DNA from: Hallella seregens ATCC 51272
Lineage (GTDB): Bacteria; Bacteroidota; Bacteroidia; Bacteroidales; Bacteroidaceae
Length of the DNA stretch: 64,000 bases
Direction: 5' to 3'
Assembly (NCBI RefSeq): GCF_000518545.1
Contig: NZ_JADU01000011.1
Coordinates: 62,001 to 126,000 of the forward strand
The notes under the pieces: generated by a model
What the model was told of the DNA's origin: nothing
The model's database searches: none
Seen by the model: only the letters and a program-made list of their open reading frames with translations
In this document: piece by piece, positions 1-64,000 of the stretch
How positions within the stretch are numbered: the stretch's first letter is position 1
Layout: each line of letters opens with the position of its first letter
Program-made: the position numbers and the translations under genes

Positions 1-1
1 T

Positions 2-2395
2 ATGGAAACCAACCAAAAACTATCCCCATGCCGGATTGCGTCCGCCCGTCAACACTTGGCGGGAGCAGCTCTTTTGCTCTGTCTCGCCACCCCCTCCCTC
101 CCCTGCCACGCCCGGCCGGCCAACGTGCCTGAAACGCCGGCTCGCAGCCGCACCCAACTTTCCGGTAGCATCGTGCAACGCGGCACACGCACGCCGATAG
201 CCAATGCCGTGGTCAGCGTGGCGGGCACCAACATCGTCGTTTCCGCCGGGTCGGACGGCGGCTACCGGCTACCCTGGCTGCCCCAAGGGCAGTGCATCGT
301 GGAGGTGAAGGCCCCGGGCTACCGCACGCAGACCCGCACCCTCGCGCCCACAGCCGCTGCAAGCACGCTCGACTTTGAGCTGACACCCGACGAAATATCG
401 CTCGACGAGGTGGTGGTTTCGTCCAACCGCACCGTCACCCTGCGCCGCGAGGCTCCGTCGCTGGTCAACATCATCGACGCCAAACTGCTCCAAGCCACCA
501 ACTCCTGCACGCTGGCCCAGGGGCTCAACTTCCAGCCGGGCGTGCGCACGGAGACCAACTGCCAGAACTGTGGCTTCTCGCAGGTGCGCCTCAACGGACT
601 CGACGGCCACTATTCACAGATTCTCATCGACTCGCGCCCCATCTTTTCCTCACTCAACGGCGTGTACGGACTGGAACAGATTCCCTCCAACATGATCGAG
701 CGCATCGAGGTGGTGCGCGGCGGCGGCTCGGCCCTCTACGGAGCTTCGGCCATCGGCGGCACCATCAATGTCATTACCAAGGAGCCCCTGCGCAACTCCG
801 GCGAGTTCTCGCACCTGCTCACAGCCATCGGCGGCACCGGCAGCTGGGAAAACAACACCACGGCCAACGCTTCGCTCGTGACCGACGACGGCCGCGCGGG
901 ACTCTATCTTTACGGCCAGCACCACTACCGGCCGGGCTACGACCACGACCACGACGGCTACACCGAACTGCCCAATCTGAACAACACCACCGTGGGCTTC
1001 AGCTCGTTCCTGCGGCTGAACCCACACTCCAAGTTCACCTTGCAGTACCACAACCTGAGCGAGTTCCGACGCGGAGGAAACCTGCTCGACCGCGCGCCGC
1101 ACGAGGCCAACATCACCGAACAGATAGAGCACAGCATCAATGGAGGCAATCTGGCCTACGACTTTATCTCGGCAGAGGCCCGCCACCAGGCCAAGGCCTA
1201 CTTCTCTTTCCACCACACGGCGCGCAAGAGCTACTACGGCGGCACGGGCGAGAACGCCTCCGACGAGGACCGCGCCAACGCTCTTAAAGCCTACGGCCGC
1301 ACGCGCGACCTGACCTATGTGGCCGGTACACAGTACACGCGGCGGTTCGACCGGCTGCTCCTGATGCCCGCCAACCTCACGCTGGGAGCCGAGTACAACC
1401 ACACGGGACTCGACGACCGCATCCCCGGCTACGGCCGGCACCTGGAGCAGCGCGTCAATATCTGGAGCGCATTTGCCCAGAACGAATGGAAGAACCGGCA
1501 GTGGAGCCTGCTCGCCGGCTGCCGCATAGACCGTCACAATCTGGTGCACCGGGCCATCCTCAGCCCCCGCGTCAACCTGCGGTTCAACCCTGCCGAGCCC
1601 GTCAGCCTGCGGGCATCGTATGCGGCTGGCTTCCGTGCACCCCAGGCCTTCGACGAGGAACTGCACGTCGGGCTGGCGGGCGGCGAGCGCATCATGACCG
1701 TTGCCGCCCCGGGGTTGAGGCACGAACGGTCGCACAGTTTCAGCCTGTCGGCCGACTGGGTAGGCCAGTGGGGCGGGCTGCAGGTCAACCTGCTGGGCGA
1801 GGCTTTCTATACCCGTCTCACCGACGTGTTCGGTCTGCGGCAGCTCAGCGAGCAGTTGCCCGACGGCACCCACGTGCAGGAACGCTACAATGCCAGCGCG
1901 GCCCATGTGGCCGGCGCCAACCTGGAGGGCAAGCTGGCCTACGGCCGATGGGTGTCGTTGCAGGCCGGACTCACCCTGCAGCAGAGCCGATACCACACGC
2001 CGCAGACCTGGGACGAGGAGGCCCCGGCCGAACGCCGCATGATGCGCACACCCGACACCTATGCCTATTTCGCCCTGTCGTCCGCCCCGGCAAGCCGTCT
2101 GTCCGTGTCCCTCTCGGGCAACTACACGGGCCACATGCTGGTGCCCCATCTGGCCGGGTCGGGCATAAGCCGGCCCGAGGCCGTGCGCGTGCGCGACTTT
2201 CTCGTGCTCAACCTGAAGCTGGCCTACGCCTTGCCCACACGCACGTCGCTCGGGCTGGAGCTCAATGCCGGCGTGCAAAACCTGGCCAATGCCTACCAGA
2301 ACGACTTCGACCGCGGCTGGAACCGCGACTCGGGCTACATCTACGGGCCGGGCTCGCCGCGCTGCTTCTTTGCGGGCATACGGGCCTTCTATTGA
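2..2395 (+). CDS. TonB-dependent outer membrane receptor
   Basis: This is a 797-residue outer membrane active transporter driven by TonB. A signal peptide covers about residues 1-38 (hydrophobic run GAALLLCLATPSLPCHA). A carboxypeptidase-regulatory-like domain lies at about 50-130, a plug at about 150-265, and a long beta-barrel ends in the aromatic ...FY typical of outer membrane barrels. The plug carries NCQNCGF followed by QILIDSRP and EVVRGGGSALYGASAIGGTIN, which is the FepA/BtuB/CirA-like type rather than SusC type. The substrate is therefore more likely a metal chelate, corrin or heme than a glycan, but it is not resolved. The ATG lies at base 2, so a start further upstream cannot be excluded. 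It converges on the next gene. Confidence 0.9.
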   Translation: METNQKLSPCRIASARQHLAGAALLLCLATPSLPCHARPANVPETPARSRTQLSGSIVQRGTRTPIANAVVSVAGTNIVVSAGSDGGYRLPWLPQGQCIVEVKAPGYRTQTRTLAPTAAASTLDFELTPDEISLDEVVVSSNRTVTLRREAPSLVNIIDAKLLQATNSCTLAQGLNFQPGVRTETNCQNCGFSQVRLNGLDGHYSQILIDSRPIFSSLNGVYGLEQIPSNMIERIEVVRGGGSALYGASAIGGTINVITKEPLRNSGEFSHLLTAIGGTGSWENNTTANASLVTDDGRAGLYLYGQHHYRPGYDHDHDGYTELPNLNNTTVGFSSFLRLNPHSKFTLQYHNLSEFRRGGNLLDRAPHEANITEQIEHSINGGNLAYDFISAEARHQAKAYFSFHHTARKSYYGGTGENASDEDRANALKAYGRTRDLTYVAGTQYTRRFDRLLLMPANLTLGAEYNHTGLDDRIPGYGRHLEQRVNIWSAFAQNEWKNRQWSLLAGCRIDRHNLVHRAILSPRVNLRFNPAEPVSLRASYAAGFRAPQAFDEELHVGLAGGERIMTVAAPGLRHERSHSFSLSADWVGQWGGLQVNLLGEAFYTRLTDVFGLRQLSEQLPDGTHVQERYNASAAHVAGANLEGKLAYGRWVSLQAGLTLQQSRYHTPQTWDEEAPAERRMMRTPDTYAYFALSSAPASRLSVSLSGNYTGHMLVPHLAGSGISRPEAVRVRDFLVLNLKLAYALPTRTSLGLELNAGVQNLANAYQNDFDRGWNRDSGYIYGPGSPRCFFAGIRAFY

Positions 2396-2504
2396 CCACA
2401 ACGGCGTAATCGCACCGCGACGACGGTGCAGACGCCACGCGAAAACGGCGTAATCGCATTGCGATTACGCCGTTGTTGTTTTGCCTTTGCGGCGTTTTGG
2501 TTTC
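2395..2504. repeat. 22-bp-period tandem array (array A)
   Basis: Five units start at 2395, 2417, 2439, 2461 and 2483, exactly 22 bases apart. The best conserved part is GCGAnnACGGCGTAATCGC; the first and last units are degenerate. The array begins on the last base of the stop codon of the upstream receptor gene and fills the convergent gap. The same core recurs at 19442-19551. Confidence 0.75.
2444..2474. terminator. Hairpin in convergent gap, probable bidirectional terminator
   Basis: A perfect 14-base inverted repeat (AACGGCGTAATCGC, 2444-2457, and its complement, 2461-2474) has a 3-base loop and is followed by a T-rich stretch. It sits between two convergent genes and is formed by two adjacent units of the 22-bp array, so the array may double as a terminator. 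Confidence 0.55.
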
Positions 2505-2515
2505 CCGCCGAAACC

Positions 2516-5506
2516 TTAATCCACCATGGACGGGCCGCCGAAGCCGCCGCCGGGACGCCCGCCCCCGAACCTGCCGTGGCCGCCAAAGCCACCCGGCCCG
2601 CCGCCGGGGCCTCCGCCGCGACCGCGCCGGCCGCCGGGCCCCATGTCGGGCCCGTGCATGTCGTGACGGGCGTTCTTGCCGCCAAAGACGTTGAGCCGGT
2701 AGTTCACGCGGAGCATGACATAGCTGTTGATGGAGTTGTACTCCGTGTCACTGCGCTGCTGGGCCGACACCGTGCGGCTCAGGTTGCTCTGGTTGTGCAG
2801 CAAATCGTAGAACTGAAGCATCACCGTAAGCGGCCGCCCGGACAGGAAACCCTGCGAAATCTGGGCGTTCCACACCAGCTCGTTGGTGTTGAGCGACTGG
2901 TCGGCATAGCCTCGCCGGCTGCTCATGTGCACGTCAGTGGCCAGCGTGGTGCCCCAAGGCATGGTGGCGTTGACGTTGGCCCCGTAGGAGAATTGCCAGG
3001 TGTCGAGGTTGGCTGTGGCCTGCAGGTTGTTGCGGGTGTGGCGGTACGACAGCGACCCGTCGAGCTCCACCTCCAGCCAGTCGTTGCGGTAACTGCCCGA
3101 GAAACGCTCGCCCAGCTGCAGGTCGCGCGACGTGTTCTTCTGCGAATCGGCCGTGCGGCCGAGCGTCACGAAGCCCACGTTGTTCTCATAGCCCACCGTG
3201 GAGAAGGTGTTGATGTTCCAGTAGCCGGCCGTGTCGAGCGGCGTGTTGAACATGAAAGCGCCGTTCAGGTTCCAGTCGCCGTTGATGTTTTCTGGGCGTG
3301 TCAGGCGGCCGCCCGTCTGCTCGTTGTAGGTCACCCTGCTGCTGATGGCGTTGCGCGTGGTGGAGAACCGCAGGTTGGTCATGACCGCCTGCCGCTTCTG
3401 CTCCGAATAATTGTTGTAGAAAAAGTTGAAGTTCTGCGTGAACGAGGGCTTCAGCCCCGGGTTGCCCGTGCGGATGTTGAGCGGGTTGGAGTCGTCGTAG
3501 ACGGCGAGCAGGTCGCTGATGGCCGGCTGCGAGGTGTTGGCCCGGTAGTTGATACGCAGGTTGCTCACCTTGCTGAACCGGTATCTGAAGTCGAACGTGG
3601 GCGACACATTGGACACCCGCCGCGCGGTGTCCACGCTGAGGCCCTGATAGTCCTGCACGTAGTGGGAGCGCTGGGGCTGGGCCAGCACGCCGGCGTTGAG
3701 CTGGTATTTCTCCCGAATCATGCGGAACATCAGCTCGATGCTGTGCGTGTAGTTCCTGTATTCCGAGTAGCGGCTCAGGTCGCTGTTCAGATAGCTGGTG
3801 TAGGGACGGGCCAGCCGGGAGAGGTAGTTGTCCCACGTGCGGTAGCCCAGCAGCGCGCCGGCGAAATAGTCTTCGCCCAGATTGGAGAAGTCGTAGGTGG
3901 AGCGGTCGCTCTTGTTGTAGCTGTAGGCAAAGCGGTAGCGCAGCTGTAGGAACGTGGCGCGCCAGAGGGGCTCGCTGTAGGTGGCCTGGAGCGTGTAGTT
4001 CCAATTACGGGCCGGAGTCACCGTGTAGCGGTTGGTCTGGTAGGTGGAATCAAGGCCTTGCCGGTTCTGGATTTGGTAGAGATGCACGTTGTTGGCAGAC
4101 AGTGCCTTGTTGTCGTTGCGGCCGTAATTGCCGTCGGCCCGCAGCGTGATGTTGCGGCCGCTGGCGTTCAGCCGTCGGTTGAATTGCAGCATCATGCCCG
4201 CACTCTTGCTGTTGGAGTAGGTCAGGTTGACCGTGTGGCTGGTGTTCACCAGCAGACTGTCGGCGGCCAGTCGGGCCAGCGAAGCGTCGGCCAAAGGGTC
4301 GTCGGTCAGGGTGTAGGGGTCGGCATTGAAGGCAGCCGACATACCTCCCGTGATGCCGTCGCTGCTATTCAGGCTGGCCGTGGGGCGGATAGTGATGGTG
4401 GTCATCGTGTCTGGCGTCCACTCGATGCGGGCCTGGGCGTTCCACTGGTTGCCGCGCGAGAAGTTCTGTCTGAGGCTGTTGGAGAACGAGCCCACCCGGC
4501 TCACGAAGTTCTCCGACGACGACTTGGTGTAGACATCGCCGTCGTTATGGTTCCAGCGCACGCTGCCGTCAATCTTCAGCAAGTCCTTTTTCTCGTAGTT
4601 GATGTTGGTTCCTGTCATCTTGGTGGCGTTGAGTCCGTTGCGGCCGCGGCCGAATCCGCCCCGGCCGCCAAAGCCCATGTCGTTCACGTTGTTGGCATTG
4701 CCCATGCCGAAGATGCGCCAGTCGGCGTTGAAATAGCCGCCGAAAAGGCGGTTGGAATAGCGGCTCTGGCTGCCCGCAGCCATGTCGGCATTGGCCATGA
4801 GCCCCTTGTTCATGCCGGGCTTGGTGCCGAAATCGAGCACCGTCTGCTCGTCGCCGTCGTCGATTCCCGTCACCCGTGCGAGGTCGCTCTTTTGGTCATA
4901 CGACTTCACTTTGTCTATGATCGAGGTCGGGATGTTCTTCATGGCCGTCTTGGTGTCGCCCGTCATGAACTCCTTTCCATCCACAAGAATCTTCTTGACC
5001 TGCTTGCCGTTGATGGTAATCTTGCCGTCGTCGTCCACCTGCGCACCGGGCAACCGCTTCACCAGTTCCTCTATAGTGGAGCCCTCGGGCGTGCGATAGG
5101 CCGCGCTGTTGTAGACAAAGGTGTCTTCCTTGAGCGTCACCTTGAGGGCCTGGGCCGTCACTCGGGCCTCTTTCAGCATCACGGCATCCGAGCCCATTAC
5201 CACCGTTCCCATGCGGAGGTCGCGGTCGTCCTGCATCAGCAGCCGCTTGAACGAGGCGACATAGCCAATGCTCGACAGCTTGAGCAGATAGTGCCCGTTG
5301 GCCGGCGCCTGAATGACAAACTTGCCGCTGTCGCTGGATATGGCTCCCGCAACAAACGTGGAGTCCATCTTCAGCAGCTGCACGGTGACCATGGGAATGG
5401 GTTCGCGCGAGTCCTTGTCGACCAGCACGCCCGATATTTCCCGCTTCTGGGCTCCGGCCATCACTGACGTCAGCATCAGGAGGGCAAGGAGGAGGCTCTT
5501 CTTCAT
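2516..5506 (-). CDS. Outer membrane beta-barrel / TonB-dependent receptor-like protein
   Basis: This is a 996-residue outer membrane protein of the large OMP_b-brl_3-like family, which resembles TonB-dependent receptors. The chosen ATG gives a clean signal peptide (MKKSLLLALLMLTSVMAGAQ); longer in-frame versions add a non-signal leader. A carboxypeptidase-regulatory-like domain follows (about 22-105, VDKDSREPIPMVTVQL), then a plug-like part with ELVKRLPG and KKILVDGKEF, then a long barrel. The last 45 or so residues are almost only Gly, Arg, Pro, His and Met (RRGRGGGPGGGPGGFGGHG), which is unusual because barrels normally end with an aromatic residue. A similar Gly-rich loop (GFGGRGGFGRGRN) occurs internally. 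Substrate unknown. It is transcribed alone, convergent with the first receptor. Confidence 0.88.
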   Translation of the reverse strand: MKKSLLLALLMLTSVMAGAQKREISGVLVDKDSREPIPMVTVQLLKMDSTFVAGAISSDSGKFVIQAPANGHYLLKLSSIGYVASFKRLLMQDDRDLRMGTVVMGSDAVMLKEARVTAQALKVTLKEDTFVYNSAAYRTPEGSTIEELVKRLPGAQVDDDGKITINGKQVKKILVDGKEFMTGDTKTAMKNIPTSIIDKVKSYDQKSDLARVTGIDDGDEQTVLDFGTKPGMNKGLMANADMAAGSQSRYSNRLFGGYFNADWRIFGMGNANNVNDMGFGGRGGFGRGRNGLNATKMTGTNINYEKKDLLKIDGSVRWNHNDGDVYTKSSSENFVSRVGSFSNSLRQNFSRGNQWNAQARIEWTPDTMTTITIRPTASLNSSDGITGGMSAAFNADPYTLTDDPLADASLARLAADSLLVNTSHTVNLTYSNSKSAGMMLQFNRRLNASGRNITLRADGNYGRNDNKALSANNVHLYQIQNRQGLDSTYQTNRYTVTPARNWNYTLQATYSEPLWRATFLQLRYRFAYSYNKSDRSTYDFSNLGEDYFAGALLGYRTWDNYLSRLARPYTSYLNSDLSRYSEYRNYTHSIELMFRMIREKYQLNAGVLAQPQRSHYVQDYQGLSVDTARRVSNVSPTFDFRYRFSKVSNLRINYRANTSQPAISDLLAVYDDSNPLNIRTGNPGLKPSFTQNFNFFYNNYSEQKRQAVMTNLRFSTTRNAISSRVTYNEQTGGRLTRPENINGDWNLNGAFMFNTPLDTAGYWNINTFSTVGYENNVGFVTLGRTADSQKNTSRDLQLGERFSGSYRNDWLEVELDGSLSYRHTRNNLQATANLDTWQFSYGANVNATMPWGTTLATDVHMSSRRGYADQSLNTNELVWNAQISQGFLSGRPLTVMLQFYDLLHNQSNLSRTVSAQQRSDTEYNSINSYVMLRVNYRLNVFGGKNARHDMHGPDMGPGGRRGRGGGPGGGPGGFGGHGRFGGGRPGGGFGGPSMVD

Positions 5507-5719
5507 ACCTTGATTGATAAGCTGTGGTTCTTGACTTGATGATACCCTTATGACGCGTTTGCGCCGCAAGGGTTTAATGGCGGTGCCGAAATCTCCCGTT
5601 TTTTCATCGGCGTCAAAAACCTGCACACGCACGGGAGGGTGTGCGCAATACGGGCGACAATTCCCTTAAAAAGACTTAATATGTAGTCATAATTGGTTCC
5701 ACATTGTTCGATTTATCAC

Positions 5720-5727
5720 TATATTTG
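5720..5727 (+). promoter_or_regulatory. -7 box upstream of aroB
   Basis: TATATTTG matches the Bacteroidota -7 consensus TAnnTTTG and lies 19 bases before the aroB ATG. The nearest TTG elements are 13 and 23 bases upstream, so the -33 box is not ideal. Confidence 0.4.
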
Positions 5728-5746
5728 TAATTAAAGAAAACAAAAT

Positions 5747-6811
5747 ATGATTATGGAGCAGAGCGTTATTATATCGAATAATTTGAAGACGGAGCTGGCC
5801 ACGGCCCTCTCCGAGTGCGAGCACGACAGGCTGTTTGTGCTCGCCGATGACAACACGGCGGCCCAGTGCTGGCCGCTCATTCGGAATTTCTTTTGTCTGC
5901 GAGGGGCCCGGCTCATCACTATCCCTGCCTCCGACACCCACAAGGACCTGGAGTCGCTGACCCATGTGTGGCGGCAACTGGGTCAGGGCGGGGCCACGCG
6001 CCACTCCTGTCTCATCAATCTGGGGGGAGGAATGGTAACCGATTTGGGAGGCTTTGCAGCATCGACGTTCAAGCGCGGCATCGACTTCATCAACATTCCC
6101 ACCACGCTGCTAGCCATGGTCGACGCCTCGGTGGGCGGCAAGACGGGCATCAACTTCGACGGACTGAAGAATGAAATAGGTGTGTTCAACGATGCCAAGC
6201 GCGTGCTTCTGGACACGGAGTTCCTGCGTACGCTCGACGAACGGAACCTGCGCTCGGGCTATGCCGAGATGCTGAAACACGGGCTCATCTCCTCGGAGAG
6301 CCATTGGGCCGAGCTGCTCAACTTCGATTTGGAACGGCCCGACCTGCAGCAACTGGCCCGCTTGCTGGCCGAGTCGGTGCAGGTGAAAGAGCGCATCGTC
6401 GGCAAAGACCCCTATGAGAAAGGGCTGCGCAAGGCCTTGAACCTCGGCCATACCTTTGGGCACGCCTTTGAAAGTTTCTCGCTGCGCAAGCAGGATAAGG
6501 CTACACCTATCCTCCATGGCTACGCCGTGGCCTACGGACTGGTGTGCGAACTCTATCTCTCGGCCCTGAAAACGGGATTCCCCACGGAGAAGATGCACCA
6601 GACAGTACAGTTCATCCGCGACCACTATGGCCGCTTCACCATCAGCTGTGACGACTACAACGAACTGATTGCGCTGATGCGTCACGACAAAAAGAACACG
6701 GCCGGCACCATCAACTTCACCCTGCTGGGCAATATTGGAGACATCCGCATCAACCAGACGGCCGGCGAAGACGACATCAAGGAGGCGCTCGACTTCTTCA
6801 GGGAAGGGTGA
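5747..6811 (+). CDS. aroB: 3-dehydroquinate synthase
   Basis: AroB converts DAHP to 3-dehydroquinate, the second step of the cytosolic shikimate pathway, using NAD and a divalent metal. The 354-residue length is normal. The NAD-binding and active-site signatures are visible: GGGMVTDLGGFAAS, then INIPTTLLAMVDASVGGKTG, RSGYAEMLKHGLI with the metal-ligand Glu, and LNLGHTFGHAFE plus HGYAVAYGL with the metal-ligand histidines. A second in-frame ATG two codons in (MEQSV) is an alternative start. It is a monocistronic gene. Its product chorismate feeds the menaquinone operon just downstream on the other strand, though no co-regulation is visible. Confidence 0.97.
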   Translation: MIMEQSVIISNNLKTELATALSECEHDRLFVLADDNTAAQCWPLIRNFFCLRGARLITIPASDTHKDLESLTHVWRQLGQGGATRHSCLINLGGGMVTDLGGFAASTFKRGIDFINIPTTLLAMVDASVGGKTGINFDGLKNEIGVFNDAKRVLLDTEFLRTLDERNLRSGYAEMLKHGLISSESHWAELLNFDLERPDLQQLARLLAESVQVKERIVGKDPYEKGLRKALNLGHTFGHAFESFSLRKQDKATPILHGYAVAYGLVCELYLSALKTGFPTEKMHQTVQFIRDHYGRFTISCDDYNELIALMRHDKKNTAGTINFTLLGNIGDIRINQTAGEDDIKEALDFFREG

Positions 6812-6848
6812 GGGCAATTCAAAATTCAGAATTCAAAATTCAAAATTG

Positions 6849-7056
6849 GCCCTGCGGCGAAGATGCAAATCGGAGTTCAAAATTTAAAAGGGGCCCTGCG
6901 GCGAGGATGCGATTCTAAATTTATCACTTAAAATGAGCCCTGCGGCAAGGATGCGATTCTAAATTTATCACTTAAAATGAGCCCTGCGGCAAGGATGCGA
7001 TTCTGAATTTATCACTTAAAATGAGCCCTGCGGCGAGGATTCGCCGCAGGGCTCAT
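6849..7056. repeat. 44-bp tandem array ending in a terminator hairpin
   Basis: Units beginning GCCCTGCGGCRARGATGC start at 6849, 6893, 6937, 6981 and 7025, exactly 44 bases apart (twice 22). Copies 2-4 are nearly identical over their full length; copy 1 has diverged; copy 5 is cut short by the hairpin arm. The segment before it (6815-6848) is a run of short ATTCAAA-type repeats right after the aroB stop. Together these fill the whole aroB-menE gap. Confidence 0.85.
7021..7056. terminator. Strong hairpin between aroB and menE
   Basis: A perfect 16-base inverted repeat (ATGAGCCCTGCGGCGA at 7021-7036, complement at 7041-7056) has a GGAT loop. It overlaps the menE stop codon and sits in a convergent gap, so it can stop transcripts from either side. 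Its left arm is the unit that is tandemly repeated upstream. Confidence 0.7.
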
Positions 7057-8042
7057 GGGTTTTGCAAGGCCAGCTTTTCGGCCTCGGCGCGGGCGGGTTT
7101 TCCGTTGGTTGTCAGGGGAATATGGTCGGCGTGGACATATTTTCGAGGCACCCAGTACTGGGGCAGGGCATTCGTACAAAGCTCTGCCACTTCGGTCATG
7201 TCGGTGGCCTCGGTGAGCAGCACCACCTTTTCGCCATACTTTGCAGACGGGGCTTTCGTAATGAGGAAAGGCTTGGCGAGAAACGGCCTCAAGGCCTTCT
7301 CCACCTCTTCTATCTGTATCTTAATGCCGCCGGACACGATGACGTTGTCCTTGCGGCCCAGTATGCGGAAGCCCTTGCCGGGCAACAGCTCCACGCGGTC
7401 GTGGGTAACGAGGCGCCCATCGTGCACCAACGGTGCGTCGATGACGAGGCAGCCGGCGGCATCCTGACCGAGCTGCACGCCATGAAAAGGCGTGTACCAC
7501 TCGCTGGCCTTTGGGCCGGAGAGGCGGCGCAGGGCGATGTGCGAGAGGGTTTCGGTCATGCCATAGGTGCTCCACACGGCGTTGGGGAAGCGGCGCAAAC
7601 GGCGGGCCAGACTGTCGTCAACGGCCCCGCCGCCGATGATGAGTTGTCTCACGTTGCGCAGCCAAGCCTCCTCGGCAGGCACTTGCAGTGTATTGTAGAC
7701 CTGCAATGGCACCATGGCGGCAAAGCTGATGGCCCCGGGACGACGCTGTTCGACCGACAACGCGGCGGCCGGGTGGCCGGTGGGGGGCACGCATACCAGC
7801 CTCATGCCCCGCTCCAGACTGCGCACCACCATCATCTTGGCCCCGATATAGTCCAGATTCATGCAGAGCAAGGCAGTGTCGGCCACCGTCAGTCCGAGAA
7901 AGTCGCAGGTGATACGGGCCGAGTTGAGCATCCTCTGCTTCTCCACCCACAGCGGTTTTGGTGTGCCCGTGGAGCCGCTGGTGTGCACCAGCAACCGGTC
8001 GCCGGGAGCGTTCCATTCGGTCAGGAATTCTTCAAGAACCAT
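7053..8042 (-). CDS. menE: O-succinylbenzoate-CoA ligase
   Basis: MenE adenylates o-succinylbenzoate and joins it to CoA in menaquinone synthesis. It is an ANL-family enzyme: LLVHTSGSTGTPKP is the P-loop-like A3 motif near residue 20, WSTYGMTETLSH is A5, and GRKDNVIVSGGIKIQIEE is the hinge and A8/A10 region. At 329 residues it is shorter than enteric MenE (about 450) because the N-terminal part before the A3 motif is short, as is usual in Bacteroidota. The chosen ATG overlaps the end of menC by 22 bases, indicating translational coupling. A longer in-frame start would add Arg-rich sequence antisense-like to menC and is rejected. It is the last gene of the men operon. Confidence 0.92.
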   Translation of the reverse strand: MVLEEFLTEWNAPGDRLLVHTSGSTGTPKPLWVEKQRMLNSARITCDFLGLTVADTALLCMNLDYIGAKMMVVRSLERGMRLVCVPPTGHPAAALSVEQRRPGAISFAAMVPLQVYNTLQVPAEEAWLRNVRQLIIGGGAVDDSLARRLRRFPNAVWSTYGMTETLSHIALRRLSGPKASEWYTPFHGVQLGQDAAGCLVIDAPLVHDGRLVTHDRVELLPGKGFRILGRKDNVIVSGGIKIQIEEVEKALRPFLAKPFLITKAPSAKYGEKVVLLTEATDMTEVAELCTNALPQYWVPRKYVHADHIPLTTNGKPARAEAEKLALQNP

Positions 8043-9052
8043 AGTTTGTCTCCTCGTATTTGCAGGGGCATGTCGATGTTGTCGGTATAGAGCATTCCCG
8101 TGCCCAGCCCCTGCGGCATGAGAATATGGGGTCCATAGACCTCGGCGCAGAGGTGGGCCACGGCATTGAGCCCCACGTTGCTTTCCAGAGCCGACGTAAT
8201 CCACGAGCCGATGCCCCGCTCGCGGGCCAGCCTTATCCACTCGCGACAGCCTGCCATGCCGCCGTGCAGGCTCGGCTTCAACACGATGTAGGCTGGGCGA
8301 AGCTCGTCGAGCAGCCGCGTCTTTTCTCCCGGATCGTTCACGCCTATCAGCTCCTCGTCGAGGGCAATGGGCAGCGGCGACACGCGGCAGAGCCGGGCCA
8401 TCTCGGGCCACTGACGCGGGCGGATGGGCTGTTCGATGGAGTGAATGCCGTATTGGGCCAGCGCATCCAGTCGCTCCGAGGCGTTGTCGGGGGAGAATCC
8501 GCCGTTGGCATCCACCCGCAACTCTATCTGTTCGCGGGTGTAACGGCTGCGAATATGACGGATGAGTTCCAGTTCGCGCTGCCAGTCAATGGCCCCAATC
8601 TTCAGCTTCACACAGCGGAATCCTGCGGCCAGCTTCTCCTCCATGCGCGCGCTCATCTGCTCGAAGGTGCCCATCCAAACGAGTCCGTTGATGACGATGC
8701 CCTCTTCGCCACGGGCAAAGGGCGTGTCGAAGAGGGCCGGCGAACCGTGGGCACGAAGCTGTGCCATCGCCGTTTCCAGTCCGAAGAGCACCGACGGATA
8801 GGGCCGCAGACAGTCGTAGGGAATCTCGCCTGTCCGCTCCACGTTGCGGCATGCCTCGCGCAACAGGGCCTCATAACGCGCCCGGGGCATCGCGTCGCAA
8901 CTCAGGTCGGGCAGCACCGAGCACTCGCCCACCCCCTGCACGCCGTCCTGTTCCAGCGTGACGTAGTAGGAATGGTGCGTGGTGTACACCCCCCTGCTCG
9001 TGCCTGCCGGCTGCTTAAAGTGCAGCAAACGGTCAAAATAATTTGCTTTCAT
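8021..9052 (-). CDS. menC: o-Succinylbenzoate synthase
   Basis: MenC dehydrates SHCHC to o-succinylbenzoate; it belongs to the enolase superfamily. The 343-residue protein shows an enolase N-terminal capping domain and a barrel with CVKLKIG (catalytic Lys of KxK), ELRVDANGGF (metal Asp), HSIEQPI (metal Glu), IALDEELIG (metal Asp) and AYIVLKPSLHGG (second catalytic Lys). All key residues are present, so it should be active. It is followed by overlapping menE. It is separated from menB by about 630 bases holding a GxxExxY gene and inverted repeats, an interruption of the operon. Confidence 0.95.
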   Translation of the reverse strand: MKANYFDRLLHFKQPAGTSRGVYTTHHSYYVTLEQDGVQGVGECSVLPDLSCDAMPRARYEALLREACRNVERTGEIPYDCLRPYPSVLFGLETAMAQLRAHGSPALFDTPFARGEEGIVINGLVWMGTFEQMSARMEEKLAAGFRCVKLKIGAIDWQRELELIRHIRSRYTREQIELRVDANGGFSPDNASERLDALAQYGIHSIEQPIRPRQWPEMARLCRVSPLPIALDEELIGVNDPGEKTRLLDELRPAYIVLKPSLHGGMAGCREWIRLARERGIGSWITSALESNVGLNAVAHLCAEVYGPHILMPQGLGTGMLYTDNIDMPLQIRGDKLWFLKNS

Positions 9053-9071
9053 CCGACAAAAGAACAGAGAT

Positions 9072-9098
9072 TAAAGACATAATAACATAATAACAAAA
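9072..9098 (-). repeat. Inverted repeat, left side of the GxxExxY gene
   Basis: TTAAAGACATAATAACATAA and following bases are the complement of the GTTATTATGTTACTATGTCT copies at 9571-9614 on the other side of the GxxExxY gene. The same sequence family occurs at 17859-18216. Confidence 0.65.
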
Positions 9099-9172
9099 CT
9101 TTAATCGTAGGTGCAACTTCAAAGCAACGGTATAGCAAAAACTCAGAATTGCTTGGTGTAGAGTCGGTATTT

Positions 9173-9562
9173 TCACCTGTATTCCAGCTTCTCTGAACCG
9201 AAATTAATGAGTAATCCATCATCTATGCCCGTGGCCGTCAAGTAATTGACAAGCTGTATTTCATGGGCAACAGACAAGGATTGAACAGCCTTCAGCTCAA
9301 GAACCAGCCGTTCCTCGACGATAATGTCTGCCTTAAAGTTACCTACAACCACATGGTCATAGTACACTCGGATAGGCCGTTCGGTCTCATAAGCAATGTG
9401 ATTCCTACGCAATTTCACAACCATTGCATTCTTATAGACGCTTTCCAAATACCCTGGCCCCAACTGTCTACGGATATTTTTGGACATGTCCATCATCTTA
9501 CAAATCAAATTATCTATATCTGTCGGATGGTCATGAGGCGTACATATCTTTGACTCTACCAC
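9173..9562 (-). CDS. GxxExxY family protein
   Basis: This 129-residue protein belongs to the GxxExxY family, named for the motif seen here as GPGYLESVY (about residues 36-44). The family is predicted to have a PD-(D/E)xK nuclease-like fold. The candidate active-site residues are the Asp in FKADIIVEERLVLELKA and the Glu and Lys of ELKA. The C-terminal HEIQLVNYLTATGIDDGLLINFG is also typical. The cellular role is not established. It sits inside the menaquinone operon, flanked by inverted copies of a short repeat, and has no functional link to quinone synthesis, so I infer insertion. No signal peptide or membrane segment. Confidence 0.85.
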   Translation of the reverse strand: MVESKICTPHDHPTDIDNLICKMMDMSKNIRRQLGPGYLESVYKNAMVVKLRRNHIAYETERPIRVYYDHVVVGNFKADIIVEERLVLELKAVQSLSVAHEIQLVNYLTATGIDDGLLINFGSEKLEYR

Positions 9563-9570
9563 TATTTTTT

Positions 9571-9662
9571 GTTATTATGTTACTATGTCTTGTTATTGTG
9601 TTACTATGTCTTTAACTACCCGCTCCCGACTTTCGCATCACGTTGCTATGTTGCAATGTCTT
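9571..9662 (+). repeat. Direct repeats, right side of the GxxExxY gene
   Basis: GTTATTATGTTACTATGTCT at 9571 is repeated as GTTATTGTGTTACTATGTCT at 9592 (21-base period), and a decayed third copy (GTTGCTATGTTGCAATGTCT) lies at 9642. They are inverted relative to the copy at 9072-9098 and fill the space between the GxxExxY start and the menB stop. Confidence 0.7.
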
Positions 9663-9679
9663 CCTGCGGGTATTCCGTC

Positions 9680-10504
9680 TTAGGGGAACTGCGGGTATTT
9701 GTCGAAGTTGGGCTTCCGTTTCTCCAGAAAAGCACGGCCTCCCTCCTGGGCCTCGTCCAAGGTATAGTAGAGCATGGTGGCGTCTCCGGCGAGCTCCTGA
9801 ATACCGGCTTGCCCGTCGAGTTCGGCATTGAAGCCGGCCTTCATCATGCGCAAGGCGAGAGGAGAACGCTCCATCATGGTCTCGGCCCACGCCACACACT
9901 CATCCTCCAACTGGTCGGCGGGCACCACTTTATTCACCAATCCCATCTGTTCGGCCTCGTGGGCGGAATACTGACGGCAGAGAAACCAGATTTCACGGGC
10001 CTTTTTCTGACCCACGATGCGGGCCAGATAACTTGCTCCCAGACCGGCGTCGAAGCTGCCAACCTTGGGCCCGGTCTGGCCGAAGACGGCGTTTTCGGAG
10101 GCCACGGAAAGGTCGCACACCACGTGCAACACGTGGCCGCCGCCGATGGCGTAGCCGTTGACCATGGCGATGACAGGCTTGGGAAGCCGCCGGATTTGCA
10201 TCTGTACGTCGAGCACATTCAGCCTGGGCACGCCGTCGCCGCCGATATATCCGCCACGCCCCTTGACGTGCATGTCGCCGCCCGAACAGAAAGCCTTATC
10301 GCCGGCACCGGTAAGAATGACCACACGAATGTCGAGACAGTCGCGGCAATAGGTGAAAGCCTGCCCCATTTCCATGACTGTAAGCGGTGTGAAAGCATTG
10401 CGGTAACGTGGCCGGTTGATGGTGATTTTAGCAATGTGATGATACGATTCAAACAGGATTTCCTTGAAGTCGAATCCTGCTATGGGTTTCCAGTCTCTTT
10501 CCAT
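9680..10504 (-). CDS. menB: 1,4-dihydroxy-2-naphthoyl-CoA synthase
   Basis: MenB is the crotonase-fold enzyme that closes the naphthoquinone ring from o-succinylbenzoyl-CoA. The 274-residue length is normal. [21 protein letters not shown] holds the oxyanion-hole and disordered-loop residues, and [19 protein letters not shown] with [14 protein letters not shown] is diagnostic for MenB over other crotonases. The C-terminal [13 protein letters not shown] is also the usual MenB ending. Its start overlaps the 3' end of menD by 25 bases, so the two are translationally coupled. Confidence 0.97.
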
Positions 10505-12144
10505 ATCTTGATATTTTGAATGTAATTCTGGTAAATGCGGGCGTCTTCACGCCCGTCGGTCTGCACCTCCAGCAGGATGGGGCGGTCTGAACAGGCGGCG
10601 GTCAGCACCCCCAACAGCCGGTTGAGGGATGCCGTATTGTCGGCACAATAATACGCAATGCCGTTTTCTCGGCAGATGCCCTCGGCCGTAGTGCGGTGGC
10701 TGGCCGCCACATAACGGTCGCAAGCAGGCGACCGATCCAGTCCGTCGAGCTGGTAGAAGATGCCGCCGCAACCGTTGTTGAGCAGCAGTATGCGCAGGTT
10801 GCCGCGCAGGTTTCGGTTCCAAAGGGCGTTCTGATCGTAGAAGAAACTCAGGTCGCCAATGACGCAATAGACGTGTTTGTCAGTCACGAGCGAGTAGCCG
10901 GCAGCCGTGGAGAGTGATCCCTCAATGCCGTTCACGCCACGGTTGCAATGGATATAATGCCACGAAAAGATGCAACCCAGACGCACGGCCATGCTGTTTG
11001 CATAGTGCGTTTCGGAGCCTGGGGCGTTGCGTTCGGTCAGTTCTTCAAGACGCTTCACGGCGAGCATCTGCGAATAATCGGGCTCGAACACCGCACGGTA
11101 GCGGGCCGCCCGCAGCTGCACGGGCGCCCAGAGGTCGCGAAATGTCGTCATGGAGGCTGTGCCCAACTGTTGCAACACGTCGCGCGGTTCTGCTGCAATC
11201 ACTCCTGTAAGATTCATCAACACATCGTGTATCTCGCCGTCGGGGCAGACCGTCCAGCACTCCGCCTCACGGGCACGACGCAGGAATCGGCGGGCCTGTT
11301 TGCTCACCAACGTGTCGCCGACATAGAGTATAAAGTCGGGCAGGTAGCGGTCGTCGCCGTCGATGAGTGCCATGGTCTCGTCGAGTCCTGCGGCTGTTCG
11401 GCCAGCGATGCTCAGCCGTTCCTGCAACACCACATAGCCCAAGGCGTGCAGACGCCCGCCAAGCGACTGAGGAAAGGCCCCGCGCCGCAACTGCCCCACA
11501 ACAATCATGGGGCGGCGTGCATGCTCAAAACGGGCCAGCATGTCGCGGTTCACCACTGTCGGTTCGGTGGGCAACCCATGGATAACACGCTCGCGGGGCA
11601 GCCGCTCCACGGTGTAGTCGAAGAGCGGTTCGCCGATGGGCACGTTGATATGAACCGGGCCGCCGCCACCCCGACGGGCAGCCAACAAGGCCTCATTGAC
11701 GAGCCGATTGCAGTACCATCGCTCCTCGTCATCGTGGGGTTCGGCCAAGTTCACGACCTTGCGGACGAGTCCTCCCAATGCTCCGGGCTGGGGAAGCGTC
11801 TGCCCGTCCAGCTGATCGATCCACTGTGCCGGCCGGTCGGCCGACACCACGACGAGCGGCAGATGCTGGTAACAGGCCTCGGCCACGGCAGGAGCAACGT
11901 TGAGCAGGGCCGACCCCGACGTGACACACACCACCACCGGCTCGCCCAAGGCCTGGCAAATGCCCAGTGCATAGAAGCCAGCCGACCGCTCGTCGGTGAC
12001 AGGATAGCACGTCAGCTCCGGGCAAACGGCCAGATTATGGACGACGGGCGAGTTGCGGCTGCCGGGACAAACCACGGCATGGCGCACGCCATGGCCCAGT
12101 AGCAGGGCCGTGAGTATATTCACATGGTCTTTGCTTGAATACAT
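10480..12144 (-). CDS. menD: 2-succinyl-5-enolpyruvyl-6-hydroxy-3-cyclohexene-1-carboxylate synthase
   Basis: MenD is the thiamin-diphosphate enzyme joining isochorismate and 2-oxoglutarate. The ATG giving [20 protein letters not shown] was chosen; a longer reading frame upstream has no MenD character. The protein is 554 residues, the normal size. Visible features are [16 protein letters not shown], the ThDP Glu region in [15 protein letters not shown], the [14 protein letters not shown] segment, and the ThDP/Mg motif starting at [16 protein letters not shown] with [10 protein letters not shown]. It lies 46 bases after menF and overlaps menB. Confidence 0.96.
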
Positions 12145-12190
12145 GGACGTTCTGTCTTGAGATGGACTAACAATGGAGAAAAGGGCGACG

Positions 12191-13267
12191 TCACAACAGA
12201 CGCAGCATGGTTTGCAGCTTGTTCTGGGTTTCCAACCACTCGCTTTCTTCCCGACTTTCGGAGAGCAGCCCGCCGCCGGCATAGAGCCGGCAGCCGTCGG
12301 GCTGTATCTCCATGCAGCGCAACGACACATAGAGATGGGTGTCGCCGTGAGGCTGGAGCGGCCCGCAGAAACCGCTGTAATACTTCCTTTCAACAGACTC
12401 CTGCCCAAGAATGAAGCGGCGGGCCTCCTCCTTGGGGATGCCGCAGACGGCGGGCGTGGGGTGCAGGGCCGAGAGCAGACGGCCCAGATGCGCCGTGTCG
12501 GACAGTGAAAAATGGAAATCAGTGCGCAGGTGCAGCAGGTGGGCGGCCTGCGTGGTATAGGGGCCCGTGCTTGAAACCTGCCGTGCAAAGCCCTCCAACA
12601 CCTCTTTTATATAAGAGGACACACACTGTTGCTCGCTCACGTTCTTGGCCGACCATGCCACGTCGGCCGGCCGATGGCCCCCGGCATTCATCGTTCCGGC
12701 CAGGGCCATGGTGCGCCAATCGTCTCCGTTGCCACTGAGCAACACCTCGGGTGTGGCCACCAACCACGTGCCGGCGTGCCGCAGGGAGACCAATGCTATG
12801 AACTGATGGGAATACAGGCGACAGGCTTTCCAGAAGAGTTGCTCGGCCCGAACGTTCGCGCCCTTCACCGTAGCGCGGCGCGACAACACCAGCTTGGCAA
12901 AGCGGCCGGCCGCGATTTCATGGTGAAAGCTGGAGAAATCGTGGTGATAAACCTGTCGCTCGGCCGTGTCGTCTCCCTCCTCTGCCTTTGATTCCAGTCG
13001 GGAATGGGCTCCATGGCAGGACGCGGCCGGGACAGCTTCGCCCGTTGGCGGCCCGTCAGTGGGCAGTTCTTCCACCACGTCGGGGTGCATGAGCAGGATG
13101 GGGCAATCGGCCGATGGCTCAAAGGGTGCCATGACCCAGCCCGACCGTCCGTCCAAATCGGCCACCGTTTTCAGCTGTTCCGGCTCTCCGTCGGCTTGTG
13201 CCATGAAGATGCAGCGGCCGGTCTCGGGCAGTCGCCAGTAGGCATAATTGACTAAATTTCTTCTCAC
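12191..13267 (-). CDS. menF: Isochorismate synthase
   Basis: This 358-residue chorismate-binding enzyme converts chorismate to isochorismate, the entry to menaquinone. The N-terminal part is divergent, as usual in this family. The C-terminal core contains AKLVLSRRATVKG, WLVATPEVLLSG, MALAGTMNAGG, HLRTDFHFSL, LHPTPAVCGIP and SRYYSGFCGP-like ERKYYSGFCGPL, then LYAGGGLLSESREESEW, the Mg- and substrate-binding end. The operon contains no siderophore genes, so menF rather than entC is the better name. It lies 12 bases after the thioesterase gene. Confidence 0.94.
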   Translation of the reverse strand: MRRNLVNYAYWRLPETGRCIFMAQADGEPEQLKTVADLDGRSGWVMAPFEPSADCPILLMHPDVVEELPTDGPPTGEAVPAASCHGAHSRLESKAEEGDDTAERQVYHHDFSSFHHEIAAGRFAKLVLSRRATVKGANVRAEQLFWKACRLYSHQFIALVSLRHAGTWLVATPEVLLSGNGDDWRTMALAGTMNAGGHRPADVAWSAKNVSEQQCVSSYIKEVLEGFARQVSSTGPYTTQAAHLLHLRTDFHFSLSDTAHLGRLLSALHPTPAVCGIPKEEARRFILGQESVERKYYSGFCGPLQPHGDTHLYVSLRCMEIQPDGCRLYAGGGLLSESREESEWLETQNKLQTMLRLL

Positions 13268-13279
13268 CTCACGTCTGCA

Positions 13280-13726
13280 TTACTCGTCCGCCGGTTGCTG
13301 GTCGAACGGCGTTCCTTTCTTGGGCGTCACCACATAGTTGGTCACGTGCACGGTAGAAATCAGTTCGTGAGCAGAGTTTTTGATGTCCACCTGCCACTCG
13401 TGGAGGGTGCGTCCCTTGAACTGCAGCCGGCCGTAAGCCGTCACCGTGTCGCCCTCGAGCACGGCACGCACGTGGTTTCCGCTCACGCTGATGCCCACGC
13501 ATATCTTGTTGGGACAGAGGGCCATGGAGCCCACGCCGGCCAAATTCTCGGCCAAAGCCAGCGAAGCACCGCCCGAGAGAAATCCGAACGGCTGCCGGTT
13601 GCGCCTGTCTACACGCATGCGCGCCATGCAGGTATCGGGCTCGGGCGTGGAGATGAACTCCATGCCGAGCGTGTTGGACAGTCCGTCCTGATGCTCGACG
13701 CTTGCTTTTTGATATTCTATGTTCAT
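13280..13726 (-). CDS. Hotdog-fold thioesterase, probable DHNA-CoA thioesterase
   Basis: This is a 148-residue PaaI/YdiI-type hotdog thioesterase. The start was placed at the ATG giving MNIEYQKASVEHQDG, since a longer frame adds an unlikely hydrophobic leader. The fold's catalytic region is visible as QPFGFLSGGASLALAENLAG, with the GG and Glu at the expected places in the central helix, followed by GISVSGNHVRAVLEG. As first gene of the menaquinone operon, its likely job is hydrolysis of 1,4-dihydroxy-2-naphthoyl-CoA after MenB (the MenI step). That assignment rests on context plus family. Confidence 0.82.
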   Translation of the reverse strand: MNIEYQKASVEHQDGLSNTLGMEFISTPEPDTCMARMRVDRRNRQPFGFLSGGASLALAENLAGVGSMALCPNKICVGISVSGNHVRAVLEGDTVTAYGRLQFKGRTLHEWQVDIKNSAHELISTVHVTNYVVTPKKGTPFDQQPADE

Positions 13727-13751
13727 GTTGTCGTTCCCTGTATAACATGGG

Positions 13752-13759
13752 CAAAGATA
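13752..13759 (-). promoter_or_regulatory. -7 box of the menaquinone operon
   Basis: TATCTTTG on the minus strand lies 25 bases before the thioesterase ATG and matches TAnnTTTG. No clear TTG is seen at the usual distance. Confidence 0.4.
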
Positions 13760-13865
13760 CAGATTATCATTGAAAATCGTCACGGATTGGCCGAAAATAT
13801 TGGCGATGAAACGGCAAAGCCAACAAAAAGAAAGGGTGAAAACATGAAAAAGCAAGCCGCAAAAC

Positions 13866-13896
13866 TTGTGTTTCTCGGCGAAACGCCTTATATTTG
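13866..13896 (+). promoter_or_regulatory. Promoter of the GH28 gene
   Basis: TTG at 13866-13868 and TATATTTG at 13889-13896 are 20 bases apart, matching the -33/-7 pattern of the Bacteroidota housekeeping sigma factor. It is divergent from the menaquinone operon promoter in the same 239-base gap. Confidence 0.6.
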
Positions 13897-13965
13897 CCGC
13901 GTCAAATCGAGACTTTCCCCACCAGGCGGGCAGTCGGATCCAAGCCAAACCTAACACTCTCCACC

Positions 13966-15474
13966 ATGCGCATCAAAGCCCTGACCACCCTTGCCGCCGC
14001 GCTCTGCCTACTGGTTCAGACCGCTGCGGCACGCGACTACGCAGCCGAAAAGTACCATATCGTAGGCGACGGAACCACCATGAACACCGCGGCCATCCAG
14101 CAACTCGTCGACCGGGTGAGCCGGGAGGGCGGCGGACGCATCGTCTTTGGGCACGGGTGCTACCTCACGGGATCCATCCACATGCGCTCCAACGTGGTTG
14201 TACACGTGGAGCGAGGAGCCACCATTCTGGGCAGCACCTCACCCTTCGACTACTTCAACGTCACTGCGCATTCGGGCAGCGAGACCGACCGAATGGACAA
14301 TGCACACCTGGGTCTCTTCGTCTCCCACCGCGCCCGCAACATCAGTTTCACGGGCGAGGGCACAATAGACGGGCAGGGACTGGCCCTTGCCCTCGCGGCC
14401 GACAGCCTGCACCACGCCGGTGCCTACGTCGACGCCCACTACAACACACGGCGCATGCGCCCCAGCGAACTCGTGCGCCCCACCCTCTTCTATCTGGCCG
14501 AAACCGACGGCATACGCATTGAACAGCTGCATTTGCGCAACAGCTCCAACTGGGGCCTCTCGTTCAACATGAGCCGAAACATCACCATTCGCGGCATCGA
14601 CCTCCACAACCGCGCCTACTGGAACAACGACGGCATCGACCTGACCGACTGCCAACGCGTCACCGTGACCGGCTGCTGCATCAACAGCGCCGACGACGGC
14701 ATCTGCCTGAAATCGTACAATCCCGACAGCGGCAACGACAGCATCGACGTGAGCCACTGCGAAATACGCAGCTCGGCCAGTGCCATTAAGTTCGGTACGG
14801 GCTCCTACGGCGGCTTCCGTCACGTCAGCATCCGCCACATTCGCGTGCTCGACACGTTCCGCTCAGCCATTGCCATCGAGAGTGTCGACGGAGCCATCAT
14901 CGAACACGTGAGCGTGGAAGACGTAGTGGCCACCAATACAGGCAACCCCATTTTCATCCGTCTGGGGCAGCGTGCCGGCCAGCGGCCGGGGGCCATTCGC
15001 CACATCAGGCTCAAGGATGTCTTCGTGCAGGTGCCTTTCGGACGGCCCGATGCCGACTACGACCTGCGTGGCCCGGAGGTCGACTTCTTCCACAACGCCA
15101 TGCCTTCGCCCATCTGCGGCATCCCGGGCAACTGCATCGAGGATGTCGAGCTGGAGAACATTCGCATCGTCTGCCCCGGTCGCGCCACCAAGGGCATGGC
15201 CTATCTGCCGCTCTGGCGGCTCGACAGTGTGCCCGAGCGCATCAAGGATTACCCGGAGTTTACCATGTTCGGCGAGTTGCCTTCATGGGGATTTTACGTG
15301 CGCCACGTGCGGGGACTGAGCCTGAAAAACGTGGGGCTCTCGCTGGCCGACGCCGACTTTCGCCCGGCCATGGTCTTCGACGACGCGCAGGATGTACGGC
15401 TCGAAGACATCCGACTGCCCCGTGACGGCGCCACCCGGCAGATTGTCTACCACAACTGCGGAGCGCAGGAATAA
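13966..15474 (+). CDS. Secreted GH28 family glycosidase (polygalacturonase-like)
   Basis: This is a 502-residue right-handed beta-helix enzyme of glycoside hydrolase family 28, which hydrolyses galacturonan or related pectic linkages by inversion. The ATG chosen gives a signal peptide ending near TAAARD. The catalytic Asp motifs are YWNNDGIDLTDC and SADDGICLKS, and KFGTGSYGG follows where family members carry their next conserved block. Repeated ...IRHIRV/VEDVV strands mark the helix. It is probably periplasmic or surface-exposed. No SusC/D gene adjoins it; the next gene is a GH89 in the same direction, so the pair may act on different bonds of a host or dietary glycan. Confidence 0.88.
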   Translation: MRIKALTTLAAALCLLVQTAAARDYAAEKYHIVGDGTTMNTAAIQQLVDRVSREGGGRIVFGHGCYLTGSIHMRSNVVVHVERGATILGSTSPFDYFNVTAHSGSETDRMDNAHLGLFVSHRARNISFTGEGTIDGQGLALALAADSLHHAGAYVDAHYNTRRMRPSELVRPTLFYLAETDGIRIEQLHLRNSSNWGLSFNMSRNITIRGIDLHNRAYWNNDGIDLTDCQRVTVTGCCINSADDGICLKSYNPDSGNDSIDVSHCEIRSSASAIKFGTGSYGGFRHVSIRHIRVLDTFRSAIAIESVDGAIIEHVSVEDVVATNTGNPIFIRLGQRAGQRPGAIRHIRLKDVFVQVPFGRPDADYDLRGPEVDFFHNAMPSPICGIPGNCIEDVELENIRIVCPGRATKGMAYLPLWRLDSVPERIKDYPEFTMFGELPSWGFYVRHVRGLSLKNVGLSLADADFRPAMVFDDAQDVRLEDIRLPRDGATRQIVYHNCGAQE

Positions 15475-15543
15475 ACCACAGAAACACGGTGCAAAATCCG
15501 CATAAAAGCGGTGCAAACGCAGGGAAAAGCCGAGTTTTTTCAT

Positions 15544-15551
15544 TATCTTTG
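15544..15551 (+). promoter_or_regulatory. -7 box of the GH89 gene
   Basis: TATCTTTG lies 22 bases before the GH89 ATG. A -33 TTG is not clear, so confidence is limited. Confidence 0.4.
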
Positions 15552-15573
15552 CCGTCAATCAACCCTCAAGACA

Positions 15574-17856
15574 ATGAAACGACTCCTGCTTTTCCTTTGC
15601 TGTTGCTGTGCCCTTTTGGCACAGGCCAACCCCGTGGACCGGCTCATCGGCCGCATTGCCCCCGGCTCGGCCGGCAAGTTCAAGACCGTGCTACAACCCT
15701 CCGACCGCGACTTCTTTGAACTTTCACAGGCCGGCGACAAGGTGTGCATCAAGGGCAACACCTGGGTGAATATCGCTTCGGGCCTGAACTGGTACCTGAA
15801 ATACCATGCCGGCATCCACCTCTCGTGGAACAATATGACCGCCAAGCTGCCCGCCCGACTGCCCCGCATAGCCAGGCCCGTGCGCCGGGAGACCGACCTT
15901 GCCGAGCGTTACGACTTCAATTACTGCACCTTTTCTTACTCCATGGCCTTTTGGAACTGGGACCGCTGGCAGCAGGAGATTGACTGGATGGCCCTGCACG
16001 GCGTGAACATGCCGCTGGCCATCGTGGGCGAAGAAGTGGTTTGGCGCAACATGTTGCTTAGGCTGGGCTACACCCGCGACGAGGTGAACCGCTTCATTGC
16101 GGGCCCTGCCTTTCTGGCCTGGTGGGCCATGAACAACCTCGAGGGCTGGGGCGGACCGCTGCCCGACTCGTGGTACAGGCAGCAGGAAGCCCTGCAAAAA
16201 CGCATACTCCAACGCGAGCGCGAACTGGGCATGGAGCCGGTATTGCCCGGCTATTGCGGCATGATGCCCCACGATGCCAAGCAGAAACTGGGACTCGACG
16301 TGACGCCCGGCGGCACATGGAACGGCTATGTTCGCCCGGCCAACCTCAGTGCCACCGACCCGCGTTTCGACGAGATTGCCGACCTGTACTACCGCGAGCA
16401 GACACGCCTCTACGGCAAGTCGCACTACTATTCCATGGATCCTTTCCACGAGACGAGCGACGACGTTTACATCGACTACGCCCAGGCGGGCCGCAAGCTC
16501 ATGGCGGCCATGAAGCGCGAGAACCCCAAAGCCAACTGGGTGATTCAGGGATGGACCGAGAATCCACGCCCCGCCATGACTGACGGACTGCCCGCAGGCA
16601 GCCTCACCGTGCTCGATCTCTTCTCCGAATGTCGCCCCATGTTCGGTGCGCCCTCCATCTGGAAACGCGCCGAGGGCTACGGGCAACACGACTGGCTCTT
16701 CTGCATGCTCGAGAACTTTGGGGGCAACGTGGGGCTGCACGGCCGCATAGACCAGCTCATTGGCAACTTCCGTCTGGCCACGTCGCCGCAGTCGCCGCTG
16801 CAGCAGGCCCGCCGACACCTGCGCGGCATAGGCTTCACCATGGAGGGCTCGGAGAACAATCCCATCATGTTCGAGCTGATGAGCGAACTGCCCTGGCGCA
16901 CGGACGAGGTAGCCCAGGCCGCCGATGCGCGCACTTTCCGCACGGAGTGGGTGCGCGGATATGTCAAGGCACGCTATGGAACCGACGACCCGCACGCCCA
17001 GCAGGCATGGCAGTTGCTGGCCGAAACCATCTACAACTGTCCTGCGGGCAACAACCAGCAGGGGCCCCATGAGAGCATCTTCGACGGGCGGCCCTCGCTC
17101 AACAACTTTCAGGTAAAGAGTTGGTCGAAGATGCGCAACTACTACGAGCCTTCGGCTACACTCGAAGCAGCCCGACTGATGGCGGCCGCGGCCGACCGCC
17201 TCAAGGGCAACAACAACTATGAATACGACCTTGTGGACATCGTGCGCCAGGCCATCGACGACCAGGCGCGGCAGGTCTACCTGCACGCCATAGCCGATTA
17301 CAACGGCTTCGACCGCCGGGCATTCTCGCGGGATTCGGCCCGGTTCCTCGGACTCCTGCTCATGCAGGACCGGCTGTTGGGCACCCGCCGGGAGTTCCGC
17401 CTGGGCCGTTGGACCGAGGCGGCACGCAGTCTGGGCACCACGCCCGCGGAGAAAGACCTCTACGAATGGAACGCCCGCGTGCAGATTACCACGTGGGGCA
17501 ACCGCGCGTGTGCCGACCAGGGCGGCCTGCGCGACTATGCCCACAAGGAGTGGCAGGGGCTGCTCGCCGACTTCTACTACATGCGTTGGCACACTTATCT
17601 CGACGCGCTCTCCCGACAGATGGCCCGCAACGCCCTGCCCGACCCCGACGCACTGGGTGGCGGACCCAACGCCACGAAGACCTCTTCAGAGCTCTTTGCC
17701 CTCGCCATGCCGGCCGGCCCGCAAATCGACTGGTATGCCTTGGAGGAGCCCTGGACTCTCCGACACAACACCTACTCGCCCCAACCCGTGGGCTCGCCCA
17801 TAGACATGGCCCACGAAGCCCTGCGTATGCTCGACGATATTCAGGCCGCGCGGTGA
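15574..17856 (+). CDS. Secreted alpha-N-acetylglucosaminidase, GH89
   Basis: This 760-residue GH89 (NAGLU-type) exo-enzyme removes terminal alpha-linked GlcNAc, as found in heparan sulfate and on gastric-type mucin O-glycans. A signal peptide ends around ALLAQANP. The small N-terminal domain (about 20-110) is followed by the barrel: RYDFNYCTFSYSMAFWNWDRW, WMALHGVNMPLAIVGEE and LEGWGGPLPDSW are highly typical. The candidate catalytic glutamates are in the VGEEVVW and GFTMEGSENNPIM segments. The C-terminal alpha-helical domain is complete. It ends 3 bases before a repeat array, beyond which lies an HGSNAT/NagX-type acyltransferase on the same strand. Confidence 0.94.
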   Translation: MKRLLLFLCCCCALLAQANPVDRLIGRIAPGSAGKFKTVLQPSDRDFFELSQAGDKVCIKGNTWVNIASGLNWYLKYHAGIHLSWNNMTAKLPARLPRIARPVRRETDLAERYDFNYCTFSYSMAFWNWDRWQQEIDWMALHGVNMPLAIVGEEVVWRNMLLRLGYTRDEVNRFIAGPAFLAWWAMNNLEGWGGPLPDSWYRQQEALQKRILQRERELGMEPVLPGYCGMMPHDAKQKLGLDVTPGGTWNGYVRPANLSATDPRFDEIADLYYREQTRLYGKSHYYSMDPFHETSDDVYIDYAQAGRKLMAAMKRENPKANWVIQGWTENPRPAMTDGLPAGSLTVLDLFSECRPMFGAPSIWKRAEGYGQHDWLFCMLENFGGNVGLHGRIDQLIGNFRLATSPQSPLQQARRHLRGIGFTMEGSENNPIMFELMSELPWRTDEVAQAADARTFRTEWVRGYVKARYGTDDPHAQQAWQLLAETIYNCPAGNNQQGPHESIFDGRPSLNNFQVKSWSKMRNYYEPSATLEAARLMAAAADRLKGNNNYEYDLVDIVRQAIDDQARQVYLHAIADYNGFDRRAFSRDSARFLGLLLMQDRLLGTRREFRLGRWTEAARSLGTTPAEKDLYEWNARVQITTWGNRACADQGGLRDYAHKEWQGLLADFYYMRWHTYLDALSRQMARNALPDPDALGGGPNATKTSSELFALAMPAGPQIDWYALEEPWTLRHNTYSPQPVGSPIDMAHEALRMLDDIQAAR

Positions 17857-17858
17857 GG

Positions 17859-18216
17859 TTTAAAGACATAGCAACATGGTTTAAAGACATAGTAACATAA
17901 TAACAGATGGCTGCGCAATAAGAATAAAGCCACAGGCTTCGACGATGGTTTGCTCTTCAATTTCGGCCGTCTGGACGGTCTTAACATTAATCGTAAGCAC
18001 CGAATTTACAGCCCCTCCACGCCTTTTCATTAAACAAAACAAGAACTTGCTCCCTCCAAACCACCGTGCCAGCTCCATGTTATTATGTTACTCTGTCTTT
18101 AACCTCACCGCGCCAGCCCCATGTTATTATGTTACTCTGTCTTTAACCCCACCGCGCAGCCATATGTAAAATATGTTGTTATGTCTAAAACCACATGTTG
18201 TTATGTCCAAAACCAC
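17859..18216. repeat. Repeat cluster with 21-, 22- and 44-base periods, partly inverted
   Basis: Left side: TTTAAAGACATAGCAACAT (17859) and TTTAAAGACATAGTAACAT (17880) are 21 bases apart. Right side, inverted: GTTATTATGTTACTCTGTCT at 18079 and 18123 (44 apart), then ATGTTGTTATGTCYAAAACC at 18173 and 18195 (22 apart). Between them (about 17905-18078) is a unique stretch with a short minus-strand frame reading VLTINVKTVQTAEIEEQTIV; I do not recognise it and do not call it a gene. The repeat is of the same family as that around the GxxExxY gene. This explains the 371-base gap. Confidence 0.75.
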
Positions 18217-18227
18217 CACACAACCCC

Positions 18228-19412
18228 ATGTCCAACCCAACCATAACCCGTATGTCCTCCCAGCGTCTCATCAGTCTTGACGTGCTTCGTGGGCTCACCG
18301 TGATGCTCATGATTTTTGTCAACAACGGGGCGGGCGAGCAGATTTTCGCCCAGCTCCAGCACTCCCGATGGAACGGAATGACCCTCTGCGACCTGGTCTT
18401 CCCTTTCTTTCTCTTCATCATGGGCGTGTCCACCTACCTCAGTCTGCGGAAAACGCAGTTCGTCTGGTCAGCCCGTCTGGGCCGCAAGATAGCGCGCCGC
18501 ACGCTGCTGCTCTTCGTCATCGGCCTGGCCATCAACTGGTTCGACATGGCTTGCAGCGGTCGTCCGTTCGACCTGTCGCACCTGCGCATCATGGGCGTGA
18601 TGCAGCGCATAGCCCTCTGCTACGGAGCCACGGCCCTGATCGCCGTAGGCTGCCAGCGGTGGCTGCATGGCTTTCGGGCCATGCCCGCCATCATCGCCGC
18701 ACTGCTGGCCGCCTACGGCGCCTTGCTGCTCATGGGCCAAGGCTATGCTTACGATGCCGCCATCAACCTGCTGTCGCGTGTGGACCAGGCGGTGCTGGGC
18801 CATGCCCATCTCTACCACAAGTCGCCCGTGGACCCCGAAGGGCTGGTCTCTACCCTCGCTGCCGTGGCCCACACCCTCGCGGGTTTCTACGTGGCCCACT
18901 GGGCCCTGGGCCCCGGGCGCGACGGCGCGGGCCCTGCCGCCCGGCGGTCGATGATGCGCTTCGCGGCGGCCGGAACTGTGCTTGCAGTGGTCGGTCTGGC
19001 CCTCTCCCCCCTGCTGCCGCTCAACAAGCGCGTGTGGAGCCCCTCATACGTCTGCCTCAGCTGCGGCCTCGCCGCCCTGCTGCAGGCCCTGCTCATCCTG
19101 CTCGTCGACCTGTGGCGTCGGCCCGCACCCCACACCGCGGCCACACCCACGGGCACCCTCCGGCCCCGGCAGGGCACCGCGGTGAGCCTTACTCTCATCT
19201 TCGGCACCAACCCGTTGTTCCTCTATGTGGCCAGCGAGGCCATCGCCATTGTCCTGGGAGCCACAGGCATCAAGGCCGCCGCATACGACGGCATTCACGC
19301 CATCGTGGCCAATGGCTACTGGGCCAGCGCGGCCTACGCCGCCCTTTTCGTGGCGGTGCACACCCTGATGGGGTACCCTCTCTGGCGGCGGCACATCTAC
19401 ATCAAGCTGTAG
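18228..19412 (+). CDS. Membrane acyltransferase of HGSNAT/NagX (DUF5009) type
   Basis: This integral membrane protein of about 394 residues has some ten hydrophobic segments. It carries the family's N-terminal signature RLISLDVLRGLTVMLMIFVN, then DLVFPFFLFIMGVS, and ends IFGTNPLFLYVASEAIA. Related proteins are heparan-alpha-glucosaminide N-acetyltransferase and bacterial NagX, which transfer acetyl across the inner membrane to terminal glucosamine. The ATG at 18228 (MSNPTITR) is preferred; 18252 (MSSQRLIS) is possible. Because it follows a GH89 that needs N-acetylated glucosamine, I infer that it acetylates the sugar the GH89 removes, or salvages its product. No direct evidence in sequence settles the substrate. 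Confidence 0.85.
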   Translation: MSNPTITRMSSQRLISLDVLRGLTVMLMIFVNNGAGEQIFAQLQHSRWNGMTLCDLVFPFFLFIMGVSTYLSLRKTQFVWSARLGRKIARRTLLLFVIGLAINWFDMACSGRPFDLSHLRIMGVMQRIALCYGATALIAVGCQRWLHGFRAMPAIIAALLAAYGALLLMGQGYAYDAAINLLSRVDQAVLGHAHLYHKSPVDPEGLVSTLAAVAHTLAGFYVAHWALGPGRDGAGPAARRSMMRFAAAGTVLAVVGLALSPLLPLNKRVWSPSYVCLSCGLAALLQALLILLVDLWRRPAPHTAATPTGTLRPRQGTAVSLTLIFGTNPLFLYVASEAIAIVLGATGIKAAAYDGIHAIVANGYWASAAYAALFVAVHTLMGYPLWRRHIYIKL

Positions 19413-19419
19413 CCCGGCA

Positions 19420-19551
19420 GCCATGGCCCCGCCACGGCCGTGCGAAAAGGCCGCAAACGCGACGCGACGACACCGTAAAGGCCCTGCGATTACGCCGTAA
19501 CCACGTTGCGATGACGGCGCAATCGCAAGGCGATGATGCCGCCATGGCCGT
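19420..19551. repeat. 22-bp-period tandem array (array B)
   Basis: Six units start at 19420, 19442, 19464, 19486, 19508 and 19530, exactly 22 bases apart. The core is GCGAnnAnnCCGNA, with 8 variable bases after it. The first unit begins 8 bases after the upstream stop codon and resembles the last unit more than its neighbour. It is the same family as array A (GCGATTACGCCGT is shared exactly). The rest of the 403-base gap, 19552-19740, is GC-rich with no gene seen. Confidence 0.75.
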
Positions 19552-19740
19552 GCCGCCACCATGAAACCGTACATCCCCCGTACCTCCGCCGTGCAAAGGC
19601 AAACGTGCGGGGGACTGTCCGTCATGTCCGGATGGCCATGCCGGCGGGTGATGGCGGCGCGTGGTGCAGAGCGTGGCCGGATTTTGTGTGTACCTGCACA
19701 AAAAGTCGGCCGCAGGGGGCGGAATGTGTGTTAATCTTTG

Positions 19741-19748
19741 TACCTTTG
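19741..19748 (+). promoter_or_regulatory. -7 box of the transporter operon
   Basis: TACCTTTG matches TAnnTTTG and lies 67 bases before the ATG of the AspT-like transporter, leaving a sizeable 5' leader. No good -33 TTG is seen. Confidence 0.35.
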
Positions 19749-19815
19749 CACGACAAAACGTAACGGCAGCACCCGCGCACATACACATCACACATCATAT
19801 ATTGCACAACGCATC

Positions 19816-21507
19816 ATGGAATTATTGAGAAATCTCTTCGAAGGCTTCCCCGAATACTGGGGAGGCGGCGTGTCTCATTCCCTCTTAATCCTGTCGCTGG
19901 TCATCTCCCTCGGGCTGATTCTGGGCAAGCTCAAGGTGAGGAACGTGTCGCTGGGGCTCACCTGGGTCCTGATTATCGGCATCGTATTCGGCTATTTCAA
20001 CATGAACCTCGACCCCAACCTGCTTCACTTCCTGCGTGAGTTCGGGCTGGTGCTCTTTGTTTACTCCATTGGTTTGCAGGTGGGCCCGAGCTTTTTCTCC
20101 TCGTTCAAGAAAGGCGGACTGTCGCTCAACATGCTTGTTGTGACGACCATTGCGGTGGGACTGGCGCTCACCGTGGGCCTCCACTTTGCCACGGGAACGC
20201 CCATCACGGCCCTGGCCGGCATCTTCTCGGGAGCCGTCACCAATACGCCCGGACTGGGTGCAGCCCAGCAAGCCTACTTCGGACTGCGGGGCGTCGAGGC
20301 CCCCGACATCGCCATGGGTTACGCCTTGGCCTATCCGATGGGCGTCATCGGCGTGATTCTCTCGTTCATCCTGCTGCGCTACATCCTGCGCATACGCCCC
20401 ACCGAGGAGGAGCAAGCGGCCGAACGGGGGCTGGGCCATCTGGAGCAGCTCACCGTTAGACAGTTCACGCTCGAAATCACTAACCAGCGCATCGACGGCG
20501 CCACCGTGAAACACGTGCGCGAGCTGGTGAAGCGCCGCTTCGTCATTTCGCGCATCGTGCCCCACGACGACACGGAGCACAACGCTGTGGTAAACGGTCA
20601 CACCGAGCTGCATCTGCACGACCGCGTGCTCATTATAGCCGCTCCGAAAGACGTGGATGCCATTACGGCCCTGGTGGGCATGCCGGTAGAATTGGACTGG
20701 AGCCCCTACGAACAGGAGCTGTTGTCGCGCCGGGTGCTCCTGACGCGCCCCGAGCTGAACGGCAAAACACTGGAACAACTCAACGCGAACGGCAACTTCG
20801 GCGTCACCGTGACGCGTGTGAACCGGTCGGGTGTGGACCTCGTGGCCTACCCCCACCTGCGTTTGCAGCTGGGCGACAAGCTCACCGTGGTGGGCACGGA
20901 ACTGGGCATCGGCCACGTGAGCAAGATGCTGGGCAACTCGCTCAAGCGGCTCAACTATCCCAATCTCATCCCCATCTTCCTGGGCATTGCCCTGGGCTGC
21001 GTCGTGGCCAACCTGCCACTCATCATCCCCGGCATACCCCAACCCGTCAAGCTGGGCCTGGCCGGCGGCCCGTTTATCGTGGCCATCCTCGTGGGTTATT
21101 TCGGTCCACGCTACCATCTGGTGACCTACAACACCATCAGTGCCAACATGATGATGCGCGAAATGGGCATCGCCATCTTCCTGGCGTGCGTGGGACTCGG
21201 GGCCGGCCCCGACTTCTTCAGCACGCTGACCGGCGGCGAAGGCCTGGCCTGGATAGGCTACGGACTGCTGCTCACCGTGGTGCCCATCCTGCTGGGCGGG
21301 CTCATAGGCCGCTACGGTTTGCACCTGAACTACTACACGTTGATGGGTGTACTGGCCGGCGGCAACACCAATCCGCCCGCCCTCGCCTACTCCAACATGC
21401 TGACGACGAGCGACACGCCGGCCGTGGGTTACGCCACGGTGTACCCGTTTGCAATGTTCCTTCGCATCATCACGATACAGATATTAATCCTCCTCTTTTT
21501 TGCATAA
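19816..21507 (+). CDS. AspT/YidE-type membrane transporter with RCK_C domains
   Basis: This 563-residue inner membrane protein belongs to the AspT/YidE/YbjL (AAEx) family, which includes the aspartate:alanine exchanger. Two blocks of hydrophobic helices, about 1-190 and 385-563, flank a soluble centre with two TrkA-C/RCK_C-like domains (about 205-290 and 295-375). The repeated hallmark is visible as GAVTNTPGLGAAQQA in the first half and GGNTNPPALAYSN in the second. The start was placed at the ATG giving MELLRNLFEG, as an upstream frame adds only charged leader. The substrate is probably an amino or dicarboxylic acid. Its stop overlaps the next ATG (TAATG), so the two form one operon. Confidence 0.9.
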   Translation: MELLRNLFEGFPEYWGGGVSHSLLILSLVISLGLILGKLKVRNVSLGLTWVLIIGIVFGYFNMNLDPNLLHFLREFGLVLFVYSIGLQVGPSFFSSFKKGGLSLNMLVVTTIAVGLALTVGLHFATGTPITALAGIFSGAVTNTPGLGAAQQAYFGLRGVEAPDIAMGYALAYPMGVIGVILSFILLRYILRIRPTEEEQAAERGLGHLEQLTVRQFTLEITNQRIDGATVKHVRELVKRRFVISRIVPHDDTEHNAVVNGHTELHLHDRVLIIAAPKDVDAITALVGMPVELDWSPYEQELLSRRVLLTRPELNGKTLEQLNANGNFGVTVTRVNRSGVDLVAYPHLRLQLGDKLTVVGTELGIGHVSKMLGNSLKRLNYPNLIPIFLGIALGCVVANLPLIIPGIPQPVKLGLAGGPFIVAILVGYFGPRYHLVTYNTISANMMMREMGIAIFLACVGLGAGPDFFSTLTGGEGLAWIGYGLLLTVVPILLGGLIGRYGLHLNYYTLMGVLAGGNTNPPALAYSNMLTTSDTPAVGYATVYPFAMFLRIITIQILILLFFA

Positions 21508-22907
21508 TGGAATCAGAGAACCATCACAACGAACATCTGCTGCGGCACAAGCTCGACCTTCTGGTGCGCACCGGCTGCCTCCTCATGCAGAGCAATGCAG
21601 ACTGTCCGCGCATCATGCGCAACATGGAACGCTGCGAAGCCTATCTGGGACTGCCCGAAGAGAACGTGCACATCTATCTGAACTTCGACATGATTATGGT
21701 GAACCTGAGCGACAAGAACCACTCGTTCTCCAAGTATCAACGCTGCGCGAAGCACAACATAGAGTACACGGTCATCTCCAAAGTAAGCAAAATGCTCTGG
21801 ACGGCCATCCGCGAAGACTGGTCGCTCGACCGTTACGAGAAAGAGTTGGAGGCCTTGAAGCACGTGAAGAAGAACTATTCGCCCTGGCTCACAGCCTTGG
21901 CCGTGGGTCTGGCCTGCGGCGGATTTTGCATCCAGTTCGGCGGCGACTGGACGGCTTTCTTCTATTCCGCCATCGCCGCCATGCTGGGCTTCCGCCTGAA
22001 AGGCTGGCTGGGCAAGATGGGTTGGAACGTGTATGTGAACATCGGCGTGTGCGCATTCGTGTCCACTCTCGTGGCCTGGCTGCTGGCTTGGCTCTCTCTG
22101 CGGCCGGAGATTGCGGCCGCCGCGCCCGGGTTCCTACTGTCGTCCACGCCGTGGCATCCGCTGATGGCCTGCACGCTCTACATCGTGCCGGGCGTGCCGC
22201 TCATCAATTTCGTGAGCGATATGCTGAGCGATTACGTGCGCGTGGGCATCACACGGGCCGTCATTACCCTGATGATGGTGCTGGCCATGTCGTTTGGCAT
22301 CGCTTTCGCCATCGAGGTGTGCGGCATCGACAACTTCGTGAAAGACCTGAGCATGACGCCTCATCACGACTACCTGACGTTTGCCGCGGCGGCCGCAATT
22401 TCGGCTATGGGCTTCGCCACCATCTACAACACGCCTCCCCGCATACTACCCGTGCTGGCCGTGACAGGCATCATCGCCGTGTGCACGCGCAACTTCGTGA
22501 ACCTCGGTCCCAGCAACGGCAACATCGGTTTAGACATGGGACTCATCGTGGGATCGTTCTGCGGCTCGGCCTTGGTGAGCCTCATCGCCACGCGGTCGGC
22601 CCATTGGCACCACATCCCTCACCAGGTCATCGCCATCCCAAGTGTCATTCCTATGATTCCCGGTGTGCTGATGTACCGGTCGCTTTTTGCCTTCATCGAC
22701 ATGTCGGGTGTGGTTGGCGAGCTCACGGTGGCCTTTAACCACGCCATCCATGCCAGCCTCGTCATCCTGTTTATTGCTGCAGGTGTGGCCATCCCCAACA
22801 TCTTTGTGCGCCGCCTCATCCAGCCCAAGCGCAAGCAAAAGCTCCTGAAGCTCATCAAGGAGCGGCGCGTGAAGCACGGCGAGATGGTGGACCTGTCGAA
22901 ACTGTAA
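21507..22907 (+). CDS. ThrE-type threonine/serine exporter family protein
   Basis: This 466-residue protein fuses the two ThrE parts often found as separate genes: a DUF1212-like N-terminal part (about 1-280) and a DUF3815-like C-terminal part (about 310-440). An N-terminal cytosolic region with NMERCEAYLGLPEENVHIYLN is followed by some ten membrane helices. IPSVIPMIPGVLMYRSLF is the typical C-terminal motif. Family members export threonine or serine by proton antiport. It overlaps the upstream transporter by one base, suggesting coordinated amino acid efflux or exchange. The frame extends upstream within the previous gene, but only the ATG at 21507 fits the family's N-terminus. Confidence 0.92.
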   Translation: MESENHHNEHLLRHKLDLLVRTGCLLMQSNADCPRIMRNMERCEAYLGLPEENVHIYLNFDMIMVNLSDKNHSFSKYQRCAKHNIEYTVISKVSKMLWTAIREDWSLDRYEKELEALKHVKKNYSPWLTALAVGLACGGFCIQFGGDWTAFFYSAIAAMLGFRLKGWLGKMGWNVYVNIGVCAFVSTLVAWLLAWLSLRPEIAAAAPGFLLSSTPWHPLMACTLYIVPGVPLINFVSDMLSDYVRVGITRAVITLMMVLAMSFGIAFAIEVCGIDNFVKDLSMTPHHDYLTFAAAAAISAMGFATIYNTPPRILPVLAVTGIIAVCTRNFVNLGPSNGNIGLDMGLIVGSFCGSALVSLIATRSAHWHHIPHQVIAIPSVIPMIPGVLMYRSLFAFIDMSGVVGELTVAFNHAIHASLVILFIAAGVAIPNIFVRRLIQPKRKQKLLKLIKERRVKHGEMVDLSKL

Positions 22908-22974
22908 ACAGGCCTTTCGGCAAAATTTTATGGGTAAAGGGGGCCTGTCAAAACCCTATACCCGCGACTTACAA

Positions 22975-23003
22975 GTAGGGACACACTCTGGGTGTGTCCC
23001 TAC
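22975..23003. terminator. Hairpin between convergent genes
   Basis: A perfect 12-base inverted repeat (GTAGGGACACAC and its complement) has a 5-base loop. It lies between the thrE-like stop and the stop of the convergent regulator gene; bidirectional termination is likely. Confidence 0.65.
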
Positions 23004-23010
23004 ACTTTGT

Positions 23011-26000
23011 TCAATGCTTGTTCGTTTTGCCTTCAAGGGGTTCATGGCGACTGCGTCTGCAAAACTTAGTCGGCGTGGTTCCATAGGACTTTTGGAAACA
23101 CTTTGAGAAGTAACTCGAATTGGTGAAACCGACCATATACATCACTTCGGAAACGGAAAACCTGCCCTCCTTGAGGAGCAGGGCTGCCCGGTTCATGCGG
23201 ATGTTGCGAATGTATTCCACGGGCGACTGGCCCGTGTGGAGTTTCACCTTGCGGTAGAGCAGTTTATTGCCTATGCCAAGTTCGTATTGCAGCATGGACA
23301 CATTGAAGTCGAAGTCCATGATATGATTCTCGATGGTGGCCGTAATGTCGTTCATGAGTCGATTGTCCACCTCGTTTTTGGCCGTGGTCTTCTCCGTAAC
23401 GTCTGCCGACATGGCTGTGCTCGTGATGGCTTGACGAGTGTCACCATTCGGAATGGAGAGGCAGAAGTCGATTCCGCCCTCGTTGTTGCAGCGGGTATAG
23501 AGCTCGCCTTGCATGGCTTGTACGTATTCGCGTGCAAGATAGAGTTCGGTGTTGCTCTCGTTTTTGCCGGCAGAATCATGATTGGCCGGATAGCGCTCGA
23601 AGATGTGCTGTACATCGTTTTCGGTGAACTTGGGCCGGTCTGTAGTGAGGATGATGAGCAGCCGATCCTCTTTTAAGGCAAGTGTCATGACGACATGGCC
23701 GTTGCTGATGGTGTTGTTGACGACAAAACGCAGCAGAATGTACATGATAGCGTCGAAACGTACAATGCCTATGTTTTTGTGCAGATGCCGTTCGGGTGCC
23801 TCAAACTGCAACTCTATGTTGCGCCGTGCAGCCTGTTGCTGCATGTTGCGAACCATTTGCTGACAGAAGGTGTTGAGGTCAATGTCGTGGACGACAAGGT
23901 CGTTTGGCTGCGTCTTCTCGTGATTGTTCAGGTCGAAAGCATGGCGTATGAGCGTGTTCATCTGGGTGGCGGCCTGCTGGATGACGCCCAGTCGGCGAAT
24001 GGTTTCGTCTGTGTGCGTATGCTCAAGAAGCTGCCCAACACCAATGAAAGCATTGGCTATAGGCGTCTTCATTTCCCGTGAGAGCTGATGGAAGAAACGG
24101 TTGCGGGCCTCTTGCTGTTCGAGGATGGACTGTCGTTCCTGCTGTTCTCTGGTCAGGTTCCGGCGCACGCGGATATAGCGTTGGAAGCCTAAGACAAGGG
24201 CCAATGTGAAGACAAGATAGAGCAACTTGGCCCACCACGCCAGATACCATGGCGGAAGAATGCAGATGGGCAGACGGTAGGCTGTGGCCAGTGGATGGCC
24301 CAATCCATCGATAGCAGCTATCTCCAGTTCATAGCTGCCATGGGGAAGCCCGGCAAAATTGAGTTCCAACGAACGGGGATCGAGCTGATACCATGTATCG
24401 CTGCTGCCCTTGAGGCGATAAGCGTAGAGCAATCCTACCTGATTCTTATAAGGTATATCGGTGAAGTTGAGGGTGAGATTGTTCTCGGAACTCTTCAGTT
24501 GCAGTTTGTCTATAAAGCGCGCATCGTAGTGATAATCGGAGAAATTGGTATTGTTGACCTTGATATTCGTGAGCAATAATCGGGGATGAGCGTTGAGTTG
24601 TGACACTATTTGGGGACTGAAAGTGACCATCTCGTCGGTGCCTCCCACATAGAACTCATGGCGTAGCGGGGAATAACAGCTGGCCGACACCCCGATGTCG
24701 GGCAGTCGGAAGATGTTGACATGCCCGTTGTCATCAATGACACGGCAGTTGAAGCGGCTGAAAGCCCAGATGCGACCGTCGGCTTCTTGCATGCTGACAA
24801 TGTTCTTATAGAAACCAGAACCCGAGAAATCGTAGGTCACCGGTGCTTTATCGGGGGCATCGTAGCATTTGATTCCACCATCGTAGGCCATCCAGACGCG
24901 ATGCCGGCGGTCTTCGAGAATACAGTTTGCGTAGTTGTCTGTAACATGGGTAACGCGGTGTCTGGCAGGATCGATGATGTCGATACCACCGTTCGACACT
25001 GTCCAGACGGTGCCCGAATGGGTGGGAAGGAGCTTTTGTACATGAAAGCCCGAAAGGCCATGGGGGCCATCGGTATAGTGTTCGTCTGCGACGCATTCGC
25101 CATTGGAGGCGAGGAGCTTCTGCTTGCTCACGACGAAGATGCCGCCATCGTAGGCTGCCACCCACAGCCGCTGCCGTGAATCGAGGAAAATATCGTATGC
25201 CCAACGTGCACTATGCCGCTTGTTCTTGTTGTAAATAACGAAATTACGCATCTGGTCTTTGGCATGACGATAGAGGTTGATACCGCCATCGGTGGCCACC
25301 CAAATGTCTCCTTGTGGATCCTCATACACTTTGCGTATGCGGTTATGGGAGAGCGGATGCGTCGTGTTACCCTGTCTGAACCACGCCTTTTGGGCAGTTC
25401 CCCTGCCCGTGGAATAGCGGATGAGACCGTTGGTACCCCCGGCCCAGAGGGTGCCCCGGCGGTCAATGTAGAGCTCGTGCAGGTAGTTGCCCTCGTTGGA
25501 ACGCATCATTTCGTCGATGCGATAGCGTTTGAATTGCCGTGCAGCGTGCATGAGCGACAGGCCGGCCTCGTTGCCTAACCACAGGTTCTGCTGTTTGTCG
25601 ATGAACACTCTCCAGATAATATTGTTGCCCAGAGAGAGTGGATTGCCGGAGTCGTGCACAAAATGGCTCAATTTGCTTCCCTCCTTGACATAAAGTCCAT
25701 TGTCGGTACCTATGACAAGACGGCCCCGTCGGTCTTTCGCCATCGACTTGATGCTGTTTCCCTTGAGCCGGGAGAAGGTTTCAAAACGGTTGGAAGCAAT
25801 GTCGAGACTAAGCAGATTGCCTTCGGTACCAATCCAATAACGTGTCCCTTGGTCGTGAGCCAATGAGTTTACGAACACGTGGATGGGATATGTGGTGTAG
25901 TTATTGCCCCGCACCATGTGTAGTCCAGAGAACGAGCCTGCCAGTATTCCTTTAGGCGTGAGTTGCAGAGAATAGACGGTTTTTAACGTCGGACAAAGCT

Positions 26001-26445
26001 GTTGCACGGAGTGATTATCCAGATTATAGGTGAAAAGTCCCTCCATACAGCCAAGGAAGAGCGTGCGTCCACTGGTCACAATGGTGCGTATATCCTTATT
26101 TTGAGAAGACTCCGGCTGTGAGAGCGAACCGTGGAGACGGTCGTAGATAAAGAGTCCTTGGTCGCTACCTAAATAAATATAGCCGTCATGGGCAGCAATG
26201 CAGTAGGTGTTGAAGTTGGTTCCCGACCTATTGGTGAGACGATGGAAGATGCAATTATACCCATCATAACTGTAGAGCCCATGGCCGGCACCCACCCAAA
26301 TAATGCCGTCACGGTCTTGCACGATGTTCATCACGCAATTGTTTTCGCCTACAATGATGTTTTGATAGCCCGTTGCAAACTGGGCAGAAAGGTTTGCAGA
26401 CATGCCTATTGCCAGTAGGAACAGCAGATTTCTCAGATATTTCAT
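23011..26445 (-). CDS. HTCS-derived membrane regulator without phosphorelay residues
   Basis: This 1144-residue protein has the layout of a Bacteroidota hybrid two-component regulator of SusR/HTCS type: signal peptide, two-component-regulator propeller repeats (about 30-650, e.g. DRDGIIWVGAGHGLYSYD), Y_Y_Y domain (about 660-735), one membrane helix (about 748-772), a kinase-like part, and an AraC HTH at the end (SVSEVMYMVGFTNSSYFSKC). The kinase-like part has lost its function. Where the family has ISHELRTPL, this has LSREMKTPI, with Arg790 replacing the phospho-His. The DTGxGI and GTGLGL ATP boxes are not present, and no receiver lies between the ATPase remnant (ends about 1005) and the HTH. 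It is divergent from the susC gene it probably controls. Confidence 0.9.
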   Translation of the reverse strand: MKYLRNLLFLLAIGMSANLSAQFATGYQNIIVGENNCVMNIVQDRDGIIWVGAGHGLYSYDGYNCIFHRLTNRSGTNFNTYCIAAHDGYIYLGSDQGLFIYDRLHGSLSQPESSQNKDIRTIVTSGRTLFLGCMEGLFTYNLDNHSVQQLCPTLKTVYSLQLTPKGILAGSFSGLHMVRGNNYTTYPIHVFVNSLAHDQGTRYWIGTEGNLLSLDIASNRFETFSRLKGNSIKSMAKDRRGRLVIGTDNGLYVKEGSKLSHFVHDSGNPLSLGNNIIWRVFIDKQQNLWLGNEAGLSLMHAARQFKRYRIDEMMRSNEGNYLHELYIDRRGTLWAGGTNGLIRYSTGRGTAQKAWFRQGNTTHPLSHNRIRKVYEDPQGDIWVATDGGINLYRHAKDQMRNFVIYNKNKRHSARWAYDIFLDSRQRLWVAAYDGGIFVVSKQKLLASNGECVADEHYTDGPHGLSGFHVQKLLPTHSGTVWTVSNGGIDIIDPARHRVTHVTDNYANCILEDRRHRVWMAYDGGIKCYDAPDKAPVTYDFSGSGFYKNIVSMQEADGRIWAFSRFNCRVIDDNGHVNIFRLPDIGVSASCYSPLRHEFYVGGTDEMVTFSPQIVSQLNAHPRLLLTNIKVNNTNFSDYHYDARFIDKLQLKSSENNLTLNFTDIPYKNQVGLLYAYRLKGSSDTWYQLDPRSLELNFAGLPHGSYELEIAAIDGLGHPLATAYRLPICILPPWYLAWWAKLLYLVFTLALVLGFQRYIRVRRNLTREQQERQSILEQQEARNRFFHQLSREMKTPIANAFIGVGQLLEHTHTDETIRRLGVIQQAATQMNTLIRHAFDLNNHEKTQPNDLVVHDIDLNTFCQQMVRNMQQQAARRNIELQFEAPERHLHKNIGIVRFDAIMYILLRFVVNNTISNGHVVMTLALKEDRLLIILTTDRPKFTENDVQHIFERYPANHDSAGKNESNTELYLAREYVQAMQGELYTRCNNEGGIDFCLSIPNGDTRQAITSTAMSADVTEKTTAKNEVDNRLMNDITATIENHIMDFDFNVSMLQYELGIGNKLLYRKVKLHTGQSPVEYIRNIRMNRAALLLKEGRFSVSEVMYMVGFTNSSYFSKCFQKSYGTTPTKFCRRSRHEPLEGKTNKH

Positions 26446-26465
26446 CGTGTGGGATTGTTGCGTAG

Positions 26466-26473
26466 CAAAGATA
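26466..26473 (-). promoter_or_regulatory. -7 box of the HTCS-like regulator gene
   Basis: TATCTTTG on the minus strand, 20 bases before the regulator's ATG, matches TAnnTTTG. Confidence 0.4.
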
Positions 26474-26521
26474 CTAAAAATACGGAAAAGACATAAATTA
26501 GACGGTAGAAATATCTCGCGT

Positions 26522-26569
26522 TGTCTGTTTTATGTTGCAAAAAACCGACGAAATGTCTATTATGTGTTG
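26522..26569. promoter_or_regulatory. Direct repeat in the regulator-susC gap, candidate operator
   Basis: TGTCTGTTTTATGTTG (26522-26537) and TGTCTATTATGTGTTG (26554-26569) match at 13 of 16 bases and are 32 bases apart, about three helical turns. AraC-type regulators of these loci bind direct repeats near the susC promoter, so this is a candidate site; the match is only suggestive in an AT-rich gap. Confidence 0.3.
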
Positions 26570-26612
26570 TTCAATGTCCAAAAACTTATATCGATTTATG
26601 CCCTATTTTACA

Positions 26613-26620
26613 TAATTTTG
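26613..26620 (+). promoter_or_regulatory. -7 box of the galactan susC operon
   Basis: TAATTTTG matches TAnnTTTG and lies 60 bases before the susC ATG. No TTG is found at the -33 distance, which fits a promoter needing an activator. Confidence 0.4.
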
Positions 26621-26680
26621 CAACCGGAAGCAAACCTAATTTTATCGTAAACCAACATTAATACCTAACAAATTAAACGT

Positions 26681-29600
26681 ATGAAACATTACTTTGCTTT
26701 ATTGTGCATGCTGGGACTGCCAATGAGTGCGATGGCACAGCAGCAAGAAGTAACGGGTACAGTCCTCGACGCCAATCGTCAACCGCTGATTGGCGTGACC
26801 GTAAAGGTGCCCGGAACTCCAAGAGCTACAGTAACCGACATGGATGGAAACTACAGCATTTCCGTGAACAGAGGTGAAAAACTTGAGTTCACATATATAG
26901 GATTTAAGCCTCTTACGGCAACAGTCAATAAGGGCCGTATTGACGTAAACATGATGGAAGACGCCAATCTGCTCGACGAAGTCATCGCAACAGGTTACGG
27001 TTCGGTAAGCCGCAAGAACCTCACCACGTCCATTGCCAAGGTGGATGCCGACAAAGTGGTAAAGACCGGAACAACCAACATGAGCCAGATGCTGATGGGG
27101 CGTGCGGCCGGATTGCAGGCGACCATGGCCAGTGCACAGCCTGGTGGCGGCGTGAACATGACCATTCGCGGGGGCGGCCAGCCTCTTTACGTAGTCGACG
27201 GAGTGGTGATGCCGACCGGTTCGCTTGAAGGCGGCTCCGGCGGTTCCACCACCGTTATGCCGTCGAGCGTGAACCGTTCGGGGCTGGCAGGCTTGAATCC
27301 GGACGATATAGAGAGCATAGAAGTGCTGAAAGATGCCTCGGCTTCTATCTATGGAATCAACGCGGCCAACGGCGTGGTGCTCATTACAACCAAGAGCGGA
27401 AAGCAGGGCAAGATGCGTGTGAGCTACGACGGGGAGGTGTCGCTCGTCTCAAATTACAGATACATCAGTTCGCTCAATGCCCGGGAATACATGAGCTATG
27501 CCAACCTGTTCAAGAAAGAACAGTACCTGTTTAATAACCAAATGGCCCCTTATGGCCCCAATGCCTACGACGGAGGCAACTCCGACGTGTTCACAGCAGA
27601 GCAGATTGCAAGCGCGCAAACCACAGACTGGAAGAGCCAAGTGCTGCGCAACGGCAGCATCTCGAGTCACAATGTAACCATTCAGGGAGGTGCCGAAAGA
27701 CTTCAATACTATGTGTCGGGCAACTACTATCGCCAGGTTGGTACTGTTCAGAACAACGCTTACGAGCGATTTATCTTTCGTTCCAATGTAGCTGCGCAGG
27801 TGTTCGACTGGATGAAGATCACGGCCAATGTCAACTATAACCGCAACAACAACAATAACGGTACTGTAGGCGGCACGTCAAACGGGCGCGGTTCTCAGGC
27901 TTCGGGTGCCCTGAGTGCAGCCCTCATCTATCCGTCGAACCTGCCGATCTACAACGAAGATGGCAGTTATACCACCTTTATGAGCGTGCCCAACCCGGTG
28001 GGAATGCTGGACATGACCGACAGATCGAACACTGACGGCTTCAATGCAAACTTTACTTTCGACTTCACCATCGTTCCACAGATGCTGAAAGCCAAGCTGC
28101 TCTATGGTTATAATAAGGAGAATGCAGAGCGCAACGTGTACATACCCTCAACCGTTTACTTCGACCAGATGTTCCGTTCAAGGGGCAGCATGCAGAGCGA
28201 CAAGCGCGACAACACCACCATGGAAGCAACCATCAGCTTCGACCACAACTTCTTCGGCGATGCCCTGACCTTTAATGCTGTGCTGGGCATGGGCCGCTAC
28301 CTGAACCACTCCCACGGCATGGGCATCTCGTACAAGGACATCAACGACGCCTTAGGCAACGACAACATCGCTGCGGCCACGGGCGACAAGACCATCGGCT
28401 CGTATCGCACAAGCGACGAGAAGCGTTCACAGTTTGCGCGCGCCAGCTTCGACCTGCTCGACCGCTACGTGCTCGCGGCAACACTGCGCCGTGACGGTAC
28501 GGACAAGTTCTTCAAAGGCAAGAAATATGCTTGGTTCCCATCCGTATCGGCAGCATGGAAGATATTCAATGAAAACTTCATGAAAGACGTGAAATGGGTG
28601 AACATGCTGAAGCTGCGGGCTTCATACGGTGTGACCGGCAACGACTATTTGAGGGCCTCGCTCTATGGCGCATACAGTGCATTCGGCAATCATGTGATGT
28701 TCGATAACAACACAACCGACCACGTGCCCTACTATCTCGCGAGCAATGACTACCCGGATGTGACCTGGGAGAAGACCGTAATGAAGAACGTCGGACTGGA
28801 TTTTTCGATCCTCAGAGACCGCGTGAGCGGCAGCTTCGACTACTTCGTGAACGACATTACCAACATGCTGGGTTATGCCAATACCGAAGGTCTGTCCATG
28901 TTCAGCACCCATCCCGTCAATGGCGGACACATTCGGCGCTATGGTTGGGACGCTACTGTCAACACCAAGAACATCGTCACTCCGAACTTCAAGTGGGAAT
29001 CCATGCTGACGCTTTCGCACTACAATTCAATCTGGAAAGAGCGCATGCCGCAGTATGACTATCTGGAGTATCAGCAACGAAAGGACGAACCCGTGAATGC
29101 ACTCTACTTTTACCGCACCGCGGGCATCGTGAACAGCGACAAGAGCAACATGCCCGCATACCAGCCGACCCTGTATCAGCATCCCGGTTGCCCCATCATC
29201 AAGGACCTCGACGGCGACAACGAGATTACGGTCAAGGACGTAGACATGGTGAATGTGGTTCCAGCACTCTACTGGGGCTTCGGCAACACCTTTACTTACA
29301 AGGACTGGGACTTGAACATCTTTGTGTATTCGCAGCTTGGACTGAAGAAATACAACTACTCATACGACTGGAGCGACGTGCGCAAACTGGCCAACCAGAC
29401 CTCCAACCAGAGCACGATCGTGGCTGATGTCTACAACTCGCAGACCAATCCCAACGGCACATTGCCAGGCATTGCCTACCGACTTGCCAGTGCCGCATTG
29501 CCGGGCGGGGCGGGCACAGACGTTTATTACCAGGACGCGGGCTTCCTGCGCGTTCGCAACATCACGCTGGGTTACACCTTCTCCAGCACCAACCTCGGCT

Positions 29601-29776
29601 CGCTGAAAAAGCATATCGGCAGCATTCGCATCTATGCAGACGCACAGAATCCATTCACTTTCACCGATTACAAGAACTTCGACCCCGAGGTAACGACCGG
29701 CGGAAGCTACAAGGGCGGCAAGGCCGAGTATCCCATGATACGCACTTTCTCCATGGGAGTAAAGGTTCAATTCTAA
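26681..29776 (+). CDS. SusC/RagA-type TonB-linked outer membrane transporter
   Basis: This 1031-residue SusC-like protein imports oligosaccharides with its SusD partner. A signal peptide ends at MAQQQ; a carboxypeptidase-regulatory-like domain (about 24-95, GTVLDANRQPLIGVTVKVPG) is followed by the linker LLDEVIATGYG, the SusC plug (about 110-235) with QPLYVVDGVV and IEVLKDASASIYGINAANGV, and the barrel. The C-terminus ends in ...VQF. It is the first gene of the galactan locus. The SusD partner starts 34 bases downstream, then a GH53-GH35 enzyme. The divergent HTCS-like protein is the likely regulator. Confidence 0.95.
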   Translation: MKHYFALLCMLGLPMSAMAQQQEVTGTVLDANRQPLIGVTVKVPGTPRATVTDMDGNYSISVNRGEKLEFTYIGFKPLTATVNKGRIDVNMMEDANLLDEVIATGYGSVSRKNLTTSIAKVDADKVVKTGTTNMSQMLMGRAAGLQATMASAQPGGGVNMTIRGGGQPLYVVDGVVMPTGSLEGGSGGSTTVMPSSVNRSGLAGLNPDDIESIEVLKDASASIYGINAANGVVLITTKSGKQGKMRVSYDGEVSLVSNYRYISSLNAREYMSYANLFKKEQYLFNNQMAPYGPNAYDGGNSDVFTAEQIASAQTTDWKSQVLRNGSISSHNVTIQGGAERLQYYVSGNYYRQVGTVQNNAYERFIFRSNVAAQVFDWMKITANVNYNRNNNNNGTVGGTSNGRGSQASGALSAALIYPSNLPIYNEDGSYTTFMSVPNPVGMLDMTDRSNTDGFNANFTFDFTIVPQMLKAKLLYGYNKENAERNVYIPSTVYFDQMFRSRGSMQSDKRDNTTMEATISFDHNFFGDALTFNAVLGMGRYLNHSHGMGISYKDINDALGNDNIAAATGDKTIGSYRTSDEKRSQFARASFDLLDRYVLAATLRRDGTDKFFKGKKYAWFPSVSAAWKIFNENFMKDVKWVNMLKLRASYGVTGNDYLRASLYGAYSAFGNHVMFDNNTTDHVPYYLASNDYPDVTWEKTVMKNVGLDFSILRDRVSGSFDYFVNDITNMLGYANTEGLSMFSTHPVNGGHIRRYGWDATVNTKNIVTPNFKWESMLTLSHYNSIWKERMPQYDYLEYQQRKDEPVNALYFYRTAGIVNSDKSNMPAYQPTLYQHPGCPIIKDLDGDNEITVKDVDMVNVVPALYWGFGNTFTYKDWDLNIFVYSQLGLKKYNYSYDWSDVRKLANQTSNQSTIVADVYNSQTNPNGTLPGIAYRLASAALPGGAGTDVYYQDAGFLRVRNITLGYTFSSTNLGSLKKHIGSIRIYADAQNPFTFTDYKNFDPEVTTGGSYKGGKAEYPMIRTFSMGVKVQF

Positions 29777-29810
29777 AACAACTACGACACATTATTAATA
29801 TAGCACGACA

Positions 29811-31418
29811 ATGAAAAAGAACATATTGTACATGGCTTTGGCCATGGGACTCGCCGGCACAGGCCTGACCGGTTGCGAAAACAATTTCGACGCAAAGATA
29901 TTCGGCACGCTGTCCACGACCAATTTCCCGGCTTCGGCGGCCGATTACGAGAGCTACCTGATGGATTGCTACGTGCCTTTCTCCGTGAACTGGGGCTACA
30001 ACTTCTCTTCATGGCAACACAATTTCTACGTAGCTGAAGGCGGACTTTACCGCATGCTCGACACGACAAGCGACGAAAGCAGCGCCTGGAACATCAGTTC
30101 GTTGGGTGGCAGCTGGCAAAAGATGTCGGCCGGGCAGTTCGACGACTTGAAACTTGTGGGCCGCGGTTCGGGCGGCGACCCCAGCCACTACGAGAAAGTG
30201 CGCGACATCACCCGGATGACCAAGATTATAGGCGCCATCGAGAATGCCGACGAGAAAGTGCTTCCGGCTGCGACAAAGGAGGAATACCTGGGCGAGGCCC
30301 GGCTTTGCCGGGGGCTGATGATGTACTATCTGCTGCACTTCTACGGCCCTGTGCCGGTCATCGTGAATCCGAAAGACGTGGGCAGCAAGGAGGCGGAAGC
30401 CAACTTGGTTCGCCCGTCACTCGACCAAATGACCCGGTATATCACCGACGACCTGGAGTATGCCGCCCTGCACGTCAATGAAACCCAGAAAGAAAAGGGA
30501 CGCTACAATGCCGACTACGCCCGCTTCTGCCTGATGCGCCATTACCTGAACGAGGGCTACCACGTGCAAGGCTACTACCAGAAGGCTTGCGATCTGTTCG
30601 GCCAGTTCCATGGCAGCTACAGCTTGTTTGCCGATTATGCCGGCCAGTTCAGGATTGCAAACAAGTTCAACAGTGAAGTAATCATGTCGTGCAGCTGCAG
30701 CAACAACGCCACAGGGTCGGGCACTCAGGGCAACTTTAATCCCACGAGCTGGTATGCAGTGCCCGGCGACGCAACGAAATATGACGACAAGGGCAACCCC
30801 ACCCCGTTCGTGAATCAAGGCGGAGGCTGGGGGCAGTGCTTCAACATCTCGAAATACTTCTACGACACCTTCGAGCCGGGCGACAAGCGCGCGGAGACCA
30901 TCCTGACCCGTTATTACAGCAAGAACAACCATTGGGTGACGGCCGACCATCTGGGCGACCTCTGGGATGGATTCATCGTTAACAAGTATCCCATCGAGAC
31001 GTCGACGGCCTTCCAAGGCACTGACTATCCGTTGGCACGCTGGGCAGACGTGCTGTTGCTCTATGCCGAGGCAGACGCAAGGGCCCACAATGCCGTTTCG
31101 CAAAAGGCTGTAGACTGCGTGAACCAGGTGCGCCATCGCGCAGGGCTGGCCGACCTCGACGCCGGCAAGACCGCCACGGTGGCGGCTTTTCTCGATGCAC
31201 TCTGCACGGAGCGCGGGCACGAACTCTTCTATGAAGGCTGCCGCAAAATCGACTTGATTCGCTTCAACCAGTACTACACACGCATGAAAGCCAGCGGACG
31301 AACACCGTCGAGCGAGTATTTCCCCATACCCGACTTTGCCGTCAATCAGGCCAAGGACGGAGGAAAAGAGCTCACGCAGTACTTCACCCGCGACAATTAC
31401 GACGGCCCCAAAAGATAA
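29811..31418 (+). CDS. SusD/RagB-type surface glycan-binding lipoprotein
   Basis: This 535-residue SusD-like lipoprotein caps the SusC channel and captures glycan at the cell surface. The lipobox is LTGC (GTGLTGCENNF), with the cysteine near residue 22 and acidic residues after it, consistent with surface export. The helical TPR-like N-terminal half contains EARLCRGLMMYYLLHFYG. The C-terminal half has YPLARWADVLLLYAEADA and ALCTERGHELFYEGCRKIDLIRF, both strong SusD signatures. It lies between susC and the GH53-GH35 gene and is probably co-transcribed with susC. Confidence 0.95.
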   Translation: MKKNILYMALAMGLAGTGLTGCENNFDAKIFGTLSTTNFPASAADYESYLMDCYVPFSVNWGYNFSSWQHNFYVAEGGLYRMLDTTSDESSAWNISSLGGSWQKMSAGQFDDLKLVGRGSGGDPSHYEKVRDITRMTKIIGAIENADEKVLPAATKEEYLGEARLCRGLMMYYLLHFYGPVPVIVNPKDVGSKEAEANLVRPSLDQMTRYITDDLEYAALHVNETQKEKGRYNADYARFCLMRHYLNEGYHVQGYYQKACDLFGQFHGSYSLFADYAGQFRIANKFNSEVIMSCSCSNNATGSGTQGNFNPTSWYAVPGDATKYDDKGNPTPFVNQGGGWGQCFNISKYFYDTFEPGDKRAETILTRYYSKNNHWVTADHLGDLWDGFIVNKYPIETSTAFQGTDYPLARWADVLLLYAEADARAHNAVSQKAVDCVNQVRHRAGLADLDAGKTATVAAFLDALCTERGHELFYEGCRKIDLIRFNQYYTRMKASGRTPSSEYFPIPDFAVNQAKDGGKELTQYFTRDNYDGPKR

Positions 31419-31439
31419 CGAACATTGCAACAGCCGGCA

Positions 31440-31471
31440 TTGGGGGCTCAACAACTTATTTGCTATCTTTG
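31440..31471 (+). promoter_or_regulatory. Promoter of the GH53-GH35 gene
   Basis: TTG at 31440-31442 and TATCTTTG at 31464-31471 are 21 bases apart, and the -7 box lies 21 bases before the ATG. The enzyme gene thus has its own promoter in addition to any read-through from susCD. Confidence 0.5.
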
Positions 31472-31492
31472 CAAAAACCAAAAACTGTATTT

Positions 31493-34400
31493 ATGAAGAA
31501 AGCTATCTTTGCACTTTTTCTCATGGCATTGTCCCTGCCTGCATGGGGACAACAGAGGCAAACATTCTGGCTGGGCGCAGACATCAGCGGGACCACCCAA
31601 CTGGAACACGCCGGAGTGGCGTTGCGAAATGCCCGTGGACGCGTCGCGAATAACGTCTGTTTGCAACGGCTTTACGGCGTGAACGCAGCGCGTTTACGGG
31701 TTTGGGTAAACCCCAAAAACGGTTGGTGCGGCAAGGACGACGTGCTCCAGATGGCGCAGCGTGCCCAAGCCCACGGCATGGCCGTCATGCTCGACTTCCA
31801 TTATTCTGACTCCTGGGCGGACCCCGGACACCAGGACATTCCGGCGGCGTGGCAGAAAATGAGCTATGGCCAGATGCGCAAGGCGCTGGCCCGCCACACT
31901 GCCGATGTGCTGCAGGCCCTGAAAAGCCACGGCATCGAGGTGAAATGGGTGCAGGTGGGAAACGAGACAACCCACGGTTTTCTCTGGCCCATGGGCAGGG
32001 CCGAGGAGAATATGAAGCAGTATGCCGGCCTCACCCAGGCAGGATATGACGCCGTGAAGTCGGTCTATCCAGAGGCAGCGTGCATCGTTCATCTTGACGG
32101 AGGCTGCGACCAGGAGCGTTACGACCGCATTTTCGACGGGCTCAGGCAGTATGGCGCCAAGTGGGACATGATTGGGCTCAGTGTCTATCCTTATTGGGAC
32201 CAGGAAGCCAAACTTACCTCTTCAGACGAGGAAACGCTGCAAAAGGCTGTGGCCAACATCAATCATCTCTACGCCAAGTATGGCTCGGAGTCGATGATTG
32301 TCGAGACGGGTTACGATGCCGACCGACCCGTGCAGGGACGCGAGTTCATGAAACGGCTCATCGATGCAGCTGCCCATCAGACGGACGGGCACTGCCATGG
32401 GGTGTTCTACTGGGCTCCCGAACTCGAAGGCCAGTACAAACTGGGGGCATTCCGCAATCATCGTCCCACGGTCATCATGGATGCTTTCAGGGAGGCGGCA
32501 ACCATGGTGAATGCCCGGCCAGCAGTGACGTGGGACGGCCTGAGCCTCATGATAGACGGCAAGCGCGTGGCGCCCGTGATGGGCGAAATTCACTACAGCC
32601 GCATTCCCGCCGAGGAATGGGCCCGCGAGGTGCACAAAATGAAGCTTGGCGGAATCACGATGATAGCCTGCTACGTGTTCTGGAACCATATAGAAGAGGT
32701 GGAAGGACAATACGATTGGAGCGGCCGGCGCAGTCTGCGCGACTTCCTCGAGGTGTGCCAGCTGGAGGGCTTGCCCGTGATTCTGCGGCTGGGGCCGTTC
32801 TGCCATGGCGAGGTGCGCCATGGCGGCATTCCCGACTGGGCGTTGAAGCGTGGGGTGAAAATGCGCTCGGAGAATCCGGAGTTTCTCGAAATGGCCAGAA
32901 ACCTCTATCGCCAAATCTTCACGCAGGTGCAGGGATTGCAGTGGAAAGACGGCGGGCCGGTCGTTGCGGCACAGTTTGACAACGAGTTCGGCGGGCATGC
33001 TTCCTATCTGCTTTCGCTGAAGAAGATTGCGAAAGAGGTAGGTTTCGACCTCCCGTTCTATACGCGCACGGGCTGGCCCAAATTGGCCGACAAGATGCCC
33101 TACGGCGAGATGATTCCGCTCTTTGGCGATTATGCCGACGGTTTCTGGGACCGTTCTGTCAAGGAGACCGCCGGAAATTACTGGCAGGCATTCCATTTTC
33201 AGCCCAGCCGGGCCAACGAAAACATCGGTTCCGAGCAGATAGACTACGGCAGACAAGGTGCAGAAAGGGAGAATGCCGACCTGCAATACCCTTATTTCAC
33301 CTGTGAATTGGGCGGCGGAATGATGACGAGCTTCCACCGCAGGGTATATCTCTATCCTGCCGATGCCTATTCCATGGCAATGGTAAAGCTCGGATCGGGA
33401 AGCAATCTGTTGGGTTATTACATGTATCACGGCGGCACGAACCCCGACGGCAAACTCACGACACTCAATGAAATGCAGCGCACCATGGCCACCAACTATA
33501 ACGATCTGCCGGTGAAAACCTATGATTTTCAGGCTCCCCTGGGCGAGTTCGGGCAGGTGAACCCCCACTTTTTCACGTTGCGCAAGCTGCATGTGTTCAT
33601 GCGCGACTTCGGCGAACTCCTGGCCCCGATGGCGGCCGCGTTCCCTGAAGATGCGGTGTTCCGAAAGGGCGACGACTCGAAACTGCGCTGGAACTACCGC
33701 CATGACGGCGACAAGGCCTTCGTATTTGTGAACAATTATGAGCGGCTGCAGGGGCTCTCGGCCAAGCAAGGCGTGCAGTTCACGGTTTGCGGCGTGACCT
33801 TTCCACAGCGCCCAATGGTGGTGCCCGCAGGTGGAGTGGCTGCCTTTCCCGTGAACCTTCGGCTTGGAGACGTCCGTTTGAAGTATGCAACAGCCCAGCT
33901 CCTGGCCCGGCGTGAGAGGGCAAATGGGCGCGTGGCTTATTATTTCTTCCAGCCTGAGGGCTTTGCAACGGAGTTCATGGTGGACGGCAAACTGCTGGGC
34001 AACGTCCGTCCTCAAGGCACCAAGAAAGCCATATACAAGCGGGGGAACACCGATTTCTATCTGCTTGCAGCGGCAGAAGCGGAAAGTTTCGACCTCGACC
34101 TGGACTATCTGAAGCTGCATTCGCCCGCGGCACAGTCCGTGCTCGATGAGCATGCAAGGACTGTCTTGCCGCAGAGCCCCGGCGTGACGGTGGCCGTGAC
34201 CAAGGTTCGCGAGGCCAGGCCTGAACGCTCCATCACGGTCGGAGCGGCCGGTGTCGCTGAAGAACCGACGGATGAAGACTTTGAGCACGCTGCGGTTTAT
34301 CTGCTGGATCTCTCCCGGATAGGCGATTGGCACAGCGGCCTGAAAGTGCTCGACATTGAATATCAGGGAGACGTGGCCCGGTTGTACTGTGATGGAAAAC

Positions 34401-34579
34401 TCCTCGACGACAACTTCTACAATGGCCGCCACTTTCAGTTTGGGCTCTGGCGCGTGCCGGAAAACTGCAGGCAACTGGAACTCCGCATACTTCCATTGCA
34501 GAAAGACATGGAGGTGTATTTCCCCCAAGAAGCCAAGCGCGAATTGGGCGAGAAAGTGATTTCGGTGACCGTGAAATAG
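31493..34579 (+). CDS. GH53-GH35 fusion: endo-galactanase joined to beta-galactosidase
   Basis: This 1028-residue secreted protein joins two glycosidases. Residues 1-20 are a signal peptide (ending PAWGQQ). About 22-340 are GH53 endo-beta-1,4-galactanase: FWLGADISG, RLRVWVNPKNGWCG, acid/base Glu158 in WVQVGNETTHGF and nucleophile Glu271 in MIVETGYDAD. From about 355 the sequence is GH35 beta-galactosidase: PVMGEIHYSRIPAEEW, acid/base Glu498 in AAQFDNEFGG, nucleophile Glu605 in FTCELGGGMM, GYYMYHGGTNPDG, then C-terminal beta-sandwich domains. All four catalytic residues are present. The enzyme could cut beta-1,4-galactan internally and trim galactose from the ends, matching its SusCD neighbours. 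The reading frame is continuous across the junction, so the fusion is not an artefact of frame. Confidence 0.93.
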   Translation: MKKAIFALFLMALSLPAWGQQRQTFWLGADISGTTQLEHAGVALRNARGRVANNVCLQRLYGVNAARLRVWVNPKNGWCGKDDVLQMAQRAQAHGMAVMLDFHYSDSWADPGHQDIPAAWQKMSYGQMRKALARHTADVLQALKSHGIEVKWVQVGNETTHGFLWPMGRAEENMKQYAGLTQAGYDAVKSVYPEAACIVHLDGGCDQERYDRIFDGLRQYGAKWDMIGLSVYPYWDQEAKLTSSDEETLQKAVANINHLYAKYGSESMIVETGYDADRPVQGREFMKRLIDAAAHQTDGHCHGVFYWAPELEGQYKLGAFRNHRPTVIMDAFREAATMVNARPAVTWDGLSLMIDGKRVAPVMGEIHYSRIPAEEWAREVHKMKLGGITMIACYVFWNHIEEVEGQYDWSGRRSLRDFLEVCQLEGLPVILRLGPFCHGEVRHGGIPDWALKRGVKMRSENPEFLEMARNLYRQIFTQVQGLQWKDGGPVVAAQFDNEFGGHASYLLSLKKIAKEVGFDLPFYTRTGWPKLADKMPYGEMIPLFGDYADGFWDRSVKETAGNYWQAFHFQPSRANENIGSEQIDYGRQGAERENADLQYPYFTCELGGGMMTSFHRRVYLYPADAYSMAMVKLGSGSNLLGYYMYHGGTNPDGKLTTLNEMQRTMATNYNDLPVKTYDFQAPLGEFGQVNPHFFTLRKLHVFMRDFGELLAPMAAAFPEDAVFRKGDDSKLRWNYRHDGDKAFVFVNNYERLQGLSAKQGVQFTVCGVTFPQRPMVVPAGGVAAFPVNLRLGDVRLKYATAQLLARRERANGRVAYYFFQPEGFATEFMVDGKLLGNVRPQGTKKAIYKRGNTDFYLLAAAEAESFDLDLDYLKLHSPAAQSVLDEHARTVLPQSPGVTVAVTKVREARPERSITVGAAGVAEEPTDEDFEHAAVYLLDLSRIGDWHSGLKVLDIEYQGDVARLYCDGKLLDDNFYNGRHFQFGLWRVPENCRQLELRILPLQKDMEVYFPQEAKRELGEKVISVTVK

Positions 34580-34656
34580 GAATTCGCGCCATCCTGCCCC
34601 CCTCCCCTTTCACAAATAAAAAGTTGAAGAAAACAGACTGTATATAAAAAATTCAG

Positions 34657-34664
34657 TATCTTTG
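34657..34664 (+). promoter_or_regulatory. -7 box of the outer membrane barrel gene
   Basis: TATCTTTG lies 31 bases before the next ATG; no well-placed TTG is seen. Confidence 0.4.
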
Positions 34665-34695
34665 CGGAGTAAAACCTTATAAAACCCAACCAAAG

Positions 34696-35325
34696 ATGAA
34701 AAAGAAACTATTGATTGCAATGCTTTTTGCCGGAATGACTTGCCTCTCAGCCTCGGCACAAGTGAAGTTTGGCGTGAAAGGAGGTCTGAATCTGACCGGC
34801 CTCCATTACACTTTCGACGACTATGACGATATGAAAAATCAAGCGGGATTCTTCATCGGCCCGACGGTCAGGGTGGGTTTGCCGCTGGGATTTGCCGTCG
34901 ATGGCTCCGTGCTCTACGATCAGCGGAGCACGAAGATTACCCCGAACGTTGTGGGCGGCAAGATTTATTCCACAACCATCAAGCTGCAACAAGTAGTGGT
35001 TCCCGTCAACTTGCGCTATGGCAGGTCACTGGGCCATGCAGTGGAAGCATTTGTCTTTGTCGGTCCGCAGGTTGGCTTCAACGTCGGTGACAAAACCATC
35101 GGGACTTGCTATGGCGACTGGGATTTCAAGAAAGCGACCGTCAGTGTCAACATGGGCGTGGGCGTGACGCTACTCAAGCATTGCCAAGTGTCGGCCAACT
35201 ACAATCTTGCCTGCAGCAAATCGGCCAATATCAACATCAACAGGAATCTGGGTGGTACGTGGGAAAAGACTGTAGGCAACGGCAAATTGAGTGCATGGCA
35301 AATCAGCGTGGGCTATTATTTTTAA
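34696..35325 (+). CDS. Small outer membrane beta-barrel protein
   Basis: This 209-residue protein has a signal peptide (ends SASAQ) and an OMP_b-brl_2/PorT-like eight-stranded barrel pattern. It opens with VKFGVKGGLNLTG, a typical first strand, and ends with WQISVGYYF, a typical last strand with terminal aromatic. Function is unknown; such proteins are common and diverse in this phylum. It is flanked by its own promoter-like box and a 41-base repeat array, so it is probably monocistronic and not part of the galactan locus. Confidence 0.8.
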   Translation: MKKKLLIAMLFAGMTCLSASAQVKFGVKGGLNLTGLHYTFDDYDDMKNQAGFFIGPTVRVGLPLGFAVDGSVLYDQRSTKITPNVVGGKIYSTTIKLQQVVVPVNLRYGRSLGHAVEAFVFVGPQVGFNVGDKTIGTCYGDWDFKKATVSVNMGVGVTLLKHCQVSANYNLACSKSANININRNLGGTWEKTVGNGKLSAWQISVGYYF

Positions 35326-35345
35326 CTGAACGTAGCGTCGTTCTC

Positions 35346-35481
35346 CTCCCCCGCAAAAGTCCAATACAAAACGGGAAGTGAACATTGCAGGTCTGCAAAA
35401 GCCTCAAGCAAACGGAAAATGAGCTTTGCAGACCTGCAAAAGTCTCAAGCAAATGGAAAGTGAATTTCGCAGACCTGCGAA
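35346..35481. repeat. 41-bp tandem array
   Basis: Copies start at 35346 (diverged), 35387, 35428 and 35469 (partial), exactly 41 bases apart. Each full copy starts with GCAGRYCTGCAAAAGYCTCA, whose first ten bases are a near-palindrome, and ends GGAAARTGARNWTT. The array starts 20 bases after the stop codon of the barrel gene. It explains part of the 356-base gap. Confidence 0.85.
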
Positions 35482-35600
35482 CTGTTGTACGGCTTTCCCT
35501 TTTTGAAACGGCACATGGCCAACGTGTCATGATGCCCACGTGATGATTGTTGTTGGATCATAAAAAAGCATTATACGTCACCACCATTGGAGAGAAAAAA

Positions 35601-35646
35601 CCTAATTTTTAGGTATTGTGTATTCCAAAGGATGGGCGTAACTTTG
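35601..35646 (+). promoter_or_regulatory. Promoter with overlapping dyad, HMA/DUF4876 operon
   Basis: TTG at 35616-35618 and TAACTTTG at 35639-35646 are 20 bases apart, an excellent Bacteroidota promoter. A perfect dyad CCTAATTTTTAGG (35601-35613) lies 2 bases before the TTG, where a regulator would control polymerase binding. It precedes the HMA protein ATG by 35 bases. Confidence 0.65.
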
Positions 35647-35681
35647 CACCGCAACTAACAACCCAACAACATAATAATAAA

Positions 35682-36086
35682 ATGAGAAAGATTGTAATGA
35701 TGATGCTTGTCACCATGTTCGCCATGAACGTGCTGGCAGAAAACGTGAAATTTAAGGTAAGCAACATGCACTGTCAGAACTGTGCAAACCGAGTAGAGAA
35801 AGCCCTGAAAGCCAACAAGGCCGTCAGCGAGGTGAAAGTCAATCTCGAGTGCAAGGCTGTCAGCGTAAGCTATGATGCGGCAAAGACCAACGTGGAGGCA
35901 CTGCAAAAAGCACTGACCGATGCCAAGTTTGAAGCTAAAGTCGCCACGTCATGTGACAAAAAGGAAGGTTGCAAGCACGAAGGCAAGGGCGGTGAACATA
36001 AATGCAGCAAGAAAGAGAAGCAGCAGAAAGCCGGCGAGCACAAGTGTGGAGCCGGAGGTTGCGGACACGACAAGGAATCCAAGTAA
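35682..36086 (+). CDS. Secreted HMA-domain metal-binding protein with Cys/His-rich tail
   Basis: This 134-residue protein has a signal peptide (MRKIVMMMLVTMFAMNVLA) and an HMA domain (about 20-86) with the metal-binding MHCQNC loop near residue 31, as in CopZ/MerP. The tail (about 90-134) is rich in Cys, His and Lys (CKHEGKGGEHKCSKK, GEHKCGAGGCGHDK), another likely soft-metal ligand. An upstream TTG start would add a leader without signal character and was rejected. It is the first gene of an operon with a DUF4876 lipoprotein, a TonB receptor and a barrel protein. An extracytoplasmic metal carrier (copper or zinc, say) is my inference; the metal is not determined. Confidence 0.85.
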   Translation: MRKIVMMMLVTMFAMNVLAENVKFKVSNMHCQNCANRVEKALKANKAVSEVKVNLECKAVSVSYDAAKTNVEALQKALTDAKFEAKVATSCDKKEGCKHEGKGGEHKCSKKEKQQKAGEHKCGAGGCGHDKESK

Positions 36087-36110
36087 ACTCTAATTATAAT
36101 TTAATACCGT

Positions 36111-37388
36111 ATGATGCGATTAGTAAAATTTGCATTGGCAGTGCTCATCTGCCCAATGCTGCTCGCCTCTTGCTCTGAAGACGAGGCTGAGAAGAAGATT
36201 GATGTGACGTTCAACGCCATTCCCAAGGTTGCAGGAGCACTGGATGTAGCGACTTTGGCAGGCACGCCCGTCAAGTTCACCGAGGTGCGCAGCCAGAACA
36301 CAAGCCAGTTCCCGCTTGATGCCAACGGAAAGGCGGTTGCCTCTCTGCCGATGGGTGTCTATAACATCGCCATAGAGAAAGACGTCACCAACGCCCAGGG
36401 CGAACATGTGGTGATCTCGCTGCGTATGGAGAATGTCAATGTAAACACTTCTGGACAGGCAATCGACGGCTATGTGAACTCGCTGCCGGCCAGTGCACTT
36501 GGCAAGGACTTCATCTTCAGCGAGGTGTTCTTCAACGGCGAGACCAACTCGGGCCGCATGATGCACCCCGACCAGTACATCGTGCTGTTCAACCCGACGG
36601 AGAACGTGCTTTATGCCGACGGCGTGAGCATTGGCGTGACCATGCACATCTCCTGGCAGAACAAGCAGCTGTGGTACGACAAATATTATCCCAACCAGGT
36701 GCCCATCGGCGGATTCATCACCGTCCCGGGCAGTGGCAAGGATCATCCCGTGCAGCCCGGCGAGAAGCTGGTAATTGCTTTCACCGCCATCAACCATTCT
36801 GAAGTGGTGAAAGGCGAGATTGCCTACGACCATGCCGTAGACTTGAGCGGCGCCGACTTCGAGTTGTACGAAGGTCCCGATTCCAAGGACGTGGACAATC
36901 CCAATGTTCCCAATGTGCTCCTCACGGAGAATGGCGACTCCTATGGATTCTTCCTCCATCCCCGCGGCTACGTGTCGCCGGTGATGTTCCGTCTGGAAAA
37001 TGGCTTGCAGTCTACCATCGACGCTTTCGTCAAGAGCCATACCACGTTGTCGAAGACTCATGTCAAGGCAACCGAGACCACTCCGGAGGGCGACATCGAC
37101 ATTCATATCCTCGCCATAGAGACGGAGAAAATCATCGATGGCATTCAGACCAGCGACGTACCGCAGGACGTAAAGACCCGCGTGGTACCGGAGATTGTGG
37201 ATCGCGGCAAGTTCCTCGTCAACGGATGTCACCGTCAGGAGCTCTGCATCCGCAAAGAAATCAAAGTGGGTGACAAGATTTTCTACAAGGACACCAACAA
37301 CAGCGATGAGGACATGCAGAACGTGAACGAGCGAAAGGCTGCCGGACTCACCCAAAACGCATTCCCCATTGGCTGGAGAAAGAAGTAA
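36111..37388 (+). CDS. DUF4876-type lipoprotein
   Basis: This 425-residue lipoprotein has the lipobox LLASC near residue 20 (SCSEDEAEKK). It matches what I recall of DUF4876: an N-terminal CarboxypepD/CNA-B-like beta domain (about 30-120) and a lamin-tail-like C-terminal part, with FSEVFFNGETNSGRMMHPDQYIVLFNP. Such proteins accompany a TonB-dependent receptor, as here, where the receptor starts 21 bases downstream. It is probably exposed in the outer membrane and may work as a substrate-capture partner, but no function has been shown for the family to my knowledge. Two ATGs (36111, 36114) are possible starts. Confidence 0.8.
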   Translation: MMRLVKFALAVLICPMLLASCSEDEAEKKIDVTFNAIPKVAGALDVATLAGTPVKFTEVRSQNTSQFPLDANGKAVASLPMGVYNIAIEKDVTNAQGEHVVISLRMENVNVNTSGQAIDGYVNSLPASALGKDFIFSEVFFNGETNSGRMMHPDQYIVLFNPTENVLYADGVSIGVTMHISWQNKQLWYDKYYPNQVPIGGFITVPGSGKDHPVQPGEKLVIAFTAINHSEVVKGEIAYDHAVDLSGADFELYEGPDSKDVDNPNVPNVLLTENGDSYGFFLHPRGYVSPVMFRLENGLQSTIDAFVKSHTTLSKTHVKATETTPEGDIDIHILAIETEKIIDGIQTSDVPQDVKTRVVPEIVDRGKFLVNGCHRQELCIRKEIKVGDKIFYKDTNNSDEDMQNVNERKAAGLTQNAFPIGWRKK

Positions 37389-37409
37389 GCCGGCAGTGGG
37401 AAACAGCAA

Positions 37410-40184
37410 ATGAACACTTTGAAAAAGAAAATTCTCCTTTTGACGCTTTCCCTGCTATGCATGGTGACCGCTGCCATGGGGCAGACCTGTACGGTAAAGG
37501 GAAAGGTCATAACCGACCACGATGGCGAGGCTGCAAGCTTCGCCATCGTCAGTATCCAGAACCAGGAGCTTCGCACCCGATCTGACGTCAACGGATACTT
37601 TGAACTCCGTAACGTCCCGGTGGGCAAGCATGTCGTCGAGGTGGAGTGCCTAGGCTATGCCAAGTTGAAGCGCCAGTTCACAGCCACAAAGGATGTCAGT
37701 CTGTCGCTCCAACTGCAAAGCAGCAGTTTCATCCTGCCGGAGTTTGAAGTGATGGCAAGGAAAAGCCGCAAGGGAAAGGTTGTTGTCGACGAGGCCGCTC
37801 TGGAGTATATCCAGCCCACCTCGCTGGCCGACGTGCTGCTGCTGTTGCCCGGCAGCGTGTATAAAGAAAACAACCTGACACAATTCTCACAGATCAGCAG
37901 CCGCCAAGTGGGCTCCGATGCCAACACCTCGCTGGGAGTGGGAATCGTCACCGATGGTGCCCCGGTCACAAACGACGGCATCCGTTCCCAGCTGGTGGGC
38001 GTCACCGAGGGCAGTGGCAGCTACGACCGTGAGGTGCGCAGCCGCACGGGCATCAACCAAGGGGCCGACATGCGAATGATTTCCACCGACCACATCCAGA
38101 GCGTAGAGTTCACGCGCGGCATCTCGTCTTCCCGCTACGGCAACCTTTCAAGTGGTATGATAAGCATCTCGTCGAAGCACGGCGTAACCCCACTGCGCGT
38201 CCGCTTGAAGACCGACCTGAAGAACAAACTCTTCTATACAGGGAAAGGCTGGCGGCTTGGAGAAAAAGCCGGTACGCTCCACGCAGGCATCGACTACCTG
38301 CGCTCCATCGATGACATCCGCGAGGAAATGGACAAGTTCTCGCGACTGACGGGACAGCTTTACTATAATAATAAGGTAAGACTCGGCAACTACAGTCTCG
38401 ACCTCGACGGGCGGCTGAGCCAGACCGTTACCGCCAGCAAGATGAAAAAAGACGAGCTGACCTATGAGTATGACGAGTCCTACAAGGCCGACTACAGCCG
38501 CACGGCCCTGATGATGAAAGGAATGCTCACACTCGGCAAGGCGTGGCTGAACCAACTGGAACTGGTCATGTCTGCCGACTATACCCGCGACAAAATAAGC
38601 CGCCACCGCATGGTCATATCGGGTTCAGGCCCGCTGAACACGCCGCTGGCATACGAGGAGGGTGAGCACGAAGGTATTTACCTGCCACGCAAATACTACA
38701 GCGACTTCTATATCGACAACCAGCCTGTAAACATCTATGCCCAGCTAAATGCCGTATCACGCATTCAGCTGCTGAAGAATACGATGCTCAATCTGCAATA
38801 CGGGGCAGAATATACCAACGTGAAAAACCACGGAGCGGGTGCCGTCATCAAAGACGAGACACGTCCGCCGTTCCCCTACGACAACTCGTATATGCGCCCG
38901 AGACCAAACTGGGCAGTGCCTGCCTTGGGAAATGGAGCGGCTTATGCCCAGGCCGACTTTATTTACGATGACAATAATAAAAATATCCTGCAACTCTCCA
39001 TCGGAGGCCGCGCTTCCATGCTGATGAACCTGCCCCACGATTACTATCTGCATGGCTATGTGTTGACAGACCCGCGCCTGAATCTCTCGTACACCATAGG
39101 CAAAACGTTTAAGAACACCTTCCGCATAGGCTATGGCGAGGAAAGCAAGACGCCTACGCTTGACTATCTCTATCCCGAGAAGCTCTACAAGGACTTCTAC
39201 ATGCTCAACGCCTATACCGTCGATCCCCAATACCGCCACCTCATCACATACACCAATGTCTACGACGTGGCCAATCGCGACCTGCGTGTCAACAAGAATC
39301 GAAAGATGGAGGCCGGATGGGACATAGATTATCATGGCTTCAGCCTCTCGCTGACGGCTTTCTACGAAAAGTCGGACGCGGGCTTTGAGTACTTCACAGA
39401 GTACCACCCGCTGACCTACGACCTCTACACCACATTGAAGCCCGGCGTGAGCATCGAGGGGCGCATCCCCCAGAAAAGCGATTATATACAAGAACAGTAC
39501 AGCATTTTCACCACGTCGCAACAGGTCAGGAACTCCAGCAAGGTCATCAAACGGGGAATAGAATACCGCCTGATACTGCCGAAGATCAAGCCGCTGCTCA
39601 CGACAATAGAGATTAACGGCGCTTACTATCAGACCGACTACGCCTCGTCGCTGCCGCTCTACTATTACCCTGCCGTGAAGATTGGCGGCAAGGAATATCC
39701 TTACGTCTGCATCTACGACAACGGCGCCAAGAACCAGTACCACCGTCTGAACTCCAACATCTGGCTCAACACGCATATTCCGAAGTTCAAGCTGTTTCTG
39801 ACGAATTTCTTCCAAGTCGTGTGGCTCAACACCTCGCAGTATAAGGATAACCACGACTACATTCCCACGGAATACATCGACATGCAGGGAAACCGGCTGC
39901 CGGTAGACGAATCGGTCCGGGCGCGCATCGCTGCCGACGACGGAACGTTCCGCTATTTCCGACGCACAATCCTGCCCGTGAAATATGCCCGTAACGAAAA
40001 GCCCATATCCCTTCTCTGGAATATCAAGGCTACCAAAGAGTTCAACAAAGGCACCAAGTTGTCGTTCTTCGTCAACGGTCTGCTCGATGTCAGCCCCAAG
40101 TATCTCTCGGGCAGCAAGATTACCCAGCGCGAGTGGCACGACCCTTATTTCGGGCTCGAACTATACTTTAATTTCAATTTATGA
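37410..40184 (+). CDS. TonB-dependent receptor of the DUF4876 operon
   Basis: This 924-residue receptor has a signal peptide ending AAMGQT, a carboxypeptidase-regulatory-like domain (about 25-110, GKVITDHDGEAASFAIVSIQ), and a plug (about 120-265) with SLADVLLLLPGS, GVGIVTDGAPVTND and VEFTRGISSSRYGNLSSGMI. The barrel runs to the C-terminus ...FNFNL. The plug is not of SusC type. Its stop overlaps the start of the next gene (ATGA). With the upstream HMA and DUF4876 proteins, uptake or sensing of a metal complex is the best guess. Confidence 0.9.
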   Translation: MNTLKKKILLLTLSLLCMVTAAMGQTCTVKGKVITDHDGEAASFAIVSIQNQELRTRSDVNGYFELRNVPVGKHVVEVECLGYAKLKRQFTATKDVSLSLQLQSSSFILPEFEVMARKSRKGKVVVDEAALEYIQPTSLADVLLLLPGSVYKENNLTQFSQISSRQVGSDANTSLGVGIVTDGAPVTNDGIRSQLVGVTEGSGSYDREVRSRTGINQGADMRMISTDHIQSVEFTRGISSSRYGNLSSGMISISSKHGVTPLRVRLKTDLKNKLFYTGKGWRLGEKAGTLHAGIDYLRSIDDIREEMDKFSRLTGQLYYNNKVRLGNYSLDLDGRLSQTVTASKMKKDELTYEYDESYKADYSRTALMMKGMLTLGKAWLNQLELVMSADYTRDKISRHRMVISGSGPLNTPLAYEEGEHEGIYLPRKYYSDFYIDNQPVNIYAQLNAVSRIQLLKNTMLNLQYGAEYTNVKNHGAGAVIKDETRPPFPYDNSYMRPRPNWAVPALGNGAAYAQADFIYDDNNKNILQLSIGGRASMLMNLPHDYYLHGYVLTDPRLNLSYTIGKTFKNTFRIGYGEESKTPTLDYLYPEKLYKDFYMLNAYTVDPQYRHLITYTNVYDVANRDLRVNKNRKMEAGWDIDYHGFSLSLTAFYEKSDAGFEYFTEYHPLTYDLYTTLKPGVSIEGRIPQKSDYIQEQYSIFTTSQQVRNSSKVIKRGIEYRLILPKIKPLLTTIEINGAYYQTDYASSLPLYYYPAVKIGGKEYPYVCIYDNGAKNQYHRLNSNIWLNTHIPKFKLFLTNFFQVVWLNTSQYKDNHDYIPTEYIDMQGNRLPVDESVRARIAADDGTFRYFRRTILPVKYARNEKPISLLWNIKATKEFNKGTKLSFFVNGLLDVSPKYLSGSKITQREWHDPYFGLELYFNFNL

Positions 40185-41848
40185 TACGCAACATACGAAT
40201 ATACCTCCTCGCCTCTGTCTTGCTTGTCGGCCATCAACTTTATTCCCAAAGACTGCCCGACCGGGTGAACTACAGTCTGTCACCATCCGAAGACCGCTGG
40301 CTGTCCACCCATTCCGACTTCACGCTGACCGCTGCCAAGACAATCTACGCAAATCCGGCTTTCACGCAATGGCACAAACAGAGTGACACCACTTTGTTCC
40401 GGCGCTCGGCCATTGTTTACACAGGATTGGCAGGTGCCGACACCAAGGGCGACTTCATTCCTTACGAGGGCAACGGCAGCACAGACTACCGCGTAGGAGC
40501 CTACGGCGAATACACCTTACCCCGAAGCGGAACCCTGTCGGGCCGCATCCAATACGCCCAAGGCAAGCATCGCAACATCGGCTGGAGCGCCATGCGGCTG
40601 CCAGAACTCTATTTCCCATATATATCTACCGATTCCTGCGGCGGAGACTTTAAGTTTGACACTTACTTTGCAGAAGGCAACTACGCATTCACGCTCGGCA
40701 AATGGACTTTAGGCGCAAAAGCCTCCTTTTACGGTGAGCAGGCTTATCGGCTGACCGATCCGCGCGCCTTGAACAACACCACATGGCTGCGCTTCAACGC
40801 CGGCGTGGCACGACAAATTGGGCGCAATCTGTTGTTGTTCGATGCCGGATATGGCCGCAACAAGCAGCACATGCAACTGCGCTACTGGCGTCCGGGACAG
40901 CAGGACCGTTTCTTCGTCTGCTACGGTTTCGGGCTTTACGACACCCGCCAGAGTGGAGTATCTTTCGGAAAATCACGCATGTACTACATCGACGAGCTGA
41001 ACACGCGGGTGCAATACCTCTCATCCCAGGCCCACCCCCTCCGCGTGCATGCCGCGCTGGGCTATTCCTTCGACCACATGAAGACGGAAGAGAGCGACAT
41101 CTACAACCTCTACGAGTCGCGTAGCCACCAGCTCTCGCCACTCATCCGTCTGATATTTGACCATCAAAACGACTGGCAATTTGAACTGGCCGCCGCGGGC
41201 GACATCACGATGCGCAAAGGCTATGAGAACATCATTGAGGAATATCTGATTGACAAGGAAAACAACATTTATGATTTCCGCACCATCGATACCCGCCAAA
41301 ACTACGTCCGCAACACCAGCCGGCTTTCTTCCGCACTGAAAGCGTCCAGACGGATGGGCCGTGTTGAACTTAGCCTACAGGGAGGTGCAGCAACCGAAAG
41401 TTATGTGGAGAAATACAAGGCCGACAACCACCATATCCGCGTTTGCACCCTGACACCCCATGTCAAGCTGGGCATCGACTGGCAGGGAACCAAGGACGAC
41501 ATCGCCCTGAGCATGCTGTATGCCCGCCAACACGTAGCCGACAATGACTACAACGTGTCTTTTCAGAACCAACAGATTGCCCATCTTGACTTTCAGCATG
41601 CCTTTGCCCCCTATGCTTTCCGCTGTGCCGAACTCGACAAGGTGACGGCAAGCGTCACTTGGCAGCACCGGATGAAAAAGATGGACGTTGGTCTGAATGC
41701 CAAGCTCTATTTGGCCAATGGCAGACGGAAAGACGATGTGTCCTACAGCGAAGCCATCGGTTTTCCCTCTACGGCTCCGATGATTCGCGCAACGCCTGAC
41801 AAGCATCAGGAACATTGGGCATCCCTAACGGCATTCGTTTCTTTTTGA
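40181..41848 (+). CDS. DUF6850-like outer membrane beta-barrel protein
   Basis: This 555-residue protein has a signal peptide (ends near LYSQRLPD) and a pattern of alternating beta-strands ending WASLTAFVSF with terminal Phe, fitting an outer membrane barrel. I assign DUF6850 by recall of the family that follows DUF4876 and a TonB receptor; without a profile search this is moderate. It overlaps the receptor gene by 4 bases (ATGA), showing tight translational coupling. It is the last gene of the four-gene operon. Role unknown. Confidence 0.7.
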   Translation: MIRNIRIYLLASVLLVGHQLYSQRLPDRVNYSLSPSEDRWLSTHSDFTLTAAKTIYANPAFTQWHKQSDTTLFRRSAIVYTGLAGADTKGDFIPYEGNGSTDYRVGAYGEYTLPRSGTLSGRIQYAQGKHRNIGWSAMRLPELYFPYISTDSCGGDFKFDTYFAEGNYAFTLGKWTLGAKASFYGEQAYRLTDPRALNNTTWLRFNAGVARQIGRNLLLFDAGYGRNKQHMQLRYWRPGQQDRFFVCYGFGLYDTRQSGVSFGKSRMYYIDELNTRVQYLSSQAHPLRVHAALGYSFDHMKTEESDIYNLYESRSHQLSPLIRLIFDHQNDWQFELAAAGDITMRKGYENIIEEYLIDKENNIYDFRTIDTRQNYVRNTSRLSSALKASRRMGRVELSLQGGAATESYVEKYKADNHHIRVCTLTPHVKLGIDWQGTKDDIALSMLYARQHVADNDYNVSFQNQQIAHLDFQHAFAPYAFRCAELDKVTASVTWQHRMKKMDVGLNAKLYLANGRRKDDVSYSEAIGFPSTAPMIRATPDKHQEHWASLTAFVSF

Positions 41849-41968
41849 TTGTCTCCAGGTTTCTTGCTGTTTAGCCCGGCATCCATGGAAAATTCTTTCC
41901 TCTACCATTTATGAGTCAATCACAGTTGTTATAAAAACATACACATGCTTAAAAAACTCATACAGAGT

Positions 41969-42319
41969 CTATTTATTCCGAGAATCATTCTCGAAAGTTA
42001 TCATCGGACAGGAATAAAGAGCCAACGAACCTTTGATGCCATAATTGCTGCGTGGCGTGCAAAGCTCCAAGAAATCCTGTTTTACGTAGATACACATTGC
42101 ATCCAAATCGACAGAACACTGCGTATTCTCCATCAATTGCTGAAGCCCGATAATCACCATCTCGCCCGCTTTCAATGAGAACATATGATTATTGTCGATG
42201 CGGTCGAGCGTTTGCAGATTCATGCTTTCAACCTCCCTTATTTCCTTTTTAGCCGGTGTACAGGCACTTGCGCCCAGCGCACCCAGCAGAATCAATGCAA
42301 GCGATAAAATCTTTTTCAT
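41969..42319 (-). CDS. Small lipoprotein of unknown function
   Basis: This 116-residue protein has a signal sequence with the lipobox ASAC (LGALGASACTPAKK). The mature part has a few cysteines (MENTQCSVDLDAMC, ELCTPRSN) that could form disulfides. I recognise no domain. A -7 box lies upstream. It is convergent with the DUF6850-like gene and probably stands alone. Confidence 0.65.
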   Translation of the reverse strand: MKKILSLALILLGALGASACTPAKKEIREVESMNLQTLDRIDNNHMFSLKAGEMVIIGLQQLMENTQCSVDLDAMCIYVKQDFLELCTPRSNYGIKGSLALYSCPMITFENDSRNK

Positions 42320-42345
42320 ACGGCTTCGTCTTTTGTTTGTCCATG

Positions 42346-42353
42346 CAAAGATA
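42346..42353 (-). promoter_or_regulatory. -7 box of the small lipoprotein gene
   Basis: TATCTTTG on the minus strand lies 26 bases before the ATG and matches TAnnTTTG. No TTG at the standard distance. Confidence 0.4.
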
Positions 42354-42486
42354 CGGAGAACTAACGGAACCGGCCTTACACAAAAGTCGGTTTTCCTTTC
42401 ATTTTTCGGCAGAAAGCATCAAGGCAAACCGTCTGAAACATCACCAACCGATGCTTGCGCCTTGAAGATATGCCTTGCAACGCATT

Positions 42487-42574
42487 GTTACCAAAGCGTG
42501 GTAACAGGATTACCAGCCTGCGGTAATGCCATTACCGGCATGTGGTAATGCTATTACCAATGTGCGGTAACGCC
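42487..42574. repeat. Four 22-bp units, each a dyad (array C)
   Basis: Units at 42487, 42509, 42531 and 42553 are exactly 22 bases apart. Each is RTTACC, seven bases, GGTAAY, then a 3-base spacer (AGG, GCC, GCT, GCC), so every unit is its own inverted repeat. The four stems are perfect while the seven central bases vary (AAAGCGT, AGCCTGC, GGCATGT, AATGTGC). The array begins 7 bases beyond the stop codon of the minus-strand gene at 42582. Confidence 0.9.
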
Positions 42575-42581
42575 TTGGTCG

Positions 42582-43016
42582 TCAGTCGTTGTAGAAGCGG
42601 AAACGTTCTTCGTAGGCATCAAAGACCACTTCTTCGGTGTAGCCGTAACCGCGAAACAATTCGGCTATCCACGCTTGCTGCTCGGGGGAGAGAGCGCGGT
42701 GGCCATGCAAGTAGCGGTAGTAGGTGCCGTTGCCGCCAAGATAGGCCGTCAGCTCCGCACGCATTTGGGGGGCATGCCGCTGCTTCACCTCCCTGAATAT
42801 ACGGCTGAAGCCCACGGCAACCCGCATGGTCTCTATCTTTCTGAACATCGGACACACGGGGCCTTTCAGCACAGACGGGGTGACGGAGAGGGTCTGTTGC
42901 AGGTCGGCGGGAATGGCAAGACCGGCTCGATAGCGTAGGCATTCGCCCTTGCGCACACATTCTTTCAGGAAGCACAGCGGCCATCCTGTTGGTATTTGTT
43001 GGTAAGTCAGTTCCAT
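42582..43016 (-). CDS. Small cytosolic protein, possibly DUF6078 family
   Basis: This 144-residue protein lacks a signal peptide. The ATG giving MELTYQQIPTGWPLCF was chosen, since the longer frame upstream is antisense-like to the hydrolase remnant. Its N-terminal cysteines (CFLKECVRKGECLRY, then GPVCPMF) suggest a metal site. It resembles a Bacteroidota family I recall as DUF6078, but I am not certain. The C-terminal half (LGGNGTYYRYLHGHRALSPEQQAWI) is helical and HTH-like in pattern. No clear partner genes. Confidence 0.6.
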   Translation of the reverse strand: MELTYQQIPTGWPLCFLKECVRKGECLRYRAGLAIPADLQQTLSVTPSVLKGPVCPMFRKIETMRVAVGFSRIFREVKQRHAPQMRAELTAYLGGNGTYYRYLHGHRALSPEQQAWIAELFRGYGYTEEVVFDAYEERFRFYND

Positions 43017-43147
43017 ATTTCCAGTGATTTTAGTCACAAAGTTACACATTATTTTATTATATTGCAAGCCCAATGTGTTTCGTCGAAACTCGTGTCGTCC
43101 TTTCATTTTCTGAAAAATTGGCCCGAACAGTGGAGTTTTGTGTAAAA

Positions 43148-44635
<1,488 letters not shown>

Positions 44636-44662
44636 CAATAACCCTCAAAAATAAGAAAAACA

Positions 44663-45321
44663 ATGAAGATAAAAAACTCTTTGGCAGCTGTCATGCTGCT
44701 CTTCTCGGCAAGTGCAATGGCACAACAACCACTCTCGATAGCCCGTCAGGGACACTTCTCTGTCGGCGGCAAGACCCTGCAACGCGAGGGAAGCTACGAC
44801 AACTCCAAGTTTGTGGGCTGGGCCACGCAAGTGGAAACGGGACAGAGTGCACGCGTAAACCATGCTTTCGTGGATTACCAGATACCGGCAGATGCCAAAC
44901 AGTTGCCGCTGGTATTTGTTCATGGATTCCCGTCGCCGCCTACGAGCCGGGCGTGTATGTATTCCCCGAGGGGGAAGTACCGGCAAAGATAGACGGGCTG
45001 ACGGGTGGCTGCGAGGGCATTCCCGTGCCGGCGGAACAGTTCAAACGGCTCACGCAAATACCCGTCGTGATGTATTTCGGCGACTACATCCCCGAAACGC
45101 CAAGCAAGAATCTCGGTGACGAAAACTGGCGCGTGCGACTGCAAATGGGCCGCAAGTTCGTCGATTGCATCAATCGTCATGGCGGCAATGCCACGCTCGT
45201 GGAGCTGCCCAAGCTCGGTATACGCGGCAACACGCACTTCCTGATGTAAGACTTCAACAATAACGTGCTGGCCGACCTGTTTGCAAATTGGCTGCAACAA
45301 AACCACTTGGATGCAAAATAA
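44663..45321 (+). pseudogene. Internally deleted, frameshifted alpha/beta hydrolase
   Basis: The N-terminal piece (44663 to about 44930) has a signal peptide (ASAMAQQP), GHFSVGGKTLQREG and LPLVFVHGF, the usual start of a family of secreted alpha/beta hydrolases. The sequence then jumps, with a frame change, to YEPGVYVFPEGEVPAKIDGL and continues to the C-terminal region (IPVVMYFGDYIPE, LVELPKLGIRGNTHFL). About 130 residues with the nucleophile elbow are missing. In addition a TAA at 45247-45249 interrupts the tail, whose frame continues as DFNNNVLADLFANWLQQ to a stop at 45321. Two independent lesions make it a pseudogene. Confidence 0.82.
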
Positions 45322-45466
45322 ACCCGTTTGTTAGAATGATAAGAAACAGGATAGTCATTTTCTCCCAGACTCTGCTGATACGCAGATTTTCCTATGTAAG
45401 ACATGGTCAGGAGAAGCAGATTGATGAAAAACGCTCTAAAGTTCATATACTTTTTAATTTCTACCT

Positions 45467-46783
45467 TTAATGAACCGGTGCCTTGAATACATACAACGCA
45501 TCTATTCTTACACGGCAATCGTCAGAACCGTAATTGTTCTTACGCTTGTCCGACCATTTAGGACGGTCGCCTGTTACTTTTACGGTGATGCGGTAGCAGC
45601 CATAGAGCAGTACGGGCGTGAGGAGACGGATACCCTCACTGGGCACAAGACTGTAGCAGTCGACCAGCGAGGAGAACACCGTCTTACCTCGTCTGTCGTT
45701 CACGGTAACCAGGGCATAGCCGCCGTGACGGTCGGTTTTGCCTGTGATAGCAGCCTGGCAACCTCTGAACTGTATACTCACCGATTCACCCGGCTTGTTG
45801 GAGTCAAACCCCATTGACAACTGCTTGCCACCACACAGCATGTCGATGGCCTTGAGAGTATGCGGATTCCATGTCTCCCAATATTGTGGGATAGACAGGC
45901 TGTCTCCATCTATTTGCATAGGCAACCATACATAGGATGCACATGATGCCTGATGGGGATAGCTCCATCGATCGCCCATATACATTGGTGTACCATCGGG
46001 CAGTATCAGCACGCATGTCGTCTGCGAATTCCATGTAAGCGTGCCTTTAGGGCTAAACGTGCCATGCTTCATCCAGGGACCGGCGATATTGGTGGCCGTA
46101 AAATAATAGTTGTCGTTGCGCTCCCAGCTCGTCAGGTTCGACGTGAGCAGATAATAGATGCCGTCTTTCTTGAACATCGCGGGCGACTCACCTATGTCCA
46201 TCACATCGGCAATCATCGTGTCCACGCTCAGATAGTCATCGCTGAGTCTATAAATGGGACCATGATGGCATAGCAAATAGCCGCGGCCATCGGTGTCCTG
46301 AAAGACGCCAATATCCCATTTACGAATAGGCTTGCCCTTGTATTGCAGCGTGCCGCGAAGCCGGTAGTCACCGTCAATGGTAACGCAGGTGGCCACCACC
46401 GTGTGCGGATCCGTATACTTCATGTCGTCGGCATGGGCAAAGAGCACATACTCTCCCGTCTTGGGGCACCGCATCACTTTCGGCCGTTCGCCCACACGTT
46501 GCGGCCCCAAGATACCATCCTTCTGTACGGGCAGCACCACGCGCTCGAAAATCCAGTGGACAAGGTCGTCGGAAGAATAGCAACCGAACCCAGGGAAGAC
46601 ATTGGTCGTGTCGCTTTTATATTCGCCGAAAAGCCACCAGCGACCGCCATCACGAATGATGCCCGCACCGTGGGCGTTGACAGTATTGCCATTCTGGTCG
46701 AACCATGGCACGCCGTTGACTATGGTTTGCCCAAATCCATGCAAACAGAGTAAAGTGAATACTAAAAGAACAAGTGACTTCAT
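45467..46783 (-). CDS. Secreted GH43-type enzyme, exo-beta-1,3-galactanase-like
   Basis: This 438-residue protein has a signal peptide (ends HGFGQT), a five-bladed GH43 domain (about 25-310) and a C-terminal beta-sandwich (about 315-438). NAHGAGIIRDGGRWWLFGEYKSD, GPQRVGERPKVMRC and DIGESPAMFKKDGIYYLLTS resemble the subfamily 24/34 enzymes that release galactose from beta-1,3-galactan. These lack the usual GH43 base Asp and use a Gln; WNSQTTCVLI here has a Gln at the comparable place, and Glu in DIGESP is the candidate acid. The substrate call is inference. It is downstream of a SusD remnant on the same strand. Confidence 0.8.
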   Translation of the reverse strand: MKSLVLLVFTLLCLHGFGQTIVNGVPWFDQNGNTVNAHGAGIIRDGGRWWLFGEYKSDTTNVFPGFGCYSSDDLVHWIFERVVLPVQKDGILGPQRVGERPKVMRCPKTGEYVLFAHADDMKYTDPHTVVATCVTIDGDYRLRGTLQYKGKPIRKWDIGVFQDTDGRGYLLCHHGPIYRLSDDYLSVDTMIADVMDIGESPAMFKKDGIYYLLTSNLTSWERNDNYYFTATNIAGPWMKHGTFSPKGTLTWNSQTTCVLILPDGTPMYMGDRWSYPHQASCASYVWLPMQIDGDSLSIPQYWETWNPHTLKAIDMLCGGKQLSMGFDSNKPGESVSIQFRGCQAAITGKTDRHGGYALVTVNDRRGKTVFSSLVDCYSLVPSEGIRLLTPVLLYGCYRITVKVTGDRPKWSDKRKNNYGSDDCRVRIDALYVFKAPVH

Positions 46784-46800
46784 ACTGATGTCTTTACATT

Positions 46801-46828
46801 AAGGGAGAAGCGCATCACGCGTCTCCCT
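46801..46828. other. Hairpin downstream of the SusD remnant
   Basis: AAGGGAGA at 46801-46808 pairs with TCTCCCTT at 46821-46828, with an additional GCG/CGC pairing inside. A T-rich run follows only on the plus strand, where no gene reads through, so termination of the minus-strand transcript is uncertain. Confidence 0.35.
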
Positions 46829-46882
46829 TTCTTTAAAAACTTACTATAAACCTAATTATTAGCAGGAATACATCTTACTGTA

Positions 46883-47137
46883 TCAATAGTTTGCGTTCTG
46901 TGGGAAATAACCTGTCGTTTGGTCGATAATCGACTGTGGAATTGGTCTGACGAGGATATGGTCGTCCATGCTCCCCTTGCTTGACGTAAGATTGTTGTAT
47001 TTCTTCGTGCGCTCTATGAGTTTGCCTGTACGTTTAAGATCCATCCATCGGTTGTACTCGCCTGCCATCTCGCGGGCTCTTTCATCGAGAATGAAGTCGA
47101 TGTCAATATCAGCTGGGGCAACGTCCATCTCTGCCTT
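46883..47137 (-). pseudogene. C-terminal remnant of a susD gene
   Basis: About 85 residues match the end of SusD-like proteins: DFILDERAREMAGEYNRWMDLKRTGKL, then DDHILVRPIPQSIID and TGYFPQNANY. The frame continues upstream for about 40 residues that have no SusD character. The N-terminal ~450 residues, the lipobox and the partner susC are missing. The remnant lies between a GH43 gene and the divergent HTCS, so an older SusCD locus was probably deleted here. Confidence 0.85.
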
Positions 47138-47339
47138 GTGGCCAGGTTGATATAAAAAATCAATTGAAATCCATAAAAAATGTCTTGTAAACATAAAATT
47201 CTGCTTATTCACTTCTGCCGTTAAGCCGTTTTTTATGATATTTGCACTATAGTTCACTAACAGACGATACTCATACGAACCTCCTTGACAATACTCTTTT
47301 CACGATATTTCTATTACTTATACGACATATATTCACCAT

Positions 47340-50063
47340 ATGCTTATGCCATACTGCAATAAATCATTTTTCACGCACGCACTCATTGCCGCGCTATCTT
47401 TGACCATGCTGCTGTCCTGCGGCAGCAATGATAAGAAGACAAAGATCGGAGTTGTGCTCTACCATCAGTTCTCGTGGCGGGAAAAACTTGCCAATGAGAT
47501 AAACTACGCGTCGTTCAGATATGAGAATCTGAATGTCACCACCGTGTCGTCAAACAATAACAGCTCGCAGCAGGTACACCAAATAGACTCCTTAGTAAAG
47601 GAAGGGATTGACCTACTCATCATATCGCCCATACCGACAAAGGAAGTTATAGACGCCATAAACCGCTGCTACGACCGCAACATACCGGTAGTGCTTGTAG
47701 ACAACAAGAGCATCAACTGCAAGTACACGGCATTCATAGGCGCAGACAACGAGGAAATAGGGCGGTCGGTAGGCGAATATATCGGACGCATGCTGATGCC
47801 GACAGGCGGCAAAGTGCTTGAGGTGCAGGGCAAAGCAGGCGACCTCGCCACGGAAGAACGCCACCGCGGATTTATTAGTGCACTGAAAGCCTTTCCACAA
47901 GTACAGGTAGTTGCCTCGCCACACGGTGACTGGAACTACCCGACTGCCGAGGCTATAGTTGACAAGGCGCTCGCTATGCACGACGATATAAGCGTGGTGT
48001 TCTACCATAGCGATGGTATGGTCAACTACAAACTGCAGAGCCGCTATCTTGCCAAGGGCAAGTTGCTGAAAGTTATCGGCATCGACGCCCTCGCCCAAAA
48101 ACCGTCCGGCATCGAACAAGTGAAGAAAAACTCTATCTCGGCAAGCTTCGTCTACCCTACGAGAGGCGACAAAGTGGTAGACCTTGCCATGAAAATCATA
48201 AACCGACAACCCTACACAAGGGACGAGATACTGCCTACCGGCGTTGTCGACCGCGACAACGTCTCCACCATACTGCAGCAACATATAGAAATCGACAGGC
48301 TTGACTCGCAGATACAGTCGATGCGTGTGCAGATAGACATGTCACAAACAGAGAGTACCTTGCGACTGCGCATATCACTGCTACTCACCATACTCGTCAT
48401 CTCACTCGCCATCTACTGCGTCACGATATACCGCTCGTTCAAGAAGAAACACGAGCTGCACGCCACCATAAAGAAGCAATATGCAGAGAAAGAGATACAG
48501 ACACAGAAACTGCTTGAGAGCAACAACCGCCTGCTGTTGCTCAACCAACAGATAGAGGAAGAGGTGCAGACAAAACTCAACTTCTTCACCAACGTAAGCC
48601 ATGAGTTCCGCACTCCGCTGACACTTATTGCCGGACCGATAGAGAAACTGCGCACCGACGAAAGGCTGACGGAGGCGCAACGCCATAGTCTGCTTGACGT
48701 TGCGAGCAAGAATCTGTCCACTCTCATGAGTCTTGTAAGCGACATTCTCGACTTCAGAAAGGTGCAGGACGGCAAGATGGAGCTGCGATTAGAACAGTTT
48801 GAGCTTGTCAAGGCACTGAAAGACTGGACCGACAACTTCCGCAACCACGCCATCAGCAAAAACATTTCGCTTGAGTTCAACCACGAAAAGACACGTACTC
48901 TCTGGGGCCAGGCAGACAGAAAGAAGATGACAAGCATCGTTGTAAACATGCTCGGCAACGCTTTCAAACATACACCCGACGGGGGACGCATCACCTTGTC
49001 GCTCACTTCCGACAACGACACGTTCACGCTGAAGGTGTGCGACACGGGAGAAGGCATTGCCCCGGACGTGCTGCCAAGAATATTTGACGGCTTCTATCAA
49101 GCGCCTGGCAGCCAATCGGGCACAGGATTAGGACTGACTTTCACCAAGTCGCTTGTCGAACTGCACCACGGAACCATCAGTGCGGAAAGCACCGTAGGCT
49201 CGGGAACGACCTTCACCGTGACCATGCCCATAGCCCAAAAACGCGAAGAGATGGAGCAAAAGCTACTGGACGACGACAAGATGTTGGAGGAAGTAAACAT
49301 ACAAGGAGCCAGCAAGCCACGCGTATTGATTATCGACGATAACAAAGACATGTGCGAATATGTGCGCGTAATACTTGGTAACGAGTACGAATGCCAGGAG
49401 GCTTACAACGGCAAGGAGGGCTATGAGAAAGCGCTCCACTGGATTCCGGACATCGTGGTGTGCGACGTTATGATGCCCGTAATGGACGGAATAACATGCT
49501 GTCAGAAGCTGAAGACGACAACAGCAACCAGCCACATACCCGTGATATTGCTCACGGCGCGGTCGCTCGAGAGCAACTACATTGAGGGATACGACAACGG
49601 TGCCGACGCCTACATCACCAAGCCGTTCTCCGCAGAGGTGCTCACGGCGAGAGTGGAAAATCTGCTTGCCAACCGCAAGTTGCTGCGCGAGTCGTTTGCC
49701 CACGACGACAACAAATTCGAAATGTTTGCCACTCCGCGCGAGTCGGAGTTCGTCAAACGCTTCCAGGACTGCATAAAGGAGAACTGCTCAAGCCCCGACC
49801 TCAACATCGAAGACATCAGTTCAAAGATGAATCTGAGCCGGGCGCAGCTCTATGCGAAGATAAAGAACCTGACAGGACAGGCTCCTGTCGAGCACATACG
49901 AATGATTCGGCTGGAGTGTAGCCGTGAGTTGCTGCGCACAACAGAACTCACCATTGCGGAGATAGGCTACAAAGTCGGGTTCTCTTCACCCGCCTACTTC
50001 TCCAAATGCTTCAAGGACCAGTACAACATGACGCCTAACGAATTCCGCAACCAGAAGCGCTGA
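47340..50063 (+). CDS. Hybrid two-component regulator with periplasmic sugar-binding sensor
   Basis: This 907-residue HTCS carries all phosphorelay parts in one chain. The sensor (about 40-315) is a periplasmic-binding-protein type 1 fold (KIGVVLYHQFSW, VVLVDNKS, GFISALKAF), like the fructose sensor BT1754, so it should bind a monosaccharide. A membrane helix follows (about 345-365). The HisKA has phospho-His421 in FFTNVSHEFRTPL; the ATPase shows NMLGNAFKHTPDGG, DTGEGIAP and GTGLGL. The receiver (about 660-775) has Asp709 in VVCDVMMPVMDG. The C-terminal AraC HTH has IAEIGYKVGFSSPAYFSKCF. An N-terminal LLSC resembles a lipobox but may be only part of the signal anchor. It starts the second polysaccharide locus. 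Confidence 0.95.
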   Translation: MLMPYCNKSFFTHALIAALSLTMLLSCGSNDKKTKIGVVLYHQFSWREKLANEINYASFRYENLNVTTVSSNNNSSQQVHQIDSLVKEGIDLLIISPIPTKEVIDAINRCYDRNIPVVLVDNKSINCKYTAFIGADNEEIGRSVGEYIGRMLMPTGGKVLEVQGKAGDLATEERHRGFISALKAFPQVQVVASPHGDWNYPTAEAIVDKALAMHDDISVVFYHSDGMVNYKLQSRYLAKGKLLKVIGIDALAQKPSGIEQVKKNSISASFVYPTRGDKVVDLAMKIINRQPYTRDEILPTGVVDRDNVSTILQQHIEIDRLDSQIQSMRVQIDMSQTESTLRLRISLLLTILVISLAIYCVTIYRSFKKKHELHATIKKQYAEKEIQTQKLLESNNRLLLLNQQIEEEVQTKLNFFTNVSHEFRTPLTLIAGPIEKLRTDERLTEAQRHSLLDVASKNLSTLMSLVSDILDFRKVQDGKMELRLEQFELVKALKDWTDNFRNHAISKNISLEFNHEKTRTLWGQADRKKMTSIVVNMLGNAFKHTPDGGRITLSLTSDNDTFTLKVCDTGEGIAPDVLPRIFDGFYQAPGSQSGTGLGLTFTKSLVELHHGTISAESTVGSGTTFTVTMPIAQKREEMEQKLLDDDKMLEEVNIQGASKPRVLIIDDNKDMCEYVRVILGNEYECQEAYNGKEGYEKALHWIPDIVVCDVMMPVMDGITCCQKLKTTTATSHIPVILLTARSLESNYIEGYDNGADAYITKPFSAEVLTARVENLLANRKLLRESFAHDDNKFEMFATPRESEFVKRFQDCIKENCSSPDLNIEDISSKMNLSRAQLYAKIKNLTGQAPVEHIRMIRLECSRELLRTTELTIAEIGYKVGFSSPAYFSKCFKDQYNMTPNEFRNQKR

Positions 50064-50131
50064 GAGCGCGACGGGAACCAGACAAGACAACAAGACACAT
50101 ACATATCACTCACTAATTAACATCAAGAGTT

Positions 50132-51127
50132 ATGAGAAAAAGCAGCATTACAGTCTTACTCTGCCTTTCATCGCTCGCCATAGTGGCGCAAGAGAAAACT
50201 CTGTCACTAACCGATTTGCAGATACGCGACCCTTACATCCTCGCCGATAAGGCGTCATCGACCTATTATCTCTACCGCACACACAACGCGAAGAACGCCG
50301 ACGGCAAGGAGACGGGAGGCATCGAGGTGTATCGCAGCAAAGACCTCAAGCAGTGGCACGGACCCAAGCAGGTGCTCACCCTGCCCTCCGACAACTGGAG
50401 CACGGGCGTAATCTGGGCGCCTGAGGTACACAAATACAAAGGCAAATACTACGCTTTCGCCACCGTGAACAGCGACATCAAATGGAAAAACAACGTGGAA
50501 GGCTGGGCCGAATACAAATGGCGCGGCACTCAAATCTTCCGCGCCGCCACGCCGACTGGTCCGTTCCTGCCCCTCACGAAGCACCAGCAGACGCCTCTCG
50601 ACGAGATGGCGCTCGACGGAACGCTATGGGTTGAAGACGGCATACCATACATGATATACTGCCACGAGTGGGTACAAGTGTGCGACGGAACCATGAATCT
50701 CATACGTATGTCGCCCGATCTCTCACACACGGTGGGCAACCCGCAGATGCTCTTCAACGCTACAGCAGCGCCATGGGCTACAGGTGTGGCTACAGAGGCA
50801 GCCGACATGCCACGCGCAGTGGTCACCGACGGATGCTTTCTCTACCGCACACGCACCGGCAAACTGCTCATGATATGGTCGAGTTTCCACGGCAAAGACT
50901 ACGCCACAGGCATCGCCAAGTCTACGACGGACAAGGTGGCAGGCCCCTGGCGGCAGCAGACTGAGCCGCTATACACCTCTGACGGTGGCCACGGCATGCT
51001 CTTCCGCACCTTCGACGGCCAGCTCTGCATCGTACTGCACTCGCCCAACAGCGGCAACGAACGGGCTCATATCTTCCGTGTCGACGACCTCGGCAACACG
51101 CTGAGATTAGGCCAAGAGGTGAAGTAA
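50132..51127 (+). CDS. Secreted GH43 family glycosidase
   Basis: This 331-residue single-domain GH43 enzyme has a signal peptide (ends SLAIVAQ). Catalytic residues are visible: base Asp in DLQIRDPYIL, pKa-modulating Asp in ALDGTLWVED, and acid Glu in YMIYCHEWVQ. WSTGVIWAPEVHKYKGKYY is typical of the first blades. The family acts mainly on arabinofuranosyl, xylosyl or galactosyl residues; the sequence does not let me choose, although the surrounding enzymes suggest pectin side chains. It follows the HTCS by 68 bases, same strand. Confidence 0.88.
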   Translation: MRKSSITVLLCLSSLAIVAQEKTLSLTDLQIRDPYILADKASSTYYLYRTHNAKNADGKETGGIEVYRSKDLKQWHGPKQVLTLPSDNWSTGVIWAPEVHKYKGKYYAFATVNSDIKWKNNVEGWAEYKWRGTQIFRAATPTGPFLPLTKHQQTPLDEMALDGTLWVEDGIPYMIYCHEWVQVCDGTMNLIRMSPDLSHTVGNPQMLFNATAAPWATGVATEAADMPRAVVTDGCFLYRTRTGKLLMIWSSFHGKDYATGIAKSTTDKVAGPWRQQTEPLYTSDGGHGMLFRTFDGQLCIVLHSPNSGNERAHIFRVDDLGNTLRLGQEVK

Positions 51128-51173
51128 AGAGACTTTTCATAACAAGACCCACTTATCTTGCAAATATAACAAA

Positions 51174-52658
51174 ATGAGAAACATCACATTATTGGCTACC
51201 GTCTTGCTGTTTGGTCTGCTACCCGCCAAAGCCCAACACGTCAGAACCAGTCCCGTACCCGCCGGATACCCGTTCATGGAACCGCTGCCACGCCATTTCG
51301 CCGTCACGGTCGAAGGGCAAGAGGTGGCACTCTACAACGACAGCACATTCTGGGGCGGCACCATCGACTTCGGAAGTTTCGAAATGAAAGACGGTGAAGA
51401 AGTCACCATCAGCGTAAGGCTGGATGAAGACATACGCTCACTTGAACTGCTGCCCAAGCCTAAAGACTGCAAGGTGAAGCAGAAAGGCAAGCGTCAGATA
51501 GAGATAACGACGAAAAAGGCAGACTGGCAACAGACCCTCGTCATAAACGGTTGTCCACGCAAAGGCCACGTCCTGCACCTGTTTTGCAACAGATATGCAG
51601 AGGAAGCGCAGCCCACAGGCTACAGATATGACGAGCCGTCAAAGACCCATCTCTTCGGTCCCGGCTACTATAACCTTAAGCAACTCACCGGCTCTACAAC
51701 CCTTACGGTCAGCGGCGAACAGAAAATATACCTCGCACCGGGAGCTGTCGTCAACGGCAGACTGTCTATAAGAGACGGCAACGGAGCAAAGATTTACGGC
51801 AACGGAATGGTATGCAACAACCAGACATCCATGGTCACTGTAGACAATTCTATCCACTGCGCAGTGGAAGACATCACCGTGCACGGTCATGCGTGGCATG
51901 CGTGGCAAGTGATTGTAGGCAGTAGCAACAACGTAAGAATGAAGGGAATAAAGATATTCAACCCCCACTACGCAAGCGTAGACGGCATAGACATCGTCAA
52001 CTCATCGCACTGCACCATAGACAGTTGCTTCATACGCGCCAACGACGACGCCATAGCCATCAAGGGACTGGGCAACCACAAGCCGTCAGAAGGCGTGGCG
52101 GTCACCGATCTGCGCTTCAGCCATCTGCAGTTATGGAACGACTGCAACAACGCTTTCGGCATAGGCGCCGAGACCCACTGCCGCGAATACAACAACATCA
52201 GATTCACCGACACCGACATACTCTTCTCCTACGACGATCCTGTACACCACAACAACCTCAACGAACGCGCCGCCATGAACATCTGTTCACTCCATGGCAC
52301 GTTCTTCCACGACCTGTTGTTTGAGAACATAGACGTGTATCACTGCCAACGCCTGATAGGTCTGGGCTTCAGACAGGACTTCTGGTTCGGACAGCTGGAG
52401 GGTGACCAGACGGGAGAAGGAGGCGTCTACAATGTGACGTTCAGAAACATACGCTCGTTCGAGATAGACAACGGACCACTCAACAACAAGGTCTTGCTCT
52501 ACGAATGGCATCGTGACGGCACACCCGACAAGCTCCTTAGAAACATCAAGTTCGCCAATGTGCGCATCAACGGGAAGAGACTCCAAAGCGCCGATTCGCC
52601 ACATTTCGACCTCGAACCTGCCATCGGACATGACCTCAAGAAAGAATTGAAATTCTGA
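51174..52658 (+). CDS. Secreted right-handed beta-helix enzyme, GH28/GH49-like
   Basis: This 494-residue protein has a signal peptide (ends PAKAQH), an N-terminal beta-sandwich (about 25-150) and a right-handed beta-helix (about 160-460). The candidate catalytic Asp motifs are ASVDGIDIVNS and RANDDAIAIKG, arranged as in GH28 and GH49. The sandwich-plus-helix layout recalls GH49 dextranases, but position within a pectin-like locus favours a GH28-type galacturonan or rhamnogalacturonan activity. HLFGPGYYNL and IYLAPGAVVNGRL are shared with the downstream paralogue at 52894. Exact substrate unresolved. Confidence 0.8.
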   Translation: MRNITLLATVLLFGLLPAKAQHVRTSPVPAGYPFMEPLPRHFAVTVEGQEVALYNDSTFWGGTIDFGSFEMKDGEEVTISVRLDEDIRSLELLPKPKDCKVKQKGKRQIEITTKKADWQQTLVINGCPRKGHVLHLFCNRYAEEAQPTGYRYDEPSKTHLFGPGYYNLKQLTGSTTLTVSGEQKIYLAPGAVVNGRLSIRDGNGAKIYGNGMVCNNQTSMVTVDNSIHCAVEDITVHGHAWHAWQVIVGSSNNVRMKGIKIFNPHYASVDGIDIVNSSHCTIDSCFIRANDDAIAIKGLGNHKPSEGVAVTDLRFSHLQLWNDCNNAFGIGAETHCREYNNIRFTDTDILFSYDDPVHHNNLNERAAMNICSLHGTFFHDLLFENIDVYHCQRLIGLGFRQDFWFGQLEGDQTGEGGVYNVTFRNIRSFEIDNGPLNNKVLLYEWHRDGTPDKLLRNIKFANVRINGKRLQSADSPHFDLEPAIGHDLKKELKF

Positions 52659-52893
52659 CAACAAAGCCGTCGGAGCTACCATGCAGCAAACTGCGCTTTA
52701 CAAGGTTTATCCACAGAATCAAAAACACGCATCAATGGAGTGTATGTAAAAATTTGAAAAATTGTATAAAAATAGCAAAATAACAGTTTTTTATATTCAA
52801 CAAGACAAATTTTATATATCGTTTCACGGATATTTCGGACTTTTGCAACAGAGTTATTTACTATTATCGAAACCATAAACATCTATTTGATAT

Positions 52894-54633
52894 ATGAGAA
52901 TAAAGTCTTTATTTATAATCTCCCTAGTCTTGTCAGCATTTGCTGCACAGCCGGCAGACGCCATAGACTATGAGGTATGGTCTACCACAAACGCCAAGGG
53001 AACAAACCATACCGCAGCCGACGGCAGCTTCAAGACATTTGCACGGCCTAACGAAATGACGGCTACCGACCTCTCTCCACGCTTCAACGTGCTGGTAAAC
53101 AAAGAGGCTTACACCGGTTTGTACTGCGCCAAGAACGAATGGGGAGGCACTGGCAACTTCGGAGTGGTAGACATCAGAAAAGACACACCAACAGAGATTG
53201 TAGTGTCTTGCAGAAAGGAACTGGGCGACTACGACATACTGCCCCACAACGCCGACATATACGACGTGGAGGAACTGAACTCCCGTATACTGAAGTTCAA
53301 GATAAAGAAGCCGCAGCAGAACATCACACTCGTGCTCAACGGCGACTATCAGAAGGGTGACGTGCTGCACCTTTTCTTCAACGACGCTGACGAGGAGGAG
53401 CCTGCCGTAGACCCTGAGAAGAAAGCCAAGGGCGGATACTTCTACGACCACGGGACAAAGACCTACTACTTCGGACCAGGCTATCACGACCTGTCAAAAA
53501 CGCATAACGGCAGTGTGACGGTGTCTGGCGGACGCAACATCTACATTGCCGGCGGCGCGGTACTGAAAGGACAGATAACCATCAGCGGCGCGGGCAGTTC
53601 CATAAAGGGCCACGGCATAGTGTTTCAAAGCGACGACGGCAGTGGCTCACAGCTCAACGTGAACAACTGTACGCAGGGCAAGATTGACGGACCGGTATTC
53701 TATCGCTACAGAATCAAAGGGTGGCAGACGACATATACCTACAGCAGCAACATGACGATAAAGAACATAAAGGTCATCTGCGTATATGGCGGCAGCACCG
53801 ACGGCATGGACTTCCAGGGCTGTCATAACCTCAGTTTCGACAACTGTTTTGTACGTGCCAACGACGATGCCATTGCGGTCAAGGGCCTGTGTTCGGGCGA
53901 CCCGAAAGACGCTCCGCCCGAGAAGAACCTTTCGTTCAACAACTTCCAGATATGGAGTTCAGCTAACGGCGGCTTCAACATAGGCGCCGAGACCACATGC
54001 TACTACGAGAACATAAGGTTTACCAATAGCGAAGTGCTCTGCTCCTTTGACGGAATCGGACTGAATGGATCTATGGACGACCGCGCAGCCCTCAACATCT
54101 GCGCCCTCCACGGCACCTATTTCAAAGACATACTCTATGAGAACATATATATAAACAAGTGCGAACGCCTCATCGGTGTGTCGTTCAAAGACAGCTTCTG
54201 GTACGGTACCCTGCAGGGAGATCAGTCGTGGTCAGGCGAAATAAAGGGCATAACCTATCGCAACATAATCTGTCCGAACAACACGGGCGGTAACATTTCC
54301 AACGACATTCTGTTCCAGGGATGGCATCAGACAGTGCCTATGGACAGATATCCAAACGGCACTCCCGACAAGTTCATACACGATGTGACTTTCGACAATG
54401 TGCTCGTTGAAAGCGAGCCGGTACTCGGGTGGGACAACAAACATCTGTTCACCAACAACACCGACGACCTGAAACTTGTCTACGACTTCCATTTCAGCAC
54501 CACAAACAGCATTGAAGAACTGAACGTGAAGCCACAACACAACGGGAAATGCTACAACATTGACGGACAACAGATAGCAAAGCCCACTAAGGGTTTATAC
54601 ATCAGAGATAGAAAGAAGATTTTCTTGAAGTAA
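52894..54633 (+). CDS. Secreted beta-helix enzyme with C-terminal sorting-like tail, GH28/GH49-like
   Basis: This 579-residue paralogue of the preceding protein has a signal peptide (ends QPADAID), an N-terminal beta-sandwich (about 25-180, WSTTNAKGTNHTAADG), and a beta-helix with GSTDGMDFQG and RANDDAIAVKG as candidate catalytic Asp motifs. YYFGPGYHDLSKTHNG marks the join. It differs by a short C-terminal domain, CYNIDGQQIAKPTKGLYI...KKIFLK, of the kind many Prevotella secreted proteins carry, resembling a short type IX secretion signal. The last codon and stop lie within the first unit of a 22-base repeat array. An AT-rich gap of 235 bases without recognised sites separates it from the previous gene. 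Confidence 0.8.
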   Translation: MRIKSLFIISLVLSAFAAQPADAIDYEVWSTTNAKGTNHTAADGSFKTFARPNEMTATDLSPRFNVLVNKEAYTGLYCAKNEWGGTGNFGVVDIRKDTPTEIVVSCRKELGDYDILPHNADIYDVEELNSRILKFKIKKPQQNITLVLNGDYQKGDVLHLFFNDADEEEPAVDPEKKAKGGYFYDHGTKTYYFGPGYHDLSKTHNGSVTVSGGRNIYIAGGAVLKGQITISGAGSSIKGHGIVFQSDDGSGSQLNVNNCTQGKIDGPVFYRYRIKGWQTTYTYSSNMTIKNIKVICVYGGSTDGMDFQGCHNLSFDNCFVRANDDAIAVKGLCSGDPKDAPPEKNLSFNNFQIWSSANGGFNIGAETTCYYENIRFTNSEVLCSFDGIGLNGSMDDRAALNICALHGTYFKDILYENIYINKCERLIGVSFKDSFWYGTLQGDQSWSGEIKGITYRNIICPNNTGGNISNDILFQGWHQTVPMDRYPNGTPDKFIHDVTFDNVLVESEPVLGWDNKHLFTNNTDDLKLVYDFHFSTTNSIEELNVKPQHNGKCYNIDGQQIAKPTKGLYIRDRKKIFLK

Positions 54634-54715
54634 TGAGTTTGAAGACTTAAAGTAATAAGTCTGAAGACTTGAATGTTTGAATTGTAATACTTGAAATAAT
54701 GAGTTTTAATCAATG
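54628..54715. repeat. 22-bp-period AT-rich array over a stop codon (array D)
   Basis: Units start at 54628, 54650, 54672 and 54694, 22 bases apart. The first two match at 18 of 22 bases (AAGTAATGAGTTTGAAGACT and AAGTAATAAGTCTGAAGACT); the third and fourth are diverged. The first unit includes the last Lys codon and the TAA of the upstream gene, so the array grew from the gene end. Confidence 0.65.
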
Positions 54716-54755
54716 GTGATGCAAATCACTTACATACTAACAAAATCTAAGCAAT

Positions 54756-56390
54756 ATGAAAAAGCTTTTTCTCCTCGCTTCTTTCTTAGGAGCAACATTG
54801 ACCATGTCAGCACAAAGCTTTGCTGGCGGTACAGGAACAACTGAAGACCCTTATCAGGTAGCAACAGCTGAGCAACTGCAAGCTGTGACCGACTTCACCA
54901 CGTCTAACTTCATACAGACTGCTGACATCGACCTCAACGGCGTAACATTCAATCCTATCGCCACGTTTACTGGCGTCTACGACGGCGACGGACACTTTAT
55001 CGACAACTACACAGTAGAGAGTGGCTCCAACGGCGTTGGGCTCTTCGCAAGACTTAACACCCCCGGTGTCATCAAGAACGTAAAGATGAGATATGCCAAC
55101 ATTGTCGGCGGCAACTGGTCAGGCATTCTCTGCTCTACCAACGGCAACTGGGAAGTACTGGGAGGCAACATCGAGAATTGTGAAATATACGACTCTTCAA
55201 TCGAAGCTCTGGGAAGCGTAGGAGCCTTTGCGGGCGTCGCTGCCGGCAACTTCATTGGCTGCCGCGCCTTCAATGTGACTGTGGAAGGTACAGAAACTGT
55301 CGGCGGTATATCCGGCGATAACGAGGGTGGCGGACGCTACAAGGACTGCTCTTTCCACGGTAGCGTTATTGGTTCGGCAAACACCGGTGGCATCTGCGCT
55401 TTCTACAACGGTGCAAGCAAGTGGGACTACGCCTTTGAAAACTGCGTGGTGTACGGTTCTGTTTCTTCTTCAACTGGCACTATAGGCGGCGTACTGGCAC
55501 AGCCTAATTGGAACTGCGAAAACGCTCACATCACCAACTGCGCCGTGTTTGCAGACTGCTCAGGCCAGTGCGTAGGTTCATTCGGCGGCAATGCACTTCG
55601 CGGAAAGCTCACCAACAGTTACGCTACAGGCAATGTGAAGGCCACAGGACAGTGGACTCACGATGTATACACAGACAACTGGAACGGCGGTCTTTGCGCC
55701 GTGAACTTCAATGGCCCTATTGAAAACTGCTACTTCTCAGGCGTCATAACAGGCACCGACGATGTGAAGACTGCCGGTATCTGCGGCCGCAACTGGCCAG
55801 GCATCACCGTGTCACACACATACTACAATGGTGACGGCGTATCTATGGGCATGGGCGACGGCGACGACCCCACCACCTACGACACCAAAGATTTACTTCC
55901 CGAAGAGATGCTTGTACTCAGCAACTTCAAGTTCACGGACATGAGCAAATGGCAGATTGCAGAAGGCACGACTCCGTTCTTCGCTAACCAAACCGCCCCG
56001 CTCAAGATTACAGAGTGTACGACAGCCAAGATTGCAGGCACTAGCGAAGCTGATTTGGATTTTGTTTACATCTATGGTTCACTCAGCGAGACCATAACAA
56101 AACCCGTAACCATCAGCAATGGCGCATGGTCTGTAGAGCTGGCTGACGGCGATGCAGTAGAAAGCGAGACTGTGACGGTTATCGGTATTGGCAAGAACAA
56201 GATGCCGTCTATGGTGACAAAGACAAAGGTCGGCGAGGCTACAGGCATCACTTCTGCAACAACCAACACAGCCAAGACCGTCAAGGCTATCTACAATATA
56301 GCCGGACAGCGTGTCAACGGCATACAGCGCGGACAGGTCAACATCGTGAAGTACGCCGATGGTTCTTCTGTTAAGGTAACAGGCAAATAA
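54756..56390 (+). CDS. Secreted GLUG-repeat protein with C-terminal sorting-like tail
   Basis: This 544-residue secreted protein has a signal peptide (ends TMSAQS). It opens with GGTGTTEDPYQVATAEQLQAV and DIDLNGVTFNPIATFTGVYDGDG, typical of GLUG-motif surface proteins with a beta-helical solenoid (repeats such as GGISGDNEGGGRYKDCSF and GGICAFYNG). The C-terminus has IYNIAGQRVNGIQRGQVNIV, resembling a type IX secretion C-terminal domain. No catalytic site is evident; adhesion or glycan binding is plausible. The gene lies between the beta-helix enzymes and susC and ends inside another 22-base repeat array. Confidence 0.8.
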   Translation: MKKLFLLASFLGATLTMSAQSFAGGTGTTEDPYQVATAEQLQAVTDFTTSNFIQTADIDLNGVTFNPIATFTGVYDGDGHFIDNYTVESGSNGVGLFARLNTPGVIKNVKMRYANIVGGNWSGILCSTNGNWEVLGGNIENCEIYDSSIEALGSVGAFAGVAAGNFIGCRAFNVTVEGTETVGGISGDNEGGGRYKDCSFHGSVIGSANTGGICAFYNGASKWDYAFENCVVYGSVSSSTGTIGGVLAQPNWNCENAHITNCAVFADCSGQCVGSFGGNALRGKLTNSYATGNVKATGQWTHDVYTDNWNGGLCAVNFNGPIENCYFSGVITGTDDVKTAGICGRNWPGITVSHTYYNGDGVSMGMGDGDDPTTYDTKDLLPEEMLVLSNFKFTDMSKWQIAEGTTPFFANQTAPLKITECTTAKIAGTSEADLDFVYIYGSLSETITKPVTISNGAWSVELADGDAVESETVTVIGIGKNKMPSMVTKTKVGEATGITSATTNTAKTVKAIYNIAGQRVNGIQRGQVNIVKYADGSSVKVTGK

Positions 56391-56476
56391 CAAATAAACA
56401 ACAGACAATCAGCTTAAAAGCAACAAATTGTTGGCTTAAAGGCAACAAGTAATTAACTCAAAAAACAACCGTGTGA
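56389..56476. repeat. 22-bp-period array over a stop codon (array E)
   Basis: Units start at 56389, 56411, 56433 and 56455, 22 bases apart. The middle two share GCTTAAARGCAACAA; the outer two retain CAAC and A-rich parts. The array begins on the second base of the TAA stop codon of the GLUG gene and runs into a terminator hairpin. Confidence 0.65.
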
Positions 56477-56520
56477 GGCTCTTCGGCAAAGGGCTGGGAG
56501 TCTCACACTTCTTTTTCTTA
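56470..56520 (+). terminator. Intrinsic terminator after the GLUG gene
   Basis: GTGTGAGGCTC (56470-56480) pairs with GAGTCTCACAC (56497-56507) with one G-T wobble, followed by TTCTTTTTCTT. This separates the enzyme genes from susC and implies susC has its own promoter. Confidence 0.65.
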
Positions 56521-56574
56521 CAATCATTTCAACCAAGCCGTCTTTGAAAACGGCCAACCAACATACCAAAGTCT

Positions 56575-59500
56575 ATGAGTTATAACCGACAAAAATATGT
56601 AGCCATTGCCTCTATATTATGCATCTCCTTGACGTTCGGCCAAGAGACGCAAGCAATGGCAATGTCCTACAGTCCGAACACGAGACAAGTATTACAAGAC
56701 AAAGCTGGGCAAAAGCAAACATTGACCGGACGTGTAACCGACGCCAACGGAGAAGAGCTGATTGGAGCAGTGGCCAAGGTCGTAGGCACGTCAAGCGGCG
56801 CCGTAACCGACATCGACGGAAAGTTCTCTCTCACATTCTCTGGAAAGCAGAACGCATCCATATCCGTCTCCATGATTGGATATGTAACAAAGACTGTACG
56901 CGCTGCAGAGGCTCAAAACGGAACGCTCAACATTGTGCTGCAAGAAGACAACCAAGCCCTTGAAGAAGTCGTTGTGGTAGGATATGGAGCCATAAAGAAA
57001 GAGTCGCTGACGTCAGCCATATCAAACATCAAGAGCGAAGACATCGCACGATCGGCTGCTGTAAACACATCAGGAGCATTGGCAGGAAAGATTCCAGGTA
57101 TCAACAGCCGCCAAAGCGACGGACGACCGGGACAATGGACAAGCATAAGCATACGTAACATGGGCACGCCTCTTTATGTTGTAGACGGTGTACAGATGGA
57201 TGAGGGACAATTCAACAATATCGACTATAACGACATTGAGAACATTTCTGTCCTGAAAGATGCCTCCGCATCTATCTATGGTGTACGTGCTGCCAACGGC
57301 GTTGTTGTCGTAACTACCAAGTCCGGCAAGAGAAACCAGAAGTGTAGGATAAACCTTAACTCCTACTATGGATGGCAGTCCATGTTCCGCTTTCCGGAGT
57401 TGGCAGACGCATCAACCTACGTAAAGGCAAGCGTTCAGGCAACCACGTTGGCAGGACAAACAGCCAAATACTCAAAAGAGGAATATAACGCCTACGTCAA
57501 CGGAAAGAAAAAAGGATTCAACTGGAAAGACTACATCTGGCAAGACTCCGCCCCACAGTGGTACACGGAAATCAGTGCCAGCGGCGGCTCGGACAAGATA
57601 AGCTACTATGTGGCAGCCAGTCACATCGAACAGGAGTCCATGGCAAGAAACTTCGGCAACTTCAAGCGTTCGAACATACAACTGAACGTTGACACCGACA
57701 TTACTGACAACTTCCGCATAAGAGCACGCATCAACGGACGTGTAGAGGAAAAGAAGAACGCGGCTTTTAACATGAGATACCACGGCAACGACGAATACTG
57801 GACTCTAACATACGCTGTCGTGAACAACACCCCTACGCAATTCCCATACGCCAACAACAATCCGCTTTACCCGGCAATGTGTGGCTGCGCCGGATACACC
57901 AACTATGCCAACCTCACTCTTGACAAAGCAGGACGTGCCAAGGACTACTGGCGAGTGTTCCAGAGCAACCTCGCGGCAGAATGGGAACCGTTAAAAGACC
58001 TTGTCCTGAAAGGCATGGTGTCATATTTCAACAGCAACGAGCGTTACAAGTCACGCTCACGCGGCTACAATCTCTACAGCTACGACGAAGGAACCGACTC
58101 ATACAGCATCATAAAGACATACTCCGGCGACTTCAACAGCCGCTGGCAATACATTGAAACCATCAACACGCAAGTCAGCGCAAGCTATAAACACAACTGG
58201 AACGACATACATACACTTGATGTATTCGCAGGTATGGAGTCATATCTGAACAACAATCCCGGCGTCTCCTACGGCGGATTCCCTGCCATGGACGCCCTGA
58301 AGGTGGGCTACTTCAACGAGCTACGCAACTTCAACGAGTGGAACGAGAACGCGTCAGCACGCCTTGGCTACATGGGGCGCATTAACTATGAATACAAGCA
58401 TAAATATCTGCTTGAGATGGCAGCACGTTATGATGGTTCATGGAAGTTTGCCCCCAGACACCGTTGGGGCTTCTTCCCCTCCGTCTCTGTAGGCTGGCGT
58501 GCAAGCGAAGAAGCGTTCTGGAAGAACAGCTTCCTGAAAGACTACATCGACAACTTCAAGCTCCGTGTCTCTTATGGTATACTCGGCGACGACAACATTT
58601 CGGACTACGGTGCATTCTCATACCTAAGTGGTTACAACTACAACACAGGCACTGCAGTCCTTGACGGCGCCATCATCACCACCTCTTCTGTGCGCAATCT
58701 GCCGCAGACCGAGATTTCATGGCTTAAAGCACATACTTTCGACGTGGGCTTAGACTTTGCTGTCCTAGACAACAGACTTAGCGGTAGCATTGACTATTTC
58801 CAACGTCTCCGCAAGGGACTGCCTGCTTCCCGCTACGACATCGTAGTGCCTTCAGAGATTGGTTTCTCTTGGCCGCAGGAGAATCTGAACTCCGATATGG
58901 TGAAGGGGTTTGACGCTTCACTCGTTTGGAAGGACAAAATCAACGACTTCTACTACTCTGTTGGCGGAAACATAACATACGCCCGTGAGTACACATGGAA
59001 CCAGTACAAGCCGGCATTCACCAACTCACGCAACTACTATGTGTACAACCAGCATCACCGCTACTACGGTGCGAGCTGGGAATTCAACTGCATCGGCCAG
59101 TTCAAGTCATGGGAAGAGATAGCCGCTTACCCTGTAGACATCGACGGCAAGGGCAACAGTACACTCCGCCCTGGCGACCTCATCTATGAAGATGTAAACG
59201 GCGACGGCATCATCACCTACGACGACCAGAAGCCTATCGGACACAAGGGCTACGACGGTTCTGCAAAGGGTGACGACAGCCGCACACCGCTTCTGAACTT
59301 CAACTTCAGCCTAAGCATGGCATGGAAAGGCTTCGATCTTGCCGCCGACTTTGCTGGAATGGCATTCTTTACGAAGTACTTCAACTGGGAAGCGCGCTTC
59401 CCATTCCACGGCGACGGCAACACGTTCCAATACTACATGGGCAACCAGTGGAGTCTGTCAGACCCTTGGAACGCCAAAAGCGAACTCATTCCCGGCAAAT

Positions 59501-59793
59501 ATCCTACCATGCTCTACGGCAACAACGGCCACTCCAACTATTTAGCAAGCACGTTCTGGAGTGAAGAGATGTGGTTCCTGAAGCTGCGCAACCTCCAAAT
59601 TGGCTACACACTACCCGAGAAATGGTCGAAAAAGATATACATGAACCGAGTGCGCGTCTACTGTCTGATGCAGAACCTGTTTTCGTTTGACAACATGCAC
59701 AAATACGGACTTGACCCCGAACTGACCACAGTCCAAGGCTCAAGCTATCCTACCACGCGCGTTGTAAACATCGGTTTCAACATCACGTTCTGA
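56575..59793 (+). CDS. SusC/RagA-type TonB-linked outer membrane transporter
   Basis: This 1072-residue SusC protein of the second polysaccharide locus has a signal sequence (ISLTFGQETQAMA), a carboxypeptidase-regulatory-like domain (about 48-118, GRVTDANGEELIGAVAKVVG) and the linker LEEVVVVGYGAIKKESLTS. The plug (about 125-250) contains TPLYVVDGVQMDEGQ and ISVLKDASASIYGVRAANG. The barrel ends ...VNIGFNITF. The SusD partner starts 61 bases downstream. A terminator upstream and the divergent order suggest induction by the HTCS at 47340. Confidence 0.95.
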   Translation: MSYNRQKYVAIASILCISLTFGQETQAMAMSYSPNTRQVLQDKAGQKQTLTGRVTDANGEELIGAVAKVVGTSSGAVTDIDGKFSLTFSGKQNASISVSMIGYVTKTVRAAEAQNGTLNIVLQEDNQALEEVVVVGYGAIKKESLTSAISNIKSEDIARSAAVNTSGALAGKIPGINSRQSDGRPGQWTSISIRNMGTPLYVVDGVQMDEGQFNNIDYNDIENISVLKDASASIYGVRAANGVVVVTTKSGKRNQKCRINLNSYYGWQSMFRFPELADASTYVKASVQATTLAGQTAKYSKEEYNAYVNGKKKGFNWKDYIWQDSAPQWYTEISASGGSDKISYYVAASHIEQESMARNFGNFKRSNIQLNVDTDITDNFRIRARINGRVEEKKNAAFNMRYHGNDEYWTLTYAVVNNTPTQFPYANNNPLYPAMCGCAGYTNYANLTLDKAGRAKDYWRVFQSNLAAEWEPLKDLVLKGMVSYFNSNERYKSRSRGYNLYSYDEGTDSYSIIKTYSGDFNSRWQYIETINTQVSASYKHNWNDIHTLDVFAGMESYLNNNPGVSYGGFPAMDALKVGYFNELRNFNEWNENASARLGYMGRINYEYKHKYLLEMAARYDGSWKFAPRHRWGFFPSVSVGWRASEEAFWKNSFLKDYIDNFKLRVSYGILGDDNISDYGAFSYLSGYNYNTGTAVLDGAIITTSSVRNLPQTEISWLKAHTFDVGLDFAVLDNRLSGSIDYFQRLRKGLPASRYDIVVPSEIGFSWPQENLNSDMVKGFDASLVWKDKINDFYYSVGGNITYAREYTWNQYKPAFTNSRNYYVYNQHHRYYGASWEFNCIGQFKSWEEIAAYPVDIDGKGNSTLRPGDLIYEDVNGDGIITYDDQKPIGHKGYDGSAKGDDSRTPLLNFNFSLSMAWKGFDLAADFAGMAFFTKYFNWEARFPFHGDGNTFQYYMGNQWSLSDPWNAKSELIPGKYPTMLYGNNGHSNYLASTFWSEEMWFLKLRNLQIGYTLPEKWSKKIYMNRVRVYCLMQNLFSFDNMHKYGLDPELTTVQGSSYPTTRVVNIGFNITF

Positions 59794-59854
59794 CATTTTC
59801 ATGTCACCATCTAGCATTAAAGAATTTTACATATTAAACCACTTAGAAAACAAC

Positions 59855-61696
59855 ATGAGACAATATAAGCTATTTTCATGGATTCTCGTCTGCGGACTGG
59901 CACTGACATGTTCTTGCTCCGACTATCTCGACAGAGAGTCAGACACTATATTCTCTGACAAGGATGTGTTCTCCGACCAAGCAATGACCAAGTCCGTCAT
60001 GGCAAATTTCTACAATCAGGTAGACTTCGGACCAAATTTCCAAAACTTCGGCGACTTCTCCACCACACAAGGCACATGGGGAGAGCTGGACGAAGCATCT
60101 TGTTTCCAGACCAACTCCTCCACATCCTATTCCACAGCATTGTGGCGGCTCTATCCCTACGGACTGATTCGCAATCTCAACCAGTTCCTCGCCAGCGTGC
60201 GAGAGAGTAGTGTGCTTATCGACAAAGACAAGAAACAATATGAGTACGAGACACGATTTCTCCGTGCATGGGCATACTTCTACATGGCCCGCGGCCTTGG
60301 CGGCATGCCTATAGTAGGCGACAAGGTGTTCACAGTGAACGACGATCTCGCCGAGATGCAGATAGCACGCAACACAGAAGCGGGCATCTACGACTACATA
60401 ATAAGCGAATGTGACGAGTGCGCGAAGAACCTTCCCGACAACGGTGGCACCAACCAAGCACGCGCCAGCAAATATGCGGCACTCACACTAAAGGCCCGTG
60501 CCGCCATAACAGCAGCCAGTCTGGCGAAATACAACAACCTTGTCACTCCCGATCTCGTCACCACTGGCGGCGAGGTTGGCATCCCTGCCGACAAAGCCGA
60601 CTACTATTACGACATAGCAGAAAAGGTAGCGTGGGAGATAATAGACTCTAAAAAGTTTGAGCTTTATAAGAAGGAAGCCGACAAAGCGACCAACTTCTAC
60701 AAACTGTTCGTAGACAAGAGTGGCAACAAGGAGGTGATATGGGCACGCGACTACCTTGCCCCCGACGCCGTACACAGCTGGTCTGCATCATCGTCGGCGC
60801 CCCAGCTCACAGGCAACTCGTCAGCCAACGAGAACACACCGCTGCTCAACCTCGTCGAGGCATACGAATACACCAACAACCGTGACGGTCACCTGAAGAT
60901 AGCAGACGCCAGCGGCGAATACATATTCTACGACAATGCCAACGACGTGTTTGCCAACAAGGACCCGCGACTGAAAGGCACCATCATGGGCCCTGGCGAC
61001 ATTATAGACGGCAAAGAGATGGTCTACCAGACCGGACAACTTAAACTACAGAAGAAAGGCAAGAAGTACGTATGGACCACAAAGACCGCAGCCGCCGGCA
61101 CTACCGACGACGATGGCGACATCATAACCTCTGTCAACGGTCCACGCGCCAGCGCAGGAGCTTGGGACAACACTACGGGCTTCAACTTCCGCAAATACCT
61201 TGACCCGACGGAAAATGGCCGCAAGGCATCGGTAGGCAGCGACGTGTGGTTCATACGCATGCGTTACGCGGAAGTGGTACTTATCTACGCCGAAGCCAAA
61301 CTCGAGTTAGGCAAGATGAGCGAAGGTCTGCCCTGCTTCAACTCCATACGCGAGCGCGCCGGCCTCAACCCGCTGCCCTCATACACCCTGCTGGACATTG
61401 AGCAGGAGCGACGTGTGGAATTTCCGCTTGAAAACCAACGCTACTGGGACCTGAAACGCTGGCGTCGTGCCCACATCGTATGGGACGGCGAGAACGAGAA
61501 CTCCACACAGTGGAGTCTGTTCACCTACAGAGTGAAAGACCCCCGCAGCGCAGAAAACGGCAAATGGGCTTTCCAAAGAGTACAGAACTCAAAGATGGTG
61601 AACGCCCGCAAGTTCGAGATGAAGAACTACTACAACTTCCTCGACGCCTCATGGCTTGCCAACAACCCCAAACTGGTAAAGAACCCGTATCAATAA
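59855..61696 (+). CDS. SusD/RagB-type surface glycan-binding lipoprotein
   Basis: This 613-residue SusD protein is longer than average. The ATG at 59855 gives a lipoprotein signal with LTCSC (SCSDYLDRES); an upstream ATG adds 18 residues and is less likely. The N-terminal helical half has ETRFLRAWAYFYMARGLGG. The C-terminal half has DVWFIRMRYAEVVLIYAEAKL, FNSIRERAGLNPL and ERRVEFPLENQRYWDLKRWRR, all strong SusD signatures. It forms the binding lid for the SusC encoded just upstream. Confidence 0.95.
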   Translation: MRQYKLFSWILVCGLALTCSCSDYLDRESDTIFSDKDVFSDQAMTKSVMANFYNQVDFGPNFQNFGDFSTTQGTWGELDEASCFQTNSSTSYSTALWRLYPYGLIRNLNQFLASVRESSVLIDKDKKQYEYETRFLRAWAYFYMARGLGGMPIVGDKVFTVNDDLAEMQIARNTEAGIYDYIISECDECAKNLPDNGGTNQARASKYAALTLKARAAITAASLAKYNNLVTPDLVTTGGEVGIPADKADYYYDIAEKVAWEIIDSKKFELYKKEADKATNFYKLFVDKSGNKEVIWARDYLAPDAVHSWSASSSAPQLTGNSSANENTPLLNLVEAYEYTNNRDGHLKIADASGEYIFYDNANDVFANKDPRLKGTIMGPGDIIDGKEMVYQTGQLKLQKKGKKYVWTTKTAAAGTTDDDGDIITSVNGPRASAGAWDNTTGFNFRKYLDPTENGRKASVGSDVWFIRMRYAEVVLIYAEAKLELGKMSEGLPCFNSIRERAGLNPLPSYTLLDIEQERRVEFPLENQRYWDLKRWRRAHIVWDGENENSTQWSLFTYRVKDPRSAENGKWAFQRVQNSKMVNARKFEMKNYYNFLDASWLANNPKLVKNPYQ

Positions 61697-61816
61697 TCAA
61701 CGTTTAAAAGCGCACATCGTCACGCCACGGCAGGGTTATGACAACCTCACCCCTGTCCGTCGGCATAGCGAAAGCGCTGATACAACACACAGTTTCAATT
61801 TAAAGACTTAGCACTT

Positions 61817-62506
61817 ATGAAGAAAACTATTTTCCATACTTTGTTCATTGCAGCTACAGCCATACTGCTTGGCAGCTGCTCAGCAGACAACATGGAAGCC
61901 CCATACTGTCACATAACAGGCAAGATATGCTACAACGGCGAAGTAATCGGCGTGCGCGGCTCAGGCAGCAACCAACTCACCCCTACCGTACAGATAGAGG
62001 TATGGGAGTCTGGCTACGGCAAGGAAGCGGCACTCGACGTCAATGTGAAGCAGGACGGCACATTCTCTACATACGTCTACCCCGGCGCAAAGCGCATCAT
62101 CACCAAGCGCGACGTAGGTCCGTGGGAGCAGACCGACACCATGCGCATCACCGTCACTGGCAACAAAGAGATAGACCTGGAGGTGAAACCTTACTTCACC
62201 ATCTCCAATGTGAACTACACATACAACGAGTCTGCCAACACCCTTACAGCCTCATTCCACGTGTCACAGATCGACGAAGAGGCAACCATAAAGTCGATGG
62301 GCGTGCTGGTCAACAACACCTATTTTGTAGACATGGCAAACTACAAAGGTTCAAAGACCGGTAACGGACAGGCTGGCGACGTGAGCTTCACCATCAACCT
62401 CAGCGAAATGAAGAACAAATACCACGCCCTTTACGCCCGGGTATTCGTGAAAAGCGACAAGTCGAGCTATGAATGTTATTCAACGTTACCTTATCACATC
62501 TGGTAG
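61817..62506 (+). CDS. DUF3823-type lipoprotein
   Basis: This 229-residue lipoprotein has the lipobox LLGSCSAD near residue 20. GKICYNGEVIGVRGSGSNQL and VQIEVWESGYGKEAALDVNV match the DUF3823 pattern of a CarboxypepD-like beta domain followed by a second beta domain. Genes of this family regularly follow susD, as here, and probably encode additional surface glycan-binding proteins. It is 120 bases downstream of susD and 5 bases before the GH27 gene. Confidence 0.82.
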   Translation: MKKTIFHTLFIAATAILLGSCSADNMEAPYCHITGKICYNGEVIGVRGSGSNQLTPTVQIEVWESGYGKEAALDVNVKQDGTFSTYVYPGAKRIITKRDVGPWEQTDTMRITVTGNKEIDLEVKPYFTISNVNYTYNESANTLTASFHVSQIDEEATIKSMGVLVNNTYFVDMANYKGSKTGNGQAGDVSFTINLSEMKNKYHALYARVFVKSDKSSYECYSTLPYHIW

Positions 62507-62511
62507 AACAC

Positions 62512-64000
62512 ATGGTTAAAAGACTTTTTCTCTCAGTCCTGTGCCTTGCTGGCCTAAGCGCCAGCGCACAGGACACCCCCACTATGGGCTGGAGTTCGTG
62601 GAACACCTTCGCGCTGAACATCAACGACGACATCATAAAGGGACAAGCCGACGCTATGGTATCTACCGGACTGAGCGACGCAGGGTACAAGTACATCAAT
62701 ATAGATGACGGATATTTCGGCGGACGACGCATGTCAGACGGACTGCTACTTATACATCCCGTGCGCTTCCCCAACGGTCTGAAAGGACTGGTCGACTACA
62801 TACACAGCAAGGGACTGAAAGCCGGCATCTACTCCGACGCAGGCAGAAACACATGCGGCCACTTTTGGGGCAACGACACCATAGCCCACGACGTGGGGCT
62901 CTACGGCCACGACCAGCAAGACGCCGACTTCTTCTTCAAGACGCTCGACTTTGACTTCATAAAGGTAGACTTCTGCGGCGGCACCGACTGGACCAACTTC
63001 GACAAGACCGTGCTCAACGAGAAGGAGAGATACACCGCCATCAGCAACGCCATAAAGGCGACGGGCAAGAAAGGAGCAAGACTCAATGTGTGCCGATGGG
63101 ACTACCCCGGTACGTGGGTGAGCGACGTGGCACTGTCGTGGCGCACCACCCACGACATAGCCGACAACTGGGAGTCTGTAGCTGACATCATACACCAAAA
63201 CCTTTACCTGTCGGCCTACAGCTCACCAGGACACTACAACGACATGGACATGCTTGAGGTGGGACGAAGCCTCAGCGCCGACGAAGACGCCACACACTTC
63301 AGCCTGTGGTGCATCATGAACTCGCCGCTGCTCATCGGCTGTGACATGCGCACTCTGAAGCCGGCGACACTCGCTCTGCTGAAAAACAAGGAACTGATAG
63401 CCCTCAACCAAGACCCCTTGTCACAGCAAGCCTACGTCGTAGGCAAAGAGAACGGATGCTACGTGCTGGTCAGAGACATCTACAGACACAACGGCAAGAC
63501 CCGCGCCTTCGCCGTGTACAACCCCACGGAAGAGACAAAGACCGTAACCGTTGATTTCACATCGCTCGACCTCGACGGCAAGGCGGCACTGCGCGACCTC
63601 TTCGAGCGCCGCGACATAGGCACACACACCCACTCGTTAAAGGTGGAACTGCCGCCCCACGCCACGCGCATCTACCGCGCCACGGCACAGAAACGGCTCA
63701 CGCGCAGTGTGTACGAAGGCGAATGTGGCTACATCAGCGACTACCAGGAACTGGTAAACAACCAGGCTGCCATGACCGGCACCTACGAAGAGGCACCCGA
63801 ATGTCACGGCGGTGCAAAAGCCACATGGCTCGGCGGCAGCGCAAAAAACGACCTCGTGTGGCGCAACGTGAACGTACCGAAAGCCGGAGACTACCACGTC
63901 ACACTGCACTATCAGTACGACAAAGCCTCGTCATTCACCGTCGATGTGAACGGAAAGGAGCAGGCACACCTCAACACAGTTGCCACACACAACGGACACG
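62512..64000 (+). CDS. Secreted GH27 alpha-galactosidase, partial
   Basis: At least 496 residues are read before the window ends. A signal peptide (MVKRLFLSVLCLAGLSASAQ) leads to the GH27 barrel (about 22-310): TMGWSSWNTFALNI, YINIDDGYFGGRR, nucleophile Asp153 in FIKVDFCGG, acid/base Asp215 in TTHDIADNW, and GHYNDMDMLEVG. A beta-sandwich domain follows (about 310-395), then a CBM35-like domain starting near YEGECGYISDYQEL that is cut off. GH27 enzymes release terminal alpha-galactose (some act on beta-L-arabinopyranose). It follows the DUF3823 gene closely, so it is part of the susCD operon. No stop codon is in the window. Confidence 0.92.
   Translation, partial: MVKRLFLSVLCLAGLSASAQDTPTMGWSSWNTFALNINDDIIKGQADAMVSTGLSDAGYKYINIDDGYFGGRRMSDGLLLIHPVRFPNGLKGLVDYIHSKGLKAGIYSDAGRNTCGHFWGNDTIAHDVGLYGHDQQDADFFFKTLDFDFIKVDFCGGTDWTNFDKTVLNEKERYTAISNAIKATGKKGARLNVCRWDYPGTWVSDVALSWRTTHDIADNWESVADIIHQNLYLSAYSSPGHYNDMDMLEVGRSLSADEDATHFSLWCIMNSPLLIGCDMRTLKPATLALLKNKELIALNQDPLSQQAYVVGKENGCYVLVRDIYRHNGKTRAFAVYNPTEETKTVTVDFTSLDLDGKAALRDLFERRDIGTHTHSLKVELPPHATRIYRATAQKRLTRSVYEGECGYISDYQELVNNQAAMTGTYEEAPECHGGAKATWLGGSAKNDLVWRNVNVPKAGDYHVTLHYQYDKASSFTVDVNGKEQAHLNTVATHNGH

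Follow-up and report, generated by a model that had tools for sequence, protein, structure and literature searches.

The locus and its regulator

The window, by which we mean the whole stretch of 64,000 nucleotides of Hallella seregens DNA that was analysed, carries on its reverse strand a long gene for a regulator related to hybrid two-component systems (HTCSs), adjoining a forward-strand set formed by a susC-like gene, a susD-like gene and a GH53–GH35 fusion (26681–34579), as the preliminary description had placed it (Table 1). The regulator frame was also described as open, and it is uninterrupted over its whole length. Its Reg_prop, Y_Y_Y and AraC-type domains lie above their Pfam cut-offs, the last as HTH_18 with 68 bits. 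HATPase_c reaches 27.9 bits against a cut-off of 26.4, so that the CA fold is still recognised, and HisKA stays below its own (19.6 versus 26.9 bits). Response_reg is absent among the matches up to an E-value of 10, and the structure models contain no receiver-like domain. In these models the propeller sensor and Y_Y_Y domain are followed by a long helix and a second one, an alpha/beta CA-like domain whose lid is disordered, a linker of 20 low-confidence residues and the AraC domain. The sensor propeller, membrane helix and AraC domain had been called intact, with which Pfam and the model agree, the helix being probably placed in the membrane.

Table 1. Features of the regulator gene and of its likely target locus (positions within the window)
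Feature	Position	Strand	Remarks
Regulator gene, 1144 codons, ATG start	23011..26445	-	Propeller sensor, Y_Y_Y, membrane helix, pseudo-kinase core, AraC domain
AraC-type DNA-binding domain, residues 1024-1134	23044..23376	-	Pfam and model
Low-confidence linker, residues 1004-1023	23377..23436	-	Spot of the receiver in intact HTCSs
Pseudo-CA domain, residues 852-999	23449..23892	-	Fold kept; N, G1 and G2 boxes lost
Membrane helix into DHp-like hairpin, residues 737-837	23935..24237	-	Model helices 737-809 and 813-837; membrane position predicted from sequence
Arg790 codon at the phospho-His place	24076..24078	-	Alignment
Periplasmic sensor, residues 27-731: Reg_prop propellers and Y_Y_Y	24253..26367	-	Pfam, model and structure match; periplasmic side probable
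N-terminal stretch, residues 1-26, likely signal or anchor helix	26368..26445	-	Model helix 2-16; role putative
Further half-site TTGTCT	26521..26526	+	32 bp upstream of the repeat
Candidate operator, direct repeat ATGTCT-N15-ATGTCC, 21-bp step	26553..26579	+	Starts 128 bp before the susC ATG
susC-like transporter, first gene of likely target operon	26681..29776	+	
susD-like protein	29811..31418	+	
GH53 fused to GH35	31460..34579	+	TTG start per gene-calling tool

The solved structure closest to the sensor is that of the BT4673 sensor (34% identical, Z 44.8), through which BT4673 was compared here. The title of PDB entry 3ott names BT4673 a putative one-component system and that of 3va6 a hybrid two-component system, and the papers seen name it an HTCS. 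When BT4673 was disrupted, growth on pectic galactan fell to 21.6% of the wild-type level, as given in the part of PMC3243724 drawn on here.

The direct repeat upstream of susC is its likely operator. An exact 21-bp direct repeat stands before operons in 28 of 89 loci, 14 of them among the 28 without a receiver and 14 among the 61 others (a class that includes several without a check for an intact kinase), with any other step of 10–40 bp occurring in at most 3 of the 89; under the filters used the repeat is missing at the remaining 14 receiver-less and 47 other loci. This count omits three near copies and several duplicate loci, and the positive loci include close relatives, such as L054 and L072. 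The mean step of the HTCS motifs of Bacteroides thetaiotaomicron is likewise 21 bp, according to an excerpt of PMC3878776. As a genome-wide regulon finder the pattern was rejected (13 matches versus 12 in the reversed control); what is notable about the repeat is its position and step, not the bare pattern.

Loss of the catalytic motifs and of the receiver

In the alignment with relatives the place of the phospho-His is taken by Arg790 within LSREMKTPI, as the preliminary description had read it. That description had also named a shifted His or a hidden receiver as things to look for. His786 lies 4 residues upstream of Arg790 and is His in only 1 of the 17 aligned rows; no conserved shifted His emerges from that alignment, and no receiver from the models. 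With the intact relative L009 as the reference, the N box NLLSNAAKYT reads ILLRFVVNNT (903–912), the G1 box VKDTGIGI reads LTTDRPKF (933–940) and the G2 box GTGIGLYLAK reads ESNTELYLAR (963–972). The claim that the ATP boxes are gone stands for these three, and does not extend to the CA domain as a whole, the fold of which HATPase_c and the models still recognise; the claim of a missing receiver was borne out. In the tree set, H, N and DxG are kept in all 57 relatives with a receiver Asp, and the receiver-less group keeps H in 1 of 20, N in 1 of 15 and DxG in none of 15 of the rows having those columns.

The regulator shares with HTCSs the periplasmic sensor, a helix predicted to lie in the membrane and the AraC-type DNA-binding domain, and lacks the phospho-accepting His, the N and G boxes and the receiver with its phospho-Asp. 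It has a DNA-binding domain and a probable membrane helix within one chain, as transmembrane transcription regulators (TTRs) do, and a DHp and CA fold without catalytic residues, as in a pseudo-histidine kinase. The cytoplasmic model resembles histidine-kinase cores; the first row, at Z 20.1 and tied with many active kinases, is the pseudokinase DivL, with which it shares the kinase core fold. DivL acts on other kinases and is not known to have a DNA-binding domain.

Receiver-less relatives, selection and the order of loss

Where the preliminary description considered a single protein, the comparison with relatives points to a loss that is graded and has happened more than once. The scan for relatives kept the best 80, so that all counts on relatives are lower bounds. 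At least 22 non-redundant receiver-less proteins, mostly from Prevotella and Segatella, form one group (SH-aLRT 100). The loss is common to this group and not confined to the window copy, so that a recent decay of that copy alone is rejected. In these rows the His place holds another residue in 19 (nine different non-His residues across the group), His in 1 and no such residue in 2, and the catalytic domain is absent in 7 of 22, one of which lacks the whole core. The core is dead but retained in, for example, the window protein, L072, L073 and L078; CA is deleted in L005, L006, L008, L084, L086 and L097; and DHp and CA are both gone in L010 (885 aa). L084 retains His though CA and receiver are absent, and L076 retains the N-box Asn. 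In the 19 members scanned with Pfam, AraC, Y_Y_Y and Reg_prop are found in all 19, HATPase_c in 6, HisKA in 5 and Response_reg in none. A GH53 relative is present in the fetched flank of 16 of the 22 receiver-less proteins listed (two of them weak, at 102 and 117 bits), with GH35 alone in 3 and neither in 3.

A Bacteroides group, in which His is replaced by Asn and the ATP boxes are intact in 2 of 3, represents a separate loss (AU p = 0.0014). A single loss shared by the window group, L079, L090, L131, L118 and L125 is rejected (AU p = 7.8e-5), as is one shared by the window group, L079, L090 and L131 (p = 0.0014), but joining the rumen pair L118/L125 to the window group is not (p = 0.70), which makes two losses the firm minimum; L011 and L142, long branches outside the AU tests, look like further losses. 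The AU tests were run on 54 rows with a quick tree under LG+G4, and their groups were named once the first tree had been inspected. Both trees come from quick searches, are rooted at the midpoint and contain rows that differ in letter composition, so that their starred branches call for some reserve; the first tree omits 16 near-identical rows, loci L012–L030 and the truncated or fragmentary L041, L049, L103, L106, L111, L119, L132 and L150.

In related pairs the sensor and AraC domains are under purifying selection, with dN/dS of 0.06–0.21 and 0–0.08, respectively, in six pairs of the receiver-less group. The dead CA domain gives 0.09–0.36 in the four pairs having it, and DHp 0.07–0.49 in four dead-core pairs versus 0.02–0.05 in three intact pairs. 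The purifying selection that the preliminary description had proposed to look for is thus present in these domains of relatives; the window gene, less than 40% identical to its nearest relatives listed, is too distant for an estimate of its own. For L038/L050 and L009/L040, and likewise for the sensor of L079/L090 and the AraC part of L081/L127, dS is saturated and yields no ratio; dS is high (0.7–2.0) in L005/L097 and L006/L086; and L036/L037 are very close, with wide core intervals that exceed 1 for DHp.

It may be that the galactan HTCS lineage records a repeated, ordered turn from two- to one-component regulation in living intermediates, although we lean slightly against this account in its entirety. 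In it, the conserved His of the S/CHIP motif, through which the receiver touches the DNA-binding domain, would first be replaced as a permissive step (mostly by STIP or ATIP) while the receiver is still present, after which the receiver, the phospho-His, the ATP boxes and finally CA or the whole core would be lost; sensor type, DNA-binding domain and 21-bp operator would stay, and the core would become a spacer left with the sole task of relaying the movement of the membrane helices. The receiver-first order is supported by the existence of receiver-less rows with His or ATP boxes, given that none of the 57 receiver-bearing rows has lost them, and is partly built in, the absence of a receiver being the criterion of grouping. 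BT4236 is a contrary case, having lost the His with the receiver contact motif present (PMC11253607). His at the second place of S/CHIP occurs in 2 of 35 BT4673-like HTCSs; the corresponding figures are 11 of 19 for the remaining HTCSs of the genus (Fisher p = 4e-5) and 17 of 40 for all others examined; the comparison was devised after the sequences were seen, the rows are related, and the BT4673-like set (38 examined, 35 with the motif found) was hand-picked by tree position, with four fragments outside the tree, so we treat the difference as a lead only. The contact Asp, placed by the published distance, is kept in 14 and the Lys in 17 of the 22 receiver-less rows listed, the window protein among them, and this retention on the DNA-binding side weighs against a simple account.

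A one-component reading and its alternatives

The loss of phospho-His, ATP boxes and receiver is well supported; the one-component interpretation of the preliminary description is supported, with the mode of signalling inferred. We consider it likely that the gene encodes a one-component regulator that is bound to the membrane, controls the use of pectic galactan, descends from an HTCS of the BT4673 type and works by conformational coupling. This reading draws on the retention of sensor, membrane helix and AraC domain, the loss of phospho-His, ATP boxes and receiver, the spread of these losses over the group, the selection on related pairs and the 21-bp repeat. The signal would pass mechanically from the periplasm to the HTH, as had been proposed. 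A galactan oligosaccharide would bind the periplasmic propeller dimer, which may close scissor-like, as reported for BT4663; the spacing of the two membrane helices and of the remaining DHp-like helices would shift, and the two tethered AraC domains could then fit half-sites arranged in tandem at a distance of two helical turns, activating susC. As relatives without CA persist, the pseudo-CA domain would be a structural spacer or steric gate at most.

The galactan link can be followed in Segatella copri. The iA622 locus has the order SusC–SusD–SusE/DUF5111–GH53–GH2–regulator, and its regulator shows no HisKA, HATPase or receiver in Pfam at E 0.01. Strain DSM18205 has a locus of this composition, NQ544_12965–12985, for which parts of PMC11784079 give specific induction on pectic galactan; the neighbouring "HTCS" gene, NQ544_12990, is given there as not galactan-induced, and the likeness of this regulator to that of iA622 is one of gene order. 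An excerpt of PMC11107044 has an S. copri pectic galactan locus confirmed through transcriptomics and gene inactivation.

An unlikely alternative is that the protein binds DNA constitutively, induction coming from another regulator or from catabolite relief and the sensor being a relic or a tuner of level. HTCS fragments do bind DNA without phosphate once the contact between receiver and DNA-binding domain is disturbed, and two AraC DNA-binding domains side by side are said to activate transcription (PMC11253607); however, purifying selection acts on the sensor in related pairs, and the S. copri galactan locus responds specifically to galactan in the text of PMC11784079 drawn on. That the pseudokinase acts in trans, borrowing the activity of an intact HTCS or kinase, is very improbable: the resemblance to DivL, shared though it is with many active kinases, and the presence of intact HTCSs in the genome, one at 47340–50063, would suit it, but there is no receiver to accept the phosphate, and the group has persisting members that lack CA, or both DHp and CA, in which phosphotransfer cannot reach the AraC domain in cis. 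Signal-dependent proteolysis releasing the AraC domain from the membrane is just as hard to credit, for although the linker at 1004–1023, of low confidence in the model and probably flexible, would make cleavage sterically possible, a tethered dimer suits the tandem repeat equally well. The least probable reading, a decaying HTCS that no longer regulates and is a pseudogene on its way out, could appeal to the freely varying residues at the His place and the weaker constraint on the dead DHp, but is contradicted by the open frame of 1144 codons, the low dN/dS of the AraC and sensor domains in the six related pairs, losses common to at least 22 rows and the frequent retention of the GH53 neighbour and the repeat.

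The one-component regulator proposed here shares with HTCSs of the BT4673/HTCS_Pga type the propeller and Y_Y_Y, membrane helix, AraC domain, GH53 and SusCD neighbours and 21-bp tandem repeat, and differs from them in lacking phospho-His, N, G1 and G2 boxes and receiver. SusR-like regulators are not known to use phosphotransfer. They are membrane proteins that bind sugar in the periplasm and activate polysaccharide loci, as the present protein probably does, but their predicted sites lie 67 or 77 bp apart, in contrast to the 21-bp step here, in a comparison made by spacing and not by sequence (PMC3878776, consulted in part). In BT4236 of B. thetaiotaomicron the phospho-His is likewise replaced, by Gln, and its authors suggested a phosphorylation-independent mechanism (PMC11253607); BT4236 differs from the present group in keeping the receiver contact motif CSIP-EK, so that its His was lost without the receiver. 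In the present group the receiver has disappeared and the extent of loss varies by grades. TTRs, including Rsp, also combine a membrane-bound sensor and a DNA-binding domain in one chain, and a two-component origin was named as a possibility in the 2023 TTR survey, of which sections were used (PMC10269533). Rsp of Neisseria gonorrhoeae, a PilS/PilR chimera, combines parts of two proteins; the present regulator seems instead to come from an HTCS that was fused from the outset and shed its middle step by step, with living intermediates.

We found no description of a receiver-less HTCS group in the open-licence literature, to which the search was directed, subscription papers lying outside it. 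The group offers graded intermediates with one sensor family and one operator type at many loci, which makes a two- to one-component origin testable by swapping grades, and the regulator is a candidate phosphate-free glycan sensor for reporter design. In the galactan loci of Segatella, genes annotated as HTCSs may be without a phosphorelay, a point of relevance to models of fibre sensing by gut Segatella.

Architecture and predicted structure of the regulator

The regulator is a relative of the hybrid two-component systems (HTCSs) in which, as the preliminary description had read from the sequence, a single open frame encodes a protein with Arg790 at the place of the phospho-His and with its sensor and AraC domains kept. 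The Reg_prop repeats, Y_Y_Y and AraC all score above their Pfam cut-offs, HisKA stays below its own (19.6 bits, cut-off 26.9) and HATPase_c barely passes (27.9 bits, cut-off 26.4). The missing receiver was borne out as well, being found neither by Pfam nor in the AlphaFold2 model of the whole protein, where a hidden one might have appeared. The ATP boxes are gone, as described earlier, all three having lost their motifs in comparison with the intact relative L009 (N, ILLRFVVNNT vs NLLSNAAKYT; G1, LTTDRPKF vs VKDTGIGI; G2, ESNTELYLAR vs GTGIGLYLAK), although the fold of the catalytic ATP-binding (CA) domain itself is kept. In contrast, another HTCS in the window, of 907 aa, is intact, with a periplasmic-binding-protein sensor, HisKA, HATPase, receiver and AraC.

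In the AlphaFold2 model (46-row alignment, mean pLDDT 84.9), the propeller sensor and Y_Y_Y precede helices 737-809 and 813-837, which probably form a membrane helix running into a hairpin like that of the phospho-His domain (DHp). An alpha/beta domain follows at 852-999 (pLDDT mostly above 80, with a low-confidence lid), and then a linker at 1004-1023 (pLDDT below 50) and the AraC domain. For the sensor, BT4673 supplies the nearest solved structures (34% identity, Z 44.8, rmsd 20.3 over 702 residues; E 3.6e-118 by sequence search), the rmsd suggesting that the sub-domains are rotated against each other. In B. thetaiotaomicron the HTCS for pectic galactan is BT4673, whose mutant grows to 21.6% of wild type on that glycan (PMC3243724). 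Its PDB titles differ (3ott, putative one-component system; 3va6, hybrid two-component system) and papers name it an HTCS (PMC3243724); its class is taken here from these titles and papers. A separate model of the cytoplasmic part (pLDDT 81.2) matches kinase cores; many active kinases tie with the pseudokinase DivL, which comes first (Z 20.1, rmsd 3.6, 166 residues).

Coordinates of the features discussed (positions in the window, or in the fetched locus for L-numbers)
Feature	Position	Strand	Remarks
Regulator gene	23011-26445	-	1144 codons, single open frame
Candidate operator	26553-26579		128 bp upstream of susC ATG
susC	26681-29776
GH53-GH35 fusion	31460-34579		one frame, 1039 aa
Further repeat	9585-9611	+	begins 71 bp upstream of a 287-aa frame
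Further repeat	17864-17890	-
Intact HTCS	47340-50063		907 aa
L079 regulator	9989-13507		BT4673-like
L090 regulator	9956-13501		BT4673-like
L118 regulator	9914-12973		HATPase_c 72.6 bits
L125 regulator	1189-4221		HATPase_c 70.2 bits
L155 protein	883-3870	-	996 aa
L156 protein	928-3126	-	733 aa
L157 protein	1017-3035	-	673 aa

Relatives, grades of loss and selection

Matches at E<=1e-45 occur in 29 of 398 genomes of the genus, and 18 of these carry 19 receiver-less proteins. Two near relatives (L009, L040) are intact, L041, ending at a contig end, and L049, ending at a stop, are placed in neither class, and the remaining matches are more distant HTCSs or lie outside the fetched set. Response_reg matches none of the 19, all of which have Reg_prop, Y_Y_Y and AraC, with HATPase_c in six and HisKA in five. 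A scan of a collection of 84,980 species genomes gave at least 80 loci, of which the best 80 were taken with their names, and counts based on it are lower bounds. Since isolates among the matches listed carry receiver-less proteins too (Segatella copri iA622, S. baroniae DSM 16972, S. paludivivens DSM 17968, Prevotella illustrans A2931, Prevotella sp. P5-92, AGR2160 and Bacteroides congonensis), the losses are more than errors of metagenome assembly.

A tree of 87 non-redundant proteins, from which the DHp, CA and receiver columns were left out, places 22 receiver-less proteins in one group (SH-aLRT 100). Among its named rows only L071 (uncultured Bacteroides), the sister row of the window regulator, is neither Prevotella nor Segatella. 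Among group rows that have the respective columns, the His is kept in 1/20, the N-box Asn in 1/15 and DxG in 0/15, and all three are kept in 57/57 relatives with the receiver Asp.

Three grades of loss are found within the group: a dead core that is kept (mostly 1099-1181 aa, the window regulator included), deletion of the CA (L005, L006, L008, L084, L086 and L097; 953-1009 aa), and absence of both DHp and CA (L010, 885 aa). L084 keeps its His despite having lost CA and receiver, L088 (1020 aa) retains a CA-like part with the His stretch gone, and L134 (1007 aa) has a dead core in a shorter frame as listed. Outside the group, L079 and L090 of Bacteroides are receiver-less, with Asn for His and all three ATP boxes kept, and may stand early in the same conversion; their tree neighbour L131 misses the entire core. 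L118 and L125, from rumen Bacteroidales, keep the ATP boxes with no HisKA or receiver match, and their ATP-binding-type domain, placed between membrane helix and AraC domain, might serve ATP sensing or mere gating. Joining the window group with L079, L090 and L131 was rejected (AU p=0.0014), as was adding the rumen pair to these (p=7.8e-5); the rumen pair with the window group alone gave p=0.70, and it may belong there.

Some receiver-less rows retain the His or ATP boxes and 0/57 receiver-bearing rows lost them, which suggests that the receiver was the first loss in this family, a partly circular reading in that rows were grouped by receiver absence. The opposite order occurs elsewhere, BT4236 having lost the His and kept the receiver (PMC11253607).

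Pairwise dN/dS by domain (own Nei-Gojobori script) is 0.06-0.21 for the sensor and 0-0.08 for AraC in six usable window-group pairs. For the dead CA the range is 0.09-0.36 (the four pairs possessing it), compared with 0.06-0.14 for CA and receiver together in three intact pairs, and for the dead DHp stretch it is 0.07-0.49 (these same four) vs 0.02-0.05 (three intact pairs). The kept domains are constrained; the dead core is constrained less, yet is not free. These ratios, and the purifying selection that they show for sensor and AraC, belong to pairs of relatives; the window regulator is less than 40% identical to its nearest ones, too distant for a ratio of its own.

The probable galactan locus and its candidate operator

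As the preliminary description had noted, the regulator adjoins a GH53-GH35 locus: susC, susD and the GH53-GH35 fusion are divergent from it. A GH53 relative lies in the fetched flank of 16/22 group members (two weak, 102 and 117 bits), GH35 alone in 3/22 and neither in 3/22, the flank of one of these last three spanning just 7 kb. The window SusC is 26-28% identical to that of most clade loci and 71% and 68% identical to those at L056 and L063, an apparent exchange of the transporter pair beneath a sensor type that was retained.

Upstream of the first gene, many loci carry half-sites of the TGTC[CT] type, directly repeated at a 21-bp step; at the window locus this is the candidate operator 26553-26579. 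In a first set of 23 upstream regions, some of them close relatives and all tested after the sequences had been seen, half-sites [ATC]TGTC[CT] have step 21 in 13, as against 0.003 on average and 1 at most in 300 shuffles. With half-sites [AT]TGTC[CT] and a position filter, step 21 is found in 28 of 89 loci (14/28 receiver-less, 14/61 others), and any other step of 10-40 in at most 3 each. The bare pattern was rejected as specific genome-wide (13 hits vs 12 for a reversed control). Two further repeats with the 21-bp step in the window, both ATGTCT-N15-ATGTCT, may be there by chance. For B. thetaiotaomicron, HTCS motifs have a published mean step of 21 bp, interpreted as dimers separated by two helical turns (PMC3878776). 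At the loci that carry the repeat, the DNA side thus appears alike whether or not the regulator has a phosphorelay.

Proposed signalling and place among regulators

For most HTCSs it is proposed that the receiver clamps the DNA-binding domain, and perturbing their contact leads to DNA binding without phosphate (PMC11253607); for the hybrid kinase BT4663 a scissor-like movement is described (PMC8534201). With the receiver absent the clamp would be gone and control would possibly be by geometry, two tethered AraC domains being placed at a distance and face fitting the tandem half-sites. That relatives without CA or DHp persist argues for the pseudo-kinase core being a spacer only.

Loss of the contact His while the receiver was still present may have been a permissive step, on an after-the-fact comparison. 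At the S/CHIP contact motif of the alpha3-beta4 loop (Gao 2024), the His occurs in 2/35 BT4673-like HTCSs with receiver and motif found, 11/19 other HTCSs of the genus and 17/40 of all others examined, compared with 91% in print (PMC11253607). It is absent from 33/35 with the receiver intact (e.g. L009, L040, L081, L127), the motif reading STIP, ATIP or STTP in 18/35. Against such a step counts that its partners on the DNA-binding side are kept in most receiver-less rows (Asp 14/22, Lys 17/22).

The window regulator lacks three defining features of an HTCS (phospho-His, ATP boxes, receiver), and its anatomy is that of a transmembrane one-component regulator, with a predicted response to ligand. 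Partial precedents are BT4236 with Gln for His (PMC11253607), Rsp of Neisseria (PMC10269533) and, for a membrane regulator of glycan use, SusR (PMC3878776); searches of open-licence literature turned up no description of a receiver-less HTCS group.

In S. copri DSM18205, NQ544_12965-12985 (SusC, SusD, SGBP-B, GH53, GH2) are upregulated specifically on pectic galactan, and the adjoining NQ544_12990, termed an HTCS, is itself unregulated there (PMC11784079). Strain iA622 has the same gene order, and the regulator at its end (953 aa) gives no Pfam match to HisKA, HATPase or receiver. If DSM18205 carries the same gene, as we infer, a galactan-induced locus would lie beside a regulator incapable of phosphotransfer.

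The window's own genome encodes three more sensor-AraC proteins (L155-L157), which look membrane-spanning by eye; they are without a Pfam match to HisKA, HATPase or a receiver, and Y_Y_Y is above cut-off in L155 and L156 and below it in L157. With three such kinase-less proteins in one genome, membrane one-component regulators may be a common end state there; the unusual feature is that the path to it is preserved.
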